DNA of 64,000 bases from a virus. The stretch is from positions 1 to 64,000 of IMG/VR virus record IMGVR_UViG_3300013132_000040, one strand, 5' to 3'. The translations under genes and the position numbers were made by a program. The stretch's first letter is position 1. Each line of letters starts with the position of its first letter. Shown piece by piece: positions 1-64,000 of this stretch. Under the pieces are notes generated by a model. That model did no database searches. It worked only from the letters and a program-made list of their open reading frames with translations, and had not been told where the DNA came from.

Positions 1-2
1 CT

Positions 3-3000
3 GTAACAAATTACTCTCAGAGTTTCACTACTTATAGAACAGATTGGGACTTTTTATTTGAATACCTAAAATCAGCCAGATTAACCATAGAGGATATGAC
101 AATCGATAAACTCAACGGTTATATGGATGAGAGGATTAAATTCCTTAAATCAAATAAAACAATTAATACAAGTGACGCCGAGCAAGGCGCACGCAATCAA
201 ATTCGTCAAATATGGTTTCAAGCAATGTTTGGCGGGTTTGCTCAGACACCATTTTATAGGAAATATCTAGAAAATTATCAATATAAAAATGGGGCCTTTG
301 TATTAAAAGAGTGGGAAGTTCCTATGGAGGAACTTAATTTTGATAAAAAATCAATTTATATTCAAGGGATTTCAGTTTCTCTTTCTAACAACTTTGCTAA
401 GCATCAAGTCCAAATGCATGATGAACCGACTTATCAACATATAGGTGGCGGCGATAGTAGGCTTGATATAAGTATGGTTGTTTTTGGTGAAGATAATTTA
501 ATACGAATAAGAAGGATGTTTGAAAGAATCGGCGGTTTAGCTCGTCTCGAACATGCTCATGGCGTTTTGGGTTTTCTTGGTATAAAAAATGAGCTTACAG
601 CTTTAGCTGGTATTAAGTATGTAATACCACTAACGTATGAGGTGGACACTATACCCGGATTCCCTCGTGTTTACAATGTTCGTTTATCTTTTATAGATTT
701 TGATGTTTTTCAGCAAAAACGTGAAAGATTATCTTCTGAACAGCAAAATGAGCTTGTTGATCTTTTTGGCAAAAGGAATCCTTTTTTGAGAGTTAAACAG
801 GCGTGGGGAAGATTTAATTGTTACCCCGATTTCCCGCTGTCAATTAAAGATAAAGATACTGGTAAAGTAATAGGTACAATTGATCCGGATTTTTACTTTA
901 GGGCATTTACAACCTATGATGACGATTTAACTTACTGGGGTAGTTTGCCAGACGAAGAAGATGCAACACGATTTAAACTTTCCCCCGATGGTCAGGTAAC
1001 TCAACCTGATGAAAATGATCCTAACTCTAAGGAAAACTTGGATGAAAGTATTTCGCCATTTGGGTTTGATATTAAGAGTGAATATTATTCAAATAAAGAC
1101 AAAAAAGTCGGTAAGTATCCAATGAGGATTACCACCCATATTGGTGTCACTAATGATGCGCAAGATGAGACTGCGGTTGTTGAAATAAGCAACGGCGCTT
1201 CAATTAGAGTTGGTACCCAAAAAGCTGGGGATCCCGAGCCTTTGTTTAGTACGGACGACGGATTAAGGGGCAAGTGGATAGAGGATAATGCTGTAAGTTC
1301 GACTATGACTTCCGAGATTGCTGGCTTAACACCTGGGGCTAAATACCAAAATTGTTATGCCTACAATTCACTTGATCCAAGTGGTCAATTTGAGCTTATT
1401 ATGAACGATGCTAAGTATAGGGATATAAACGGCAGAATGATTAAAGCATTTCCTACCTATATGCTTTGGTTGATAGATGAGGGTGGTCGTTTTGGTGGAG
1501 TAAAGCTTTTTGATAATTTTTACGGTCTTCAATCTGTTGTCGATTTCTCTATCAATAGGTCCGAAGATGTACTCGGCGACACGTTGGTTCTCAGGTTGTC
1601 AAATCTTTATTCAAAACTTTCTACACCTTTTAAGGGATTTGTTAAAAGGCAGGATGGTACTGAAAATCTTGTTTTAGATGACGAAAACGGTAACGCAATA
1701 GAAAGCATTGCTGATATTCCGGAACATTTGATACAAATATATGAAAACATACAGAGTGGAACGCGAGATGATTACGTTGTTGAACTTGAAAGCATAAGGT
1801 TAAAACCTGGTGTTCGCGTACATTTAAGGATGGGTTACGGCGCTAATCCAAATTCATTGGATACCGTATTTAATGGCGTAATAACCCAAGTTCAGGCTGG
1901 GGATATAGTCGAAATTATAGCGCAATCAGATGCTATTGAGTTAAGTCAATATATTAATACGACAAATAAAAAAGGTCATTCAGGAAAAATTGATGGTTCA
2001 ATTGGTACTGGTCTTTATTTGTCTGAGCCAAGAGACCTTATGGTGCGTTTGTTGTCTATGGGTTCGTCTAGGTTTAAGGAGGCGTTTGCGCACGCTACTA
2101 GGGGTCAAGTTTTTTCTGAAAGTAGATTTGGTATTAGACATTTTGGGTCTATACTTTACGAACCACTCAATGATCTTGAGAGACAAAGGCACGCGTTGAG
2201 AGCTCGCGCAGTACAAAATCGCTTGCAGGCTGTTGCTAGTACTTCTTCGATAACAGAAGTAATAACGCCTGGTCTTGGAAACGTTTCAGCTTCTGACGTG
2301 AAAGATATTGCAGATAATAAATCAGATAACTACGCCGATTTAATTGGCGGTGGATTTAGTGGATTTATCGGCAGTGCCGGCATACGTATGCCGTTGATAG
2401 GTTTGATGCAGAGCATGTGGACCAATTTCTTTACTAAAAGAGATTTTGAAATCTTTAAACGTAACATTTATCCGGGCAATGGGACTGGTGTAGCGCAATA
2501 CCTGGGGGGAGATGTGCTCGATGCTGGCCCGATTATGCTTGAGGCAGCTGGTGTTAAAGGGCCTGATTTGTATAATTATATTAGCAATAATCCCGAAAAT
2601 AACATTTTTGCAAATTCACAAAACGGAAACAGTAAAAGCAAAAAAGACACAATAGGACTCTGGTCTGATACGCTTTTGAATCAGTCGTTAGGTGCTAAAA
2701 GAAGGAATTCTTCATCAAGCATTAATAGCTTGGGTCCACTTGGTCCTATGGGCGCTCAAAGTCCCACCAATAATACCGCACCAAATCCTGATGCAGCCGT
2801 TAATAAAACACCTAGGCAAGATGATGGGGATATTGATTTTCCATCTGGTGTAGAATTTTTGATGAACCTTAATCCAGCTAACCCAATGGGTGGTACTCGA
2901 CTTGAGGCTGGTCTTAATCTGGTGAATGGGGTATTCCGCAATAAGGGTCGTATGGCTGACAATCCCATTTTAAGGGCTATGGGATTAGTGCAGGGTGGGG

Positions 3001-6000
3001 AATCTGACGATGATCTTTCCGGTTTTGACGAAGTATCCTTTAGGGCACAAACGTATATGAAAACAGTTTGGGATCTTTTTAGACTTTGTGCCGCTTTACT
3101 CCCCAACTACATTGTTGCTGTTAGGCCGTTTGAGGATAGGTCAACTGTTTTTTATGGTAAGCCGCATTGGCTGTACACTTCAGGTGTCATACCTCTTTCA
3201 ACTGGCGTTCCCAAAAATGATGATAAGCTGAAATATGAAGGGCCAGACGAGGCTTTCCAGAAACTTTTGCGCGAAGCGACAAATAGGGCTAACCCGCTCG
3301 CTGATTATGAAAATCAAATGACATTTTTAAATGATATCAATACGGCAAACCCATTTACCACTAAATCAGGTTTGGACGTCAATGCTGCTCAGTATTCTTC
3401 CCCCAATGCCGTTTCAAAACTTCCCGATACTCAGCTTGGTGCTAAGATCCCCCATAAGAGTGGCAAAGTTAAGTTGGGTAAGCATATTAGCGAAAGTTAC
3501 ATTAAAGTTCCAAGATCTAACGAAGAATTAATACCGATAGTAAAAAAGAAGTTAAGTCAAGAGTATGCTAGTATCGTGGTTGTTGAGCCAACTGGCGAAT
3601 TTAATCCTGATCCAAACTTTGATTATAATAAAAATGAAAAGAACAAACAAAGAAGAGCAGAAATAGAGAAAATTCTTGCTATATTCGACAATAATACTGG
3701 TAACTTAACGACTGGGCGCGTGAGCGATCAGGAAAGATTAAATACTATAAATCGTTATTTGCAGGACCCAAACTATATTAGTGACGAAGAAAAGTACAAA
3801 GACGGTCCAATTAGTAAATATCACGACGAAATCCCCGATCTTCCTGAACAGTATAAATTTAGGAATTGGAAAGATTTTAGAGATTTCAATTTCGCCTTAA
3901 GCTCAGCCGATGAAGAACAATGGTATATTAGAATGCGATGGCCCTACCTGGACTGGCAAACCGTACTTGGTAAAACTTGGGATAATGCAGAAGGCATAGA
4001 GTCTGATTACGATCAGTATGAATCGTATCGAGGCAAAAAAATAGCAGTTGCTAATCCGGCCACGAATATGGTTGTTATTTGTGCGATAGTACAAGACGGG
4101 CCTAATGAAATTGAATATAAGGCCGAAGTTTCACCTGATACATATTTTGTTTTAGGTTTAGATAAATCACCAGAAGCTGAGTGTTATTTTGGTTTTGTAG
4201 ATCAACAAACTAGACTTGGCCCAATGAGTGGTAAGTATGCTTCCGGAATAGATAATTTTGTTTCTGAGACCCCAATACCTACCCCAATTGTTACTCCCCC
4301 TTGGGAGAATGAGCCAGGAAGAGGACCAAGGGATTATCAGGCTTATGTTCAGCCGTTCTACGGTACCGAAAGATTAGTGGAGCAACTATTTCCTCAGGAT
4401 GCCCCTTTTGAATCTGGAAGCGATAGATTCGCTTCGTATCAAAAGCTGTATGAAAGTAATTATTTTATAAATTCATTTCTTTATGGCTGGATGCAGGGTC
4501 ATGCAGACGGCAGGAATGAGTACAAGACTAAAGGACCGCGTCAATCCGGATATTACGGTGCGGGCTCTATGGATAGTGGTCCTAGCGATACAGGTGGCGA
4601 TACAAAACCCGAAGATGCTAAATACGTAGAAAACTATATTTCTGCAATAACTAACCAAATAAAAACAAATCCTACGATAAATGATACACAGTATAAAGTT
4701 GGAATGTATGACATAGTTGGGGAGATAGCTAGAAGGATATACGATGGTAGATACAATGAGAGGCGCGCAAGAGTTGTTTTAAACCAAGAATTTAGAAGTG
4801 ACTATTCGGGATACAAGGATGCAGATGCAATTACTTCGGCGGCAATTCAAACAAAAGAAAGTTTTGACAGAATTAGAAAAACATCTTTCTCTAAAGAATT
4901 TGAACATTTCTCTGAAGATGACGCTGAACAGATTTGGGACGAATTTAGGGCTAGGTGGCATATTAGAAATGATGGTCAATTTAAGGAAGTAAAACAAGCC
5001 GCAGAAGAATTTGTCCTAAAGTACTTAGGCGCTCTTCCCGCAATGACAGATGAACAGCTTGCCGCAACTGTCAAGGATCCATTTTGGATTGATGGTGGTT
5101 CTTCTGATATGAATCTTGACGTCGAAAAAAATCCTATAGACAAAATTCTTTACAGTACTAATATGACTAAGATTGTAAACAATTTCAAAATGCTACTTTG
5201 GAGGCTCCCATTTGCAAGGGCCTGGTTGGTAATTACCAGTACCCGAAACACTGGTAGCACAGCCTATACGGCGGCCGGTGCTGCTGTTACTGCATTTAAT
5301 ACCGCTACGTCGGGTAACGTTTTGACATCAGCAGCACAGGGGTTCGGAGCCGAACAGGTGTTGAAAGCGTTAGGGCCAGCTGATGAATTTGATTTTGGGC
5401 AAAGTGAAGTTACAAGGCTTTGGCGCTGGTACCTTGGTGTCAATAAGGATGGAGAGACTGCTGACAAGGCCAACTTTAGCCCAGATGGCGTTAAATACCT
5501 GACGGAAGCCGCGGCATTAAAGGATGATTTTGTAGCCTTAACTTCCCCATTGGAAGTGCAAAATGGTACTTACTCCGACATTTTTAAGCATAGCAAGATA
5601 GTGAAAGATTTTGTAAGTGCATTAGGTCGCTACAACAGGGTTGGCGCCAAGAGTAAAACCGATATCGAAAGAACAGTAGACAAAATTAAAGATTCATGGG
5701 ATCAAACAATTGGTAGATTCTTTGGCTTAGTCGGAGATGCCCTTACTGGTGTTGTGGGTATGTTTAGGATGTCTTTAATGGAAATGGGCTACGGCATGGG
5801 CATGCTTGGCGCCATGCAGCAGCAGGCTAATATATTAAATCGCGCCTTTAATGATTCCATTTACTACGCAATTGGTGAACCCGGTTCTGCTATATGGTTG
5901 GCTGACAATCCTTTTACAAGGGAGTATGGTGAGCCTGTAATAGAAATTCGGGAGCCATTCCAAAGGTTTCACTATTTAAATTCTTTCCAAGACATCATTG

Positions 6001-7847
6001 ACAATGGTATACAAGAAAAATTAGACAACGTACCTACAGTGATAACTGCCAGTTCCGATGGGAAGTATCCGGTTACTGTCTATTTTGACAAAGGTGCTTC
6101 CCCAGAAAAGCAGTTTGAAATAGGCGTAGAAACTGGACTCTTTTGGGACAACGCAAGGGGTAGTGGGTTTTTTGGATTCCTACACCCATTACTTCATCCA
6201 ATCGAAACTCTAAGGGGAATGTCTAAGAGCGCAACTGGTTCTTCTGATGAGATTCTTTCCAGGAGGGTTGGCCTTTCGTACTTAAAGGAAGGCCTAAAAG
6301 ACATTTATGGTGGGGAACTTGTTATTATTGGAAGGGCAGATATAAGACCACATGATTTGGTTTACCTAGCAGATACTTACGAAAGAATGTACGGAATTTT
6401 TGAAGTGGAGGCGGTTACTCATCACTTGACCAGTGATACAGGTTTTGTCACTTCAATTACTCCCAATGCGGTTGTAACAATCAACGATCCAGCTAGATGG
6501 ACTTTTCAGTCGTGGGTTTGGGGGATGTTTGGTGTTCAAGATACCCGTAATCATGTTCGACACCTCATGTCAGTGACTGCAGATAAAAGTTCTGAAGCAT
6601 ATAATTCTACACTTGCATTTATGCGCGAAAATAACGAAATCGACATGACTGCTTTGGCTGAATCTATACAAGATTCAATTCGTGGTAGTGTTCAATTTAC
6701 GGGCGGTAATAGTGCACTATTAAGGGATATATCCACTCACGCGGCCACAGGCTACATGCGGCCTGCAAGTGATAAGTTCAGGCCACAAATGAATCAATCT
6801 GAACAAACAATGGCTCAAGTTTCAAGAATATTTAATAACCCGGCAACTTCAGCACTTAGTTCTATACCAATTATAGGGTCAGGCCTAGTTGATATTGCGT
6901 GGAGTGGATGGGAGTGGGTTCGTGATAACCTGCTGGATCAACACGGTTGCTATATTCAATATTTAACTAAAAATGGACAACCAATGGACGCAGGATTGAG
7001 TTTTAACCAGGGGGTGGCTGTTGGGCACCATCATACCGTCAACATACTTCCAGGTATACTTAATGTCGAAACAAAAATTACGCAAAATGGAAATAGAAGA
7101 ATTACCGCAAATGATTTAATGGCAGAATTGGGTTGGCAAGAAATTGAAATATCAAGTGTGCAAAGGCAGGTGAGCTGGTGGAATAATTACTGGAACGCCA
7201 AAGTTCTAGAGCTGGCTGGCCGTGGTCCAGATCCCGTTGCCATTTCGCCCCCGAATGCATATCTTGCAATGGTTTTGACCGTTGGTGTAGAAGATGATCA
7301 AAAAGCAGAAGGTGTTATTGATGGCGATACTATAAAAGTTCAAAAGCTCGACGCAAACGGTAAAGCTTCGGGTGAAATAATTACTGTTCGTTTAGCCGGG
7401 GTTAATGCCGCGGAATTAGAGTTTAAGATAGACCTGCAAAGAAATGATCTTTCGGATAAAGGCTATTTAGCGCGTCAGTATCTTGAAAAGCGATTGGTAT
7501 TTGATCCAATTTCAAATGGGTTTCAGCCTATTGTTGCGATTAGGGAGTCCGTGGGTTCCGGCGATAGTCCAAGAAGTTCTACCGACCAATACGGAAGAAC
7601 ACTTGGCGTCGTTTTCCATAATGTTAGTGGCACAGTTTCCAATTCTGAAGATCGAGCAAAAAAGCTTTTGGAGCATGCTACTGCATGGCCGTTGATATCT
7701 TGGGATACCTTTACTGCGGAAGGTTTACCCTATACTGCCAATTGGGAGATGATCGTTACGGGGTTTGCTTATACGGATATGGGTGGAGTTCGCAAAAACG
7801 ATCCGGATAGAGGATACAGTTCCGGTAGGTATACTGGAGGTAATTAA
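3..7847 (+). CDS. Giant baseplate hub/tail protein with C-terminal nuclease-like domain (5' partial)
   Basis: The frame is open from the left edge, so the gene starts upstream. The first internal ATG (96) has no ribosome site and the codons before it read as normal protein. About 2,600 residues are visible, mostly unrecognisable. Counting from 96, residues ~2,063-2,122 resemble the gpD/gp27 family of tail hubs, with 'RADIRPHDLVYL' followed by 'YGIFEVEAVTHHL'. The last ~180 residues resemble staphylococcal/thermonuclease domains: 'VIDGDTIKV', 'RLAGVNAAE' and 'YGRTLGVVF' match the DGDT, RLxGIDxPE and YGR motifs, but the Asp of the second motif is Asn. Known family role: the hub sits at the centre of a contractile-tail baseplate. 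The genes downstream are baseplate genes and the next start overlaps this stop. I infer a hub whose tail end may carry or have carried nuclease activity. The hub call is moderate; the nuclease-fold call is firmer. Confidence 0.8.
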   Translation, partial: VTNYSQSFTTYRTDWDFLFEYLKSARLTIEDMTIDKLNGYMDERIKFLKSNKTINTSDAEQGARNQIRQIWFQAMFGGFAQTPFYRKYLENYQYKNGAFVLKEWEVPMEELNFDKKSIYIQGISVSLSNNFAKHQVQMHDEPTYQHIGGGDSRLDISMVVFGEDNLIRIRRMFERIGGLARLEHAHGVLGFLGIKNELTALAGIKYVIPLTYEVDTIPGFPRVYNVRLSFIDFDVFQQKRERLSSEQQNELVDLFGKRNPFLRVKQAWGRFNCYPDFPLSIKDKDTGKVIGTIDPDFYFRAFTTYDDDLTYWGSLPDEEDATRFKLSPDGQVTQPDENDPNSKENLDESISPFGFDIKSEYYSNKDKKVGKYPMRITTHIGVTNDAQDETAVVEISNGASIRVGTQKAGDPEPLFSTDDGLRGKWIEDNAVSSTMTSEIAGLTPGAKYQNCYAYNSLDPSGQFELIMNDAKYRDINGRMIKAFPTYMLWLIDEGGRFGGVKLFDNFYGLQSVVDFSINRSEDVLGDTLVLRLSNLYSKLSTPFKGFVKRQDGTENLVLDDENGNAIESIADIPEHLIQIYENIQSGTRDDYVVELESIRLKPGVRVHLRMGYGANPNSLDTVFNGVITQVQAGDIVEIIAQSDAIELSQYINTTNKKGHSGKIDGSIGTGLYLSEPRDLMVRLLSMGSSRFKEAFAHATRGQVFSESRFGIRHFGSILYEPLNDLERQRHALRARAVQNRLQAVASTSSITEVITPGLGNVSASDVKDIADNKSDNYADLIGGGFSGFIGSAGIRMPLIGLMQSMWTNFFTKRDFEIFKRNIYPGNGTGVAQYLGGDVLDAGPIMLEAAGVKGPDLYNYISNNPENNIFANSQNGNSKSKKDTIGLWSDTLLNQSLGAKRRNSSSSINSLGPLGPMGAQSPTNNTAPNPDAAVNKTPRQDDGDIDFPSGVEFLMNLNPANPMGGTRLEAGLNLVNGVFRNKGRMADNPILRAMGLVQGGESDDDLSGFDEVSFRAQTYMKTVWDLFRLCAALLPNYIVAVRPFEDRSTVFYGKPHWLYTSGVIPLSTGVPKNDDKLKYEGPDEAFQKLLREATNRANPLADYENQMTFLNDINTANPFTTKSGLDVNAAQYSSPNAVSKLPDTQLGAKIPHKSGKVKLGKHISESYIKVPRSNEELIPIVKKKLSQEYASIVVVEPTGEFNPDPNFDYNKNEKNKQRRAEIEKILAIFDNNTGNLTTGRVSDQERLNTINRYLQDPNYISDEEKYKDGPISKYHDEIPDLPEQYKFRNWKDFRDFNFALSSADEEQWYIRMRWPYLDWQTVLGKTWDNAEGIESDYDQYESYRGKKIAVANPATNMVVICAIVQDGPNEIEYKAEVSPDTYFVLGLDKSPEAECYFGFVDQQTRLGPMSGKYASGIDNFVSETPIPTPIVTPPWENEPGRGPRDYQAYVQPFYGTERLVEQLFPQDAPFESGSDRFASYQKLYESNYFINSFLYGWMQGHADGRNEYKTKGPRQSGYYGAGSMDSGPSDTGGDTKPEDAKYVENYISAITNQIKTNPTINDTQYKVGMYDIVGEIARRIYDGRYNERRARVVLNQEFRSDYSGYKDADAITSAAIQTKESFDRIRKTSFSKEFEHFSEDDAEQIWDEFRARWHIRNDGQFKEVKQAAEEFVLKYLGALPAMTDEQLAATVKDPFWIDGGSSDMNLDVEKNPIDKILYSTNMTKIVNNFKMLLWRLPFARAWLVITSTRNTGSTAYTAAGAAVTAFNTATSGNVLTSAAQGFGAEQVLKALGPADEFDFGQSEVTRLWRWYLGVNKDGETADKANFSPDGVKYLTEAAALKDDFVALTSPLEVQNGTYSDIFKHSKIVKDFVSALGRYNRVGAKSKTDIERTVDKIKDSWDQTIGRFFGLVGDALTGVVGMFRMSLMEMGYGMGMLGAMQQQANILNRAFNDSIYYAIGEPGSAIWLADNPFTREYGEPVIEIREPFQRFHYLNSFQDIIDNGIQEKLDNVPTVITASSDGKYPVTVYFDKGASPEKQFEIGVETGLFWDNARGSGFFGFLHPLLHPIETLRGMSKSATGSSDEILSRRVGLSYLKEGLKDIYGGELVIIGRADIRPHDLVYLADTYERMYGIFEVEAVTHHLTSDTGFVTSITPNAVVTINDPARWTFQSWVWGMFGVQDTRNHVRHLMSVTADKSSEAYNSTLAFMRENNEIDMTALAESIQDSIRGSVQFTGGNSALLRDISTHAATGYMRPASDKFRPQMNQSEQTMAQVSRIFNNPATSALSSIPIIGSGLVDIAWSGWEWVRDNLLDQHGCYIQYLTKNGQPMDAGLSFNQGVAVGHHHTVNILPGILNVETKITQNGNRRITANDLMAELGWQEIEISSVQRQVSWWNNYWNAKVLELAGRGPDPVAISPPNAYLAMVLTVGVEDDQKAEGVIDGDTIKVQKLDANGKASGEIITVRLAGVNAAELEFKIDLQRNDLSDKGYLARQYLEKRLVFDPISNGFQPIVAIRESVGSGDSPRSSTDQYGRTLGVVFHNVSGTVSNSEDRAKKLLEHATAWPLISWDTFTAEGLPYTANWEMIVTGFAYTDMGGVRKNDPDRGYSSGRYTGGN

Positions 7848-8809
7848 TGTCTCATTTTGAGTTAAAAATTTCTGATATGCAAAGTGATAGTTCTATATTT
7901 AAGTCTTTGATATCGTCAATGCCTAATTACTCGCCGACTGGTCAAAAAATTGCGCTGAAAACAAGTGACTCACAGTTGCCAGCAAATGAAAGAAAAAAAT
8001 CTTTAACCACTTTTAATGTGTCAGATATATTACAAGGCACTGCAATGTTTAAGCCTTCTGGTTTGGTTTATAATTCTTTTAATGAAGTTTTATCTAAAAG
8101 CCTTGGCCAGGCAAGAAACGCCGCGGTAAATGGAAAACCTATAGGTTTTAGTAAAGCCCAAGTTGGTTTGATGGGTTACGACACTTCGTCTGTTCAGAGT
8201 TTTGATATTGCACTTGGTGCCTCGCAACTTGCCTCTTCGGCCTCTTCAGCGGGTACTGGTGGTGCATCCGCTGGTGGCGCTTTGCCCACTCAAGAGGGTA
8301 ATCCTCCCGCGGGTATACCTAGGGGACCATTCAAGCCCAGTATAAAGCGTTACAATAATCGCGAATGGATTCAAAATACTGGCGTTCAAGAAATACTTTT
8401 GACTGGACAGCAAATAATCGAATTGTTGTTAGCGGCAGGTTGCGATTTAAATGGCGCAGTGTTTATGTGGGCACTATGCAAAAGAGAAAGTAGTTTTCAT
8501 TGCAATCGTGCAGGGGTGAATGACAATGGAAGCACGGATGCTGGTTTGTGGCAAATTAACAATGGAATGAAAAAGGGTACTAATGGAGAACTTTACCAGG
8601 AATTTGATGGGTGGAGAGGCAATAGTATAGAGCAAATGTGCGATCCATGGGTTAATGTGTCTTTTGCTATGAGAATGTCTGGTAATGGCACTAGGTTCGT
8701 GCCATGGCAAACTACCGGTAACTACTCTACGCCAGACGATAGTCATTTACGTGGCGTTAATATAGAAGAGGCAAGAAACTTTTTCCTTGAAAATGGTTAT
8801 AGAGTATAA
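7847..8809 (+). CDS. Tail-associated lytic transglycosylase/lysozyme-like protein
   Basis: A 320-residue protein in two parts. Residues 1-~130 form a domain shared with the next two genes; common landmarks are 'NY-PTG', 'LTT..V.DILQ', 'FK' and 'QFNE/SFNE'. Residues ~180-310 look like a lysozyme-type SLT transglycosylase: 'CKRESSFHCNR' supplies the likely catalytic Glu, followed by 'DAGLWQINN', the GLWQI-type motif. The family cleaves the glycan strand of peptidoglycan. A low-complexity Ser/Ala/Gly linker (~125-145) joins the parts. No signal peptide is seen, and the position directly after the hub points to a virion-borne enzyme that opens the cell wall at infection rather than an endolysin. 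The start codon overlaps the preceding stop (TAATG) and the stop overlaps the next start, so translation is probably coupled. Confidence 0.85.
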   Translation: MSHFELKISDMQSDSSIFKSLISSMPNYSPTGQKIALKTSDSQLPANERKKSLTTFNVSDILQGTAMFKPSGLVYNSFNEVLSKSLGQARNAAVNGKPIGFSKAQVGLMGYDTSSVQSFDIALGASQLASSASSAGTGGASAGGALPTQEGNPPAGIPRGPFKPSIKRYNNREWIQNTGVQEILLTGQQIIELLLAAGCDLNGAVFMWALCKRESSFHCNRAGVNDNGSTDAGLWQINNGMKKGTNGELYQEFDGWRGNSIEQMCDPWVNVSFAMRMSGNGTRFVPWQTTGNYSTPDDSHLRGVNIEEARNFFLENGYRV

Positions 8810-9732
8810 TGGCTTATTTTGATTTTACTATAAATAATTTCAAAAATAATGAAACTGTAGCTAAAGCCTTTATCGAGTCTGCAAAAAATTACGATCCAAC
8901 TGGTATTTTAAAGCCGTTACGGACATCGGCATCTTTAGAGCCCGGTAAAAAAAGTTTGACAACATGGAATGTTGCAGACATATTGCAGAATAATCTGACT
9001 TTTAAGCCGCAAGGTTTAGCTTATACCCAATTTAATGAGCAATCTTCTGTTGCGGCACAAAAAGCCTATAGCCTGCAAATAAATCAAAAAACTGTTGTTT
9101 CAAATGGAACTCGCTATCTTGCCTCTTATGATGTAAACGCTTCTTCTAAATACGTTGTAGATTTGGCTATTGGAGGCACATTTGCTTCACTTGGTACCCA
9201 AAATTCTTCACTAACATCCTCTGGTCGACCAGCACCTCCTTCAAGCGGTTTTATTTTAACCGGGGATTATAGGTTTCCCACGCATAAGACTCATTACGCG
9301 AATCCAGACGGTACACCAAAGGAGGATAGTGGTACAAAGGCGATGGATATTGGCCACTTTGATGGTGCACCAGTTTTTTCTCCTTGGGATGGCAGGGTTG
9401 CTTATATAGGTTATCCGGAGGGTGGGTTGGTTAAATCTGGTGCGACTAAAGATGTTTCTGGCGGGAACGCTATAGTTATAGTCGGCGATAATGGCTGGTC
9501 TATATACATGTGTCATTTTAATAATCCACCACTTGTTGATGTTGGGAGTCGCGTTTCTAAGGGTCAGAATATTGCACATGTAGGCGCGACAGGTCGTGCT
9601 AGTGGCCCCCATGTGCATGTGGCTGTTGCTAACTCCACTAATTTTGACGCCGTTTGGAAAGATCCTATTGATTATTTGTGGGATTTTATGAAAAGCCTCG
9701 AAACGCAAGCAAATGAAAAAAATGTTAATTAA
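8809..9732 (+). CDS. Tail-associated M23-type endopeptidase, variant zinc site
   Basis: A 307-residue protein with the same ~130-residue N-terminal domain as its two neighbours and a C-terminal M23/LytM-like domain (residues ~155-295). Visible M23 landmarks are 'AMDIGHFDGAPVFSPWDG', 'GNAIVIVGDNGW' and the C-terminal HxH in 'GPHVHVAV'. M23 enzymes cut peptide cross-links of peptidoglycan using a zinc held by HxxxD and HxH. Here the residue four before the Asp is Thr, not His; the nearest upstream His is 18 residues before the Asp. The domain may therefore use another ligand or be inactive. It starts on the stop of the previous gene. Its place in a set of three with exchanged catalytic domains suggests a baseplate-attached cell-wall enzyme. 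Fold call is strong; activity is uncertain. Confidence 0.85.
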   Translation: MAYFDFTINNFKNNETVAKAFIESAKNYDPTGILKPLRTSASLEPGKKSLTTWNVADILQNNLTFKPQGLAYTQFNEQSSVAAQKAYSLQINQKTVVSNGTRYLASYDVNASSKYVVDLAIGGTFASLGTQNSSLTSSGRPAPPSSGFILTGDYRFPTHKTHYANPDGTPKEDSGTKAMDIGHFDGAPVFSPWDGRVAYIGYPEGGLVKSGATKDVSGGNAIVIVGDNGWSIYMCHFNNPPLVDVGSRVSKGQNIAHVGATGRASGPHVHVAVANSTNFDAVWKDPIDYLWDFMKSLETQANEKNVN

Positions 9733-9742
9733 GGGTTTATAA

Positions 9743-10642
9743 ATGGCTCATTTTAATATGTCTATTAAAGATTTCTTAAATAGCGGATCAATTGCATCTA
9801 AGGTAGTTGAGAATCAAAAAAATTATACGCCAACAGGTAAGCAGCAAGCGCTAGTTACTTCCGAGTCTAAAGACACAACACCCAAGAAAGGCCTAACAAC
9901 GGCTAGTGTTTCAGACATCCTTCAAAATCAACTGCTTTTTAAAGACCAGGCTTTTGTAAGTTCGCAATTTAATGAAGTTTTATCAAAAGAAATGTCTACA
10001 CTTTTAAGTTTGTCGATTGATGGCCAGAAGGCGAATCTGTCTAGGGGTACTGCCAGCTTGGTCGCCTATGATGTATCGCTTAAAAGTAGGCCAGGTCAAA
10101 TTCTTTTAGAAAATATGACAGGCTTTTCAAGCGGTTCCCCATCTGTTGCGTCGAGACCGACACCGAGTGGCTTTGTCTTTCCTTTGCAATCGACTAAAAC
10201 AACGATTAGGCGCGGATTAGATGGGGCAAAGTGGTCTTCCGAAAACCAGGCAAACACCCATCATAGCTACAACGCTGCCGACATATTCGCTGAACCGGGG
10301 ACTATAGTCGTCGCTGCTATGGGTGGTAAAGTAATATCAGTTAATAATTCTGGCGGAACATTCGGTTCAAGTGTTAGGATAGAGGGTCAGGATGGTTATT
10401 GGTATTACTATACACATATGGGCTCAGGTACTATTTCAGTGACATTAAATCAACAAGTAGCGTCAGGCGCCGTGCTGGGTAGGGTGGGTGTTTCGTCTGA
10501 GGCGCAAAATACTACACCGCATTTGCATTTTGATATAAGTCCACAAGAAAATGGTTTTTCTAGAGGGTATGGTTTTGCAAACGGCCCACTTATTAATCCA
10601 CAACCATGGCTCATTGAGGCTTTTCAACTTTTACCGGAGTGA
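9743..10642 (+). CDS. Tail-associated M23-type endopeptidase
   Basis: A 299-residue protein, third member of the tandem set. The N-terminal ~130 residues match those of the two preceding genes in order and spacing ('NYTPTGKQQAL', 'GLTTASVSDILQNQLLFK', 'QFNEVLSK'). The C-terminal part (~150-290) is an M23 metallopeptidase-like domain with 'HHSYNAADIF' (His and Asp zinc ligands in a spaced variant), 'YYYTHMGSG' and 'PHLHFDI' (HxH). It is expected to cut peptidoglycan cross-links. It is separated from the previous gene by only 10 bases and no signal peptide is visible. Context in the baseplate cluster suggests delivery with the virion. Unlike its neighbour, all expected ligand residues can be seen, so it is the better candidate for an active enzyme. 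Confidence 0.87.
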   Translation: MAHFNMSIKDFLNSGSIASKVVENQKNYTPTGKQQALVTSESKDTTPKKGLTTASVSDILQNQLLFKDQAFVSSQFNEVLSKEMSTLLSLSIDGQKANLSRGTASLVAYDVSLKSRPGQILLENMTGFSSGSPSVASRPTPSGFVFPLQSTKTTIRRGLDGAKWSSENQANTHHSYNAADIFAEPGTIVVAAMGGKVISVNNSGGTFGSSVRIEGQDGYWYYYTHMGSGTISVTLNQQVASGAVLGRVGVSSEAQNTTPHLHFDISPQENGFSRGYGFANGPLINPQPWLIEAFQLLPE

Positions 10643-10644
10643 CT

Positions 10645-11022
10645 ATGCAACTATCAAACAATCCAAAGTTTAATTCGTATATAGAATCAAAAATACAGAC
10701 CTCTGATGAAACCCGTAATATTGATAGGTTTGGTGTGATACTTTCTTATAACCCAATAACTAATACGGCTACTGTTTTAATGTCATCTCCGAATACAGAA
10801 ACAGCGGGTGACATACTGGAGAATGTGCCATGCCCTGTTTTTATGGGTATTCAGATGGCTGCCCCAGAACCTGGTCGCCCATGTTGGGTTTGCTTTAAGG
10901 GCAACAGGGGAGAAAAATATCCTATGATAAGCCATTATTTCAATCACAACTACGAAAAATATGATTACCAAAGGCATACGGTAGCTTCAAGTGGCATTCC
11001 GTACTATATGTTGAGTATGTAA
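10645..11022 (+). CDS. Small baseplate protein, possible OB-fold spike base
   Basis: A 125-residue protein with no strong family signature. A GTG at 10639 could also start it, but GGAG at 10636-10639 lies five bases before the ATG at 10645, so that ATG is preferred. The middle ('DRFGVILSYNP' to 'GRPCWVCFKGNRGEKYPMI') has the alternating beta pattern and 'P.PG....V.F.G' spacing seen in N-terminal OB-type domains of tail spike or gpV-like proteins. That is inference from pattern only. The next gene looks like a short beta-repeat tip, so the two could be a split version of a gpV/gp5-like spike. The preceding gene's stop overlaps the region just upstream, consistent with one operon. Confidence 0.6.
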   Translation: MQLSNNPKFNSYIESKIQTSDETRNIDRFGVILSYNPITNTATVLMSSPNTETAGDILENVPCPVFMGIQMAAPEPGRPCWVCFKGNRGEKYPMISHYFNHNYEKYDYQRHTVASSGIPYYMLSM

Positions 11023-11023
11023 A

Positions 11024-11374
11024 ATGGAATTCCAAAGACCAACAGAACTTCTTCTTCAAAAAAATCGTTTTACGAGTACAGAAGTCGGTTTAACTCATCA
11101 AACTACCCCTTCTTATATCAGACTTTGTGATAATGGGGACATAGAAATTATGGCATCTGAAGGTGTCGGTATAGTGTTGCATGCGGCGAATAGGAGCGTT
11201 ACTATCATAGCTGATAGCATAAAGTTTATGACGAAGGACGATGGTTTAAAGTGGAATGATAAGCACTTTAATTCTAATTCTTCAGAATGGACTGAACCCG
11301 CCCTCCTTAAAAAGGAAGTGGGCGAAATGTTAGGCGTTTTTGATGGTGTCGACGATTATATTGGTGAACTCTAA
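11024..11374 (+). CDS. Small spike-tip-like baseplate protein
   Basis: A 116-residue protein. Residues ~25-85 alternate short polar and hydrophobic stretches ('YIRLCDNGDIEIMA', 'GIVLHAANRSVTIIADSIKF'), a pattern seen in beta-helical or beta-prism tips of phage spikes. No catalytic motif is present. It starts one base after the preceding stop and its own stop overlaps the next ATG. Lying between a possible OB-domain protein and the gp25 homologue, it most likely belongs to the central spike. The call rests on pattern and context; a minor tail protein of another kind is possible. Confidence 0.55.
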   Translation: MEFQRPTELLLQKNRFTSTEVGLTHQTTPSYIRLCDNGDIEIMASEGVGIVLHAANRSVTIIADSIKFMTKDDGLKWNDKHFNSNSSEWTEPALLKKEVGEMLGVFDGVDDYIGEL

Positions 11375-11754
11375 TGGATTTATACTTTTCGGAATCTGGA
11401 GACCTAAAGCTGACACCGACAAAAGATATTGCTTTAACCGATTCCGATTGGCGAGATAACGCACAGAAAGCTTATATCATACTGCAAACTACACCTGGTG
11501 ATTTCACTCTGTACCCCAGGCTCGGTGCAGAACTTTCTAGACTTTATGGTTTACCACAATCTAAGGAAACTGGTGATCTTGGTATCAAAATTATAGAAGA
11601 GGCATTAACCAGGTCTAATACTTTTAATTCCTCAAGTTTAAGTATAAAAGCAATTCCAACTGGCCCTCAAACTATACGTTTTGATATATATGTGGTTAGT
11701 GGCGTTAAGAAAAATATGATGATTTCTATACAGCAAGATTTGGGGCTGATATAA
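11374..11754 (+). CDS. gp25-like baseplate wedge protein
   Basis: A 126-residue protein of the size of the T4 gp25 / P2 gpW family. It has the family's order of features: an N-terminal short strand ('GDLKLTPTKDIAL'), then 'DNAQKAYIILQTTPGDFTLYP', 'GAELSRLYG', and a helix ending 'IEEALTRSN' before a C-terminal beta part. In known contractile tails gp25 joins the inner baseplate wedge to the sheath. The start overlaps the preceding stop and the gpJ-like gene follows two bases after its stop, the usual order in contractile phages. This is one of the surest functional calls in the tail region and marks the phage as a myovirus. Confidence 0.9.
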   Translation: MDLYFSESGDLKLTPTKDIALTDSDWRDNAQKAYIILQTTPGDFTLYPRLGAELSRLYGLPQSKETGDLGIKIIEEALTRSNTFNSSSLSIKAIPTGPQTIRFDIYVVSGVKKNMMISIQQDLGLI

Positions 11755-11755
11755 A

Positions 11756-12898
11756 ATGACTGTTTACTTTAAAAAAACTCATGACCAAATAATGAGAGAG
11801 GCACTTGCTAAGATAGAGCGCAATACTCCCATAAACGCAACTAACCCTGGGTCCGTAGCTAGAGCAATGACAGAGGCGATAACAACTGAACTCGGCGCTT
11901 ATTACGATGTTTTAGATTTTAACATAACTCAATCATTAGTTTCAAGTGCAACTGGTTCAGCCCTCGATCGTTTGGCTTCCCTATATAACATTAGTAGGAA
12001 AACGGTAGGTAGAGTTGCTAGGGCTGAGCAGAGGGTCGGAAGTTTTTATTTTTACCTTGATTCAACCTACGAATCGCCAGTCGTGATCCCCGCCGGTACG
12101 CGCGTTTTCACGGATAACGTCGGCTATGTTGGTAGGCAGCTTGTTTTTACCACTAATAACGAAGTTATAATACCTCCAGGTTCTTTAAGGGGCTATGTTT
12201 CAATAACTCCTGAATTTGCGGATGGAGTCTTTAGCGCACCTGTCGATACGTTAACTGCGCATAATTTCCTGGCTCCGAGTAATGTTGTCGTACGCTGCAC
12301 AAACGCTAAGGAAATTACAGCTTCCGAAGGGTATGAAAGAGATTCGGATTTTAGGGTAAGGGTTTTAAAGGGTATAAGGGTTGCCTCTTCGGGTACAATG
12401 GAAGCGGTACGTTTTGCCGCGCTTAATGTAAGTGGCGTTCGTGACGTAAGAGTTAGGCAAGCACCTTATGGGTTGGGTTCTTTTGAGCTTTTAATAGTGC
12501 CTGAACAGGCAGATTTGATTTCTTCTATCATAGTAGAAGTAAAGACTGCTGTAGATAGGGTTAGGCCACTTGGTGTAACAATGTTTATGAGAACGCCAGT
12601 TTTGCGACCCTTGCAGCTTCAGGTGTCTGTCTTGAGCAATTCTACCTCATCTCCGGAGTATGGAAATCTGACGGATCGTGTATCAACTGCGGTTGAGCGC
12701 TATTTGAACACGCTAATGCCTGGTGATACTATAGTCTACAATAAGTTAATACAGGCAATGATGGATTCGTCTGGTATAATTAAAGATATTCAAGTTTTAC
12801 GTTATGCGCCTAATGGCGTAGATTCAATTAAAAGAAATTATACCCCTAAGGATTATGAGCAAATAATTCCGGGTAATATTCAAGTTTCGTTAGCCTAA
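11756..12898 (+). CDS. gpJ-like baseplate wedge protein
   Basis: A 380-residue protein matching baseplate J family proteins in length and layout: an N-terminal helical start ('HDQIMREALAKIERNTPINAT'-like opening), 'GSALDRLASLYNISRK' near residue 65, a central beta domain with 'IPAGTRVFTDN', then 'ASEGYERDSDFRVRV' and 'MEAVRFAALNVSGVRDVRV'. The family forms wedge arms around the hub in P2- and T4-like tails. It follows the gp25-like gene by two bases, the standard arrangement. The C-terminus carries 'VERYLNTLMPGDTIVYNKLIQAM', again typical. I see nothing unusual in it. Confidence 0.92.
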   Translation: MTVYFKKTHDQIMREALAKIERNTPINATNPGSVARAMTEAITTELGAYYDVLDFNITQSLVSSATGSALDRLASLYNISRKTVGRVARAEQRVGSFYFYLDSTYESPVVIPAGTRVFTDNVGYVGRQLVFTTNNEVIIPPGSLRGYVSITPEFADGVFSAPVDTLTAHNFLAPSNVVVRCTNAKEITASEGYERDSDFRVRVLKGIRVASSGTMEAVRFAALNVSGVRDVRVRQAPYGLGSFELLIVPEQADLISSIIVEVKTAVDRVRPLGVTMFMRTPVLRPLQLQVSVLSNSTSSPEYGNLTDRVSTAVERYLNTLMPGDTIVYNKLIQAMMDSSGIIKDIQVLRYAPNGVDSIKRNYTPKDYEQIIPGNIQVSLA

Positions 12899-12912
12899 GG
12901 AAGGTTAAATAA

Positions 12913-14094
12913 GTGAGAGTTTGTGCAGGCCCGGATTGTGCGGAAGAGTTCGATCCTATAGTCCATAATCAGAAGTATTGTGGTCCGGTTTGTAAGAGAG
13001 CCGCAGAAAATGCGGCCAAAAGGAAAGCGTTTACAGAAGACGTTGCTCAAGCAGTGGTAAAAAGTGTAGCCCCTGCGTATATGGGAATAGAGAATGAAGA
13101 AGGGCGAATAGACTTTTTGCAAAAAGAAGTTATTAGACTTTCTCGTTTGGCTGATAAGCGCAAATCTGTAAAAGATGAGATTGTTGATGTCACCTATCAG
13201 GCAGCATTTGACGCTTTTGCTGATTTCGAACTGCCACCAGTTAAAAAGCCTGTTTTTGGCAAGTCGGGCGTTGGTGAAGAAGAAGTTGCCGTAGCTGTAT
13301 GCGCAGATTGGCAGCTGGGTAAAGTGACTCCAACCTATAATTCTGACATATGCAGAGATAGAATAGATATTTTTGGTGACAAAATTATCCGTATAACCGA
13401 AATGCAAAGGGCCGATCACCCCGTTAAAAAAATACATCTCTGGCTTTTAGGTGATATTGTAGAAGGTGAAGAAATATTTGCGGGCCAAAGCCACTTGCTA
13501 GATTCTAGTCTCTATAAACAAGTAGGGGTAAATGGCCCAGAAATAATATCTGAACTAATACTTAAACTACTGACAAGTTTTGAGAACGTACATGTAGTTG
13601 GTGTTATAGGTAACCATGGCGCAATTGGTGGGCGTAGCAGGAGGGACTATAATGGCGAAACCAACATGGATAGACTACTTTATAAAATTGTAGAGTATAT
13701 TTTCAAAGATGAACCAAGAGTCACTTTTGATATACCAGATGGTGATGGCGAAAGAAACTTTTATGCTGTCGATAACATAGGTCTTTATTCTACCTTGCTA
13801 ATACACGGAGACCAGTTTCCGCCTCCTTCCACTACGCATGCATATTATAAGAAAGTGATGGGCTGGAAAGATGGTGCAATACCAGAGACTTTTCAGGATG
13901 TATACATGGGGCATTATCATCAGAATGCAAAAATGACTTTAGGTCAAACTATTCTTAGGGTTTCTGGCTCTCCAGAGAGTTACAATACATATGCGCAGGA
14001 AGTTTTGGCGGCAATGGGAAGGCCATCTCAGCCACTATTATTCGTCCACCCAGTCAACGGTGTCACTGGAGAGTATACTGTTTGGCTAGATTAA
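12913..14094 (+). CDS. Calcineurin-like metallophosphoesterase with N-terminal zinc finger
   Basis: A 393-residue protein starting at GTG with AAGGAAGG in front. Residues 4-27 carry Cys-x4-Cys-x13-Cys-x3-Cys, a small zinc site. From about residue 130 the five metallophosphoesterase motifs appear in order: 'ADWQLGK' (His replaced by Gln in the DxH motif), 'LLGDIVEGE', 'GVIGNHGA', 'LIHGDQF' and 'MGHYHQNA'. This is the fold of Mre11/SbcD nucleases and many phosphatases. Substrate cannot be told from sequence. It lies inside the baseplate cluster, after the gpJ-like gene and before a giant tail protein, which is an odd place for a DNA enzyme. It could be a virion component or merely co-transcribed. 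The same style of zinc finger recurs in the nuclease gene at 58,224. Confidence 0.88.
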   Translation: MRVCAGPDCAEEFDPIVHNQKYCGPVCKRAAENAAKRKAFTEDVAQAVVKSVAPAYMGIENEEGRIDFLQKEVIRLSRLADKRKSVKDEIVDVTYQAAFDAFADFELPPVKKPVFGKSGVGEEEVAVAVCADWQLGKVTPTYNSDICRDRIDIFGDKIIRITEMQRADHPVKKIHLWLLGDIVEGEEIFAGQSHLLDSSLYKQVGVNGPEIISELILKLLTSFENVHVVGVIGNHGAIGGRSRRDYNGETNMDRLLYKIVEYIFKDEPRVTFDIPDGDGERNFYAVDNIGLYSTLLIHGDQFPPPSTTHAYYKKVMGWKDGAIPETFQDVYMGHYHQNAKMTLGQTILRVSGSPESYNTYAQEVLAAMGRPSQPLLFVHPVNGVTGEYTVWLD

Positions 14095-14106
14095 TTTAAG
14101 GCCTAA

Positions 14107-17100
14107 ATGAAGACTTATTATTTAAGGTTAAAGGATGTAGATTTTTCGTTTACCGGTGGACGCTGGGTTAGTGGCGTTATCGACTTGTACGATAACGAAA
14201 GCACAATGTCTATGGCTACGCCTTCTTACGTGAACTACAGTACCGTCACTAGTTCGTATGGAACCAACCTTTTGGGCGATGATACATGGACTGGTTTCAA
14301 TATAGTAGACGACTCTGCAAGCCCTAATATAGTAACTGAATCTGGATACATTAAAGATGGCCGGTTTGTTGATACAAGCGGGAAAATTAATGTTACTACT
14401 TGGGAAGTTGTTTATAACAATTTTTCCTTTAGTGAAGTAAGTGCTTCAATTTCTTTTTATTATACGGATCTTTCGACCTTAAACTTTCCCGAAGAGTGGC
14501 CAAAAGTCGGCCCGTTAAAAAATAATAAAGGCATATATATACCCAACTGCCCAAGGTATGCTCGTTTTATAGTTGATTTTGAGTCAGAAAAAGATTTAAC
14601 TGGTATTAGTTTTGATCTTTATGTTAAGGTAAGAATTGAAAAACCGGTAATATCCCCGCTGTATGGTAGGACAAGAGGGATTCTTAGGAAGTTTCCCGAA
14701 TGGATGGAGTTAAGGAAGGATAGCGAAGATTCTTCTACACCAAGCCTAGCCACTCCAACCACTGTTGCGGGTTCTTTTATTAATGCGATAGCGGGGGAAT
14801 GGCTTGAAGACCTCGTAGAGACTGTTGGTTATGTACAGCTTCAGTCATTTATAGAAACTGCCGATACTGGACAGGTTGCTTGGGTATACGTCGCTGATGG
14901 CGTACCAACGCTATTCGCAAGGGCTATCGGGGATGGCACGATATTGTCGCGTGCCGCTGATGTCGTTGAATTTACTAAAGCGGCAGATGATAGCGATATA
15001 TTTTACTGGGATGAAGATAAGAGAATTATCTACACCAGAAAACTTTATCAATATTTCCAAATTGACGATACCAAATACGAGCAAAACGCAAGTCAAGTTT
15101 GGAACTGGTTTGACGAACACGGCTTATCTCTTGACCTTGAGCGCCACACGTCGGAAAGCAATGATTCATATAAAAAGAGAATTATTGATGTCTACAGGAA
15201 TAAGCCGGGCGTTGGGATTGAGGCATTTAAACTAGCTTTGAGGCGTGAGCTCAATTTATGGCTCTATGAAGGTGCAACACCTGATTCAAATTACCTCGGT
15301 GCCACTCCTGAGGTCCTAGAAGTTAAAGACCTTTTTAATGACGAATCTTTTGTCTTTCCAAACGGAATGCCAAAAGATAAGTTTATTAAACTTGTTGATG
15401 ATCTAGCAGTTAAGTACCCAACAACTTGGGGTTACTTTAGGTGGGACCAAGCCTACTGGGATATAGATGGCGATGATTCCTTGGGATATGGGCTTTTGCC
15501 CTATCAATATGATCCGGGTCATTTATCTAACGAGAGTACTCAGTCTGGTGTTGGCGATGACCTGGACCTCTACTTGTACAAGCCCAAAGTTAATACTGGT
15601 GTAAAAGAGTTTGATTTGTCAGTGGTTGCCAAGGGTTACACATTGACCTATGTTAATGATTATGCTCCAATTAACTTTTTGATCGATGTTTATGGACGTG
15701 CAGAAAAAAGCGTATATTCTACAGATAAAACAGAATTTCCTATGAATTTTGTTGCAACCATGTCTGACGGGAAACAATATAGGGCAAATTTAGATGTAAA
15801 TATTGATAAAGCAATATCGAACGAAGATCCTGGTTTTCTTGGGGCTTCTGCAACGGTTCCATTGGTTGAAATCGATAAGCTTTTCCCCCAAATAAATTGG
15901 TACGATGATGAACTCCAGAGATATTCCAATTCTTATGCGTCTAGCATGCAAACGAAGTTGGCCGATATAACAGGCACTTACGTATTTCAAATGCCTAGGA
16001 ACTCTATTTTCAATTCAAGCAATCCCAAACTTCAGATCGGACAATCAATATCTCTTTATTCGGGTTCTTCCTATATATTTGGGACAATAAAAAATATATC
16101 ACAGTCTTCCAGTTTTTATCCCGACGAAATAGACCTTTTTGATTACCTTACGGTTGAGGATATAACGTACAGTGGAGATATAACTTCCTCAAACTGGACT
16201 ATACCCTGGTATATTTATCTCCTTAACACAGATGCCACTCCAACTTTTATGTTGTCCAATATGAAAGTTGGTTTTGGCAAGTATGAATTAATACCTAATA
16301 CAATAGTGCAAAGTCACAACTCGGTAAAAATGTTCTTTGAAAACCCAAATTCATATTACGTTGTATTTGGCCTTTCTGCTGGATCGTTAAATACTGCAAC
16401 TCCATCTGTGACTAAGGACATGGACATAGTCTTGCATCGTCTGAGTGCACAAATAATGGGTACTGTATATCATGTAGATTCTGATCCGGACGATTCAACT
16501 TATTCCGGCATAAGTAGTTCACAATCAATTAATTTAACAACTCTCACGGTTGGCGCAAGTTTGACTTTCGCTATTTCTAGTCATGTTAAGTTTGCGGTTG
16601 GCAACAAAATTAAGGTTACTCACTCATCCAACTCTAGCAATTATTTTACTGCTACTATAACCCAGAAACTATCTGGTCCAAGTAGGTTAACCGTAACCGT
16701 GTTAAGCAAATCTGGTTCGGGTACCAGTATTGATTCTTGGTCAATTACTCCAATTTGGGATGAGGTAATAAGCGAGGCTAAAAGTATTGCCGCATTGTCG
16801 TCTTATGATGAGTATATTATTGTTCATTTGTCTTCTGTTTCGGGAGATTGGATGGAAACTGATGGTTGGGAAATTTGGAGTAATGGGTATTTTGGTTTTG
16901 ACAATTATCCTAGTGAAAATCTGACAGCATACTTAAGTGACGATTTATATAAAGCTACACCATCTCATTATCTAGAGGCACAAAGTGCTACTCCGGGTAC
17001 GTATTTAAATAGTGATCTTAAATCTTTCCCTTCTGTAGTGGTTGGTTTGGAAGATTATTCAATTATAGAAAATTACCCCTGGGAATCTGAAGCTCAGTCC

Positions 17101-19542
17101 TATTACGTAACAGTTAATTCTGGATCAAGTCCATCTAGTCAAGCTAGTTGGGAAACAATCGTGCCAGAGGTTTTGTGGGATCCCTATGTTTCTGCCACTC
17201 CAACAAAAGAAATTTTTGTGGAATTACTGACAGCCAACGAAGATGGAGATTTTGGCGCATATAGTCGAGATGTTCTTGGGAATAATATTTTTATTCCAAA
17301 GGAAAATATATACGTTAATGGCAGTAATTCTTGGATTAACAAAAATACATATGATGCTACACCAAACCTAACTGAGCAACGCTACGTTATTGTATTAGAC
17401 CCCTCTACGGAGACTATAGAGGTTACCGTAAGTGACGATGGTTTAGTAAATTATCCTGCGCAAAGGCTTGAGTATGTTGGTTTCGAAAAAACAATTTCTT
17501 CTATTGAATCTGGTTTTGTAGATGAAAACGGTCCCTGGAGGAACGGCGTTAAACCACGTCCTGGTCAAAATAATTATGGCTTTACAGTTTTGGAATTAGA
17601 TAGAGATGATTTCGCCATCCCAAATAATTCTGATAGCATTGTCACTTGGATAGGTGTTAAGTCAAGTAATGATAGGGTTATAGTCTGGCTTGACCAAAAC
17701 ACCGTTAAACCAGCAGTTGAAGATGATTTAGTTTATACTCAAGAATATCAACCTAATAGTATTATTGAGACAAAAGACTTGTCCAATTTGTATTCTTATG
17801 GTCCGATCATCGTTAGGGCTAAATTGAAGCAGGATGTTAATAGTGGATGGAACCCTCAAATTCATAGCGGGTGGTTCTATAACAGGAATGATGAATATTA
17901 CCTATATGTAGACCCAGTGACGGAAATTGCTTCGCCGGGTTCCGAGGGCGCCACTCTTAATAATTTTTATGCACAAAGGGTAGTCCGACAGGGTGCGCCC
18001 ACCATAGTCAAAGCATTATCTGCAACACCATTAGAAATGAGGCGTGTATCATTTTTTGATGATAGTATAAATTTGTCCTTGAAGAATACTCAATATGTTT
18101 CCGGTACCGGAACAAGCAATCTTTATCTCGCCTATGACGACGTTTATGACGCTACTGTTTCAGACTTTACTTCTGGTGCAACGATTTTGACGAACGGTAA
18201 GACAAGTACAAGCGAACTAAACATTGGGTTAACCACTGCTGTTGATCATGTCTATAAAGTCGAATATAAATTGAAAAATTCTTACTATGTAGATAACGAG
18301 TATGTGGATCACAGTGGTGAGCAAAGGTCTAAATTTGTCTTTGATGGAACACCATCTTCCGCTACACCATTTAGTTTGACGTATGAAAATTCTATTTTTG
18401 ACCCAGCTACACCAGTTGATATTGCCCTAAATCCGTTCGATACAACCATCGAAGAAGGTTTTGTATTCTTGAGTCTTAATGAATACGATGCAGCAACGCC
18501 ACAGATAAGGGTTAGTCCTGGAATCCTAATCGCCAATGGTGAAGATTACGCAATAGTTTCTATTTATTCTGTGGATACTTACGGAAATCCAAAACCTAAT
18601 CAAACTTATACTATTGAAACCGGTTTTGGAATATTTGAAGAGACCAATAGCAGCACTGCGACTATATTGACTAATCAGGATGGTTTTGCGTTTTTGACGC
18701 TTGTTTCGGAATCGGGTTCCTTAGTTGAATCGGCAACCGTAAATGTGTACGCCTCACCAACTGTAGGCGGTAATGCTATAGCCCAAATGCCATTTGGCAT
18801 TAATGCCCGAAAAGTTGAGGAACATAAACTTTATTCAACTGTTGATCCAGATGCAATACCCGCAGATGGTGTTAGTGCAACTTCTGTGTACGGAAAAGTA
18901 TTGGACCCCTCTGGAAATATCGTTCCTTATGCGTACGTTTCATACAGGAAGGGTAGATCATTAAGTGAAATATTCTCCAATACAGACGCCACACCAGATG
19001 TGGGTCCAGGTGCGACACCTGCAGCAACGCCAGTATGGCCAAATGTTGGTAGGGTAATTTCTGATGCTAGCGGCATATTCCGCATAGGACCATTTACGGC
19101 GTCTACGCCAGGAGAAGACGGTTATTGGTTTGTTATGACTGAGTCTTTTTCTTCTAGTCCATCTTCCCAATGGGGCACAGTTGGTGATGTTGTTTTTTGG
19201 CAAGAGTACCCACCAAGGTTTAACGCTGTTAACGGCGATAATCAGTCTATACCTGTGCCTTCTAATTTGGATGTTTCGCAAACTCTTTGGGTGGATGACG
19301 TTGGTGCCTTAAGGTTTGAACCCCTTATTCCTCCAGCCGCAACTGTAAATGCTTTTCCTGTAACTTTTGATGAAGAAACACCTACTGCTGATGCAACTCC
19401 TGTTACTAATATATGGAGTCCGCCATTGTGGTATGCGGTTAATCGTTATGATCAGTATCAGCGTGGAATATTAGGTGACGATTTTTATGTATTTAAAATT
19501 GAAAACTTGCCTAAAACCCATCCAGACTATAGGGATGTATAA
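14107..19542 (+). CDS. Very large tail/fibre protein with Ig-like domains and repeated Ala-Thr-Pro
   Basis: A 1,811-residue protein. Its position straight after the wedge genes and a region near residues 340-390 ('SESNDSYKKRIIDVYRNKPG') recall gpI-type baseplate proteins that carry fibres, but only weakly. Two stretches near the C-terminus look like bacterial Ig-like (Big-1) domains: ~1,465-1,570 ('SIYSVDTYGNPKPNQTYTI' to 'NQDGFAFLTLVSE') and ~1,575-1,690 ('VYGKVLDPSGNIVPYAYVS' to 'DASGIFRIGPF'). These are common in fibres that bind cell surfaces. The tripeptide Ala-Thr-Pro occurs 18 times from near residue 37 to near 1,765, far above chance, spelled with varied codons. No enzyme motif was found. 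I infer a baseplate-attached adhesin; the exact role is unknown. Start follows AAGG at 14,098-14,101. Confidence 0.8.
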   Translation: MKTYYLRLKDVDFSFTGGRWVSGVIDLYDNESTMSMATPSYVNYSTVTSSYGTNLLGDDTWTGFNIVDDSASPNIVTESGYIKDGRFVDTSGKINVTTWEVVYNNFSFSEVSASISFYYTDLSTLNFPEEWPKVGPLKNNKGIYIPNCPRYARFIVDFESEKDLTGISFDLYVKVRIEKPVISPLYGRTRGILRKFPEWMELRKDSEDSSTPSLATPTTVAGSFINAIAGEWLEDLVETVGYVQLQSFIETADTGQVAWVYVADGVPTLFARAIGDGTILSRAADVVEFTKAADDSDIFYWDEDKRIIYTRKLYQYFQIDDTKYEQNASQVWNWFDEHGLSLDLERHTSESNDSYKKRIIDVYRNKPGVGIEAFKLALRRELNLWLYEGATPDSNYLGATPEVLEVKDLFNDESFVFPNGMPKDKFIKLVDDLAVKYPTTWGYFRWDQAYWDIDGDDSLGYGLLPYQYDPGHLSNESTQSGVGDDLDLYLYKPKVNTGVKEFDLSVVAKGYTLTYVNDYAPINFLIDVYGRAEKSVYSTDKTEFPMNFVATMSDGKQYRANLDVNIDKAISNEDPGFLGASATVPLVEIDKLFPQINWYDDELQRYSNSYASSMQTKLADITGTYVFQMPRNSIFNSSNPKLQIGQSISLYSGSSYIFGTIKNISQSSSFYPDEIDLFDYLTVEDITYSGDITSSNWTIPWYIYLLNTDATPTFMLSNMKVGFGKYELIPNTIVQSHNSVKMFFENPNSYYVVFGLSAGSLNTATPSVTKDMDIVLHRLSAQIMGTVYHVDSDPDDSTYSGISSSQSINLTTLTVGASLTFAISSHVKFAVGNKIKVTHSSNSSNYFTATITQKLSGPSRLTVTVLSKSGSGTSIDSWSITPIWDEVISEAKSIAALSSYDEYIIVHLSSVSGDWMETDGWEIWSNGYFGFDNYPSENLTAYLSDDLYKATPSHYLEAQSATPGTYLNSDLKSFPSVVVGLEDYSIIENYPWESEAQSYYVTVNSGSSPSSQASWETIVPEVLWDPYVSATPTKEIFVELLTANEDGDFGAYSRDVLGNNIFIPKENIYVNGSNSWINKNTYDATPNLTEQRYVIVLDPSTETIEVTVSDDGLVNYPAQRLEYVGFEKTISSIESGFVDENGPWRNGVKPRPGQNNYGFTVLELDRDDFAIPNNSDSIVTWIGVKSSNDRVIVWLDQNTVKPAVEDDLVYTQEYQPNSIIETKDLSNLYSYGPIIVRAKLKQDVNSGWNPQIHSGWFYNRNDEYYLYVDPVTEIASPGSEGATLNNFYAQRVVRQGAPTIVKALSATPLEMRRVSFFDDSINLSLKNTQYVSGTGTSNLYLAYDDVYDATVSDFTSGATILTNGKTSTSELNIGLTTAVDHVYKVEYKLKNSYYVDNEYVDHSGEQRSKFVFDGTPSSATPFSLTYENSIFDPATPVDIALNPFDTTIEEGFVFLSLNEYDAATPQIRVSPGILIANGEDYAIVSIYSVDTYGNPKPNQTYTIETGFGIFEETNSSTATILTNQDGFAFLTLVSESGSLVESATVNVYASPTVGGNAIAQMPFGINARKVEEHKLYSTVDPDAIPADGVSATSVYGKVLDPSGNIVPYAYVSYRKGRSLSEIFSNTDATPDVGPGATPAATPVWPNVGRVISDASGIFRIGPFTASTPGEDGYWFVMTESFSSSPSSQWGTVGDVVFWQEYPPRFNAVNGDNQSIPVPSNLDVSQTLWVDDVGALRFEPLIPPAATVNAFPVTFDEETPTADATPVTNIWSPPLWYAVNRYDQYQRGILGDDFYVFKIENLPKTHPDYRDV

Positions 19543-22500
19543 TGGAAAAGTTTGAAAATGTTACATCTACTGGTAACGAAAAGGCGATCAGGAGGGGTAA
19601 CAGTGTTCCCGAAGGCGATATTAACATCGCTTGGGTAAAATCGCCAACATTTTCTCCCCAAAATAGTATGGTGGTTTTGGACACGTCTAATTTAGTCCTG
19701 GAAAATTCTGGAGATCAAAGTTCTGTATCAAAATTTGCGTATGCAAATCATTTAGGAATTTTACAAGATGAATTTGGAAATGAATTATTTTTTGACGAAT
19801 ACCCAGCAGTAACCGATGAGTTTAGTGTAGAAGAAAATTATGATATTTCAGAAGATAATGAGTTTTCTGAAGGTTACATTTTTGCCTATAAACATGTAAG
19901 TCGCTATTTCCATGTCGACCAAGAAGATTTAGTCCAAGGTTCTGAGCCATTAACTTTACAAAAAGAAAAAATTATAGTAGAAGATGAAGACGGCAATGAA
20001 TATGTAGATTTAAATAATAAAAAAAGGTATAAAGTAAAGTTACTTAAATCAGATGAATACCTCGAAACGCAAGATAGGACAATTGGCGTTTATAGGATTT
20101 GGGTTTTTATTGATACTGACATAAACGAAAGTTTATATTTAAGATACAATAAGGCTGAACTTAGTAGTGATGGTAAATACATAAAGAACCAAAAAACTGA
20201 TTATAGAGAAATTTTAAATCCACAGCCATATTTTTCATATGTCCCTGAAGAAACCGATGTAACTGATCTTGGTAGTTTAAATAAAAAAATTTATTCAACA
20301 AAGTCTACGTCTCAAAAAGAACAAATTATTGGTATTCCAAGATCTAGTTCTGAAGGATATAAGGTTTATGTACCAAGGAAAGCGATACAGGACCCAAGGC
20401 TTTTCCAAACATTCAGATGGAGAATTAAAGCTGATTTCCAGGAAAGATACACTATAGATCCAGAGAATCAGCCGAAAGTTATTAGAGCTGGAGTTTTAAT
20501 TTCTAATAATTCAATTTATCCCAGAAGATTGTCGGATCTAGAAAACCAGGGCCCTGGTATTCAATACAATTATTTGCAACCCCCAACAAATTTTCCTTAT
20601 GTTTTTTATAATCTAGAAAAATCCGATTATAATCCATCGGGCGCAAAAATTGTAAATCCCCTTTCAGAAGATAGGGGTTATACAATAGTGGAAGATATTG
20701 ACCCCGCAGTACAAAGTCCTACAGATGGCAATGCCCTGTACAATAGTCCCTCGTTTACGTGGAAAGGGAATATTACGGCACCACTTAAGAGGGTGTCTGG
20801 TGAAGGGGCAAAAGAGTATGCTAGCTATTGGATTGTTAATTTTGATACTGTTACAGATGAAGAATTAAGAAAATTTGATATATTATTTTTAGATCCTACA
20901 CAATTCCCAGCAGATTTATCAAAGTATACTGGAAAGATTTACAGGTTTACGAGAGAATTTGGTGGTTTACTTTATATTCCCCTTGGCGGTTATGGGAGGA
21001 AGGTGGGCTTAGGGCCTACGACAACTCTGCCCATTCATCCGTACACTGGCGTATTTGCTAGTTCAACCTTTGCTTCTGGGGTCTCGAACGCCGATAAATC
21101 TTTTGGGCTTGGGGATACTATTGCGCCTAGAATAACTTCGGATGAATTGTTTAATGGCTTAAACCAATATGGTGGTTGGGATTTTGATTCTGACTCGTAT
21201 GCCTCTGTTTCTCCTTTTAAATTTCATCCCAGTGTATTGTACACTAAAGAAAGAAGTTATGTTCAGTTTATAAATTCCGCAGAAGACGCAGCAACGAATG
21301 ATGGACTTGAATATTGGAAGACTCTATTTGAAGTAAACGAACGTGCCGCAAGTTCTGTTCCTGGTCAAATCACTACGCCAGTAGTAAAAAAGTATCCCGT
21401 AACGCTCATTAAAAGGTTTGCTTCTGGCGGCTCAATTATTTACGATACCCAAAACATTATTGCCGAGTGCGCAAAACTTGAGGATTCTGTAAATATAGCG
21501 CCAAGAAGACTTCAGATTCCAAGCTATTTTCAGCAAATAAATTCAGGTAGATTTGAAGGTTCATACAAATTTGCATGGAACTCAATTCTCGCCACTATTA
21601 AAAGTAGGCCACTTGATTCTTCTGATCAGAGTAGTTATGTTTCTTCCTGGAGTTTTGAAACAGAATGGAAACCATCTTGGGTTATTAATGGTGGTGTTTT
21701 AAAGACTGCAGAAAAAACAAAGTACTCTTTTAATTATGAACCAGAAGATTTAAATTCTCCAAATACTTTTGCGTGGAGAAGAAAATTAGCATACGGCTTA
21801 AATTCGGCCAGTTATCCCATTTTTAAAACAATTAAAGAAATAGTAGATGAGCAAATCGTCAAAGAAATGGGGCAACAGTTTCTCCTGAATATATCGGGGT
21901 CTTCTAGAAAGTATTCTATCGAAGTAACAAATGCCAATGTCAAGGTTCCAGTTACATTAGTTGACGATATGTATCCGTATGCCTGGACCAATGAGTATTC
22001 TCCAACATTATTGATACCAGAAGGTTTTGGTCCGCATATTGTTAGGGAAGACCCAATAATGGCGCAATATTCTTCTGGTCAATATATCGATAAAAGTTAT
22101 CCTCCCAATAAGTTTGCGGTAAAAGTTAAAGCAAGTTACCGGGAAACAGCTCAGTCTACCAAAAGAGAAACTACTACGATTTTGGCAAGGTATAGGGGTA
22201 AGGAAATACTTCCAAATGGTTTTATTTACAGTCACGTCTTTTTGCCCAGAACTTGGACAGAACATGGTTCAAATCAACTTCTTTTTAATAGGTTTAATAA
22301 AGCTTGGGGTGCACCAAGGCCAAATTCGATACTTTCTAGGAATGAATTATTTTTAAGTCAAACTACAGCTTACCCTTTTGCTGGTATAGCCGGATCGTAT
22401 TCGCAGGGAAGTAGTGGGGAAGTTGTTCGTTTTATTCAATATAGTTTGAATAAACTTCACGAAATTATAGGACTCCACTTAAATCGCGGAGTTAATGGCC

Positions 22501-25500
22501 CTATTCCCGATGGAATGATAGCGCAAGATGGTTACGCAATGGCTTCATCTTGGGCGTTGAAGTATAGATTGCCGTCTGGGCAGTTAGATCAAAGTGGGGT
22601 TTTTGACGAAAGGACTGCAGAAGCGGTAAAAAGTCTAAAAGTCTTAGCTGGATCAAGGTATGCGGACGGTATAGCTGATTCCGACTTTTTTTCTATATTG
22701 GGAAGTCAGATTCAATTCTGGGGTCTGACTACAGATATAAATGAAAATACCAGGAATCCTGGATCTTTTGATACGTCAGAATATAATTACCTAAGATATA
22801 CAGCATACGCAAATAGGTATATGGATTTAAAAAATATATCCGACTCATCTACTCTTTACAACTATGTGGAAATGTCAGATTCTAGAAGGCCTGATATTGA
22901 TCGAATTTCAGATGTGTTTTTAATCCAATACCCAAAAGTTTATAATTTTGACCATATTTCAGTAACACCATATCTCCTGGGCCAAGGTTCGAATATTAAC
23001 ATAGATTTTGTTGATGTTAGAAAAACCCGTGTAGATACCACACGTTTTACCGGCGATATGCTCAATAAGGCGTGGCAGTATTTTGAGATTGAAGAAAGAA
23101 GTGGCGGTGGGTCTGGGTGGGTGCCGGATAGTCCTAGGATTTTATGGGGACAAAATCCAGAATACTGGGGCTCCAATAATGTCAAGCAAACTACTTGGGA
23201 CTACAGATATTGGAATGGCATTACTAAAACTCCAGTTAGTTACTCTGCATTACCGTTTGTTAGTGTAGAAAATGAAAAAGCATACATACGAATGCTCCAA
23301 AGAGCTTTGCAGGTTTACCCAGATGGTATTTTTGGTCCTGCTACTGCCGCAGCTGCAAGGCGATGGAAGGTAACAAGGGCATCCCAGTGGGGTATACCGG
23401 TCGATAGTAACTGGGGTTTAATTTCTGCCGTCACCACTATACAGAAACTTCTTGGACTTCCGCAGGATGGTTTTTATGGTCCAGAAACAGAACGTGCCGT
23501 AATGAATTGGCAGGCAAACTGGAATGGCGCAATGCCCGTAGACGGTTTTTGGGGTCCTATAACTCAAAAGTTTACTGACGAACTTTTTATTTTCTTAGGC
23601 GGGACACCAACAGTTGAAAGAATCCAAAGACATCTTCCTCAACCATATTTTGTATGGCCAGAAAATCTCCTGAGATCATACGATCCCGCCCAGGCCTTAA
23701 TTCCCAGGGCTAATATAACTGCACCAGTTGGTACTAGGACTGATGTTTCTTTGCCTCAAAATACTAGAAGTATTGGAAACACCATTATTGTAGGGGTATC
23801 TTCTACTCAAAGAGCTGGTATCGAGTACGGAAATCAACTTCAGCTTGGCATATCTGATATTACTGGATATGGAAGGGATTATGTTGGTTTCAGAACCCTT
23901 TCTGGGGAAGCTGCAGTTATAGATTATGAGGGTGTTGTAACTAAGGCATTTACGTTTTATGGAGATATTGGTCCTATACAGCTAAACCATAATTACGGGG
24001 AAACCGGTGCGCCGGGTCGATTGACGGATGTGGAGTGGGGAATCGATCCTATATCTGAGGTTTCTACAACAATTTTTCCTGGATTTGATCCTTCTTCTGT
24101 TGGTTTGTTTAGGATTGAAAGTAGTAACCCAAATGTAGAAGCTTTTATAACCCGAAACGGCAAAGTGTATCTTAGGACTAGTGAAGTCATAAATAATAAT
24201 ACATCAAATTACACAGAGGGCAGATGGTTACCCGGTCCGCCAGATCAGCCGCTCAACGGTAAAGTTTTTGCTATATCCAGTAGGAATCCGGATTCTGTAT
24301 CCGAAATAGATACTCAAAAAAATCCAGTTTACGCCATGGACGAAAACGGTAGAATTTTTCCTGGGGTTGAAACAGGTTTTATTAGTAAAGCCGATGGCAT
24401 AAAGCTTCTTTGTACGTTAGATGGGAAACCGATTGGAATACCCGTCATGCCTTCGGGTATAGGGGCCGAAGAATACCAAAGACATTACGTAGATATAGAA
24501 TTAGAATCCTATGCTACTTCCCCATTCGTAAATATAGGTTTTTACGATAAAAATCAAAAAGAATTTATTATAAATAAGGATGGTTCATCTAAGTTAAGTT
24601 ATATAGAATATGTCAAAAGGGGTCCCCAAAATATATATATTGGCGTTGTTTCATCTGCTGAAGTTGTAGAAAAGAAAAACTTGCCTCAAGTTGTAGATGG
24701 ATTGAATGAGCTCCCATTTAAGTATGTAATGCCTGTTTACGGTTTGGTTTCAAAGACAAAAACCAAAATAGGTATTGAACCTATTAACTCTAACCTTGGC
24801 GCCACTGACATCTGGGGTGTGCCTATAAGGGTTGGGTCTTTTAACAGGAATATTAATTTACCGAGTTACTCTTCATCCCCGATTGTGGGTTGGCTATCCA
24901 AATACCAGGGTAGAACAGTACATGCCTTTTACTCGGTCCCTGAAGCTAATTTAAACTCATGGTCATCCATTTTTGGGCGTCCATACATTGACGTGAAGGG
25001 TGAGCATCCAAATCTCCTCCAAGAAGATGTACTTCAGGTGCGTCAGTTTCCGATTCTCTCTGTAACCGAACCAACTCAAAAGCCATCGCTATCCGATCCG
25101 GAAAGACCGGTATTAAAGGTTTGGACTCGTCAGTCAATTGACGATGAATGGACTGAACTAAAACGGTCTGATGTTATAGACTATAACCTCTCAAATGGAT
25201 TGGTCTACTTACGTACCCCTTTGCCCCAAAAGGATTCAAATCTCATTAAAGTAGATTACACGACCGTAAGTCGCGTCTACACTGCTAAGTCAGCAAATGG
25301 GCAAAAAGTTAATTTAAACCCGTATTTAAAAATACGTGAAGACATGATTGGTGTACCGGTGTATGTTTACTTGGTTCCTGAGTATGTAAAAAATGAAGAT
25401 ATGGAAATTATTGACGAATCAACAAATTCTTCTACCGTAAAGATTACAACAGATAATTCGGAAATCAACCCTTATGACCCATTTTATAACCCTCTCGCCG

Positions 25501-25829
25501 TACAGCTTGGTGTAATTTTTGTTTCCGCAACTGCGCGTGTTGACGACTTGGTTGTGCTCGACACCAGAAAAAGGGGCGGTGGTGCAGTTGATTCATTAAA
25601 AACCGCTGAGATATTTAACGAAAATACTTCAGCTTTGTCCTATTGGGATGTTGGTTTTGGTGCGGGGAATACATTCCAAACTGGAGGCTTTGTTGTAATT
25701 CGTCTCCCCAAGATGCTAAAAGTTGTTTTTCCTGATACTAAAGAGGTAGAGCAAATTATCAGGAGGAACATTTCCGCTGGTGTTGAGTTTGTTTTGGAAG
25801 ATCTAGAAGGGCGTCCGTGGGATGAATAG
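19542..25829 (+). CDS. Very large tail protein with internal peptidoglycan-binding modules
   Basis: A 2,095-residue protein whose ATG overlaps the previous stop (TAATG). Most of it is beta-rich and unrecognised. Around residues ~960-1,050 and ~1,245-1,350 are modules like PG_binding_1: 'VRFIQYSLNKLHEIIG' with 'GVFDERTAEAVKSLK', then 'MLQRALQVYPDGIFGPATA', 'IQKLLGLPQDGFYGPETERA' and 'DGFWGPITQKF'. Such modules anchor proteins to cell-wall peptidoglycan. Finding them in the middle of a giant tail protein suggests a fibre or tail-tip component that grips the wall of a Gram-positive host. No catalytic domain is seen. It overlaps the next gene by eight bases. Confidence 0.82.
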   Translation: MEKFENVTSTGNEKAIRRGNSVPEGDINIAWVKSPTFSPQNSMVVLDTSNLVLENSGDQSSVSKFAYANHLGILQDEFGNELFFDEYPAVTDEFSVEENYDISEDNEFSEGYIFAYKHVSRYFHVDQEDLVQGSEPLTLQKEKIIVEDEDGNEYVDLNNKKRYKVKLLKSDEYLETQDRTIGVYRIWVFIDTDINESLYLRYNKAELSSDGKYIKNQKTDYREILNPQPYFSYVPEETDVTDLGSLNKKIYSTKSTSQKEQIIGIPRSSSEGYKVYVPRKAIQDPRLFQTFRWRIKADFQERYTIDPENQPKVIRAGVLISNNSIYPRRLSDLENQGPGIQYNYLQPPTNFPYVFYNLEKSDYNPSGAKIVNPLSEDRGYTIVEDIDPAVQSPTDGNALYNSPSFTWKGNITAPLKRVSGEGAKEYASYWIVNFDTVTDEELRKFDILFLDPTQFPADLSKYTGKIYRFTREFGGLLYIPLGGYGRKVGLGPTTTLPIHPYTGVFASSTFASGVSNADKSFGLGDTIAPRITSDELFNGLNQYGGWDFDSDSYASVSPFKFHPSVLYTKERSYVQFINSAEDAATNDGLEYWKTLFEVNERAASSVPGQITTPVVKKYPVTLIKRFASGGSIIYDTQNIIAECAKLEDSVNIAPRRLQIPSYFQQINSGRFEGSYKFAWNSILATIKSRPLDSSDQSSYVSSWSFETEWKPSWVINGGVLKTAEKTKYSFNYEPEDLNSPNTFAWRRKLAYGLNSASYPIFKTIKEIVDEQIVKEMGQQFLLNISGSSRKYSIEVTNANVKVPVTLVDDMYPYAWTNEYSPTLLIPEGFGPHIVREDPIMAQYSSGQYIDKSYPPNKFAVKVKASYRETAQSTKRETTTILARYRGKEILPNGFIYSHVFLPRTWTEHGSNQLLFNRFNKAWGAPRPNSILSRNELFLSQTTAYPFAGIAGSYSQGSSGEVVRFIQYSLNKLHEIIGLHLNRGVNGPIPDGMIAQDGYAMASSWALKYRLPSGQLDQSGVFDERTAEAVKSLKVLAGSRYADGIADSDFFSILGSQIQFWGLTTDINENTRNPGSFDTSEYNYLRYTAYANRYMDLKNISDSSTLYNYVEMSDSRRPDIDRISDVFLIQYPKVYNFDHISVTPYLLGQGSNINIDFVDVRKTRVDTTRFTGDMLNKAWQYFEIEERSGGGSGWVPDSPRILWGQNPEYWGSNNVKQTTWDYRYWNGITKTPVSYSALPFVSVENEKAYIRMLQRALQVYPDGIFGPATAAAARRWKVTRASQWGIPVDSNWGLISAVTTIQKLLGLPQDGFYGPETERAVMNWQANWNGAMPVDGFWGPITQKFTDELFIFLGGTPTVERIQRHLPQPYFVWPENLLRSYDPAQALIPRANITAPVGTRTDVSLPQNTRSIGNTIIVGVSSTQRAGIEYGNQLQLGISDITGYGRDYVGFRTLSGEAAVIDYEGVVTKAFTFYGDIGPIQLNHNYGETGAPGRLTDVEWGIDPISEVSTTIFPGFDPSSVGLFRIESSNPNVEAFITRNGKVYLRTSEVINNNTSNYTEGRWLPGPPDQPLNGKVFAISSRNPDSVSEIDTQKNPVYAMDENGRIFPGVETGFISKADGIKLLCTLDGKPIGIPVMPSGIGAEEYQRHYVDIELESYATSPFVNIGFYDKNQKEFIINKDGSSKLSYIEYVKRGPQNIYIGVVSSAEVVEKKNLPQVVDGLNELPFKYVMPVYGLVSKTKTKIGIEPINSNLGATDIWGVPIRVGSFNRNINLPSYSSSPIVGWLSKYQGRTVHAFYSVPEANLNSWSSIFGRPYIDVKGEHPNLLQEDVLQVRQFPILSVTEPTQKPSLSDPERPVLKVWTRQSIDDEWTELKRSDVIDYNLSNGLVYLRTPLPQKDSNLIKVDYTTVSRVYTAKSANGQKVNLNPYLKIREDMIGVPVYVYLVPEYVKNEDMEIIDESTNSSTVKITTDNSEINPYDPFYNPLAVQLGVIFVSATARVDDLVVLDTRKRGGGAVDSLKTAEIFNENTSALSYWDVGFGAGNTFQTGGFVVIRLPKMLKVVFPDTKEVEQIIRRNISAGVEFVLEDLEGRPWDE

Positions 25830-28707
25830 ATTCCTTAATGATGGGATATCCATAGAGGGGGCCTCCCAGGTTGAGAAAGCGGCCTACCTGCTCAGAGGTG
25901 CAAACGTTGATAAAGCCTCTTTAAGTAATTTGGCCACAAAATTAAATAATACTTCGATGTTTACTAACGCTATTTTAGCTTCAATAAAAAAGGGATCAAT
26001 TGCTTCCGGTGTTGGTTTGGCAAACATATTTAGCGAAGTTTATTCTAGGTTAGAAAATCTTTTTGCCACGTCTAACGCCGTATCTCTTTTAATGAGTAAT
26101 ACGGCTGAGATTTTGTCGCAAGAAATCAAAAAGCTTGAAGAAGAATTATTCTCTTTAGAGAAAAACGTTAATAATTATGGATTCTTACTGGCGGATGGCA
26201 ACGCATATGATTCCGTTTTCTTTGAGTCATTTTCTGACCAATTATACCAAGATCTAATTGATCCGTCTAATATTAGATTGAGCGATAGATCTGGAGTGGA
26301 TTTTTCGGCCAATGAAATAGGTTTTATAGATAAGTCAGAAGGAATTTTAACATTACCAAAAAATTCGAATAGAGAGTATCCTCTAAAGGCTACTGTTTAC
26401 GCCAGTAATTGTGCCGCTTTTCTTTCAAACCCAATATCCACTACGTCTATAGCAAACACTGTTGACTACTTAAATAGCAATGGTTGGAGACCAGTAGTTG
26501 AGTCTCCGGTTATAATAGATAGTTCTTTGAATGCTTTCGGTAATCTTTATGGTGGTAACGCTAAGTATTCTGGTGCGCAGTTTATCTTAGAGTATTTAAT
26601 GGACGATGAGAGCCCGGCTGACACCATACTGATTGAGCCATTAAGTGATTACTCTTTTGATTTAGTTCAAGTCTTAGGGTTCTCAAGCGACACTGATCAG
26701 GTGGGGGAGCCTTTGATGGCTAAATCTGTAAAAATAGAAAAGACTTTTAATTTGTTCTTTCCAAAAAAATCTTTTAAAAAGTTTCATTTGTATATCAACC
26801 AAAAAGCATACACACGTGTTGCCAGTAATAGAAACATTGTTGAAGCAACAGCGGAACAAAGAGTAATGACTAAAGATGAATTATCAGCTAGCTTTTCGGA
26901 CACCGCCTACGAAATTGATACAAAGTATCCCGTAGTAGATTTGACCTCTTATTGGCAAAAAGTTTTACAAAACTTAGGCGGATCATTAAGTAGGGATGAT
27001 TTTGAAATCCTTAGTCAAGGTTTGCCTTCGTATTGGACTCATGAAAACGGTTTAGTGCAAAATCAAACGGGCGTTTTTGAAGATAATGATGGAGTTTTTT
27101 ATGGAAGAGATCAACAAGTTGACAAATCTGACGTTGATTATAGCTACCTTCAGGGCTTAATGGGCAGGTTTTTTGGCAATCAAGAAGGCTCTATAGGTTC
27201 ATTTTTTAAAACAATTATTTCTAATTATTATTATCAAAACTCCCCAACAACTGTAGCAGCTATTGGTTCAACAGAGCCAGAACTAAGATTTGCGCCTTAC
27301 CCTAGAATTGGTGAGAATGAAGCGGATCTGCAATCTTCAGTCATACAGGAGTCTGACGCTTACACCATCGGAGTGCCCGATGCTACAGGTTGGAATTCTC
27401 AGGTAAATTGGGATTTTTGGAACAATGGAGTTGTAAGGGACATCTTAAAGAAAGAAGACAGTCAGATTATTCCGCCTAGTTTAGTTTGGTCTGAAAAAGA
27501 CGGAAAATGGGTAACAAGGCAAAGTCTCAATATTAAAGCGGGAGACGTAGGTGAGTATAGGGGTTTGCCCCACTATGGTGACACGCAAAAGTTAGAACAA
27601 TACATGCAAGATGTTGGACAAGTACAACGTGTGGACGAACCATATGAGCCATCTGCCGGTGGTGGAACAAAATATACGGTACCTTCGGTAAGTTATAACG
27701 AAGTCCTTATGCGTAATAATAATTCTTATTCGTACAGATACACTATGGGACTAAAGTTTATCAAAGTGAAACTTTCAAACTATGCGCAGAGAGCGGTTTA
27801 CATAAGCAGCTTAATTGACACGATGGGTGACGTTTCGGAGGTAAAACTAAAATCTTCGGCTACAAATTTCATAGAAGAAAATACGTCTAATTCACTTACG
27901 TCGGTAGAATATTCTGTAACAACTAGTTTTGATTTTACAAACGAATCTTCATGGAAACCGATACTTCCAATAGAGAATTCCCTAGTTAGGGGGGAAAGGC
28001 TTTTCCCTGATTCAAGTGGCTTAGCCCAATTCCGTTTTAATGCTACTGGTGAAGGAATTTCTTTATATAAAAATGGTATTCAGTATTCTTACGCCGATGT
28101 TTCGTCTTTCTATGTAAAAAGGGATAATACTAACATTGTATATGGGTTAAAAATCCCACTTACCAAGTATACGTCAACTGATATTCTGACATGTGACTAC
28201 GTGCCAACAGAAAATAATTCTGTTATAAGTTTTGATAATTTTTCAAATCAAATAAATTCATATTTATCATATTATAACGAAGGTTTGCCAGGACAATCTT
28301 TTGAGGGATTAAATCAAACTCAGTATCAACTAGATTTTATTCCTTACATAGATTACAATCAGGTAGAAACTTCTAGCTATTCGTTATATTTTGGTTTAAG
28401 CCCTTATACTCCAATTAGTATTTTATTTGACGATGGAAGTTACGCAATAAACTTAACCAACTACAAAAACAAAGATAGGCCTATACTGGATAGTTCTGAT
28501 GAGCAATATTACTTTTTGCAATCTGGTAATGTAATTATATTCAATAAATCTGTTAATAAGAACTTTAGAGTATTTTACAATTTTTTGCCGAGCACATTTA
28601 GAGTAAGAGTAGTTTTACGTAGTAATTATTTTGAATCGGTTAGTCCAAAAGTTGACTTTTATCAGATTAAAGCCAAGACTAGAAAACCTGATTCCCAGAG
28701 GTATTAA
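25822..28707 (+). CDS. Tail/fibre protein, first of four related proteins
   Basis: A 961-residue protein starting eight bases inside the previous gene. The N-terminal ~120 residues are helical with a coiled-coil-like segment ('EILSQEIKKLEEELFSLEK'). Near residue 173 is the motif 'GILTLP', preceded by an aromatic/acidic stretch ('FFESFSDQLYQDL'). The same plan - helix, F-rich acidic stretch, G-x-(L/V/M)-T-L-P, long beta region and a closing 'V.Y-x-(I/L)-K' beta segment - recurs in the genes at 28,709, 30,571 and 33,037. The family is not one I recognise by name. No enzyme motif is visible. By location it is a virion tail or fibre part. Confidence 0.75.
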   Translation: MNRFLNDGISIEGASQVEKAAYLLRGANVDKASLSNLATKLNNTSMFTNAILASIKKGSIASGVGLANIFSEVYSRLENLFATSNAVSLLMSNTAEILSQEIKKLEEELFSLEKNVNNYGFLLADGNAYDSVFFESFSDQLYQDLIDPSNIRLSDRSGVDFSANEIGFIDKSEGILTLPKNSNREYPLKATVYASNCAAFLSNPISTTSIANTVDYLNSNGWRPVVESPVIIDSSLNAFGNLYGGNAKYSGAQFILEYLMDDESPADTILIEPLSDYSFDLVQVLGFSSDTDQVGEPLMAKSVKIEKTFNLFFPKKSFKKFHLYINQKAYTRVASNRNIVEATAEQRVMTKDELSASFSDTAYEIDTKYPVVDLTSYWQKVLQNLGGSLSRDDFEILSQGLPSYWTHENGLVQNQTGVFEDNDGVFYGRDQQVDKSDVDYSYLQGLMGRFFGNQEGSIGSFFKTIISNYYYQNSPTTVAAIGSTEPELRFAPYPRIGENEADLQSSVIQESDAYTIGVPDATGWNSQVNWDFWNNGVVRDILKKEDSQIIPPSLVWSEKDGKWVTRQSLNIKAGDVGEYRGLPHYGDTQKLEQYMQDVGQVQRVDEPYEPSAGGGTKYTVPSVSYNEVLMRNNNSYSYRYTMGLKFIKVKLSNYAQRAVYISSLIDTMGDVSEVKLKSSATNFIEENTSNSLTSVEYSVTTSFDFTNESSWKPILPIENSLVRGERLFPDSSGLAQFRFNATGEGISLYKNGIQYSYADVSSFYVKRDNTNIVYGLKIPLTKYTSTDILTCDYVPTENNSVISFDNFSNQINSYLSYYNEGLPGQSFEGLNQTQYQLDFIPYIDYNQVETSSYSLYFGLSPYTPISILFDDGSYAINLTNYKNKDRPILDSSDEQYYFLQSGNVIIFNKSVNKNFRVFYNFLPSTFRVRVVLRSNYFESVSPKVDFYQIKAKTRKPDSQRY

Positions 28708-28708
28708 G

Positions 28709-30571
28709 ATGACGCAGTTATATCCTTCCACAGAATATCAATCAAAAGCTGTAGCATTGATAATGGAGATGAAAAATTTAATTTTTGAATCTCAGTCTGA
28801 AGTTAATGCAGAAAAAATTAACGCTAAATTTCGAGATATTCAGACTAGATTTTCCGCTTTAATTGGGAAACCGATGACCCAATATGAACCCTTTGTGCAT
28901 GGTGAGCCAGCCAGGTCGTCGAAAGTAAATCGTTTTATTGAGAATTTACAAAAAGATTTAAATATCTTAGAAGAACAAATGACCTTGATTAAGGCAAGTG
29001 CTGTTCTGATTCATAATACAATGGTTGATCAAATTGATCAGGCAAAACACCAAAACGCCGCGGCTATTAATCAACTGAAAACATTACAACTTTACACGAG
29101 TGCACAGAACAGTGAAGTGACAATTTTTGGCGACTATTTTAAAAGTTCCAATCAAATTGATTATCAAGGCGTTGACGCAAAAAATAGAGCTTTAATTGAA
29201 GTTGAGGGTAGATTGACCCTTGCTAAGGATAATATATCTGAAAAAAATTCTTTAAGTTCTGCTTCTATGAAGATTTTGTCCACATCAAACGGTATTCCTG
29301 GTAGACTTATTGAAATTGAGGAAGTAACGCAAAGAACACCCACTAATCCGATAACACAGGAAAAACTTTATAGATTCAAGGCTCAAATAGACCCAAGGTC
29401 AAATATGCTTTTTATGGTAGATAACTCTCCTGCTACTTGGTTTGAGTACGAAAAGAATCTTGTTTCTGATGAAGATCGCCTTAAAGCAAATAATTTTAAC
29501 TTCACTTACACAAATGCCATAAACAACACCGCTAAGGGTGTGGCCGAGGTTAATTATCCTGTCGGCTTAAATGAAAGCATTGATTGGGCGGATGGTCCGG
29601 CAAATAATGTATTGAAACTTGATTTAGAATTTGACCTTAAAGCGGCAACCGCTGTTAATGAAATAACATATACACCGTTTGGCTTACTGGACAATTCAAG
29701 TCCACCGGTTTTAATTAAATTTGTTGAAACATCTTTGGATAAAAATAATTGGGAAACACTTTATCCAACTAATGTGTCTGTTGCCCAGGATTCAAATTTA
29801 TATACGGCACGTTTTGCCGAACAGATAACTTCTGGTTCCGCCAGGTGGGATGTTAGAAGCGATACAATTAGATATATTAGGTTTCACATAGAGCAGCACA
29901 ATTCATCGGACAGTAAGATTGGCCACGTCTACTACACTACGCCGAGAAGGATTGTCCGGACCGCAAAGTTGGACCAGGCTACCCCCGTAATCGAAGAGAA
30001 GGTAGTTGGCGGAGAAAGAGCTAAAGGCCCAACCCCCACAACTACTGCTCCAACTAAATTTTATGATCCATCATTTTCTATTATAGATTCACCAAATTTG
30101 AATAGTTCTTCAGGTCTTGTTAAAAGAGTAGAAATTTTTGACGGTAAGCGTTGGTCAATTGGTATACGCGATATCAGCGCCACTAAGTGCCAGTATGTTA
30201 GTACTAGCTCTATGGTCAGCAAACCATTCAAGATAGCGGGTACGATAGATAGGGTTTCTTTAGATTCGAGTCTTTATATACCGGAAAGTTTTCCTTCAAC
30301 GTCGCTTTGGGTAAGGTATTATGTAAGCGCAGATAACGGGGTAAGCTGGGTGCCTATTTCTAGAATTCAAGACGATTACCTTGGTATACCCGAAGTCTTA
30401 GCCTTCAACGATACTATACCCGTCCAGTTTCGGGAGCAAAATGTTGGTTACTATACTGTTGCAGGTAGAGTTAACTCTTTGAGGGTGAAGATTGAATTGT
30501 CTAGACCTTCGGATCAAAAAAATAAAACACCAGTAGTTTACTGGTATAAATTAAAAATTACGAGAAAATAA
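28709..30571 (+). CDS. Tail/fibre protein, second of four related proteins, discoidin-like region
   Basis: A 620-residue protein. An in-frame ATG at 28,631 exists, but the ATG at 28,709, one base after the preceding stop and behind AGAGG at 28,697-28,701, is the better start. It has a long N-terminal helical region, 'GRLTLAK' near residue 166 (the family's G-x-LTL-x motif), and a beta domain around 290-420 with 'VNEITYTPFG', 'VETSLDKNNWETLYP' and 'IRYIRFHIEQ', which resembles discoidin/F5-8 type C domains that bind sugars. It ends 'PVVYWYKLKITRK', like its neighbours. I infer a virion protein with possible carbohydrate contact. It contains one Ala-Thr-Pro ('DQATPVIEE'). Confidence 0.72.
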   Translation: MTQLYPSTEYQSKAVALIMEMKNLIFESQSEVNAEKINAKFRDIQTRFSALIGKPMTQYEPFVHGEPARSSKVNRFIENLQKDLNILEEQMTLIKASAVLIHNTMVDQIDQAKHQNAAAINQLKTLQLYTSAQNSEVTIFGDYFKSSNQIDYQGVDAKNRALIEVEGRLTLAKDNISEKNSLSSASMKILSTSNGIPGRLIEIEEVTQRTPTNPITQEKLYRFKAQIDPRSNMLFMVDNSPATWFEYEKNLVSDEDRLKANNFNFTYTNAINNTAKGVAEVNYPVGLNESIDWADGPANNVLKLDLEFDLKAATAVNEITYTPFGLLDNSSPPVLIKFVETSLDKNNWETLYPTNVSVAQDSNLYTARFAEQITSGSARWDVRSDTIRYIRFHIEQHNSSDSKIGHVYYTTPRRIVRTAKLDQATPVIEEKVVGGERAKGPTPTTTAPTKFYDPSFSIIDSPNLNSSSGLVKRVEIFDGKRWSIGIRDISATKCQYVSTSSMVSKPFKIAGTIDRVSLDSSLYIPESFPSTSLWVRYYVSADNGVSWVPISRIQDDYLGIPEVLAFNDTIPVQFREQNVGYYTVAGRVNSLRVKIELSRPSDQKNKTPVVYWYKLKITRK

Positions 30572-32709
30572 TGAGTATTTCTTCTATACATTTTCAAAAA
30601 ATATTGAACTCTATTAGCCGATACTATTACAGTAGCGGTATTAGGCCAACAGAGCAACAGATAATGAGGGATATATCTAATTATTTTTCTGAAAACTCAC
30701 TTGGTTCTCCATTGCGTTTTGCTTCTGGCATCTTTTCTGAAGACCTAATTGCCGATCCCGGCAATATGAACGATGCAGTCTCGAAAGCCATTGCTAATCT
30801 CGATTTATTGTATGAATCGGTAGCACAGGAAGTAAGAGTCTCAATGGATCTCAGCACATACATGAATACCCAGCTTGAAAAATTGCGAATTAAAAGGAAA
30901 AAACTAACAGCACAAATTGAAGAATATTTGTTTGCGAATGAAAACTCAGATGGCTATTTTTATAGTTTTCTAGATACATTTCCGGATTTAGATTATGTTG
31001 ACTTAAATTTGACTAGTGCTTTTGTGGACATAAAGTCTGGGTCAGTAACCTTGCCGGTTAATGGTGATACCACTCAGGTTTTTCTTGGATCATCTGTTAA
31101 GTTTTTGAGTAGTGAATTTTATGTTAATGGAGATCAAATAACTTCTGGTATTTCTAGGTCACCATTCGGGGGGTGCCTGGACGGATTAAGTAACACTTAC
31201 TGGAGCGATGAAGTGGTCACGTCGACTCCATCAGAGGTTGTTTGTATTTTAGATTTGGAATTAAACGCCCCACTTATTTCTAGCGTGGAGTACACTCCAT
31301 ATGGTACATCTGAGTCTCAAGTTTTTGTTGAAGTTGGAGATTTTCAAAGAAATTTTCAATCTTTTGGTTCATCAATAAAAACAGGATTAGATAAAATGAC
31401 ATTTTCTTTAGAACAAGTTTCCGCTAGGCATGTTCGCATAACCATTAGGAAAACCACTTACGACTATATTGTTCAAGCTGACACGGGCGTTAAATATCAT
31501 TACATATTAGGCGCAAAAGATATAGTTTTTATTGGGAAAAATTATGTTAATGATCGAATTTTTGTTAGTAAACCAATATCGGTTTCAAGCGATTTATTAA
31601 AAGATAATGTTCTAGATGCCGTTGCCCTGAAGGTTGATGAAGACATTCCCGATTTTACGTCTATTGATTATTTTGTTGCGCTAGATAATGGAACAAATAA
31701 TACTTCTGTTTTTGATTTTGACTGGAAAAAAATATCACCCTACACAGATGAGGGAAATGCATCTAACACGGTGGTTAGTTTTAATGGTTCTAGTAATATT
31801 TCTAAATATATAAGAAAAAATCCAGATTCAAAAGATTTAAGAATTATACCGGAGGATCGAAATAACCCTGACACTAGGATTCGGAATCCGTTTTTAAAAG
31901 ATGCAGTTGAACTTTATAGGCTTTGTGATTTTGGCCTTGAAAGACCATTGATACCATCATTAAGGCTGCAGGATGGGGTCAAGTGCCTTAAGGTTCTTTA
32001 TACAAACTTTGATCAAGATTCGTTATCTTTAGATTTTTGGGCAGATTATATAAATGGGTCAAAAACTGCCGAAATTATATACCCAAGAATAGATACCGCT
32101 AATGGCTTTTTTTGGGGTGGGGATATCGGAGAGAACAGTAAGAGTGTGTACATGGAAACAAAACTAGAATGCCCTAGTGCAAAAAGTGCGGGTGTGCAAA
32201 AATTTGTTAAGGTAGATTTAAATTCGCAGTTGTGGGCTATCCGGATTTACCTAAATGGGACTCAAATCGGCGACCTTCCTGTTGGCGTGAACGAATTAAA
32301 TATACCGTGGAATTTTGTTGAGGGAGAAAATACAATATCCATAACAGCTACTATACCCCGTGGTGGCGTGGTAGCCCGGCCTAACGAGGGCTCAATTCTT
32401 TTAATGCAAGATAATGATTTGTCGGATTTTGGCTCTGTTAGGTTGGCAAATTGGAATTATGTGGATATTTTCGAGCTACTAAATAACTCAAACACAAATC
32501 AAAATTCATTTGCGATTTATAATGACGCGGACAAGGTCCAGCTAGTTACTAGAAAAAAACCATCTGATAATTATTTTTTGAGTTACTCTACCGCTACGAG
32601 TAGCGTAAATCAAAAAGTGAGGATTAGGGCTGATTTTAAAAGGCCCGATAATAAAACATCAATTGCTCCAGTCCTCAACTCCTATAGACTAAGGTTTAGG
32701 TACGCATAA
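30571..32709 (+). CDS. Tail/fibre protein, third of four related proteins, discoidin-like region
   Basis: A 712-residue protein whose ATG overlaps the previous stop (TAATG). The N-terminal ~120 residues are helical with a charged, coiled-coil-like end ('LEKLRIKRKKLTAQIEEYL'). 'GSVTLP' at ~157 follows 'FYSFLDTFPDLDYVDL', matching its paralogues. Residues ~205-310 look discoidin-like ('SNTYWSDEVV', 'ISSVEYTPYGTSESQVFVEV', 'ARHVRITIRK'), parallel to the same region of the preceding protein. It ends 'APVLNSYRLRFRYA', the closing beta motif of the set. No catalytic residues are apparent. Probably a fibre or baseplate-periphery protein. Confidence 0.72.
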   Translation: MSISSIHFQKILNSISRYYYSSGIRPTEQQIMRDISNYFSENSLGSPLRFASGIFSEDLIADPGNMNDAVSKAIANLDLLYESVAQEVRVSMDLSTYMNTQLEKLRIKRKKLTAQIEEYLFANENSDGYFYSFLDTFPDLDYVDLNLTSAFVDIKSGSVTLPVNGDTTQVFLGSSVKFLSSEFYVNGDQITSGISRSPFGGCLDGLSNTYWSDEVVTSTPSEVVCILDLELNAPLISSVEYTPYGTSESQVFVEVGDFQRNFQSFGSSIKTGLDKMTFSLEQVSARHVRITIRKTTYDYIVQADTGVKYHYILGAKDIVFIGKNYVNDRIFVSKPISVSSDLLKDNVLDAVALKVDEDIPDFTSIDYFVALDNGTNNTSVFDFDWKKISPYTDEGNASNTVVSFNGSSNISKYIRKNPDSKDLRIIPEDRNNPDTRIRNPFLKDAVELYRLCDFGLERPLIPSLRLQDGVKCLKVLYTNFDQDSLSLDFWADYINGSKTAEIIYPRIDTANGFFWGGDIGENSKSVYMETKLECPSAKSAGVQKFVKVDLNSQLWAIRIYLNGTQIGDLPVGVNELNIPWNFVEGENTISITATIPRGGVVARPNEGSILLMQDNDLSDFGSVRLANWNYVDIFELLNNSNTNQNSFAIYNDADKVQLVTRKKPSDNYFLSYSTATSSVNQKVRIRADFKRPDNKTSIAPVLNSYRLRFRYA

Positions 32710-33044
32710 TGAGTTTATTCTATGATTTGGTAGACAGAAAAAAGTGGATTTATCAACCAAATTTTTCGAGGTCTAGACAAAGATACAGGGGAAATAGAGA
32801 TAGCGCTAAAATTAACTTAGAAATTTCTCAGTTTGTTTTCGATGTTCATAACATTGACAAAAAAATAAAAGATTTACTACAAACCACCATGCGCTTTAAT
32901 GCCTACGTTGTTCGTGGGGCAACCATTGAGGGTGCGCAATACTCTGGGACACAGGACAATCAGATGATTGGATTACTTGAAATGTCGTCTGAAATTGAGG
33001 ATTTAAAAAATAGGATTCAGGAAATGGAGCGTAAGTATGTCTGA
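32709..33044 (+). CDS. Small coiled-coil protein of the tail cluster
   Basis: A 111-residue protein between the third and fourth members of the related set. Its ATG overlaps the previous stop and its end overlaps the next start by eight bases. The N-terminal third is basic and aromatic ('RKKWIYQPNFSRSRQRYRG'); the C-terminus ('MSSEIEDLKNRIQEMERKYV') is a likely coiled coil. I do not recognise a family. It may help oligomerise or attach its large neighbours. That is inference from position and the coiled coil only. Confidence 0.65.
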   Translation: MSLFYDLVDRKKWIYQPNFSRSRQRYRGNRDSAKINLEISQFVFDVHNIDKKIKDLLQTTMRFNAYVVRGATIEGAQYSGTQDNQMIGLLEMSSEIEDLKNRIQEMERKYV

Positions 33045-34320
33045 CTCATTGTACTCCAAGATGGAGCATGCGCAACACAGGGGGCCCGCAACTAGCGATA
33101 ATTATAATCAGCGCGTTGAAAGGGCGTATAGGGATCTCGTAATGCTGCTAAATAAAGTCGGTCTTGCAGATGAAGACGCAAGGCTTAGATTTGTTGCATT
33201 AGCAAAGAATCATTTTTCTTTAATGAAAACATTAGAAGAATTAAAAAGCCGTATTGTAGCACTAGAAGATGTTACTGAGCTTGAGTCTGGTGAAGAAATA
33301 TCAAAATATAAACTTTTAACATTTTTTAATTCGTCATTAGATGAGTCATCACTTTTTGATAATACATCATTTGAAATAAACCAATCTAATAGGTGTTCAA
33401 TTGATTCGCGACATGGTGTAATGACTCTTCCTAAAATTTTTTCTAGTTCAATTTCAAAACTTGGCTATAAAGACCAGTACAACAACTTTATATTGCCCCA
33501 ATCTTTTGAGTCCCTCGCTTCGGGTGTTGCGGGGTCGGCTGATTCTGGTTCGGCCCTTATAAGCTCGTCAGATGTTTATAATAGCGTAAAAGACGAACCC
33601 GGAAAAGTTTGGGAGCGTAACGTTATAGTTAACACCGCTAACGTAAATGGCGCCAAGGTTAACTTATATTCCAAAGTTCCAGAAGATCTATCAGTTACAA
33701 CCAAGGCTAATGCAATTGTGGTGCACCCTTACCCAATGATGGGTTGCGATTTGCTTGGTGTTTATACATCACAAAGGCAGGTAATTAACCTAAACGAAAA
33801 CGACCAATATGTGCCTGTGAATTATCAAGACTTTTACGAATCTAACGCCGACTCTGTGGGGTGGATAGCTCCTGGGGCTTGGTCGGGTGACACCATCACC
33901 GCTTGTGGGCCAAAAATATTCTACTTTGACCCTAAAGAAGTAAATGCAATAAAAATTAGTTTAAGGCAAAATGATTATTATTTTGATAATAATAAGTATA
34001 TATATAGTTATGGTTTGTCATTTTTAGACTTAAGGTATGATAAGTTTTTAACTACCGGAAAAATTATGTTGCGTTTTGATGCACCTACGGGTAAAACAAT
34101 TAGCTCCATAGACAGTGTGCAGCCCAATATATATAATGTTTCAGAAGCAGAACTTCCATACGTTTTTTCTTATAGGGTTATTTGGGAAACTGCAGTTCCA
34201 GGTACGTACACATTAACTCCAGTTCCATTTTCTAGTCACGTATGGATAGAGGTCTCATTGAATGAGACAATCCGTTACGGAACTCCATCTCTTTCTGGTC
34301 TGAAAGTAGAGTACAGTTAA
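33037..34320 (+). CDS. Tail/fibre protein, fourth of four related proteins
   Basis: A 427-residue protein, shortest of the set. Residues ~20-90 are helical with a coiled-coil-like part ('LMKTLEELKSRIVALEDV'). 'GVMTLP' at ~128 follows 'LLTFFNSSLDESSLFDN', the shared landmark. The middle is beta-rich and lacks the clear discoidin-like segment of the two preceding genes. It ends with a beta stretch ('GTPSLSGLKVEYS') comparable to the endings of the others. This is the last gene of the long tail operon; an inverted repeat follows within 25 bases. Likely a virion protein of unknown detailed role. Confidence 0.72.
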   Translation: MSDSLYSKMEHAQHRGPATSDNYNQRVERAYRDLVMLLNKVGLADEDARLRFVALAKNHFSLMKTLEELKSRIVALEDVTELESGEEISKYKLLTFFNSSLDESSLFDNTSFEINQSNRCSIDSRHGVMTLPKIFSSSISKLGYKDQYNNFILPQSFESLASGVAGSADSGSALISSSDVYNSVKDEPGKVWERNVIVNTANVNGAKVNLYSKVPEDLSVTTKANAIVVHPYPMMGCDLLGVYTSQRQVINLNENDQYVPVNYQDFYESNADSVGWIAPGAWSGDTITACGPKIFYFDPKEVNAIKISLRQNDYYFDNNKYIYSYGLSFLDLRYDKFLTTGKIMLRFDAPTGKTISSIDSVQPNIYNVSEAELPYVFSYRVIWETAVPGTYTLTPVPFSSHVWIEVSLNETIRYGTPSLSGLKVEYS

Positions 34321-34341
34321 TAACTTGTTACTATAACCATA

Positions 34342-34402
34342 GAGGATATGGGCCAGGGTAGTGCAGTTCCTTCCTTAGGGCCTTATAGTTACCCATATCC
34401 TC
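34342..34402 (+). terminator. Perfect 11-bp inverted repeat after tail operon
   Basis: GAGGATATGGG at 34,342-34,352 is exactly complementary to CCCATATCCTC at 34,392-34,402, with a 39-base loop and the AT-rich run ATTATTATTT after it. It sits in the 116-base gap between the tail operon and the next gene, 35 bases before its start. It could be a terminator, an attenuator or an RNA processing site protecting the downstream mRNA. The loop is long for a classic terminator, so the class is uncertain. Confidence 0.5.
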
Positions 34403-34436
34403 ATTATTATTTCTACATCTACAGGAGACAGCAAAT

Positions 34437-35051
34437 ATGGCAATATTCTACGTAGGCCCCAGAAGAGTCCTAAAAGGCCGCAATACGAACAATATGGTCA
34501 ACCCATATAAGGGGACTGCTGGTACATATTCTTACTATCCACTTTTCAGTACCGATCATGTACTTGATGGTGCGCCAAACACTAACTATGTACCAGGTTC
34601 TGGTGCGCATCCTCATGGACTGAAACTGAGTAGGGTATTTACCGGTTTAGAGGATAATATCCAGCCACTGAAGTCGGCGGGGGCGGGGCAGAGAATTGAC
34701 GGGATGAGATTCCGTCCATTTGAAAACCGCTCTACCACAGGTGCTGTAGTTTTTGACTCTTCCTTTGGCCACCAAATTAGGGACACTGAGTACTCGTTCA
34801 ATCGTAGGTACGAGCACACGTACAAGTTCCAGAGGATGTCAAATCCTGGTCACGGAATTCGCTACACAGACGCCGCAGGTACAGCTGATTCCTTTGGTGC
34901 TTTTGGTCCATTGGTTCGCAAAGGTGTTGGAGATCCCGCTTTTGCTTCGGACTTCGGCCAAACAGTGCCCGCCGGCTACGACAATGAATACGGAAGAAAC
35001 CGCGTAAATGAATGGCGTGGTGTTCCTGCTGGAAAAGCTTTGGACGTGTGA
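34437..35051 (+). CDS. Probable small virion protein
   Basis: A 204-residue protein, not recognised. It is rich in Gly, Tyr, Arg and Asn with no membrane segment, coiled coil or catalytic motif; typical stretches are 'GAHPHGLKLSRVFTGLED' and 'RYEHTYKFQRMSNPGHG'. Codons look more GC-rich than in the flanking tail genes. It is preceded by AGGAGA eight bases before the ATG, one of the strongest ribosome sites in the window, and by an inverted repeat that separates it from the tail operon. These features suggest a separately controlled, abundantly made protein, perhaps structural. Function is inference only. Confidence 0.7.
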   Translation: MAIFYVGPRRVLKGRNTNNMVNPYKGTAGTYSYYPLFSTDHVLDGAPNTNYVPGSGAHPHGLKLSRVFTGLEDNIQPLKSAGAGQRIDGMRFRPFENRSTTGAVVFDSSFGHQIRDTEYSFNRRYEHTYKFQRMSNPGHGIRYTDAAGTADSFGAFGPLVRKGVGDPAFASDFGQTVPAGYDNEYGRNRVNEWRGVPAGKALDV

Positions 35052-35057
35052 TATAAT
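35049..35057 (+). promoter_or_regulatory. Extended -10 promoter TGATATAAT overlapping a stop codon
   Basis: TGATATAAT fits an extended -10 element (TGnTATAAT). Its first three bases are the stop codon of the upstream gene and the ATG of the next gene lies six bases after it, near the expected transcription start, with no ribosome site between. A clear -35 is not seen. This would give a leaderless mRNA for the membrane-protein pair. Confidence 0.6.
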
Positions 35058-35063
35058 ATTCAC

Positions 35064-35336
35064 ATGGCAAGAGAAACATTACCAGCAGAAATAGCTTGGA
35101 TTGGTTTAGTAACCTATGTTTCTGTAGTGGACAGTTATCTGCTAGCTACAGATAAAGAGCCAATGACCAGTGCGTGGAGAAAAGCTTTGCAGCATCCTTT
35201 AAACCGCTGGTTAGTTATATTAGCTTGGGTTTTTACCACTAAGCATTTATTTTTTGGTAACGTCTTGCCAAAGATAGATCCATTTCGAGCTTTGGTTAGT
35301 ATAGCTCGTTTTACGAATAGAATCCTAGGAGGATAA
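35064..35336 (+). CDS. Small membrane protein upstream of holin-like gene
   Basis: A 90-residue protein with two probable membrane segments, ~9-27 ('AWIGLVTYVSVVDSYLL') and ~49-66 ('WLVILAWVFTTKHLFF'), linked by a charged stretch. It has no ribosome site but an extended -10 element ends seven bases before the ATG, so it may be translated from a leaderless transcript. The holin-like gene starts one base after its stop. Pairs of small membrane proteins like this often serve in phage lysis, but the endolysin here is 26 kb away, so a lysis role is only an inference. Confidence 0.7.
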   Translation: MARETLPAEIAWIGLVTYVSVVDSYLLATDKEPMTSAWRKALQHPLNRWLVILAWVFTTKHLFFGNVLPKIDPFRALVSIARFTNRILGG

Positions 35337-35651
35337 ATGACGGTAGATGTTGGTCTACTAGAAATTGCAGTATCAATCGTACTTCCACTTGTGGTTGGCA
35401 TTGTTGTTAAGCAGGTTGCACATCCAGCTGTTAAATCTATTACTTTGGCCTTTTTGTCTGCCGTAACGGCGATTGCCGCAACGGGACTTGGTTCTAATGG
35501 CGAGATTGGCACAAGCACAGTGGCTCAGGCAGTGCTAAGCTTTATTATCGCAGTTGGAGCTTATTACGGTCTTTGGAAGCCTACAGGTGTTGCTGAGACA
35601 GTAAATGCTGCAACAGGTAATTTTGGGATTACACTCAAAAAGGAATCCTGA
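35337..35651 (+). CDS. Holin-like small membrane protein
   Basis: A 104-residue protein with three probable membrane helices (~7-25 'LLEIAVSIVLPLVVGIVV', ~36-54 'SITLAFLSAVTAIAATGLG', ~62-82 'AQAVLSFIIAVGAYYGLW') and a short charged tail. Size and helix number fit holins, which make the membrane permeable to endolysin. AGGAGG lies nine bases before the ATG, and the start abuts the preceding stop. It is the last gene before a strong terminator. Alternatives are a membrane anchor or superinfection-exclusion protein; no family name is certain. Confidence 0.65.
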   Translation: MTVDVGLLEIAVSIVLPLVVGIVVKQVAHPAVKSITLAFLSAVTAIAATGLGSNGEIGTSTVAQAVLSFIIAVGAYYGLWKPTGVAETVNAATGNFGITLKKES

Positions 35652-35718
35652 TATTTGAGTTTAATGCAGAATTTATGTTAAAATAAACTCTGTGTTGGTG
35701 TTTTGATTCACATAATAG

Positions 35719-35756
35719 TTACGGTCCTATCGACTGCGGTAGGGCCGTAATTTATT
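35719..35756 (+). terminator. Rho-independent terminator
   Basis: A 14-bp stem (35,719-35,732 with 35,737-35,750, including two G-T wobbles) closed by the tetraloop ACTG and followed by TTTATT. It lies in the 155-base gap after the holin-like gene and ends the transcript of the virion/membrane genes. It is one of the two clearest terminators in the window. Confidence 0.85.
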
Positions 35757-35778
35757 CTAAGAGTAATTTTTGATAAGT

Positions 35779-35784
35779 TATAAT
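35779..35784 (+). promoter_or_regulatory. -10 element TATAAT of the nucleotide-metabolism operon
   Basis: A perfect TATAAT lies 29 bases after a strong terminator and 22 bases before the GTG start at 35,807. No good -35 is seen at 16-18 bases. The downstream GGAG at 35,795-35,798 serves as ribosome site. Position makes it the likely promoter of the RNR region. Confidence 0.5.
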
Positions 35785-35806
35785 ACGTTTTGATGGAGTT
35801 ATAAGA

Positions 35807-36496
35807 GTGTCATTGCAACTTGATCCCCAAAATCAAGAAATCACTAAAGAAATAGCTATTAAATACTTGAATCTTTATGTGGGGGAATCAGACTGGGGCC
35901 GACATATAGATGCCTTATGGTTTAGGCTTTTAAAGAGGCATGGCGAAGAAGCGGCCAAAACCTTATTAAAAAAGACGATCGCTTGCGCAACACTCCTCCC
36001 TGTATATGACAGGACAAAAATACCAGACAACCCAGAGAATCTTCTTTTTTGGTGTCCGTCGTATCAGCAATTCAATGACGAGGATTGGACCAGCAAGTTC
36101 TTGGCGGTTATTCAAAGGGACGAAGAAATAGAGTCGTGGAGACTTGATTGTCAAAGGCTGGGGGTTGTGTATCCTATTGTTTACGCTCCTTGGCCAAGGC
36201 AAGCTTTTAATTGGTTATTTAAAGCAGCTGAAGAATCAGGTCATGTCAACGATAGTAATAAAAACTTAATTGAAAAAAGATTTGAAAGATTAGTTCTCAC
36301 TTACGGTGGACTAGTCATATGTCATATTTTTCAAAAAGAGGAATATAAAATTAAGAAGAAAGTCCTTAATTGGAGAACTGGTTATTTTTTTGAGAGATTA
36401 ATTTTCGAAATATATTCAATTGATCAGGTTTTGAAGATTAAGAAACAAGAATTATTAAAAACAAATAAGACGCTAGTTAAACAGATACAAAATTAG
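35807..36496 (+). CDS. Hypothetical protein upstream of RNR
   Basis: A 229-residue protein starting at GTG with GGAG eight bases upstream. No recognisable domain. It is rich in Trp, Tyr and Lys; the N-terminal two thirds contain 'WGRHIDALWFRLLKRHGEEA' and 'LLFWCPSYQQFNDEDW', and the C-terminus is strongly basic and helical ('YKIKKKVLNWRTGYFFERL'). No membrane segment or zinc motif stands out. It is the first gene after a terminator and promoter and lies 12 bases before the ribonucleotide reductase gene, so it is co-transcribed with it. I make no functional claim. Confidence 0.7.
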   Translation: MSLQLDPQNQEITKEIAIKYLNLYVGESDWGRHIDALWFRLLKRHGEEAAKTLLKKTIACATLLPVYDRTKIPDNPENLLFWCPSYQQFNDEDWTSKFLAVIQRDEEIESWRLDCQRLGVVYPIVYAPWPRQAFNWLFKAAEESGHVNDSNKNLIEKRFERLVLTYGGLVICHIFQKEEYKIKKKVLNWRTGYFFERLIFEIYSIDQVLKIKKQELLKTNKTLVKQIQN

Positions 36497-36508
36497 GAGA
36501 ACCGCATT

Positions 36509-39500
36509 ATGTCTGTCAATCCACCGTACCTTTCTTTCAAGTTGCCAGAGGAGTTTATAAAAGACTACAAAAAGAAGACCGTTCCATGGGGTTTTCCAAT
36601 TGGTTCTGGTAACTCGTTGGGTGAGTTAACTTTCTTAACTAAATACAGCAGAAGAAAGGCCGATGGGGGTAAAGAGCGCTGGTGGGAAACTTGCGAGCGT
36701 GTTATAGAGGGTATGTTTTCTATACAAAAGGATTGGTGCAAGTCCAATAGGCTTCCCTGGAATGAGAGGAAGGCTCAAGCTACCGCCCAAGATGCGTACG
36801 ATCGTTTGTTTAATGGTAAGTGGACGCCACCAGGTAGGGGTTTGTGGATGATGGGGACCGAGTTTGTAAACGGTCAAAAGAACTCCGCAGCATTGCAAAA
36901 CTGCAGTTTTTTATCGACAGAAAGCATTTCTTCAAGAAGCGTACATGAGGCTGTATGGCCTTTTGTTAGGCTTATGGAAATGTCAATGCTTGGTGTCGGT
37001 GTGGGTTTTGATACGAAGGGCGCAGGAAAGCTTGAGATACATCAGCCCCTTAAAGAAGTAAAAACCTTTATTATACCGGATTCGCGAGAGGGGTGGTATG
37101 AGTCGGTATCTTTGCTTTTGGAGTCTTATTTCTTCGCGAACAGGCATAGTGTAGAGTTTGATTACGGCAAGATACGCCCTTCTGGTCAGCCGATCAAGGG
37201 TTTTGGCGGCGTTGCCGCCGGTCCCGGCCCCCTTATGGATCTGCATAAGTCGCTAAAAGAGCAGTTTGAAGGTAGGTTTGGTGAAAGAATTTCTTCTACT
37301 GATATTGTCGATATACAGAATAAGATCGGCAAATGCGTAGTTGCCGGAAATGTTAGGCGCTCAGCTGAAATTGCGTTAGGTGATTTAAACGACCAAGATT
37401 TTCTTGACCTAAAAAACTGGGAAGTAAACCCTGAACGTATGGGCGCAAATGGTTGGGGTCATACCAGTAATAATTCAATTGTTGCCAGCGTTGGTGATAA
37501 CTTTGATAATATTGCAGGCCGAATTGCGGACAACGGGGAGCCGGGAATTATCTGGCTCGATCTTTGCCGCGAGTACGGGAGGCTCGTTGATACCCCAAAC
37601 AATAAGGACTGGAGGGCAGCGGGCACAAACCCTTGCGTAACATCAGATACGTGGGTCTTGACTTCTGATGGCCCTAGGATGGTAGAAGATCTTATTGGTT
37701 ATTCGCCGGATATCATAGTGGATGGGAAGGCCTATAGCCCAGTTTCTGATGGGTTTTTCAGTACTGGAATTAGGGACGTTTTCGAAATTGTAACCAACAA
37801 AGGTTACCGGGTTAAGGTTACCGAAGAGCACCCAATTATGACCCCAAATGGGTGGGTGGAAGCAAAAGACCTTAAGTTAGGTGATTCTATCGTCCTACAT
37901 AACCATGGTAACTTCTCTTGGGATGGTGCCGGAGATAATGGAGACGGTTATCTGCTTGGTCTACTCATTGGGGACGGAACCTACATGGGCTACAGGGATA
38001 GGGCTACCCTATGTACATGGGGGGATGACGGTGTCGAGTCAGTTCGTGACTACGCTTATAAAGCCCTTTCTAGGTATGACGCCCGATCAGACTGGGGTGG
38101 GTGGTCAGGGCCATTTGGTAATGGGTGGTACCGCATGTCCAATGTCGCCTTGACGCAATTGGCTTCGAGGTTTGGGGTGACAGCGGACTCCAAAACCGTC
38201 ACTAGGCAGATTGAAGAGGCTTCATCCTCATTTTACGAAGGCTTTCTTTCGGGACTCTTCGATGCTGACGGCCACGTAGAGGGGAGTAAGGAGAAAGGTG
38301 TGACTATAAGACTTTCTTCTGTAGATTACGATATGATCCTGTCTGTCCAAAGAATGCTTTCTCGCCTTGGGATTATGTCTTCCGTTCATTGGACTGATCG
38401 TAAAACGGATTTTGGGAAGACAGATGGTTTTTGGAGGTTAATTATTTCATCCGAAAGTTCTGAAAGGTTCATGGGTCGTGTTGGATTCGTTGACTCTGAT
38501 AAGTCACAAAAGTGGCATAATCTCTCCGAAGGGGTGAATCATTACAATAAACCGTTCCAGGCCGATGTTGTCGAAATAAACCACCTGGGTCAATACGAGA
38601 CTTTTGATATCACGGTAGAACATATCCACGCTTTCGACGCCAATGGAATTTATGTATCAAACTGTTCCGAGCAGACTCTTGAATCCGGTGAATGCTGTAC
38701 TCTTGTGGAAAACTTTATTTCCAGGCACGATTCACTTGAGGATTTCCAAAAGACCCTTAAAGTTTCTTATTTATACGCCAAATCAGTAACCCTACTCCCA
38801 ACGCATTGGCCCGAAACAAATGCCATTATGCAAAGAAACAGAAGAATAGGATGCTCTGTATCAGGACTCGCTCATTTTGCTGAGATGAATGGGTGGACAG
38901 ATTTACGCAGATGGTTGGATAATGGTTACGACTACATTCAGGCTTTAGACACCAAGTATTCTGAGTGGTTGGGTTGTAGGCTATCTATTAAGACGACTTC
39001 GGTAAAACCATCTGGAACAGTTTCGCTGCTTTTTGGTGTTACGCCAGGCGTTCATTGGCCAACGGCCGATGTATATATTCGTAGGATGCGATTAGCCGCA
39101 AACGATCCGCTCTTGGATGCGCTACGTTTAGCTGGTTACCATACAGAGCCCGACGTCATGGATCCAACTCACAGCGTTGTTGTAGAACTACCAACTGTTG
39201 GTCCCGATGTTCGAACTGAGCGTGAAGTTTCCATGTGGGAAAAGACTGCATTAGCAATTCTCGCCCAAAGGTACTGGGCTGATAACCAGGTTTCTGTCAC
39301 GGTGACTTTTAAAGAAGATGAAAAATCTCAGATTGGAGCTTTACTGCGCTCAATAGACGGACAATTAAAGTCAGTGTCAATGCTCCCATTGCTCGAAGTC
39401 GGGGGCGCTTACAAACAAATGCCTTACGAGAGAATTGACCTTGAGGAATGGGAAAATCAGGTAGAAAAAGTGAAGCGTATTGATTGGGCAGATTATTACA

Positions 39501-39562
39501 AGGGAAATTCTTTTGACGCAGAAGGCGAAAAGTTTTGCTCAAACGATACCTGTGAGATATAA
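36509..39562 (+). CDS. nrdJ: Class II (cobalamin-dependent) ribonucleoside-triphosphate reductase with intein
   Basis: Makes deoxynucleotides from ribonucleotides by a radical mechanism using adenosylcobalamin. Total 1,017 residues; removal of the 343-residue intein (376-718) leaves about 674, close to monomeric class II enzymes. Landmarks: 'PPGRGLWMMGTEFV', 'LQNCSFLS' (redox Cys), the rejoined active site N-P/C-S-E-Q with thiyl Cys and Glu, 'ESGECCTL' (second redox Cys), and a C-terminal Cys pair in 'EKFCSNDTCEI', matching the shuttle cysteines of the Lactobacillus-type reductase. The intein interrupts exactly before the catalytic Cys, so splicing is essential for activity. A strong AGGAGA precedes the ATG. 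The TAA stop is part of a TATAAT promoter for the next gene. It works with the nearby ThyX and dCMP deaminase to supply dNTPs without needing oxygen. Confidence 0.95.
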   Translation: MSVNPPYLSFKLPEEFIKDYKKKTVPWGFPIGSGNSLGELTFLTKYSRRKADGGKERWWETCERVIEGMFSIQKDWCKSNRLPWNERKAQATAQDAYDRLFNGKWTPPGRGLWMMGTEFVNGQKNSAALQNCSFLSTESISSRSVHEAVWPFVRLMEMSMLGVGVGFDTKGAGKLEIHQPLKEVKTFIIPDSREGWYESVSLLLESYFFANRHSVEFDYGKIRPSGQPIKGFGGVAAGPGPLMDLHKSLKEQFEGRFGERISSTDIVDIQNKIGKCVVAGNVRRSAEIALGDLNDQDFLDLKNWEVNPERMGANGWGHTSNNSIVASVGDNFDNIAGRIADNGEPGIIWLDLCREYGRLVDTPNNKDWRAAGTNPCVTSDTWVLTSDGPRMVEDLIGYSPDIIVDGKAYSPVSDGFFSTGIRDVFEIVTNKGYRVKVTEEHPIMTPNGWVEAKDLKLGDSIVLHNHGNFSWDGAGDNGDGYLLGLLIGDGTYMGYRDRATLCTWGDDGVESVRDYAYKALSRYDARSDWGGWSGPFGNGWYRMSNVALTQLASRFGVTADSKTVTRQIEEASSSFYEGFLSGLFDADGHVEGSKEKGVTIRLSSVDYDMILSVQRMLSRLGIMSSVHWTDRKTDFGKTDGFWRLIISSESSERFMGRVGFVDSDKSQKWHNLSEGVNHYNKPFQADVVEINHLGQYETFDITVEHIHAFDANGIYVSNCSEQTLESGECCTLVENFISRHDSLEDFQKTLKVSYLYAKSVTLLPTHWPETNAIMQRNRRIGCSVSGLAHFAEMNGWTDLRRWLDNGYDYIQALDTKYSEWLGCRLSIKTTSVKPSGTVSLLFGVTPGVHWPTADVYIRRMRLAANDPLLDALRLAGYHTEPDVMDPTHSVVVELPTVGPDVRTEREVSMWEKTALAILAQRYWADNQVSVTVTFKEDEKSQIGALLRSIDGQLKSVSMLPLLEVGGAYKQMPYERIDLEEWENQVEKVKRIDWADYYKGNSFDAEGEKFCSNDTCEI
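37634..38662 (+). other. Intein with LAGLIDADG homing endonuclease inside RNR
   Basis: An in-frame 343-residue insertion beginning at Cys of 'CVTSDTWVLTSDGPRMVEDL' (block A) and ending at Asn of 'DANGIYVSN', followed by extein Cys-Ser-Glu. Block B 'TEEHPIMTPNGWV' carries the TxxH motif. The two LAGLIDADG-type motifs are 'LLGLLIGDG' (near 37,955) and 'FLSGLFDADG' (near 38,255). Block F is 'ETFDITVEHIHAFDANG'. The penultimate residue is Ser rather than His, as in some active inteins such as the Npu DnaE C-part. All splicing residues are present, so it should splice and may still home. Confidence 0.93.
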
Positions 39563-39563
39563 T
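39558..39563 (+). promoter_or_regulatory. -10 element TATAAT overlapping RNR stop codon
   Basis: TATAAT contains the TAA stop of the RNR gene; the next ATG (39,573) follows nine bases later without a ribosome site. TTGCTC at 39,535-39,540 is a weak -35 at 17-base spacing. Expected transcription start is within a few bases of the ATG, giving an almost leaderless mRNA. Confidence 0.5.
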
Positions 39564-39572
39564 AGATATTTA

Positions 39573-39920
39573 ATGGCAGAGTCAGAAGAGTTCGATTCAA
39601 AATTCCAAGAAATTATAAGTCAAGAGAGTTTTGAAGAACCAAACTTACAAAAAATTGCATTACATGAAATATCGGATACGTTATCTAGTGTGACGTTCCT
39701 ATGTGCCCAGTTGTCTCACCTTATGAGCGAGGTGATTACAAGCATGGATGTTGAGTTAACGCCGGCTTTTATGGATTTACTGATGAATGTTAAGGCAACT
39801 TCCGATAAGTTTAATGACGATATACAGATAGACATAGTGTTTAATGACGACCTTGAAGATGAAGATGACGATGAAGATATTGAAGGCGAAGACGAAGAGG
39901 AATTTGACGAAGAAGACTGA
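39573..39920 (+). CDS. Small protein with highly acidic C-terminus
   Basis: A 115-residue protein. An earlier in-frame ATG at 39,480 lies inside the RNR gene; 39,573 just after the RNR stop and a -10 element is preferred. Residues ~20-85 are helical and ordinary ('LHEISDTLSSVTFLCAQLSHL'). The last ~30 residues are almost only Asp and Glu. Such tails occur in proteins that mimic DNA or bind basic partners, but no specific family is recognised. It lies between RNR and ThyX and may simply be an accessory of that operon. Confidence 0.7.
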   Translation: MAESEEFDSKFQEIISQESFEEPNLQKIALHEISDTLSSVTFLCAQLSHLMSEVITSMDVELTPAFMDLLMNVKATSDKFNDDIQIDIVFNDDLEDEDDDEDIEGEDEEEFDEED

Positions 39921-39930
39921 TATTTTACCC

Positions 39931-40614
39931 GTGCTTTCAAACGGCTATGTTCGGTTGGTTGACACGATGGGCTCAGACCTATCTGTTGTGAACGCGGCTC
40001 GGGCGTCATACCAAAAGGAAAGCGGTGAACTTGACGATAAAGATATTCGTCTAATAAAATTCCTTGCGCGAGAAGGACATTGGTCTCCGTTTCGTCATGC
40101 TTTTATGACATTTGAGTTTAAAACGCCATTAATGGTTGCTAGGCAACACTGGAAATACGTTGTTGGTTCTGATCATACTATGGATTCCTGGAATGAATCC
40201 AGTAGGAGATATGTAACTAGCGATCCTGACTTTTACATACCATCCGGTGATCAGTGGAGATTGGCTCCCGAAAACCTTAAGCAGGGCTCTGGCGACTTTT
40301 TAGATGGTCAAACTGGATCTGTTTTATCGGCGAAGTTGATGGAAACAATAGAGCAATGCGTTTCAAATTATGAAATGGCCATGAACGAGATTGGTGTGGC
40401 ACCGGAGCAGGCAAGACTTTTCCTTCCTGCTTACAGTATGAATGTATTATATAGGTGGTCCTGTAGTTTGCAGTCGGTTGGGTTGTTCCTAAAGCAGCGC
40501 TTACATGATACAGCTCAGTATGAAATAAGCGAATATGCGAAAGCGGTTTTGCAGCTCATAGAACCATCTTTTCCGTATTCTATAAAAGCAATAATGGAGA
40601 ATCTAGATGGTTGA
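39931..40614 (+). CDS. thyX: Flavin-dependent thymidylate synthase ThyX
   Basis: Converts dUMP to dTMP using methylene-tetrahydrofolate, FAD and NADPH. About 227 residues from the GTG at 39,931; TTG at 39,904 (AGAGG just upstream) is an alternative, and an ATG at 39,844 would run through the acidic tail of the previous gene in another frame and is unlikely. Features: 'LVDTMGSDLSVVNAARASY' at the start, 'GHWSPFRHAFMTFEF' (H-s-p-f-r-H motif), 'ARQHWKYVVGSDHTMDSWN' with 'ESSRRYV' (the ThyX signature region, with the usual RHR reading K-Y-V plus an insertion), 'EQARLFLP' and 'SLFLKQRL'-like 'GLFLKQRLHDTAQYEI' near the C-terminus. It fits the dNTP cluster with RNR and dCMP deaminase. Confidence 0.9.
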   Translation: MLSNGYVRLVDTMGSDLSVVNAARASYQKESGELDDKDIRLIKFLAREGHWSPFRHAFMTFEFKTPLMVARQHWKYVVGSDHTMDSWNESSRRYVTSDPDFYIPSGDQWRLAPENLKQGSGDFLDGQTGSVLSAKLMETIEQCVSNYEMAMNEIGVAPEQARLFLPAYSMNVLYRWSCSLQSVGLFLKQRLHDTAQYEISEYAKAVLQLIEPSFPYSIKAIMENLDG

Positions 40615-40777
40615 TGTACTTGGTTATTTTTTTGCTGCCTTTTTTGCTGTCTGGGGAGTTATCGTAATAGTTAACACCAAAGAAGTAGCTGACACGGTAA
40701 TGTTGAGGGTAATATCGTTATTTGTTGCAATATGCATGTTTGCCATGTCTGGAGCGGTATTAAATGCCATTATTTAG
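40607..40777 (+). CDS. Small two-helix membrane protein
   Basis: A 56-residue frame overlapping the end of thyX by eight bases and the start of the dCMP deaminase gene by 14. Two hydrophobic segments, ~5-23 ('LGYFFAAFFAVWGVIVIV') and ~33-54 ('MLRVISLFVAICMFAMSGAVL'), are joined by a short polar loop. Overlaps at both ends and the lack of any other gene in this 150-base gap support it as real. No family recognised; function unknown. Confidence 0.6.
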   Translation: MVDVLGYFFAAFFAVWGVIVIVNTKEVADTVMLRVISLFVAICMFAMSGAVLNAII

Positions 40778-41234
40778 TCGTAAAGACGTTCAGTTTATTA
40801 AACTTTGTGAAATTGGTTCATTTATTTTCTCTACTTGTGGTAAGAAAAAGTATATGGCAATTTTAACAGACGATGATTACCTCGTAGTCGGGTTTGGCTA
40901 CAACGGTGGTGCACCGGGTTCTGTCCACTGCGAAGACGGCGGATGCCCAAGGTTGGAACAAGGTTCGGAAAGCGGATCCGTATACGATAACTGTATAGCA
41001 GTCCACGCTGAACAAAATGCTTTTCTTCATTCGGATTATACTTCAAAACCAACAAAACTTTTTGTCAATGGCCCTCCATGCTTTACGTGTGCTAAAATTA
41101 TTGTTAATAGTTCTGTAAAAAAAGTTTTCTATATAAGAGACGAGTCTTACTCGCAATGGGCAGAGATATCAGGTTTTATGAATAGCCATGGTGTAGAGAC
41201 GCTAGGTTTTGCCAATGCCGGCCCAAAAAATTAA
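40764..41234 (+). CDS. dCMP deaminase
   Basis: A 156-residue zinc-dependent deaminase that would convert dCMP to dUMP, the substrate of ThyX. The zinc/catalytic motif His-Ala-Glu is in 'AVHAEQNAFLHS' and the Cys pair in 'PPCFTCAKIIV' (PCxxC). The N-terminus 'ILTDDDYLVVGFGYNGGAPG' matches the family's substrate region. Length is normal. GGAG lies nine bases before the ATG. Location directly after ThyX makes the assignment to the deoxynucleotide rather than the nucleoside or RNA branch more likely. Whether it uses dCMP or CMP cannot be proven from sequence. Confidence 0.9.
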   Translation: MPLFSRKDVQFIKLCEIGSFIFSTCGKKKYMAILTDDDYLVVGFGYNGGAPGSVHCEDGGCPRLEQGSESGSVYDNCIAVHAEQNAFLHSDYTSKPTKLFVNGPPCFTCAKIIVNSSVKKVFYIRDESYSQWAEISGFMNSHGVETLGFANAGPKN

Positions 41235-41472
41235 TTATTTAGTGCTATATCCGCATGATGCGCAGGTATACGGATGTTCCAGTCGTGATATTGCTATGCA
41301 ATCTCCGCCACCAGAAGGTTTTACTATAGAAGATAAGCTTGTTTTTTTTGTATCAATGGAACCAGAAAATGGAAACTTAGTTTGGTATCAAATACCAAAA
41401 GAAGAAGTAGTGAACGCGGAGATCGTGTATCCAAAGTCGGCACAAAAAAAGAAAGAGAAAAATGCCAGCTAA
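41215..41472 (+). CDS. Hypothetical protein
   Basis: An 85-residue protein overlapping the end of the deaminase gene by 20 bases. ATG at 41,215 is preferred to the TTG at 41,209; AGG lies nine bases upstream. The body is beta-like ('INYLVLYPHDAQVYGCSSRDIA', shortened) and the last ~15 residues are strongly basic ('SAQKKKEKNAS'). No motif, membrane segment or family recognised. Its end overlaps the next start by 11 bases, consistent with co-translation in the nucleotide operon. Confidence 0.65.
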   Translation: MPAQKINYLVLYPHDAQVYGCSSRDIAMQSPPPEGFTIEDKLVFFVSMEPENGNLVWYQIPKEEVVNAEIVYPKSAQKKKEKNAS

Positions 41473-41683
41473 AGTAAAAATCAACTTAGAAAATGGTCAA
41501 TCATATGTGATTGCCGATATGAGCACTTGGGTTGACTTGTCTTATGCAATAAATTCAATGGCCGAACAGTGGCCAAAAGATGCTGAGGAATATTCATTGT
41601 GGATTAAATTTCTTGACCTCTTTGAATCCCAGTATTTAGGAAATCTTTTTGAAGAACCTTACGAAGATGATGGTTGGAGTTAG
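41462..41683 (+). CDS. Hypothetical acidic protein
   Basis: A 73-residue acidic protein, overlapping the preceding gene by 11 bases. It opens 'MPAKVKINLENGQSYVIA', then 'DMSTWVDLSYAINSMAEQWP', and ends in an acidic tail ('FEEPYEDDGWS'). No zinc site or membrane helix. It is the last gene before the glycan island; the first glycosyltransferase starts eight bases after its stop. No function is suggested. Confidence 0.65.
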   Translation: MPAKVKINLENGQSYVIADMSTWVDLSYAINSMAEQWPKDAEEYSLWIKFLDLFESQYLGNLFEEPYEDDGWS

Positions 41684-41691
41684 GTTTTTTT

Positions 41692-42519
41692 ATGATTGAT
41701 TTGTGTATTGTTTCTTATAATACAAAAGACAAATTAAAAAGATTGATTGATACTTTAGCGTCTGATTATAAAGCAGACATGTTTAATCTTTATGTCCTTG
41801 ACAATAACTCTACGGATGGTTCGCAAGATTATTTGACAAGCGTTGTGAAGCCTTTGAATTGGCCGGGTGAAATTATATTAAGTTCTTTTAATTACGGCTA
41901 TTCTTTCGCGTGTAACCTTCTAGCTTCGCGCGGCAAAGCAAACTTAATAGGACTACTTAATGCTGACGTTTGGTTAAGGACGCAGGATATAAATACTATT
42001 GAGAGCAGGATTTACGAATTAGACGCAGATATATATGGACCAAAACAAAGAAATGAAATGGGGTATATAACGCATGCGGGAATATTTGGCAGCAATACCC
42101 ACCCACAACACCGGGGTTGGAAGGCGCCAGATCCAGAAGATAGGCTTTTTAGAGACACCTTAGACGCAGTTACAGTATCTGGATCCGCCTATTTCGTTAA
42201 GAGGACTGCATGGGAAAATCTGACTTACGATCCCGAGTATATTAACCTTTTGGGTCATTTAGTTGGTACGAACAAAATACCTTTGTGGTCTATTCTTTCT
42301 GATGGCGCATTTCTGCCGACACCTCACTACTATGAGGAAACTTGGTGCTCCTATTACGCAAGACATAGGGGTTATAGTGTTGTTTATGATGGCTATGTTT
42401 CTATAGGGCATAGCTGGCATGCGTCATCGGAGATTGGTGGGGAGCAAGATTCTAAGTTTAGTATTAGTCAGTCAATATTTAGGGAGTCCTGCGACTACAT
42501 GGGGATTCCAAGGGATTAA
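41692..42519 (+). CDS. Glycosyltransferase family 2-like protein
   Basis: A 275-residue GT-A fold enzyme expected to move a sugar from a nucleotide donor. ATG at 41,692 is chosen because the GT2 opening 'MIDLCIVSYNT' starts there and TAGG precedes it; a TTG at 41,674 adds six unrelated residues. Motifs: 'LYVLDNNSTDGSQDYL' (nucleotide-binding loop), 'LLNADVWL' (DxD position), 'GSAYFVKRTAWENL'. Acceptor and sugar cannot be told. First of seven glycosyltransferase-like genes in a row. Confidence 0.87.
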   Translation: MIDLCIVSYNTKDKLKRLIDTLASDYKADMFNLYVLDNNSTDGSQDYLTSVVKPLNWPGEIILSSFNYGYSFACNLLASRGKANLIGLLNADVWLRTQDINTIESRIYELDADIYGPKQRNEMGYITHAGIFGSNTHPQHRGWKAPDPEDRLFRDTLDAVTVSGSAYFVKRTAWENLTYDPEYINLLGHLVGTNKIPLWSILSDGAFLPTPHYYEETWCSYYARHRGYSVVYDGYVSIGHSWHASSEIGGEQDSKFSISQSIFRESCDYMGIPRD

Positions 42520-42529
42520 GGTATTTATT

Positions 42530-43222
42530 ATGTTAATAGCCAATATGGTAGGCAAAAACGAGGCTGATAGATTTCTTGATGATGTGTTAAGGCATTTATC
42601 GGGTATTGTGGATCTTATAGTTTTCACCGATGATTGTTCAGAGGATGAAACGAAACAGATAGCATCTGGTTATGCAGAAACTTTTAGCACAGAAGAAAAT
42701 CTTTTTACTAAAGACGAAGGGCGCTTACGGACTATAGCTTGGTCAAATCTTTCGAAGTTTGCTAAACCTGGCGATTGGATTTTGGCTATTGACTGTGATG
42801 AAAAACTTTGGTCTACTGTTGAGAATTTTGACATGGTGTCTTTGCTTAACCAAAATAGATATGATGTAATTAATATTAAATTTTTCCATATGTGGAATGA
42901 AACGCAATATCGCGTAGATAAATTATGGGCACCGAATGATAGCTCTAGATTGTTTAGGTTTTACGATGGGGGTGTCTTTAATGATCGTAAGTTGGCGTGT
43001 GGTTCTGAACCGACTTATGTCAATTCTCTGATTCGTTCCGGAAGTTACTTGCGTGATAGCTCGCTCATTATGCAGCATCTTGGCTATGTTCGTGATGAAG
43101 ATAAAAAAATGAAATTTGATAGATACATGCAATTAGATGGTGGCGATTTTCACCAAAAGAGCCATATAGAGTCTATTGTCGACCCCGAACCGGTTTTGCT
43201 CGATTGGCGTATATATGCCTAA
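42530..43222 (+). CDS. Glycosyltransferase family 2-like protein
   Basis: A 230-residue GT-A type protein. ATG at 42,530 with AAGG eight bases upstream is preferred; the frame is open further back inside the previous gene but that part reads as shadow. It opens 'MLIANMVGKNEADRFLDDVL', as in glycosyltransferases that share 'KNEadrL', followed by 'FTDDCSEDET' and 'WILAIDCDEKLW' (DxD). The C-terminal part has 'SSRLFRFYDGG', common in this group. Second gene of the glycan island; overlaps the next gene by eight bases. Confidence 0.83.
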   Translation: MLIANMVGKNEADRFLDDVLRHLSGIVDLIVFTDDCSEDETKQIASGYAETFSTEENLFTKDEGRLRTIAWSNLSKFAKPGDWILAIDCDEKLWSTVENFDMVSLLNQNRYDVINIKFFHMWNETQYRVDKLWAPNDSSRLFRFYDGGVFNDRKLACGSEPTYVNSLIRSGSYLRDSSLIMQHLGYVRDEDKKMKFDRYMQLDGGDFHQKSHIESIVDPEPVLLDWRIYA

Positions 43223-43892
43223 GGTTAGTGTTATATTGACCGTTTACAATAAGCCGCAGTGGTTGCGCCAATGTATCGATTCCGTATTGGCTCAGACATT
43301 TGATGATTGGGAATTAATTGTATTGGAAGATAATTCTCCAAATCAAGAAGTCAAAAATATCCTAGAACAATACAGTTCTAATGAAAAAATTAAAATATAT
43401 TATTCAGATGTAACAGAAGAAGATCGATACAAAACCGCAAGATACGCAACGCTCATAAATCATGGGGTAAGGAACATGTCATCTGGAGAATATATCAGTT
43501 ATTTAACAGATGATGATTTTTATTATCCCAATAGGCTTGAGAAGATGGCGAAAATGCTTGATATTACTGGTGTTCCAATCGTTTACGGAAATCAGCAGGT
43601 AGTGGATGCAGACGGTAATCCTAGCGGCATTAGAGAAACACAAGGTATTTTGGATTCAGCTTGGAATATAGTGGATCATAACTCTGTAATGCATCGTAGG
43701 GATGTTTTTTTTGAGGCTGAAGGTTGGCCAGACTCGCCAGATATTTGGGGAGGTGCAGACGCCCACTTTTGGGAAAGGGTGACTAGTCTAGGCCATAAGT
43801 TCTACCCCATAGAAGGGGCTCCACTGGATGCCAAAAGGTACCATACCGGCAGCGTACAGTGGCTTGTGCATAACGGTCAGTTCTTCCCATGA
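43215..43892 (+). CDS. Glycosyltransferase family 2
   Basis: A 225-residue enzyme, the most canonical GT2 of the island. ATG at 43,215 starts the standard opening 'MPKVSVILTVYNKPQWLRQC'. Other motifs: 'SVLAQTFDDWELIVLEDNS', 'YLTDDDFYYPNRLEKM' (DxD for metal and nucleotide-sugar), and 'WGGADAHFWERV' with a catalytic-base-like acidic segment. It overlaps the previous and the next genes by a few bases. No membrane segment, so it is a cytosolic enzyme acting on a soluble acceptor, a lipid at the membrane face, or a virion protein. Confidence 0.9.
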   Translation: MPKVSVILTVYNKPQWLRQCIDSVLAQTFDDWELIVLEDNSPNQEVKNILEQYSSNEKIKIYYSDVTEEDRYKTARYATLINHGVRNMSSGEYISYLTDDDFYYPNRLEKMAKMLDITGVPIVYGNQQVVDADGNPSGIRETQGILDSAWNIVDHNSVMHRRDVFFEAEGWPDSPDIWGGADAHFWERVTSLGHKFYPIEGAPLDAKRYHTGSVQWLVHNGQFFP

Positions 43893-44572
43893 CAACTACG
43901 CAATTCCCGGTACTCGTAACTTGCCGTGACAGGGTTAGTGACTTAAAGAACCTTATTTGTTGGTTTGAAAAAGTCGGATTAGAAAGAGTATATCTATTAG
44001 ATAATCACTCAACATATGAGCCGCTTTTGGATTTTTATGAGGAAACTTGGTGTCAAGTTTTAAAATTAGGGGATAATTTCGGCCACATTGCTGCCTGGAA
44101 AGCCAATATAGTACAGACTATATGCGCAGACGAACATTTTATTGTCACGGACCCTGACGTAATCCCGGTAGAAGAGTGTCCTGATGATGCTGTTGATTAT
44201 TTTTTTGACATTTTGAATAAAGAAAATGACATTACTAAAGCGGGATTTGGTTTGAGGATAGATGATTTACCAGATTCGTTTAGGTTTAAGAATGAAGTTA
44301 TACAATATGAAACACGTTTTTGGGACAAAAAGCACCATCCCGACTATAATCGCTCACCAATAGACACTACGTTCGCCTTGTATAAGCCAAATTCTACTCC
44401 AGATATAAGCTTCTCCATTAGGACTTGCTACCCATATGTCGCTAGGCATATGCCATGGTATGTTGATAGCCACAATTTAACCGAGGAAGAAACCTACTAT
44501 AGGGAACATGCAATTGACTCAATAACTTCTTGGAATAAAGACCATTTGCCACATTGGTGGTCTCCTTCATGA
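43889..44572 (+). CDS. Glycosyltransferase-like protein
   Basis: A 227-residue protein resembling GT-A glycosyltransferases. It opens 'FPVLVTCRDRVSDLKNLICW', then 'VYLLDNHSTYEPLLDFY', 'NFGHIAAWKAN' and 'HFIVTDPDVIP' (DxD). The C-terminal region contains 'SPIDTTFALYKP' and 'VARHMPWYVD', which look like acceptor-side motifs of a related small group. Starts four bases before the previous stop (ATGA) and ends four bases into the next gene. Sugar specificity is unknown. Confidence 0.82.
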   Translation: MTTTQFPVLVTCRDRVSDLKNLICWFEKVGLERVYLLDNHSTYEPLLDFYEETWCQVLKLGDNFGHIAAWKANIVQTICADEHFIVTDPDVIPVEECPDDAVDYFFDILNKENDITKAGFGLRIDDLPDSFRFKNEVIQYETRFWDKKHHPDYNRSPIDTTFALYKPNSTPDISFSIRTCYPYVARHMPWYVDSHNLTEEETYYREHAIDSITSWNKDHLPHWWSPS

Positions 44573-45240
44573 GTATTTATTGCGTAATTCCAACAATATG
44601 GAAAAATGATATGATTTACAATTTAGTGAATCAGCTGAATCAGCAGAATGAATTTATCAATTTATTTGTACTTGATAATATTGCTCTTGGTTCAAAACAT
44701 GTTGGTAGATTTGGTTCCGATAAAATATTTGAGATACCAACTAGTGGTCTCGGAATTTATGAGCAATGGAATCTCGGGGTAAAAGAATGCCTTAAAAACG
44801 ATGATTGCGAAAGTATTGTTATATTGAATGATGATATTGTTTTAAAATGTGATAACTTTTTAAGTAAACTAGTTCATCCATTTGAGGATCCTTTAATTTG
44901 GGCCTCGTGTGCAAATTACGACGATCGCGAATCGGACACTGAGTTTACTGGAGTATACGGAACCTACAAGGATAGAGGATTTGCAGGCTTTGCTTTCGGG
45001 GTTAAGGCGTCTGCTTATTCTGAGGGTTTAGCATTTTTTGATGAACAGTATAACTGGTGGTTTGGCGATGATGACTTTGTTCATACTGTACATTCGGCAG
45101 GTAAAGAAACCGTAATGTCAATTGCGGCCAAAGTGGAGCACGTAAACGGCGGATCCCAATCGACCTCTCAATATACGCCAGAGTTTAATTATTTAGTCGA
45201 AAAAGACAAGGCTTTGTATCTAAGGAAATGGCATGGATAA
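44569..45240 (+). CDS. Glycosyltransferase-like protein
   Basis: A 223-residue GT-A-like protein. ATG at 44,569 overlaps the previous stop (ATGA) and begins the core strand 'MSIYCVIPTIWKNDMIYNLV'. Motifs: 'LFVLDNIALGSKHVG', 'IYEQWNLGVKEC', 'IVILNDDIVLKCDNF' (D-D-x pattern at the DxD position) and 'WWFGDDDFVHTV'. The latter is typical of GT2 catalytic regions. Part of the seven-gene island with overlapping ends. Confidence 0.82.
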   Translation: MSIYCVIPTIWKNDMIYNLVNQLNQQNEFINLFVLDNIALGSKHVGRFGSDKIFEIPTSGLGIYEQWNLGVKECLKNDDCESIVILNDDIVLKCDNFLSKLVHPFEDPLIWASCANYDDRESDTEFTGVYGTYKDRGFAGFAFGVKASAYSEGLAFFDEQYNWWFGDDDFVHTVHSAGKETVMSIAAKVEHVNGGSQSTSQYTPEFNYLVEKDKALYLRKWHG

Positions 45241-45907
45241 TCGAATAATATTGGGGGTTATAGGCAACGGTCGTTCAGAATTATTGGACGGAACTATTCA
45301 AACCCTTTTGTCGAATGTAAATTGCGATTTTTACAAAAAGATAATGATCAATGATACGGGGAATCAAGATTATCATAATTATTTAACAGAAAACTATGGA
45401 GATATATTTGAAATCATATCACATAGCAGCAATCAGGGCTTATCGGGTTCTATCATGTCGTTGTGGGATAGGTCTTCTGATTATGGTTTTGATTATATTT
45501 TTCATGTCGAAGAAGATTTCTTATTTAATTTTCAAATAGATATTTTCGAACTAGTGTCTGTCTTGAACGCTGATCCTAATTTGGCTCAGATAGCTTTAAA
45601 AAGACAACCTGTTAACGATTTTGAGTCTTCAATAGGTGGGTTCATGAACGCAGATCCATCTAGTTACCAAAAACATTGTTTGGGTAATCTAAAATGGTTG
45701 TCACATAGAAACTTTTTTACACTCAATCCAAGCCTCTATCCTAGGTGGGTTGTTGAGGTGGGCTGGCAAAACGGTTGGGGAGAAAAAGAGTTTGCAGACT
45801 TACTTTTTTCTAATGAACAAATTGTTTGTGGATTTTTAGGAGACGTTGAAGACGAACCATTGGTTTTTCATACTGGAACTTACAGGGCGGCTAATTGGAT
45901 GCTATAA
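45233..45907 (+). CDS. Glycosyltransferase-like protein
   Basis: A 224-residue protein with GT-A features: 'RIILGVIGNGRSELLDGTIQ' at the start, 'NQGLSGSIMSLWD', and 'YIFHVEEDFLFN', an E-E-D variant of the DxD motif. The later 'WQNGWGEKEFADLL' matches the acidic segment near the acceptor site in related enzymes. Starts eight bases inside the previous gene. Its TAA stop lies within a TATAAT element that may promote the next gene. Specificity unknown. Confidence 0.8.
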   Translation: MDNRIILGVIGNGRSELLDGTIQTLLSNVNCDFYKKIMINDTGNQDYHNYLTENYGDIFEIISHSSNQGLSGSIMSLWDRSSDYGFDYIFHVEEDFLFNFQIDIFELVSVLNADPNLAQIALKRQPVNDFESSIGGFMNADPSSYQKHCLGNLKWLSHRNFFTLNPSLYPRWVVEVGWQNGWGEKEFADLLFSNEQIVCGFLGDVEDEPLVFHTGTYRAANWML

Positions 45908-45908
45908 T
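45903..45908 (+). promoter_or_regulatory. -10 element TATAAT overlapping a stop codon
   Basis: TATAAT includes the TAA stop of the upstream glycosyltransferase gene and ends seven bases before the ATG at 45,916, with no ribosome site in between. The -35 is poor. Same arrangement as at 35,049 and 39,558, suggesting a leaderless internal promoter. Confidence 0.45.
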
Positions 45909-45915
45909 ATAAGTA

Positions 45916-46542
45916 ATGTTTCGTAGTTTGGATAATTTTATGATTAAAAAACTTGTTATAGTGGGCGCAGGGTCTCATGGGTACGGAATACAAACCATAG
46001 TTCATGCCATTAACGAGAATCGCTACGAATGGGATTTATTAGGGTACTTAGATGATGATTCAAGTAAGGCCGGCGTTATAGGGCCTGTCAACTCTGATAT
46101 AAAAAGCTGCTACTATATAATTGGTGTTAATAATCCTAACTTAAAAAAAGCACTCCATAAAAATATTAGTTTAAAAAAAGCAGCAACTTTGATCCACCCA
46201 TCGGCGTTAATAGGGCCAAATATGACATTTGGTTATGGTATTGCTGTTTTTGCTGGTGCAATTTTTACTGGAAAATCCACCGTAGGAAATCATTCCCACG
46301 TGAATGTTGGTTCAACTATTAGTCAAGGTTCTAATATTGGTGAATATTGCAGTATCGGCCCAGGTTGCAATATAGCCGGGCAAGTAATCATTGGCAGCGG
46401 CACACTTGTCGGCACGGGTGCTTCAATAGTTAATCTAATAAAAATAGGTCAAGATTCAAAAATTGGTGCAGGTGCTGTCGTTATAAATAGTTTCCCAGAA
46501 GAGAATAAAACAATCGTTGGTGTCCCGGCAAGGTGCTTGTAG
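45916..46542 (+). CDS. NeuD/PglD-type sugar O/N-acetyltransferase
   Basis: A 208-residue protein with the two-part plan of the NeuD/PglD family: an N-terminal Rossmann-like part ('KKLVIVGAGSHGYGIQTI', 'LLGYLDDDSSKAG') and a C-terminal left-handed beta-helix of hexapeptide repeats ('VGNHSHVNVGSTI', 'IGEYCSIGPGCNIAG', 'IGAGAVV') ending 'VGVPARCL'. The family transfers acetyl groups to sugars such as sialic acid or UDP-linked amino sugars; the His in 'GNHSHVN' is the probable catalytic base. Start at 45,916 assumes leaderless initiation behind TATAAT; ATG at 45,940 is a reasonable alternative. Among seven glycosyltransferases, it implies that the phage glycan carries an acetylated sugar. Confidence 0.9.
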   Translation: MFRSLDNFMIKKLVIVGAGSHGYGIQTIVHAINENRYEWDLLGYLDDDSSKAGVIGPVNSDIKSCYYIIGVNNPNLKKALHKNISLKKAATLIHPSALIGPNMTFGYGIAVFAGAIFTGKSTVGNHSHVNVGSTISQGSNIGEYCSIGPGCNIAGQVIIGSGTLVGTGASIVNLIKIGQDSKIGAGAVVINSFPEENKTIVGVPARCL

Positions 46543-46543
46543 A

Positions 46544-47293
46544 GTGGGTAAAGTTTTTGGCATTTGCATGGTGAAAAACGAGGAAGATGTAATTGGTCAT
46601 ACTATCAATTATTTTTTGACTCAGGAATTTGATGGGTTTATTATCGCAGATAATTTATCTACAGATAATACTAGAAACATTCTGAATGAACTCGCTTTTA
46701 AAAATAGTTCTATTATTGTCGTAAACGATAACGAGGTAGGTTATTATCAGTCAAGAAAAATGACCGGTATAGCCAACATGGCTGCAGAATTTGGGGCAGA
46801 GTGGATAGTCCCTTTTGACGCAGACGAACTTTGGTATAGCACTACCGGAGCTACTGTGGGTTCGACATTGCGCTTAATGCGCGAAGACGTTGCCGTAGCA
46901 AAGGTGTGGGATCATATACCTCAGGAATCTGATCCAAATAATCCCAACCCGTTTAAATCTATTGTGCACAGGGAAAGGGAGCCGGAACTATGGCCTTGCG
47001 TAGCTTATCGCTATGAGATTGGCTCAATTTTACTTCAGGGGAACCATGATGTTATAAGATCTGGTGAAAGAAATTTTTCGGATATAGAAATTAGGCATTT
47101 TCAATACAGGTCATTTGATCAGTTTAAGAGAAAATTAATAAATGGCAGAAAAGCATACGAAGCTACAAATTTGCCCGAAACAGAAGGCACCCATTGGAGG
47201 CGTATGGGTGGCCTAGATGATAACGGTCTTTGGTTTGAGTGGCAAAAGTTAATCAACCAAGATTTAGTTTACGATCCAGCACCAATGTTGTAA
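46544..47293 (+). CDS. Glycosyltransferase family 2-like protein
   Basis: A 249-residue GT-A-like protein. GTG at 46,544, one base after the previous stop, is preferred; the TTG further upstream lies inside the acetyltransferase gene. Motifs: 'VFGICMVKNEEDVIGHTINY', 'FIIADNLSTDNTRNIL', 'EWIVPFDADELWY' (DxD) and 'RHFQYRSFDQFKRKL' near the C-terminus, all typical of GT2/GT92-like enzymes. Seventh and last glycosyltransferase of the island. It is followed ten bases later by an unrelated nuclease gene. Confidence 0.85.
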   Translation: MGKVFGICMVKNEEDVIGHTINYFLTQEFDGFIIADNLSTDNTRNILNELAFKNSSIIVVNDNEVGYYQSRKMTGIANMAAEFGAEWIVPFDADELWYSTTGATVGSTLRLMREDVAVAKVWDHIPQESDPNNPNPFKSIVHREREPELWPCVAYRYEIGSILLQGNHDVIRSGERNFSDIEIRHFQYRSFDQFKRKLINGRKAYEATNLPETEGTHWRRMGGLDDNGLWFEWQKLINQDLVYDPAPML

Positions 47294-47302
47294 GGGGTAA
47301 AA

Positions 47303-47935
47303 ATGAGGGATGACGAGTACTGGAGAAAAGAAGCGGTATTAAAAGACATGCTTTTTGAATCAAATATGCCGTTGAGCGAAATAGCCAATAGACTCTATAT
47401 AACTAGGCCAGAGTTAAACGCCCTATTAAAAAAAACTGGCCTTTCTTGGGTTAAGAGAAATAATAGGAAACTTTCCAGGGGACATTCTGCCTTGACTCAG
47501 ATGATGCAACGTATACTTCCAAATGAGGAGATTGTAAACGAGTTTCATATCGGCGAACGATTAAGGCTGGATATATATTGCCCTTCATACAACTTGGCGG
47601 CAGAGTATCATGGTCGTCAGCATTTTTTCTTTTCAAGCCATTTTCATGATGATTTAGCCTCCTTTCACGAGTCGGTTGAAAGGGACAGAAAGAAAGAGGA
47701 AGTTTGCAGAGAAAATGGTATAGCTTTAGTCGTATTTAGATTTTCCGACGAGCTTAGTGAAGAGGCCGTATTTAGGAGAATGCTCGAAGCAATTAAGGCT
47801 ACGCCTAAGGTGGAAACTGTAAGAGATAAAAAAATTTATAAGGGTCATCATTATTACGAAAAAGTTAAAAAGCAAAATAAAGATTACAGAAAAGCAAAGT
47901 ATAGAGAGCTAAAGAAAAAAAATGGATTTAAATGA
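47303..47935 (+). CDS. HTH plus PD-(D/E)XK-like endonuclease
   Basis: A 210-residue protein behind AGGGG. Residues ~8-55 form a helix-turn-helix-like region ('MPLSEIANRLYITRPELNAL'). Residues ~75-155 look like a Vsr/restriction-fold nuclease: 'GERLRLDIYCPSYNLAAEY' followed by 'HGRQHF' gives the D...E-x-x-G-x-Q-H pattern, and 'CRENGIALVVFRFSDE' the following strand. The C-terminus is highly basic ('KKQNKDYRKAKYRELKKK'). This mix suggests a DNA-binding nuclease, either a repair/recombination enzyme or a free-standing homing-type endonuclease. It sits between the glycan island and the helicase gene and overlaps the latter by 14 bases. Confidence 0.8.
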   Translation: MRDDEYWRKEAVLKDMLFESNMPLSEIANRLYITRPELNALLKKTGLSWVKRNNRKLSRGHSALTQMMQRILPNEEIVNEFHIGERLRLDIYCPSYNLAAEYHGRQHFFFSSHFHDDLASFHESVERDRKKEEVCRENGIALVVFRFSDELSEEAVFRRMLEAIKATPKVETVRDKKIYKGHHYYEKVKKQNKDYRKAKYRELKKKNGFK

Positions 47936-49379
47936 AGAACTTGCGTACCCATTAGAGTACCAAGTATTTGGCCTTTCAATGAAAGAGCCAGGAGCTATTA
48001 GCTACTTTGTCGAACACCTTCCCGACGAAGCGGTAGGCTTACTTAATGGTGACACTGGTCTTTACGAGTTGTATATTGCGTTTAAGGATTTTTATGTTAA
48101 GACCAATTTAGACCCTGTTGATCCTATCGCTTTCCGCGCCTGGCTAGAATCTGAATCGGACATATGGGATGCGCTTGGGGGTATTGCTGGCGTTAATCTT
48201 TTAATAGAGTCTATTTTAACTATTGATCTATCAAACGCGCAGTCAATAACAAAAATACTAAAGCACAGAGCAAATAAGCGCCGACAAAAAAATATCTTCC
48301 AAGATCTTCAATTCCTTTTAAATAAAAAAGGTCATAAAACCGATGAGGAAATTGAGAAGATCAATACCTTAACGGAACAGATTAGGGCACTTGAAGGTGA
48401 CCTAGACTACGACCCTCTAGATAGGGTAACAACCGCGAAAGATATAGCAATGCGCGCTTCAATGCTCATGGAAGTGCCAGACTTCTTACCTACTCCATTT
48501 AAGATGTATAATAAAGCTCTAGGTTACACTGAAGATGGTGGCTACTTTAGGGGCGCGGTTCACGCTATTGTTGCTATGTCTGGTTTTGGTAAATCAACTT
48601 TTGCGAAAACCCTAGTTAACTATTGGGTTGATCAGGGCTATACTGCTTTGTATATTAATTTCGAAGAAGCTCAGACCCATTGGGAGAGAGTTTTAATGAG
48701 TCAAATTTTAGATGAGAACGTTTATGCCAATGCAGATCATTGGAGCCAAGAGGAGAAAAACGAGAGAGTTTTAAGATTTTCGGAAAAAATGAACGAATGG
48801 GGAGACCGCTTTATGGTTCGTCACGATCCGGACAGTTCGTATTACGATGACCTAGAACTTTGGCTGAAAGATATTATGGGGCATAATGAGAATCCTCCGG
48901 ATATCGTGGTGATAGATACTCTCCAATCAATGTACACGAAAGGTGGCGGTGGTGCAAGGTGGCAGGAATTTGAACGCATGATGGTGAGGTTAGAGAGGTT
49001 AGCGAAAGTAATGAATGCAGTTTTTATAGTGACTAGCCAACAAAACAGCAACGCGATCAAAGAGAAGCGCGACGTTATAGAGCAGTCTGATGTTGGTGGT
49101 TCTTTAGCCATTATACAGAAATCTTCAGTGGTCACATTTATAACGCAGAAAAAGCTTATCAGCAACGATGAATCTGAGGATGATTATTTAATGCAGCTCC
49201 AAATACCCAAAAATAGAATTACGGGTTCCACATTTAACTATGATCCACCTCTAGTTAGGTATGATGATAATAGTAAATCTTATAAGGACTTTGAAATGAC
49301 TTTCCAGGATATGCCAGATTATAATATCTCAGAGGTTTTGGCAACCGACATTTTTGGACTGGGAGATATTCATGCCTGA
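47922..49379 (+). CDS. DnaB-like replicative helicase
   Basis: A 485-residue RecA-fold helicase that would unwind DNA at the fork. The N-terminal ~180 residues are helical, as in DnaB, with a linker rich in charged residues. The ATPase part has Walker A 'AMSGFGKST', an acidic segment 'LYINFEEAQ', Walker B 'PDIVVIDTLQSM', a Gln/Ser sensor 'AVFIVTSQQNS' and 'KNRITGSTF' as the C-terminal arginine region. Length is that of bacterial and phage DnaB proteins. It belongs with the primase (51,178) and polymerase (52,812) as the phage replisome. Confidence 0.9.
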   Translation: MDLNEELAYPLEYQVFGLSMKEPGAISYFVEHLPDEAVGLLNGDTGLYELYIAFKDFYVKTNLDPVDPIAFRAWLESESDIWDALGGIAGVNLLIESILTIDLSNAQSITKILKHRANKRRQKNIFQDLQFLLNKKGHKTDEEIEKINTLTEQIRALEGDLDYDPLDRVTTAKDIAMRASMLMEVPDFLPTPFKMYNKALGYTEDGGYFRGAVHAIVAMSGFGKSTFAKTLVNYWVDQGYTALYINFEEAQTHWERVLMSQILDENVYANADHWSQEEKNERVLRFSEKMNEWGDRFMVRHDPDSSYYDDLELWLKDIMGHNENPPDIVVIDTLQSMYTKGGGGARWQEFERMMVRLERLAKVMNAVFIVTSQQNSNAIKEKRDVIEQSDVGGSLAIIQKSSVVTFITQKKLISNDESEDDYLMQLQIPKNRITGSTFNYDPPLVRYDDNSKSYKDFEMTFQDMPDYNISEVLATDIFGLGDIHA

Positions 49380-50187
49380 ACAGAAGATCATAAATCTGAC
49401 AGCAGAATCCATAAAAGACTTTCAAACATGTGCACTACTTTATAGGTATAGGCATTTAGATGAAATGTACGAACAAATTCCATCTAGGGATTTAATGTCT
49501 TTGCGTTACGAAAACACAATAAAGAAACTAGCCGCTTTCTTTTTTTATAAAAAGCAAGGCGGTATTGTCCCTTCTGTTTCGGCTATTTTAAATAGGTGGG
49601 AGAAACTTTGGTTTCCGAAGGATGTTTCCGCATATGATATAGCTGTGGAAAAGCATGAATCATTGTGGGGAAATGTTTCTAGTATGAACACAAAAGCAGT
49701 CAACTGTATTATGCAATTTTACGAAGATTTCTCGGAAGACAATAATGATCCTATACTAATTAATGAGGATTTTTTAACAACTATTTCTAACTCGTCCAGA
49801 TTAACTGGTGCTTTTGATTTAGTCCTTAGAGATCCGAAGACTAAAAAAATTTCAGTCATAAAATGGTTAGCCGCCCCTAAGCGACCAAACATTAGTTCTT
49901 TGTCTGTAGATTTTTCTATTTTAAAATTTGCTTTTGAGTCAAAAAATCCGGATAAAAAAGATAGTGTCCGATACTACGCGTATGATATCGGTTCAGAAAA
50001 AAACGCCTTAATTGAAGTAGGCATTCAAGACGCCGATATTAATAGTCTTGTTTATTGGTCTAAGCAGGTTGAAAAAAGTAAGACATTTGTTCCGCGTCGA
50101 GGACTAACCAGCTACTGCAAAAAGTGCCCGTTTGATAATCCATGTAGAGAATTTTGTGTCACATCTGAAATGATAGTAGAACCATAA
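49372..50187 (+). CDS. Cas4/RecB-like iron-sulfur protein with degenerate nuclease site
   Basis: A 271-residue protein starting at 49,372 behind GGGAGA. It has the Cas4/AddB plan: 'IKDFQTCALLYRYRHL' with an N-terminal Cys (~20) and a C-terminal cluster 'YCKKCPFDNPCREFC' (~248-262), which together could hold an iron-sulfur cluster. The PD-(D/E)XK core is present in shape, 'LTGAFDLVLRDP' then 'ISVIKWLAAPK', but where active relatives read 'IIDYKSG' this one has Lys-Trp-Leu, losing the acidic residue and Lys. I therefore read it as a non-cleaving structural relative, perhaps a partner of the intact homologue at 57,188. Confidence 0.82.
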   Translation: MPEQKIINLTAESIKDFQTCALLYRYRHLDEMYEQIPSRDLMSLRYENTIKKLAAFFFYKKQGGIVPSVSAILNRWEKLWFPKDVSAYDIAVEKHESLWGNVSSMNTKAVNCIMQFYEDFSEDNNDPILINEDFLTTISNSSRLTGAFDLVLRDPKTKKISVIKWLAAPKRPNISSLSVDFSILKFAFESKNPDKKDSVRYYAYDIGSEKNALIEVGIQDADINSLVYWSKQVEKSKTFVPRRGLTSYCKKCPFDNPCREFCVTSEMIVEP

Positions 50188-50189
50188 GT

Positions 50190-50861
50190 ATGAGCGAAAA
50201 GAAAAAGATACTCAATCAAATTATCGAATCTTCCAAGAATGTTGTAAGTGATAAGGACTTAGAAGATACAATTTTAGAGCCATTGATGGATGAAATCGAC
50301 TTGATTCGAGATCCGTCTATATCCTCATTTGTAAGATCTTTGCTTTTAAAGTCTTTTACATTTTGGAAAATCCCAGGAAGTTTTGCTAGCGTGTACCACC
50401 CACCCGATGAGGACAACGAATACGGAAACATACTACATACAAAAAGGGTTGTTAGAATCGCTTTGATTATGTGCAGTAACTTAAGCTTTTCTAACGTAGA
50501 AACAGATATAATAGTAGCGGCATGCATTCTACATGATTTAACAAAGGGTGTACAAAATTCTGAAGGGCAAATTGACTATGACGAATTCCACTCATATACG
50601 ATAGATAAGTTTTACAACTACGCTAAAAGACAAGACATGCTGGCTTCAGAAACGCAGTCCTCCGTACTTCACTTGGAAGATGAGATGGTCTTCAGAATAC
50701 TTAGGCTCATACATTGCCACGAGGGTCGATCGTCAAAGATTGCGGAAACAATACCAATAACCGAAGAAGAACTTATAGTCGCTAATGCAAATTCTATAGC
50801 GAGTCGTTTACACTGGGTTATTGATGGCGACGAAATCGTGATGGATAGATGGCTACTATAA
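50190..50861 (+). CDS. HD-domain protein
   Basis: A 223-residue protein with the HD phosphohydrolase metal pattern: first His in 'NILHTKRVVRIAL', the His-Asp pair in 'AACILHDLTKG', and a later His in 'RLIHCHEGRSS', followed by an Asp/Ser-rich helix 'NANSIASRLHW'. HD proteins hydrolyse phosphate bonds in nucleotides or cyclic dinucleotides. Substrate cannot be told. Set among replication genes it might act on dNTPs, or on host signalling nucleotides. Starts two bases after the previous stop without a clear ribosome site. Confidence 0.85.
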   Translation: MSEKKKILNQIIESSKNVVSDKDLEDTILEPLMDEIDLIRDPSISSFVRSLLLKSFTFWKIPGSFASVYHPPDEDNEYGNILHTKRVVRIALIMCSNLSFSNVETDIIVAACILHDLTKGVQNSEGQIDYDEFHSYTIDKFYNYAKRQDMLASETQSSVLHLEDEMVFRILRLIHCHEGRSSKIAETIPITEEELIVANANSIASRLHWVIDGDEIVMDRWLL

Positions 50862-51040
50862 AAAGCAAGGAATGGAATTCAAATATAGAATGCAAATGCG
50901 GTTCCAGTATCAGCGCTTATTCTTTAACTTATGCAGAAAATAGATCATTTTATTATTTTAAATGTAGCGGTTGTAATGTTAGTGGTAAGTGGCAGGATTT
51001 AGCTAGGGGATACTTTGAGTTTAAACGACGAACGTCTTGA
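50849..51040 (+). CDS. Small zinc-ribbon protein
   Basis: A 63-residue protein overlapping the HD gene by 13 bases. 'IECKCGSSIS' and 'FKCSGCNVSGKW' give two Cys-x-Cys/Cys-x2-Cys knuckles about 23 residues apart, a zinc ribbon. It resembles single zinc-ribbon adaptors but no family can be named. First of several tiny Cys-rich proteins in the replication region. Confidence 0.7.
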   Translation: MATIKSKEWNSNIECKCGSSISAYSLTYAENRSFYYFKCSGCNVSGKWQDLARGYFEFKRRTS

Positions 51041-51191
51041 AAAAAGAAATTGGTTAATTAATAATTTTGATTTGATTTTTAATCAGGGCATCTATTATAG
51101 GACGCATAAAGAAATGTTTAAGCTAAAAAAACAAACATTATTCAACATTAAAGAACAAGAAGGTGTAGTGGTGATAGATGAGGCTCCCTGA
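51015..51191 (+). CDS. Small hypothetical protein
   Basis: A 58-residue frame starting at TTG with AGGGGA five bases upstream, overlapping the zinc-ribbon gene before it (26 bases) and the primase gene after it (14 bases). It fills a 137-base gap that otherwise has no gene. The protein is basic and helical ('NDERLEKRNWLINNFDLIFN', 'KLKKQTLFNIKEQEG'). The good ribosome site and overlaps argue that it is translated. Function unknown. Confidence 0.5.
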   Translation: MSLNDERLEKRNWLINNFDLIFNQGIYYRTHKEMFKLKKQTLFNIKEQEGVVVIDEAP

Positions 51192-52380
51192 TTCTGGCGA
51201 TAAATATACAAACCAATGGAAGTATGTAGAAGTCGGAAGGCATGTGAGCGACCTTGGTAGGGTTATTAGGGATAAGAAAAATAATAAACCTATTTTTTAT
51301 GATATCTCAGAAATACCGCAATACGCGACCGCACACGAAAACCGTGGAATATACACTTCAGTGTTCCAATACAATAGTGCAGATATAGATGATTCTATTA
51401 GACTTGGTTCTTTGTACTTTGATTTGGATTCGTCAAATCTAAAACTATCTCACGAAGAAGTTAAAAGACTGTATCATTTTTTTTCCGACTTCATGCCGCC
51501 AGGTTCTATCCGTGTTTACTTTACTGGATTTAAAGGTTTCCACCTTGAGCTTGAAGCCCTATCTTTAGGTGTAACACCAAATAACTCATTGCATGATTTA
51601 TTTAGGTATATAGCAAACGACATTAAGCTTCGCTTGGATTTGGAGACGATTGATTTTGCGGTTTACGATCCTAGAAGAATGTGGAGGTTACCTAATTCCG
51701 TTCATCAGAAAACTGGTTTGTATAAAAATGATATCTCCCTTGATGAAAGCCTAATGTTTGGAGATATCGAAGAAATAAGAAAGTACTGTCGAGAGTCGCG
51801 GCCCGTTGAGATTCCCGAACAGGACTTTAACCTAAAAGCAAATGAGTGGTACAGAAATTATATATATAAAAGGGAAGAAGAAAAACAGAGTCAAAAATAT
51901 ACCCAAGAATATTTACTTGAAAGATTCAGGAAACAGGGTACTTCTGTTCTGCGAACGGTAGAGGAAAATAGGCTTTTTGACCCGCAAAGGCTTTTTGAAA
52001 ACTGTGGTTCCATTATGAGGATATGGGAAAAAGCCGAGAAAGAAAAGCACTTGGAACATGAGGAAAGATTATTTTTATGTTCGTTACTAACTTATTCTGA
52101 TGATGCATTGTTTTATTTGCATGAGATACTGAAAAATTGTGATGACTATAATTTTGAGAAATCCCAGGCACATATAGACGATTGGATTAAAAGGAGAGAG
52201 CTAGGCATCGGTGGTCGACCCTATACTTGCGATAGGGCAAATTCCGTTGGTGTGGGGTGTGGAAATTGTAACCTTGAAAAAAAGAAAAAATGGATTAAGG
52301 TTGGAGAATCATTCGTAGAAACGGATGAGGAGTCTTCTCCTTCGCCAATACGCTTTGCATATAGAAACAATATAGATTGA
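51178..52380 (+). CDS. Archaeo-eukaryotic-type primase (AEP / Prim-Pol small-subunit-like)
   Basis: A 400-residue protein with the three AEP motifs: 'GSLYFDLDSSN' (metal-binding DxD), 'YFTGFKGFHLELE' (sugar/phosphate-binding s-x-H region) and 'RRMWRLPNSVHQKTGLYK' (third motif with basic and His residues). These enzymes make primers for replication. The C-terminal ~60 residues have Cys at 'YTCDRANSVGVGCGNCNLEK', possibly a metal-binding PriCT-like end. It is unlike bacterial DnaG and unlike T7 primases. The start overlaps the previous small gene. It is placed between the helicase and the polymerase, the expected partners. Confidence 0.87.
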   Translation: MRLPDSGDKYTNQWKYVEVGRHVSDLGRVIRDKKNNKPIFYDISEIPQYATAHENRGIYTSVFQYNSADIDDSIRLGSLYFDLDSSNLKLSHEEVKRLYHFFSDFMPPGSIRVYFTGFKGFHLELEALSLGVTPNNSLHDLFRYIANDIKLRLDLETIDFAVYDPRRMWRLPNSVHQKTGLYKNDISLDESLMFGDIEEIRKYCRESRPVEIPEQDFNLKANEWYRNYIYKREEEKQSQKYTQEYLLERFRKQGTSVLRTVEENRLFDPQRLFENCGSIMRIWEKAEKEKHLEHEERLFLCSLLTYSDDALFYLHEILKNCDDYNFEKSQAHIDDWIKRRELGIGGRPYTCDRANSVGVGCGNCNLEKKKKWIKVGESFVETDEESSPSPIRFAYRNNID

Positions 52381-52386
52381 GGTAAT

Positions 52387-52599
52387 ATGGCTAATCAAGA
52401 TGATTTTATACATGGTTTTTGCACTGATTGCAGGAGCCAGATGACTGACCAGTGGATGACGCGCAACCCGTTTGCACAGGGCGGTAAGACACCATCCTGT
52501 CCAGTTTGTGGCGGTGTTGTTGCGGTTATGGATTCTCGTAACGCAAAGAGACAAATAGATAAGTCGCAAAGAGATCGTGGCATTCCGGTGGTCGACTAA
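52387..52599 (+). CDS. Small zinc-binding protein
   Basis: A 70-residue protein with GAGG before its ATG. Two Cys-x2-Cys pairs, 'GFCTDCRS' and 'PSCPVCGG', about 27 residues apart, form a probable zinc ribbon; the last 20 residues are basic ('NAKRQIDKSQRDRG'). Sits directly between primase and the next zinc-ribbon gene, its stop overlapping that start (TAATG). Could be an RNA polymerase or replisome accessory; not provable. Confidence 0.7.
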   Translation: MANQDDFIHGFCTDCRSQMTDQWMTRNPFAQGGKTPSCPVCGGVVAVMDSRNAKRQIDKSQRDRGIPVVD

Positions 52600-52802
52600 T
52601 GCCTAGGTATGATTTTCAGTGTGGTCGATGCGACGATGTTCGGGAGGCAACTAGTACAGATCCTATCGATTGTGCCTACTGTGGCATCGGTATGAAAAGG
52701 AAATACAATTTTGCTGGTTCGATATTAAAAGGTTCAGGCTGGTATTCTGTAGATAGGCGCCGATCTGACGGTGGAACAATTGGTATAGAGGATCCTAATT
52801 AA
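52599..52802 (+). CDS. FmdB-like zinc-ribbon protein
   Basis: A 67-residue protein of the FmdB-type putative regulatory family: 'MPRYDFQCGRCDDVREA' at the start, a second Cys pair 'DCAYCGIGMKRKY' and the typical ending 'LKGSGWYSVDRR'. Family members are small zinc-ribbon proteins of unclear role. The ATG overlaps the previous stop. The polymerase gene follows nine bases after its end. Confidence 0.8.
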   Translation: MPRYDFQCGRCDDVREATSTDPIDCAYCGIGMKRKYNFAGSILKGSGWYSVDRRRSDGGTIGIEDPN

Positions 52803-52811
52803 GGTTTTTAA

Positions 52812-55800
52812 GTGAAAAATTGGTGTAATTTACACGTACACACCACTTTCTCCATGCTTGATGGTCATGGCAAGGTGGATAGGTACGCCGAACGGGCCGC
52901 AGAACTAGGGATGACCGCTTTAGCGCAAACTGACCATGGTAATGTTCATGGGTGGTTGGATTTTTATGATGCGTGCAAGAAGGTTGACATCAAGCCCATC
53001 CTTGGGCTTGAGGCCTATCAAGCGCGTAAGACAAGGTTTGACAGGGATGAAGAGGAAAGAGCTGGTCCAGCCCAGAATGAATGGGACCAAAGGGGCCCAT
53101 ACCATTTAACGGTACTCGCTAAAAATGCAAGTGGGTATAGAAACTTAATTAAACTCTCTTCCAGAGCTTTTACTGAGGGCTTCTATGTTAAACCAAGGAT
53201 AGACCATAATCTCGTTTCCGAACATAGTGATGGTCTTATAGTGTTGTCTGGGTGCCTGAATGGCGAAGTTCAACAAGCGCTTTTGAGGAATGATTTCCCT
53301 AAGGCTTTGCAGCACGCTTCTGCTATGCAGGATATCGTTGGTAAGGAAAATTATTTTATTGAAATTCAGGATCACGGGCTTAGCGAACAAAAGCTGGTCA
53401 AACAGCAAACCCTAGAGATTGCAAAGAAGATTGGCGCAAAAGTTGTCGTTACTGGGGACTGTCACTATGTAAATAAATCAGACGCTCATTTTCATGACGT
53501 GATGCTTTGTTCCGGCACTAAGTCTCTGCTTGAGCAAGAAAATAGATTTAGGTTTAGTGGCGATGAGTTTTATCTAAAGTCATACAGCGAAATGGAATCG
53601 GCATTTGAATCTGAGTGGCTTGATAATACGCTACTTGTGGCCGAAATGGTTGATATACAATTGGAGTTTAATGAGTTTCATTTCCCGGAATTTCCTGATG
53701 TACCACAGGGTGTCGACGTTAATAAGCACTTAGAAATGCTTGTTTGGGAAGGTCTCAAAAAAAGGTATGGAGATCCAATACCCAGCGAAGTTATAGCAAG
53801 GGCGACTCACGAACTCGGGGTTGTAGAGCGCATGGGTTTCCCCCACTATTTCTTGGTTGTATCCGATATTGTTCGCTGGGCCAAGAGCAATAATATTAGG
53901 GTCGGCTGGGGCAGGGGCTCTGCTGCCGGGTCTATACTTTCGTATGCTTTGGAAATAACTAATTTAGACCCATTAAGGTTCGGTTTGCTTTTTGAGCGTT
54001 TCTTGGTTGAGGGAAGAAAGTCCATGCCTGATATCGACTTGGACTTCGATGATCGTCATAGGGATAGAGTTATAGATTATGTAAGATCAAGGTATGGTCA
54101 CGATCATGTTGCGCATATCTGCACGTTTGGTACCGTGGGCGCTAGAAGTGCGATAAGGGATACTGCACGTGTGCTCGGCTATGAATATAGGGTTGGTGAC
54201 GACATTGCAAAACTAGTGCCTCCAGATGTTTTGGGTGTCGCAAAAAATCTAGATGAAGCCTTAGAATCACCAGAAATGCGTAAAAAATACGAATCAGATC
54301 CCGACGCAAAAATTATCATTGATACAGCCAGGGGTATAGAGGGTATTCATAGACAGACTGGTATACACGCTGCTGGCGTTGTTATCTCTAAGAACCCCCT
54401 GACTGAATACATCCCCATTATGCAGAAAGGTGAAAGTTCGCCCGTAGTAACACAGTGGGATATGAATCGCGTGGAGCAAAACGGCTTGCTTAAAATCGAC
54501 TTCTTAGGTTTAAGGAATCTAGGTGTTGTCGATATGGCCGAAAGGATGATCAACGAACGTCATGGTGTATCTGTTGATTGCCATAATTTGCCCCTAGACG
54601 ATGAAGGTGTCTATAGATACTTGAGTGCCGGAAATTCTATGGGCATCTTCCAGGTTGAATCTCGCGGAATGCGCGATATGATGCTCTCAATGAGGCCAGA
54701 TCGCATTGAAGACATTATGGCTTTGATTTCCCTTTACCGCCCCGGCCCTTTGGGTTCGGGTATGGACCGTATTTATATCGATAGAAAACATGGCCGAAAA
54801 AACGCAGAAGTCCCGCATCCAAAATTGGAGGATGTTTTACAAAAATCACGTGGGGTCATGCTTTACCAAGAGGACGTCATTAACGTGGCAAGAGTTCTTG
54901 CCGGTTTCAGCGCATCTGAAGCGGACGATTTGCGTAAAGTAATCGGCAAAAAACAAATGGATAAAGTTCACTTACTGCGTCAACAGTTTGTTGAAGGGTG
55001 CAAAAAGCACAGTAACGTTAATGAAAATTTGGCTAATAAGATTTATTCAGATATTGAATACTTTGCGGGTTACGGCTTTAATAAGGCCCACGCCGCTTCC
55101 TACGCTGTTTTGTCTTACATTACCGCGTGGCTTAAGTGCTATTACCCCATAGAGTATATGACCGCTCTGCTGACATCTGTAGCGACAAATAAGGATAAAC
55201 TATCCCCATACCTAAATGAGTGTAGAAAAATGTCTCTTAAAGTTCTTCCGCCATCTATGAAGGATTCGGAGTCTGATTTCACCATTTCTGGTGATGAAGA
55301 GATTGTTTTTGGTTTTTCTGCCATTGATGGCATTGGCGAATCTAAGATACAAGAAATCTTAGCTAATCGTGAATCCGCAAACATTTGGGAATTCCTCAGG
55401 AAATGTGAGTCTGGAGTAATCAATAAAGCCACTCTAGAGCATTTAATCAGATCTGGTGCGTTTGACGAACTTTCACCTATGCACAAAAAAGTTGGTAGAT
55501 CAGAAAAATTAAACTTATTGGAGTCCGAAAAAGATGAGTTAGGTCTTTATGTGACTGATCATCCATTATTCGAGATATGGGATTTTATTTCACCTAAAAT
55601 TTCATGCGAAATGGATGTACTGCAAACCAGATCAGACGGTGAACTTGTGACGATCGGTGGCATAGTTTCAAAGAAACAATCTATAATGACAAAAGCCAAT
55701 AAGCAGATGTACAGATTACAAGTTGATGACGTAACTACGAGTGTGGAGGTTATAGTCTTCCCCAAATACGCTGCAAAAGTTTTAGACCATAAAATCGAGG

Positions 55801-56138
55801 CTGGTTCATTAGTCATTGTTAGTGGCAACCTTGCGTTCGAGGGTGATGAAGAGAATCAAATTGTAAAAATTTTGTTAACAGATATAGAAAAATTAGACAT
55901 ATCTATACTTCACGGTGGCAAACCCATACGTCTAAAGACCCAATATAAACCAAGTTATAGCCAAGTAAAAAAAATTCGTGATATAATAGGTAATGCATCC
56001 GGTGATTCTCCGGTTTATTTGGAGTTTCCAGACGAAACTTCTGTGGTTACCTTCAAGTTTAAGGGTACAACTTCAGAATCTGTCGGCGATGAGCTTCATA
56101 AACTAATGCAAATTTTTGAACTTGAAAGAAGAATATGA
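52812..56138 (+). CDS. dnaE: DNA polymerase III alpha subunit (C-family)
   Basis: A 1,108-residue replicative polymerase starting at GTG behind AAGG. Order of parts: PHP domain at the N-terminus ('CNLHVHTTFSMLDGHGK', 'AQTDHGNVHGW'), the polymerase core with catalytic Asp residues in 'MPDIDLDFDDRHRDR' (~405) and 'LLKIDFLGLRNLG' (~560), 'YRPGPLGSGMDRIY', the finger/PHP-contact 'GYGFNKAHAASYAVLSY', a helix-hairpin-helix near 'IDGIGESKIQEIL', and an OB domain ('VTIGGIVSKKQSIM', ~945-1,035). Slightly shorter than E. coli DnaE, with a reduced C-terminus. All key residues are present. It is the replicase of this phage and works with the AEP-like primase and DnaB-like helicase. Confidence 0.97.
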   Translation: MKNWCNLHVHTTFSMLDGHGKVDRYAERAAELGMTALAQTDHGNVHGWLDFYDACKKVDIKPILGLEAYQARKTRFDRDEEERAGPAQNEWDQRGPYHLTVLAKNASGYRNLIKLSSRAFTEGFYVKPRIDHNLVSEHSDGLIVLSGCLNGEVQQALLRNDFPKALQHASAMQDIVGKENYFIEIQDHGLSEQKLVKQQTLEIAKKIGAKVVVTGDCHYVNKSDAHFHDVMLCSGTKSLLEQENRFRFSGDEFYLKSYSEMESAFESEWLDNTLLVAEMVDIQLEFNEFHFPEFPDVPQGVDVNKHLEMLVWEGLKKRYGDPIPSEVIARATHELGVVERMGFPHYFLVVSDIVRWAKSNNIRVGWGRGSAAGSILSYALEITNLDPLRFGLLFERFLVEGRKSMPDIDLDFDDRHRDRVIDYVRSRYGHDHVAHICTFGTVGARSAIRDTARVLGYEYRVGDDIAKLVPPDVLGVAKNLDEALESPEMRKKYESDPDAKIIIDTARGIEGIHRQTGIHAAGVVISKNPLTEYIPIMQKGESSPVVTQWDMNRVEQNGLLKIDFLGLRNLGVVDMAERMINERHGVSVDCHNLPLDDEGVYRYLSAGNSMGIFQVESRGMRDMMLSMRPDRIEDIMALISLYRPGPLGSGMDRIYIDRKHGRKNAEVPHPKLEDVLQKSRGVMLYQEDVINVARVLAGFSASEADDLRKVIGKKQMDKVHLLRQQFVEGCKKHSNVNENLANKIYSDIEYFAGYGFNKAHAASYAVLSYITAWLKCYYPIEYMTALLTSVATNKDKLSPYLNECRKMSLKVLPPSMKDSESDFTISGDEEIVFGFSAIDGIGESKIQEILANRESANIWEFLRKCESGVINKATLEHLIRSGAFDELSPMHKKVGRSEKLNLLESEKDELGLYVTDHPLFEIWDFISPKISCEMDVLQTRSDGELVTIGGIVSKKQSIMTKANKQMYRLQVDDVTTSVEVIVFPKYAAKVLDHKIEAGSLVIVSGNLAFEGDEENQIVKILLTDIEKLDISILHGGKPIRLKTQYKPSYSQVKKIRDIIGNASGDSPVYLEFPDETSVVTFKFKGTTSESVGDELHKLMQIFELERRI

Positions 56139-56545
56139 TGGAATATTTGGCGCCAAAAGGGACATATCGTGATCCGTTTACTAGATACTGCTGGAAAACA
56201 TGCGGATCTTGTGGCCGCTGCTCTAACAAGGGTTCTCGATCAAAATGCAACGGATGCAGCGGGAGGGTTGATGAGTATGGCCAAAAGGTCCCTCACATCG
56301 ACGACAGGTGTAGGTGCACAGAAGGGATTTTGCAGTTGGTGAATAAGGAAGGCAAGATGTACCAGATTAGATTAAAAAATAACCCTTTTGCTGGCAAGGT
56401 TACACATGAGAGGAAAACTCAGGATGAGCAGGATTATGAGGCATACCTACACTCAGAGAGGGAGCGGAGGGATGATCCAACGTGGGATCCTGTTATGTTT
56501 GATGACGGCACAAGCACTCAAGATTGGTCTAATTCAAGACGATGA
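56135..56545 (+). CDS. Cysteine-rich zinc-binding protein
   Basis: A 136-residue protein overlapping the end of dnaE (ATGATGG; either ATG possible). Residues ~19-60 hold eight Cys, including 'CWKTCGSCGRCS', 'KCNGCSG' and 'RCRCTEG', enough for two zinc sites. The rest is polar and acidic ('KTQDEQDYEAYLHSERERRD'). No family recognised. Its place behind dnaE suggests co-expression with the replisome. Confidence 0.7.
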   Translation: MMEYLAPKGTYRDPFTRYCWKTCGSCGRCSNKGSRSKCNGCSGRVDEYGQKVPHIDDRCRCTEGILQLVNKEGKMYQIRLKNNPFAGKVTHERKTQDEQDYEAYLHSERERRDDPTWDPVMFDDGTSTQDWSNSRR

Positions 56546-56727
56546 AAAAAGAAACTTACCAAAATAATAATGTCATTATTGAAGTCCGAAGGTTTGGCAA
56601 CGGCGTTGTAGATTACTGGATTCAGTGTGGCCAGGCTGGCTTGATGTTGAGTCAAGATGATTTAATTGATTTGAATGAAATAGTTACGGCAGCATGTCTA
56701 GAGATTCGGGTGCAAGATGAATATTGA
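56542..56727 (+). CDS. Hypothetical protein
   Basis: A 61-residue protein starting at ATGA over the previous stop. Body 'NVIIEVRRFGNGVVDYWIQ' followed by 'GLMLSQDDLIDLNEIVTAA' suggests two or three strands and a helix. No motif is seen. It overlaps the next small frame by 11 bases. Unknown function. Confidence 0.6.
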   Translation: MKKETYQNNNVIIEVRRFGNGVVDYWIQCGQAGLMLSQDDLIDLNEIVTAACLEIRVQDEY

Positions 56728-56857
56728 AGACGATTTTATGGAGATAGGCGATACGGGCCTTATACCTATAGGTGAAGGGCTGTTTTGGGACAAAAAAGCT
56801 AATAAGATAGTCGACTTACACGAAAAGGAAGCTGATGAGCCAGAGGAAGATGCCTAA
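56717..56857 (+). CDS. Small acidic protein
   Basis: A 46-residue frame overlapping the preceding gene by 11 bases and the following gene by 23. Sequence is acidic at both ends ('MNIEDDFMEIGDTGLIPIG', 'KEADEPEEDA'). It fills the only gap in this part of the operon. Evidence is limited to the open frame, overlaps and absence of another gene, so confidence is moderate. Confidence 0.45.
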   Translation: MNIEDDFMEIGDTGLIPIGEGLFWDKKANKIVDLHEKEADEPEEDA

Positions 56858-57188
56858 AGACCTAATTGTTGGTCCTTATAATTATCAGGTTAAAAATGAC
56901 AAATCTTCAATGGATTCGGCTAGAGTTAAATTTGATTCCTTAGAAGCTATTGGTTTCACTTCTACGCACGAACAGTGCATATACGTTGATCCCGAATTGC
57001 AAGAAGATATGCGAGCAGAAGTGCTGCTCCATGAAGTGCTTCACGCAATATGCGAAGCTACTGGAATGGGCGTGTACTTCGAGGAAAAGGACGAAGAGCA
57101 GTTTATAGCTACGGTTTCCCCATTGCTTCTTGACACCTTGAGACGAAATGAAGAATTTGCTGACTATCTACTAAACAGGGAGTATTGA
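56835..57188 (+). CDS. HExxH metallopeptidase-like protein
   Basis: A 117-residue protein. The motif 'VLLHEVLHAICEATG' (~75) is a zinc HExxH with a following acidic residue. The preceding 'QCIYVDPELQEDMRAE' matches a small group of phage and bacterial SprT/ImmA-like minimal proteases. Start at ATG 56,835 inside the previous small frame. It may cut a regulatory protein or act as a processing enzyme; substrate unknown. Its end overlaps the next ATG (TGATG). Confidence 0.78.
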   Translation: MSQRKMPKDLIVGPYNYQVKNDKSSMDSARVKFDSLEAIGFTSTHEQCIYVDPELQEDMRAEVLLHEVLHAICEATGMGVYFEEKDEEQFIATVSPLLLDTLRRNEEFADYLLNREY

Positions 57189-57973
57189 TGGCTATAAGGA
57201 CTTTAGATGAATTATCGGAATTTGAAAAACTTTCTTTGATTCCAGTTAGCTATTCAAGGCTCAATACCCTCGATATGTGTGAGGCTAAATATTTCTTCTC
57301 TTATATACTGAAAGAACCCCAAACGTTTGGGGCAGCAGCGACTTTGGGAAATGTTCTCCACAAAGTGCTAGAAGAAAAACTTAAAAGAAATCAGGTAATT
57401 AAAAAGTCAGATCTTGATTCATTTATCGAAGTTTACAATAGCCAGATACCAAACTATGACCCCAATTCAGAGATACCAGACACCATGTTAATCGATGGGG
57501 AGACTATGCTGGTAGAGTTTATCGATAGGCACGATGGTGAATCTTTTGATATTGAATATCAAGAAAAGGGTTTCACCATAGTGATAGGAAATGCCCTTGT
57601 AAGTGGTTACATCGACCGGATAGATATAGTGGGTGATACTGTTTATATTATTGACTACAAGTCCGGTAAGCGTGAGGAAGCGCAAAAGAATATTTCAAAG
57701 AATATTCAATTAGGTATATACGCCTTGGCCATGAAGAAGGCTTACCCCGATAAGAACATTCATGCATCGTTGTATTATCTACGTTCGGGTAAGCAAAAAG
57801 GCCACCTCTTTACAGATGGTGACCTTCTTGAAATCGAGTTATTGATTAGGGATCTTATTTATAAGTTAGTAAATAAAGGAAATTTTTCTTACACCCCGAA
57901 CAGTTTCATATGCTCATTCTGCGACTACGCGAAAAATGGCGTATGCTCTGTTGGCGCCAGAAGAGTGCACTAG
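57188..57973 (+). CDS. RecB/Cas4-like PD-(D/E)XK exonuclease
   Basis: A 261-residue nuclease. The ATG at 57,188 shares a base with the previous stop. N-terminal 'SRLNTLDMCEAKYFFSYI' carries the first Cys; 'AATLGNVLHKVLEE' is the family helix with His; 'VSGYIDRIDIVGDTVYIIDY' then 'KSGKREE' gives the intact D...D-x-K catalytic set near residues 140-157; 'NIQLGIYALAMKKAYP' is the QxxxY helix. The C-terminal 'ICSFCDYAKNGVCS' supplies further Cys for an iron-sulfur cluster. Likely a single-strand exonuclease in recombination or repair. It is the active counterpart of the degenerate relative at 49,372. Confidence 0.9.
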   Translation: MAIRTLDELSEFEKLSLIPVSYSRLNTLDMCEAKYFFSYILKEPQTFGAAATLGNVLHKVLEEKLKRNQVIKKSDLDSFIEVYNSQIPNYDPNSEIPDTMLIDGETMLVEFIDRHDGESFDIEYQEKGFTIVIGNALVSGYIDRIDIVGDTVYIIDYKSGKREEAQKNISKNIQLGIYALAMKKAYPDKNIHASLYYLRSGKQKGHLFTDGDLLEIELLIRDLIYKLVNKGNFSYTPNSFICSFCDYAKNGVCSVGARRVH

Positions 57974-57985
57974 AACAGTGTACTC
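57963..57985. terminator. Hairpin at convergent gene ends
   Basis: GAGTGCACT (57,963-57,971) and AGTGTACTC (57,977-57,985) form a 9-bp stem with one G-T pair and a five-base loop. The stop codon of the plus-strand nuclease and that of the small minus-strand gene both fall in it. T-rich sequence follows only partly (GATATTTTCC), so this is a weak two-way terminator candidate. Confidence 0.5.
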
Positions 57986-58134
57986 TCTAGGTCGATATTT
58001 TCCATGATTGCAAGTGCATCAAAGTCTTCTCTGGCTAGATCGTAGGCTTCACCTGCGACAACACCGTAGTCCATGAGGTCACATGCAATATTGTCTTTTA
58101 CTACCTGGATGAGTTGTTCATTTAATGTATTCAT
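57970..58134 (-). CDS. Small minus-strand protein
   Basis: A 54-residue frame on the minus strand filling the 250-base gap between plus-strand genes. The protein is acidic and helical ('MNTLNEQLIQVVKDNIACDL', 'EAYDLAREDFDALAIMEN') and its codons look like those of real genes here. A -10/-35 pair lies upstream on the same strand with seven bases between the -10 and the ATG, so it may be leaderless. It ends within a hairpin shared with the convergent gene. No family recognised; a small regulator is possible. Confidence 0.5.
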   Translation of the reverse strand: MNTLNEQLIQVVKDNIACDLMDYGVVAGEAYDLAREDFDALAIMENIDLESTLF

Positions 58135-58141
58135 GTCGGAT

Positions 58142-58171
58142 ACTTTATCATTCCTTGTCTAGTCGTTTCAA
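58142..58171 (-). promoter_or_regulatory. Minus-strand sigma-70-like promoter
   Basis: Reading the minus strand, TTGAAA (58,171-58,166), an 18-base spacer and TAAAGT (58,147-58,142), followed after seven bases by the ATG of the small minus-strand gene. It is divergent from the plus-strand promoter only seven bases away, which could allow joint control. Confidence 0.4.
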
Positions 58172-58177
58172 GTTTTA

Positions 58178-58206
58178 TTGACTTTTTTTACTTTTTCCTG
58201 TAAAAT
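58178..58206 (+). promoter_or_regulatory. Sigma-70-like promoter TTGACT-N17-TAAAAT
   Basis: TTGACT at 58,178-58,183 and TAAAAT at 58,201-58,206 are separated by exactly 17 bases. The gene at 58,224 follows with GGAGG at 58,215-58,219. This is the best-formed classical promoter seen in the window and begins the nuclease/sigma-factor unit. Confidence 0.65.
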
Positions 58207-58223
58207 TTTCTTATGGAGGTTTT

Positions 58224-59141
58224 ATGGGCAGTGAATGGTCACCGGTTGAAGATACGTTTCTCATCGAAAATGCGCATCGCATGTCGTATGAGGAGTTGTC
58301 ACTATATCTTAAAAAAACGCATAATGCAATTCGTGAGCGAAGTTTAATCTTAGACTGTACTTCTTCTGTGTCGCCGGCAAAGAATGTAAGTAAGGTTTGC
58401 GAATACGCGGAATGTAAACGAATATTCAAAGTGCGCTATTCGGATTACTCAAAAAGAAACCAAGTGTTCTGTTCAGAACAGTGTCTTGGACTTTATGAGG
58501 CTTTATTCTATCCGGCAAAAAAAGAAATTGAGTCTTTAATAGCAGAGGGTAAGACTTTCGATGAAATAGCATCTTATTTTAAGATGCCAGGCGGAGCTAT
58601 GTACGAGCTTTTTCTTACGTATTGTTTGCCGGGTAGGCCAAAAAGTATTGATAAAGTTTTCTTCTTTAAAGAGGATAAAAAGCAAAAAGAGAAAAGAACC
58701 ACGCTACTTAAGCAAACTGGTAGGTCACCTATGAATAAATTTAAGTCGGGCTACAAGCCTTATCTTGGGGTGTCCATAAGAAGTGGCTGGGAAAATAATG
58801 TTTTGCTTTGGCTAAACAAACAATCAATCAAGTGGGAATATGAACCAAAAGTTTTTTATTTTTCCGAAGTAAAAACAGGAACTAAGGGATACACTCCAGA
58901 TATTTGGCTTCCTAAGCAAAAAATATGGATAGAAGTCAAAGGTTATATGTCTTCTGTGGATAAAACAAAAATAAAAAGATTTAAGAAATATTATCCAGAA
59001 GAGTTTAAAAAACTGCAAGTAATAACAAAAAATGATAAAGTAGATAGTACAAAGTTTTTTAAAGAATTCGGCGTACCAGTCTACGCTTATTATGACGACA
59101 TAGATAAAAACTATAACACAATCGACCATTGGATGAGATAA
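58224..59141 (+). CDS. Myb-like/zinc-finger PD-(D/E)XK endonuclease
   Basis: A 305-residue protein with GGAGG before its ATG. Residues ~5-45 look Myb/SANT-like ('EWSPVEDTFLIENAHRMSYE'). Residues ~58-92 hold Cys-x4-Cys-x18-Cys-x3-Cys ('CEYAECKRIF', 'VFCSEQCLG'), similar to the zinc finger of the phosphoesterase at 12,913. The C-terminal nuclease domain has 'IRSGWENNVLLWLNKQSI', 'GYTPDIWLPKQKIWIEVKG' (PD...ExK) and a long basic tail region, the pattern of TnsA/T7 endonuclease I-like folds. It probably cleaves DNA in repair, recombination or host DNA breakdown. It starts a new transcription unit. Confidence 0.87.
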   Translation: MGSEWSPVEDTFLIENAHRMSYEELSLYLKKTHNAIRERSLILDCTSSVSPAKNVSKVCEYAECKRIFKVRYSDYSKRNQVFCSEQCLGLYEALFYPAKKEIESLIAEGKTFDEIASYFKMPGGAMYELFLTYCLPGRPKSIDKVFFFKEDKKQKEKRTTLLKQTGRSPMNKFKSGYKPYLGVSIRSGWENNVLLWLNKQSIKWEYEPKVFYFSEVKTGTKGYTPDIWLPKQKIWIEVKGYMSSVDKTKIKRFKKYYPEEFKKLQVITKNDKVDSTKFFKEFGVPVYAYYDDIDKNYNTIDHWMR

Positions 59142-59145
59142 GTGC

Positions 59146-60006
59146 ATGCCTAAAGCTAAGACTAAACCTAAAAAAGATGTTTCTAATCAGTATTACAGCT
59201 TGTCGGAAGATGAGATTCAAGATTTAATAACGAACGCTAAAGCGGGCAACCCAAAAGCGCAAATAGAGCTGATTAAGATATTTGAGCCTTTTTTAAATAA
59301 GTACGTAGCTCTCCTTCATTACGGTAAGTACAAGCTTTCCGACTATGATGTTAGACAGTTTATTAATCTGTTTGTTCCCGATAAAACTGTGGGGTTTTAT
59401 CTAAGGAGAAATAAACTAAATCCAGTTGGTGTGGCAAAAGTGCAGGAAACAGTCCAGGGCATCAGGTATATGGTGGAACGGTATGGCGACGAAGAGGATA
59501 CTCGCCAAACTGTTCACTTAGCGTTCTTGCAGTGTCTCATGAACTATAAGAGAACGGAATCTAAGGCTGGGGGTTATGTTCCATTTAGTGGTTATATCTA
59601 TAGTTATTTTTACTTTATTTTGAGCAAGCATGTAAAAACATTCCTGATAGACCAGCTTGGAAGAAAGACGTTTCCTCTTATCGATAATGAGGACTTTGCT
59701 GAAACTGATTCTGACGAGAAACTGCAGGGGTTTAGTGCGCCTCCGGAACCTTCTGTGGAAGACCTTCTTGGTCCAGAGGTGATCGATGAGTTTTGGGTCG
59801 CTGGTGATTCTACTATCTTCCCCTTCGATAGGCTTTCTATGCAAGAGCGGCAGTTGGTGAAGTGGAGATTTGTGGATGGCTATAAGTCGAGTGAAATAGC
59901 CCAAAAGATTACTGAACATCCCAACACTGTTAGGGAGCACTTTAACAAAATCCGCTTAAAATTGATGGAACTTTTAATAGAAGAAGACTTCCAAATCCCG
60001 CAATAA
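59146..60006 (+). CDS. RNA polymerase sigma factor
   Basis: A 286-residue sigma-70-family protein. The N-terminal part ('ITNAKAGNPKAQIELIKIFE', 'PFLNKYVALLHYG') corresponds to sigma region 2 with a long insert, and residues ~225-280 to region 4: 'LSMQERQLVKWRFVDGYKSS' then 'EIAQKITEHPNTVREHFNKI', a clear helix-turn-helix for the -35 region. Phages use such factors to direct host RNA polymerase to their promoters. The insert between regions 2 and 4 is rich in acidic residues and Pro. It follows the nuclease gene by four bases. It may read the TATAAT-type promoters noted here, but this is untested. Confidence 0.87.
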   Translation: MPKAKTKPKKDVSNQYYSLSEDEIQDLITNAKAGNPKAQIELIKIFEPFLNKYVALLHYGKYKLSDYDVRQFINLFVPDKTVGFYLRRNKLNPVGVAKVQETVQGIRYMVERYGDEEDTRQTVHLAFLQCLMNYKRTESKAGGYVPFSGYIYSYFYFILSKHVKTFLIDQLGRKTFPLIDNEDFAETDSDEKLQGFSAPPEPSVEDLLGPEVIDEFWVAGDSTIFPFDRLSMQERQLVKWRFVDGYKSSEIAQKITEHPNTVREHFNKIRLKLMELLIEEDFQIPQ

Positions 60007-60024
60007 TGAAAAGAAGGAATTACT

Positions 60025-60186
60025 ATGGTAGTTGATATAAGTTACGCAAAAGATTTTTGTATCAATTGTGGTCATTATCACCACAAAAAAGAATTAAATA
60101 AACCATATGATTGTATGTTGGGGCATGATTGTAAGTGTAAAGAAAAAAACTTTATGCCCAGAAGATACAAGGGTTATTTCGGCTGA
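60025..60186 (+). CDS. Small Cys-rich protein
   Basis: A 53-residue frame with AAGGA before the ATG. 'FCINCGHYHHKK' and 'YDCMLGHDCKCKEK' provide five Cys and three His, a probable zinc site. It fits exactly between the sigma factor and the tail-collar gene. No family is recognised. Confidence 0.65.
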   Translation: MVVDISYAKDFCINCGHYHHKKELNKPYDCMLGHDCKCKEKNFMPRRYKGYFG

Positions 60187-60196
60187 AAGGTTTTAA

Positions 60197-60751
60197 ATGC
60201 CTCTAGATTTTCCAGATTCACCAACAAATGGGCAACAGTACACTTCTGGCACTAGGACCTGGCAGTACGATAGCGCAAATACCGCTTGGGGGCTTGTCGC
60301 TTCTGGTATTGTTGGCCCTACTGGCCCTTCCTTGCCGGTTGGTACGCTCCTCATGTGGGCTGGTACAGCTTCTGGGGGTAGCGCACCTGCCTATACAAGC
60401 CTTCCGAGTGGTTTCCTTTTGTGCGACGGTTCTGCAATTTCTCGAAGTACTTATTCTGCGTTGTTTTCGGCAATAGGTACGAGATATGGTGTCGGTAATA
60501 ACTCGACAACCTTTAATATACCGACTTTGACAGCCCAAATACCGCATGGTCTAACTGCGGGAAGCAACGCAAACAATAATACCGATAAGAATACCACCGT
60601 GCAAAGTGCAGACCATACACATAATATTACCGTTTGGCAGCCAAATGATACAACTGGTTTTAGCGTAACTACAAAGGCAAGCGCAACCCAAAGTGCGGAT
60701 CACACCCATAGTTTTAAGATTACTTCAGTTTATTACCTTATTAAGTTTTAA
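60197..60751 (+). CDS. Tail collar domain protein
   Basis: A 184-residue protein. After a short start ('DFPDSPTNGQQYTSGTRTW') and a collagen-like 'GPTGP', residues ~55-115 form a phage tail-collar domain: 'PVGTLLMWAG', 'LPSGFLLCDGSAISRSTYS' and 'FNIPTL'. The C-terminal third has two 'ADHTH' motifs reminiscent of the metal-binding HxH pairs in T4 long-tail-fibre tips. It is a likely fibre tip or collar subunit, though it is encoded 26 kb from the tail cluster and next to the lysis gene. Small size suggests it assembles onto a larger fibre. Confidence 0.87.
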   Translation: MPLDFPDSPTNGQQYTSGTRTWQYDSANTAWGLVASGIVGPTGPSLPVGTLLMWAGTASGGSAPAYTSLPSGFLLCDGSAISRSTYSALFSAIGTRYGVGNNSTTFNIPTLTAQIPHGLTAGSNANNNTDKNTTVQSADHTHNITVWQPNDTTGFSVTTKASATQSADHTHSFKITSVYYLIKF

Positions 60752-60762
60752 GTAGGAGAATA

Positions 60763-61446
60763 ATGAATCAGGAATTCAAACTATCCGATGAACCTCCCCA
60801 TAGGGGGGGGAAAGGTTATTTCGAAAAAGTTATTGGAGTCACAGATAACGTTGGTTATTTTGGCTTTGCTCCTGCAGTAAGCAGGTTGAACACGGACGAC
60901 GATAGGTGTGACCGCAATACTTCGTGGGGCCCAGTAAGTTTCCATAAGGTAGAAGATGGTGTATGTAACTGTGGATATCTCGATCAAGATGAGTCTACGG
61001 AAATATCCTGCCAGATAGGCTACGCTGATCCTTCCGGAATTGATTTTGCTGCACCAGTAATTTCTAGGGCACCTATTGGTTATGTATGCTACGCAGAGCA
61101 TCATGATCAAAGTATAGAAAACCTTTTTTGCAGGCAACACTGGAACTCTAATGCTAGAACTTTACAGGAACTTTTCAAACTCATGTACGAATGGAAAGAT
61201 TGTTACACTGAGTTAAATTCAGATTACCAGATAGCTATCGTAGCTAATGATTTATTAGAAGAATTAGAAGTCCCAGAGGATGTAGAGTCTTGGATTAGAA
61301 CTGAAGTACCAGATGGTCCTGTTGTTAAATTTCTCAACGGCGACCCCGATGCTAGGGCCAGGTCTTCAAATATACCCGATTTACCCGACTTTGTTAGCCA
61401 GTGGTTTTGGAAAGTTGTGAATTCAGGATTAAATTACGGTTGGTAA
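60763..61446 (+). CDS. Hypothetical protein between tail collar and endolysin
   Basis: A 227-residue protein with TAGGAGA before the ATG. Not recognised. It has seven Cys, including 'VCNCGYLD' and 'YVCYAEHHDQ', and an acidic C-terminal half ('NDLLEELEVPEDVESWIRTE'). 'SQWFWKVVNSGLNYGW' closes it. No membrane segment. An eight-G run near 60,800 lies within codons and the frame stays open, so no frameshift is implied. A virion or host-interaction role is possible from position only. Confidence 0.65.
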   Translation: MNQEFKLSDEPPHRGGKGYFEKVIGVTDNVGYFGFAPAVSRLNTDDDRCDRNTSWGPVSFHKVEDGVCNCGYLDQDESTEISCQIGYADPSGIDFAAPVISRAPIGYVCYAEHHDQSIENLFCRQHWNSNARTLQELFKLMYEWKDCYTELNSDYQIAIVANDLLEELEVPEDVESWIRTEVPDGPVVKFLNGDPDARARSSNIPDLPDFVSQWFWKVVNSGLNYGW

Positions 61447-61469
61447 CCATATTACACAAAAGGATTAGT

Positions 61470-61592
61470 ATGACAGAAGATTTCGGACTTCCACCTGAGC
61501 CATCTTTAGAGGACTTACCAAATCCAAATGGTAATCCTAACATGATTGGTGAAGTTCTACCCGAAGATTGGACACCAGATGGCGACAGCTGA
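61470..61592 (+). CDS. Small Pro-rich protein
   Basis: A 40-residue frame starting at ATG 61,470 behind AAAGGA. Rich in Pro, Asp, Glu and Asn ('FGLPPEPSLEDLPNPNGNPN'). Its end overlaps the endolysin start by 14 bases, which suggests translational coupling. A longer in-frame reading from 61,401 lies in the preceding gene and is unlikely. No function is suggested. Confidence 0.5.
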   Translation: MTEDFGLPPEPSLEDLPNPNGNPNMIGEVLPEDWTPDGDS

Positions 61593-62229
61593 AGATGCCC
61601 TAAATATTGCTAGGTCCCAAATCGGTGCTGGCCCAAAAGATTTCGTAGATTGGTACGGTTCCGGCGCTACTGTTTCGACACCGTGGTGCTGCATTTTCCA
61701 GTCGTGGGTACTTTCTTGGTGCGCAATTCCAACCCATTATGCTTGGGTGTCTGGTTTATTCGATAATTACCGTTCGGAAGGTAAAACATTCGCCCCTCGT
61801 GAAGCCCAGCCTGGTGATCTAGTCGCTTTTGACTACGACAACGGTGGACCCAGGGCATATGATCATATCGCCATGGTGGAAGCAGTTGTCCCGGAAGGTC
61901 TTGTTTGCATAAATGGCAATTGGCAGAATCGAGTGCAACGTGTGTTGCATCGTTGGGGCGCTAGCGGTTTTAGTGGCGGTATCGCCGAAATTGCTCGCCC
62001 CTCTTACTCAATAGTTCCCGTTCCAGATTTGGAGGATGATGAAATGAAGTCTGTACTTATGGTTGATCGCCGCAAGAGCCCAGCCCCAGTTTACCATTGC
62101 GTTGGTAATACAAAGGTTTGGCTATCGGACAGGGATCAGGTTGATGCACTTAAGTTTCTTGGTGCTCAGGTAATTGACCCGGCTCCACCAGCCTGGCTAG
62201 ACGCCCTCGCTACTCTTCCAAGGGGCTAG
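61579..62229 (+). CDS. CHAP-domain endolysin
   Basis: A 216-residue lysin. ATG at 61,579 is preferred; the upstream in-frame ATG at 61,546 is inside the previous small gene. The CHAP domain covers ~1-135: catalytic Cys in 'STPWCCIFQSWVLSWC', 'QPGDLVAFDY', His in 'YDHIAMVEAV', and 'CINGNWQNRV'. CHAP enzymes cut amide or peptide bonds of peptidoglycan. The C-terminal ~65 residues ('MKSVLMVDRRKSPAPVYHCV' on) form a separate small domain that may bind the wall. No signal peptide, so it needs a holin. It is followed by a structured segment and terminator. Confidence 0.88.
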   Translation: MATAEDALNIARSQIGAGPKDFVDWYGSGATVSTPWCCIFQSWVLSWCAIPTHYAWVSGLFDNYRSEGKTFAPREAQPGDLVAFDYDNGGPRAYDHIAMVEAVVPEGLVCINGNWQNRVQRVLHRWGASGFSGGIAEIARPSYSIVPVPDLEDDEMKSVLMVDRRKSPAPVYHCVGNTKVWLSDRDQVDALKFLGAQVIDPAPPAWLDALATLPRG

Positions 62230-62237
62230 TGTCTACA

Positions 62238-62305
62238 TTGGGTCACCATAGCCCCCTAAATGCCCGTAGGATCGTCTGTGGGCGGTTTGGTTGGGGGCAA
62301 CCCAG
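62238..62305 (+). ncRNA. Candidate structured RNA downstream of endolysin
   Basis: A GC-rich segment in an otherwise AT-rich gap can form nested stems: TTGGGT (62,238-62,243) with ACCCAG (62,300-62,305), GCCCCC (62,251-62,256) with GGGGGC (62,293-62,298), and GCCCGTAG (62,262-62,269) with CTGTGGGC (62,276-62,283, two G-T wobbles) around a GATCGT loop. A second small hairpin (62,304-62,314) and a strong terminator at 62,367 follow. It does not fit tRNA or a known class I can name. It may be an independent RNA or a structured 3' end of the endolysin mRNA. Confidence 0.45.
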
Positions 62306-62366
62306 CTTATAGCTAATTGCGAGTTTACAGGGCAAATAAGGCGCAGTAGTTAACTTAATATACGAG

Positions 62367-62398
62367 TAGGACCTCAAATTCTGGGGTCCTATTTTTTT
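62367..62398 (+). terminator. Rho-independent terminator
   Basis: TAGGACCTC (62,367-62,375) pairs with GGGGTCCTA (62,383-62,391) over nine positions with one G-T wobble and a seven-base loop, followed by seven Ts. It ends the endolysin/structured-RNA transcript. The 70 bases after it up to the next gene are AT-rich with no clear promoter; GAGG precedes the next ATG. Confidence 0.9.
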
Positions 62399-62470
62399 AT
62401 TATTGTTTCTAATAAGAATGCAATATTACTAATATTTACAACACGGCGCCCACCAACTGAGGTTCTTCAT

Positions 62471-62974
62471 ATGATCCCACTTTTATTTGCAGAAGGTTCT
62501 TTTTTGCCGGAATGGCTTCAAACTCTGGCAACAGACCTGGGGGTCCTGTGGCCCATAGTTCTTTTTGTTGGAGCCGCTTACGGTTTGGTTAAGTGGATAA
62601 GCAAAAAGTTTAGGGATGAAGTAAGAGACTTGATAGTAGAAGAAGTAGAACCAATTAAGGCTGAATTCAAAAACAATGGTGGATCATCTGTTAAAGACGC
62701 AATAGATAGGCTTGATGCAAACTATGGTGGGCTAAAAAAAGATGTTGGTCATCTTAGGGATGATATTTCGCATCTCAAGGGTGATGTTGATCATATCAAA
62801 GTTGACTTAGATAATATGGCGGAAAAAGCAACTCAAGATCATAAGTTTCTTAATGAAAAAATCGCTAAGATTGAAATAAGAAACGATGAAATTTGGGACG
62901 AGATACAAAAAAGGCGCCCCGCATATGATGCATACGAGGCGCAATTAAGGAGAAGCGGCAAAGCAGATTTTTAA
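62471..62974 (+). CDS. Membrane-anchored coiled-coil protein
   Basis: A 167-residue protein with one membrane segment (~21-41, 'DLGVLWPIVLFVGAAYGLVK') followed by a long charged coiled coil ('LKKDVGHLRDDISHLKGDVD', 'HIKVDLDNMAEKATQDHKFL'). Single-helix plus coiled-coil proteins occur among phage lysis accessories and tail or membrane tethers. It is the first gene after the endolysin terminator and converges with a minus-strand gene, overlapping it by four bases. GAGG sits nine bases before the ATG. A lysis-related role is plausible but unproven. Confidence 0.72.
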   Translation: MIPLLFAEGSFLPEWLQTLATDLGVLWPIVLFVGAAYGLVKWISKKFRDEVRDLIVEEVEPIKAEFKNNGGSSVKDAIDRLDANYGGLKKDVGHLRDDISHLKGDVDHIKVDLDNMAEKATQDHKFLNEKIAKIEIRNDEIWDEIQKRRPAYDAYEAQLRRSGKADF

Positions 62975-63297
62975 GCTCGTCCCTCATTTTGAGCATCTTT
63001 GATGATGCTGTATCGTTGGAATGTTTCACTTGACGTAATGGCGAAGCCAAATTCTGCCGCTTTTGTTATAGCTTCGCGCAATGAATCGATATTATCCATA
63101 GATTCACTCGTAAGTGGCAAAGCTAACCCCGAGTAGATATCAATATTTTCAAAGTTTCCAATGTTCGCTTTTCGATTGACGCCACAGATAAAGACGGGAA
63201 CAGTAGTTACAGATAGTGAAGAGAGCGTTTGTTCTATTGCTTCTTCAACAGCAGAGTTCTGTGTTTGATCTTTACCGTTTTTTGATATATTAGGCAT
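62971..63297 (-). CDS. Hypothetical protein
   Basis: A 108-residue protein on the minus strand, not recognised. 'VEEAIEQTLSSLSVTTVPVF' followed by 'YSGLALPLTSESMDNIDSLR' suggests a small alpha/beta fold. No catalytic motif or membrane segment. It starts eight bases inside the end of the dNMP kinase gene, so the two share a transcript. It converges with the coiled-coil gene. Confidence 0.7.
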   Translation of the reverse strand: MPNISKNGKDQTQNSAVEEAIEQTLSSLSVTTVPVFICGVNRKANIGNFENIDIYSGLALPLTSESMDNIDSLREAITKAAEFGFAITSSETFQRYSIIKDAQNEGRA

Positions 63298-64000
63298 ATA
63301 CTTTGTTGATCTCTTTCTGGATGATTTTAATGGTTTCTTCGGATTGTTGTTCTAGAGACATTTTATCAGTGTCGATTACCGCATTCAACAGTTCGTCCGG
63401 TATAAGTTCAACTTGTTCTGATTCATGATTCAACTGAGAATCAGACATCCTGTAGCCATCACGCTTGTATAACCTGTCTAAGCGTACGTCCGTCGATGCA
63501 TCAAAACGTATTAATATACCATTGGGAAACGATTTTATTATTTCTGCTTCGTTTTTGTATCTAACGTCAGAAATAATACAGGCATACTTGTCGTAAGAAT
63601 CTTCTTCTTCTTGATTATTAAGTAGGGAAGAACATCTTTGGTAAGTTTTACGCCGCGTCCATTGAGCAAAACACGCTTCATTTTTAGACCTACAAATCTT
63701 ACCTGCTTTTTGCAGGAAATCTCTTGGTTTTATTTCGTCATCCATTGGTATAGGTAGGTCCGCTATTTCTTTTACGAGCTCAATAAACTCGTCATATGGT
63801 GGTGCACCATAGAGCGGACTACCCCCAAATACGTCAGACAGTACTTCGTGTAGCTGAAATAGTATTCTATCTTGTTGTTTTTCCCCTTTGGTAATTCGGC
63901 GTATGCTGGCCATTTCATAAAGCGGCATTGCAAAGAAACTGTGATCCCAAATGATCCTGTTATCTTTGTCATATTTCACTGTCCTGGACGGGACAACAAG
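63290..64000 (-). CDS. Deoxynucleoside monophosphate kinase-like protein (5' partial)
   Basis: The frame stays open to the right edge, so the N-terminus, with the expected P-loop, is outside. The visible ~235 residues match phage dNMP kinases: 'GDVFGGSPLYGAP'-like middle part, 'IISDVRYKNEAEIIKSFPNG' (the D-V-R-x-x-N-E motif), 'ILIRFDAS', 'RLYKRDGYRMSDSQLNHESE' and a closing helix. The family phosphorylates dNMPs to dNDPs, completing the dNTP supply with RNR, ThyX and dCMP deaminase. A GTG at 63,979 could be an internal start but the upstream codons read as protein. Minus-strand, opposite to most of the window. Confidence 0.82.
   Translation of the reverse strand, partial: LVVPSRTVKYDKDNRIIWDHSFFAMPLYEMASIRRITKGEKQQDRILFQLHEVLSDVFGGSPLYGAPPYDEFIELVKEIADLPIPMDDEIKPRDFLQKAGKICRSKNEACFAQWTRRKTYQRCSSLLNNQEEEDSYDKYACIISDVRYKNEAEIIKSFPNGILIRFDASTDVRLDRLYKRDGYRMSDSQLNHESEQVELIPDELLNAVIDTDKMSLEQQSEETIKIIQKEINKVYA

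Follow-up and report, generated by a model that had tools for sequence, protein, structure and literature searches.

[A/S]TP tripeptides in a tail protein of an uncultured phage lineage as probable acceptor sites for phage-encoded O-glycosylation

Results

The ATP-rich protein and its genomic setting

The window analysed here, a 64 kb stretch out of an IMG/VR record of 76,317 bases, contains an ORF with a stop-free translation of 1,811 residues which lies downstream of a Baseplate J gene (PF04865) and is itself followed by giant structural ORFs (Table 1). Residues 190-385 of its product match phrog_21059 (virion structural protein; E 2e-22), while an Ig-like (Big_1/invasin D3-like) region at residues ~1462-1547 falls below the Pfam cut-off, and these matches, together with the Baseplate J neighbour, indicate a baseplate-region or tail protein. 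Relatives have the Baseplate J and ATP-rich genes in the same order; homology and gene order thus both point to a phrog_21059-like baseplate/tail structural protein, and the baseplate genes suggest that the phage is large and of the contractile-tail type. A homologous module, covering residues ~190-510 and wider in the first of the two, was found in Moorella phage MTATph1 (CDS0049/50) and Bacillus phage KLEB27-3 (gp042), where it is likewise encoded downstream of baseplate wedge genes; unlike the window phage, however, both have 0 ATP and no enrichment in the homologue, and their genomes lack GT2 genes. A search of bacterial genomes (GTDB) with the tail protein returned no match. An SbcD-like exonuclease gene (phrog_284) separates the ATP-rich ORF from the Baseplate J gene, odd company for a nuclease within a baseplate operon, and the relatives L001 and L009 carry an equal-sized ORF at this position.

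Table 1. Positions within the window of the tail protein gene, its [A/S]TP sites, neighbouring genes and the glycosyltransferase island
Feature	Position	Strand	Remarks
Baseplate J gene	11756..12898		PF04865
SbcD-like exonuclease gene	12913..14094		phrog_284
Predicted baseplate/tail structural protein	14107..19542	+	18 ATP + 2 STP sites
ATP site 37	14215..14223	+	
STP, residue 210/211	14734..14742	+	relatives' column 28 ATP / 4 STP
ATP site 215	14749..14757	+	
ATP site 390	15274..15282	+	column 18 ATP, 9 STP, 1 ASP of 34
ATP site 399	15301..15309	+	most conserved, 32/34 relatives
ATP site 710	16234..16242	+	
ATP site 764	16396..16404	+	
ATP site 950	16954..16962	+	
ATP site 961	16987..16995	+	
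ATP site 1030	17194..17202	+	loop in model
ATP site 1084	17356..17364	+	loop in model
ATP site 1306	18022..18030	+	inter-strand loop in model
ATP site 1419	18361..18369	+	loop preceding strand in model
ATP site 1434	18406..18414	+	low-confidence model region
ATP site 1463	18493..18501	+	loop preceding strand in model
ATP site 1628	18988..18996	+	low-confidence, possibly flexible segment of model
ATP site 1636	19012..19020	+	
ATP site 1640	19024..19032	+	
STP, residue 1666	19102..19110	+	ATP in relatives L001, L002, L009, L013
ATP site 1763	19393..19401	+	column 18 ATP, 4 STP of 33
B12-type ribonucleotide reductase	36509..39562		
Core glycosyltransferase c0	41674..42519	+	GT2, soluble, DAD motif; candidate enzyme
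Core glycosyltransferase c1	42419..43222	+	GT2, soluble, DCD motif; start probably near 42521
Accessory GT2	43176..43892	+	
Island ORF, possible GT	43889..44572	+	no family match
Island ORF, PHROG galactosyl transferase	44554..45240	+	phrog_29879, E 4.5e-5 (weak)
Island ORF, PHROG galactosyl transferase	45233..45907	+	phrog_3047, E 2.9e-7 (weak)
PglD/NeuD-like hexapeptide acyltransferase	45916..46542	+	PglD_N, Hexapep
GT2 of c1 group	46517..47293	+	
DnaE-type DNA polymerase III alpha	52812..56138		

ATP enrichment is confined to one protein

The preliminary description of this DNA had reported 18 Ala-Thr-Pro (ATP) tripeptides in the protein where less than one would be expected, and none in the neighbouring proteins of 2,583 and 2,095 residues. 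Both statements were borne out, as the exact count is 18 against 0.44 expected from composition (Poisson P ~5e-23), 5,000 shuffles of the 1,811-residue sequence yielded at most 4 ATP, and the two giant neighbours contain 0 and 0. The remaining window ORFs that were checked hold a pooled 2 ATP against 2.6 expected, and when every tripeptide in every ORF of the record was scanned without bias, only ATP in ORF 14107-19542 reached P<1e-5. We therefore rejected the idea that the phage, or its virion proteins at large, are simply rich in ATP, the other ORFs and the flanking proteins being near or below expectation.

Enrichment and site turnover among relatives

A profile search of IMG/VR with the conserved module retrieved 64 loci, 52 with strong similarity and 12 remote. 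All 52 of the former are enriched in ATP and/or STP, so that the enrichment is retained in every close relative, and no ATP/STP enrichment was seen in the 12 remote relatives (25-38% identity). The proteins of L001 and L002, which share 55-58% identity with the window protein, contain 15 and 17 ATP, and those of L009 and L013 (~45% identity) 17 and 16. Across 34 distinct full-length members, 420 ATP were counted against 12.5 expected and 213 STP against 22.9, while the large ORFs flanking these members (128,000 residues) hold 12 ATP against 20.8 expected and the rest of the proteome on whole contigs of up to 190 kb is near expectation (pooled 49 ATP against 39 in 191,000 residues). The motif pattern is thus a property of the whole phage lineage, with this protein as its exclusive target.

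The [A/S]TP sites are spread over 111 alignment columns, 73 of which are occupied in at least two sequences, and parsimony on the tree requires at least 206 gains or losses, a figure that alignment errors would inflate. Columns range from nearly fixed (site 399) to private, including one private site in a LamG-like stretch of L001 (domain assigned by eye) that is absent from the window protein, and many sites keep T and P but alternate between A and S at the first position. As sites are conserved, private and mobile across columns, it is the density of sites that appears to be selected and not each site. The codons are equally varied, with 12 distinct 9-mers among the 18 copies of the window protein and 56 of the 64 possible spellings among the 420 copies of the relatives, which substantiates the earlier proposal that selection acts on the protein. 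A DNA-level repeat or insertion element was rejected on the grounds of this codon diversity and of the many sites that are substitutions. The suggestion that the tripeptides are micro-insertions in loops was upheld in part, since some sites are clean insertions relative to homologues (...TGATPVT... in L002, ...DGATPYM... in L013) but most are loop substitutions in place, such as SATPTK in the window protein against SEESK in L001, or YATPSE in L009 against YVDPVT in the window protein. Motif sites lie near indels in 75% of cases, as compared to 58% for other T/S/P residues.

Definition of the motif

ATP had been singled out as the repeated unit, and although it is indeed dominant (34-fold), Ser is also enriched at positions 1 and 2; judged from the 34 members, the true motif is [A>S][T>S]P and not ATP alone. 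Among A-x-P tripeptides, T occurs at 33.7 times expectation, S at 3.6, N at 1.4 and V at 1.0 times, and among x-T-P tripeptides A reaches 33.7 times, S 9.3 times, T weakly 2.3 times and G 0.9 times, with W at 2.7 times resting on 8 copies; enrichment of A-T-x is essentially restricted to P. The 3.6-fold excess of A-S-P, set against expectation level for the isosteric A-V-P, indicates that the hydroxyl matters. Upstream, Gly is tripled at position -1 (119 against 36 expected), and at position -2 acidic residues are doubled (162 against 80) and basic residues avoided (7 against 41), while hydrophobic residues are favoured at +2/+3 past the Pro. This context looks like the consensus of an enzyme or of a binding site in which a hydroxyl has a role.

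Predicted structure

An AlphaFold2 model of residues 906-1811, built from 34 sequences, was of medium confidence (mean pLDDT 65, 491 residues above 70), and that of residues 1-905, built from 3 sequences, had a pLDDT of 33.5. The former is a beta-rich chain for which Foldseek returned a homologue from an uncultured phage and otherwise, at low TM-scores, only generic Ig/macroglobulin-like, invasin/intimin and Big_1 likeness. In agreement with the loop placement foreseen in the preliminary description, 95% of motif Thr were located in loops of this medium-confidence model, against 52% of the remaining Thr and 65% of the remaining Pro, loops being scored by secondary structure, not by solvent exposure, and in 10-residue blocks with a mean pLDDT of at least 60 only. 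The motif sites lie in turns and precede beta strands in the model.

A constant glycosyltransferase island

The seven-gene glycosyltransferase island that had been noted in the same genome does exist, at ~41674-47293, with the modification that one of its genes encodes a PglD/NeuD-like acyltransferase. Its linkage to the motif is constant within the lineage, as all 38 lineage contigs that are long enough on this side carry GT2 genes at a distance of 19-28 kb downstream from the tail gene, and the 8 lineage contigs lacking GT2 stop at or before 19.7 kb downstream of it; none of the 12 contigs of distant, motif-free relatives, most of them longer than 100 kb, carries a GT2 gene. The c0 and c1 families were present in 14 of 14 islands inspected, while the accessory genes vary, and the glycan therefore probably varies as well. 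Membrane-like segments were not found in the window glycosyltransferases, which fits cytosolic acceptors.

The c0 protein belongs to a distinctive family with a FLPTPHYYEETWCSYFARH motif, represented by at least 324 IMG/VR loci and by one record among 50,697 sequenced phages, GX15bay, in which c0 and c1 are adjacent. The phages bearing c0 thus form an abundant uncultured lineage with almost no isolates. Neither c0 nor the ORF at 46517-47293 matched a PDB chain at E<=0.01, and a search of GTDB with c0 gave one hit on a phage-like contig within a Saccharibacteria MAG and another in the chromosome of a Nocardioides. In unrelated phages with c0/c1, ATP counts in structural genes were 11 against 3.5 expected for GX15bay, 4 against 2.0 for G057 and 4 against 1.7 for G058, and none of the three has a strongly enriched single protein; taken with G056 and contig G098:C28, this group displays a weak ATP excess or none, several of the contigs being too short to include tail genes.

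Discussion

A hydroxyl-dependent motif, its placement in loops, redundant and mobile sites and linkage to glycosyltransferases find their best unifying explanation in O-glycosylation, and we consider it fairly likely that the phage itself encodes the enzymes which O-glycosylate an exposed protein of its baseplate or tail at an [A/S]TP sequon, in other words that it probably sugar-coats its own tail at these tags. We infer that [A/S]TP would serve as the acceptor sequon, with an O-linked glycan on Thr or, less often, Ser, and that the soluble GT2 pair c0/c1 (41674-43222) would act in the cytoplasm while the virion is being assembled or earlier, the accessory island genes then extending and acylating the glycan. 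Selection would maintain many sequons per molecule while individual sites come and go between loops, and the selected trait would be the overall glycan coat of the tail tip, whichever sites carry it; its likely benefits are protection against proteases or binding proteins, or a change in surface binding. The main weakness of this reading is that the co-occurrence of glycosyltransferases and motif is seen within one lineage and is phylogenetically confounded; points against it are also that unrelated phages with c0/c1 have at most a weak ATP excess and no strongly enriched protein, and that Che8, the one other glycosylated phage compared, has no [A/S]TP in its glycosylated proteins. The more far-reaching proposal, that this lineage of large environmental phages has evolved a sequon-guided cytosolic O-glycosylation by c0/c1 for a single tail-tip protein, with a dense and shifting glycan shield like that of animal-virus glycoproteins, we hold to have about an even chance of being correct.

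A strict core combined with positional tolerance, loop exposure and turnover is also typical of multivalent binding motifs, and the upstream acidic and Gly residues and downstream hydrophobic residues could represent a binding-groove consensus. The [A/S]TP loops might accordingly be short linear motifs for multivalent weak docking of a partner from phage or host, such as a lectin-like or decoration protein or a component of the host surface, with no covalent modification involved. We regard this as unlikely, since the tolerance of Ser for Thr but not of isosteric Val points to a reactive hydroxyl, and no candidate binding protein was identified while the glycosyltransferases are constant neighbours. 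There is very little chance that A/S-T-P is simply a structural solution, a favoured sequence for loops and strand entry in a beta-rich fold that has no further function: the sites do lie in turns before beta strands, places which Pro and Thr favour, but the near-isosteric or turn-forming AVP, GTP, NTP and ANP are not enriched, motif Thr exceed other Pro in their preference for loops, and neither the remote homologues that share the conserved module nor the large neighbouring proteins are enriched.

It may also be asked whether the island serves DNA hypermodification or a change of the host surface, its linkage to the ATP-rich protein being a coincidence of shared ancestry. The island lies directly downstream of ThyX, which adjoins it in 18 of 18 genomes, and near a ribonucleotide reductase and a deaminase-like ORF, a setting of nucleotide metabolism, the linkage is confined to one lineage, and viruses are known to have DNA-modifying glycosyltransferases (Pyle et al. 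2024, via PMC12619734). A DNA-hypermodifying pathway with a hydroxymethylase or TET/JBP alongside the glycosyltransferase was not detected, however, as a thymidylate-synthase-type (ThyA-like) hydroxymethylase was found in 0 of the 18 largest relatives and TET/JBP above the cut-off likewise in 0 of 18, with three TET-like matches below it. The glycosyltransferases lack the membrane segments typical of surface-modifying GtrB enzymes, and the remote relatives are alike without glycosyltransferase and without motif; we accord this possibility only a small probability.

For O-glycosylation by the phage, a mechanistic parallel may be drawn between c0/c1 and the glycocin S/O-glycosyltransferases of the SunS type, cytosolic enzymes of the GT2 fold which act on the side chains of peptides. 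The preliminary description had instead likened the sites to O-glycosylated actinobacterial proteins; homologues, glycosyltransferase linkage and predicted loops all agree with glycosylation sites as such, but the likeness to a Pmt-type system is weak. Pmt glycosylation acts on exported proteins at the membrane. In Streptomyces coelicolor, Pmt O-mannosylation is reported to have no distinct consensus (PMC6593405), and while Ser/Thr O-glycosylation in Ala/Pro/Gly-rich surroundings would be common to both systems, the window system differs in the context of its motif and in having a strict [A/S]TP motif, an intracellularly assembled virion protein as its target and glycosyltransferases with no membrane-like segment. 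The phage-encoded soluble glycosyltransferases are better candidates than a Pmt-type system of the host.

A functional counterpart is offered by the mycobacteriophages Che8, Corndog and Myrna (Freeman et al. 2023), which are described as O-glycosylating the C-terminal ends of their capsid and tail tube proteins by means of their own glycosyltransferases (PMC12619734, PMC12363180, PMC11652166). Both cases would involve tailed phages whose glycosyltransferases are apparently aimed at their own virion proteins; in contrast to the C-terminal glycans described there, the putative sites of the window phage are dispersed over the loops of a baseplate-region protein and have a clear sequon. ATP/STP is absent from the glycosylated capsid and tail tube proteins of Che8, and blastp of the window glycosyltransferases against Che8 gp108-110 gave no convincing match, with none for c0/c1 and the best one, between the accessory glycosyltransferase at 43176 and gp108, at E 0.010 over 56 residues. 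With no common motif or detectable homology, the window system would be a variant and not a member of the same family, working in a similar manner with a different enzyme and site family as far as these comparisons extend. A literature search, which is no proof of absence, yielded no phage tail protein with a sequon signature so strong and widespread, and to our knowledge no other with a comparable one has been described. If correct, phage-encoded glycosylation of this protein would provide a motif from which the acceptor sites of phage glycosylation could be read and a candidate glycosyltransferase pair that might be usable as a simple Thr-Pro glycosylation tool, and would be evidence that phages of free-living bacteria keep a glycan shield on their tails where no animal immune system is involved.

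Other features of the window and of the contigs examined

The contig RXKC01000010.1 (Candidatus Saccharibacteria MAG; L290, G098:C28) is phage-like and carries the c0/c1 pair together with a window-like ribonucleotide reductase, further sugar genes and a terminase-like ORF (annotation partly by eye), and it possibly derives from a Saccharibacteria-associated phage. At 10.4-25.8 kb of IMGVR_UViG_3300035698_026635 (G064) the glycosyltransferase island is apparently expanded to ~14 genes, which run from c0/c1 to a helicase-like ORF and, by eye, appear to include a nucleotide-sugar epimerase-like gene and other sugar genes. IMGVR_UViG_3300021963_009201 (G002) encodes a 1,283-residue collagen-like protein with ~100 Gly-Pro-Thr triplets at 18048-21899, and a second, partial collagen-like protein at the contig end. 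In the window itself, the B12-type ribonucleotide reductase contains an intein with a LAGLIDADG homing endonuclease (PF14890, PF14528), and the phage also encodes a DnaE-type DNA polymerase III alpha with a PHP domain.
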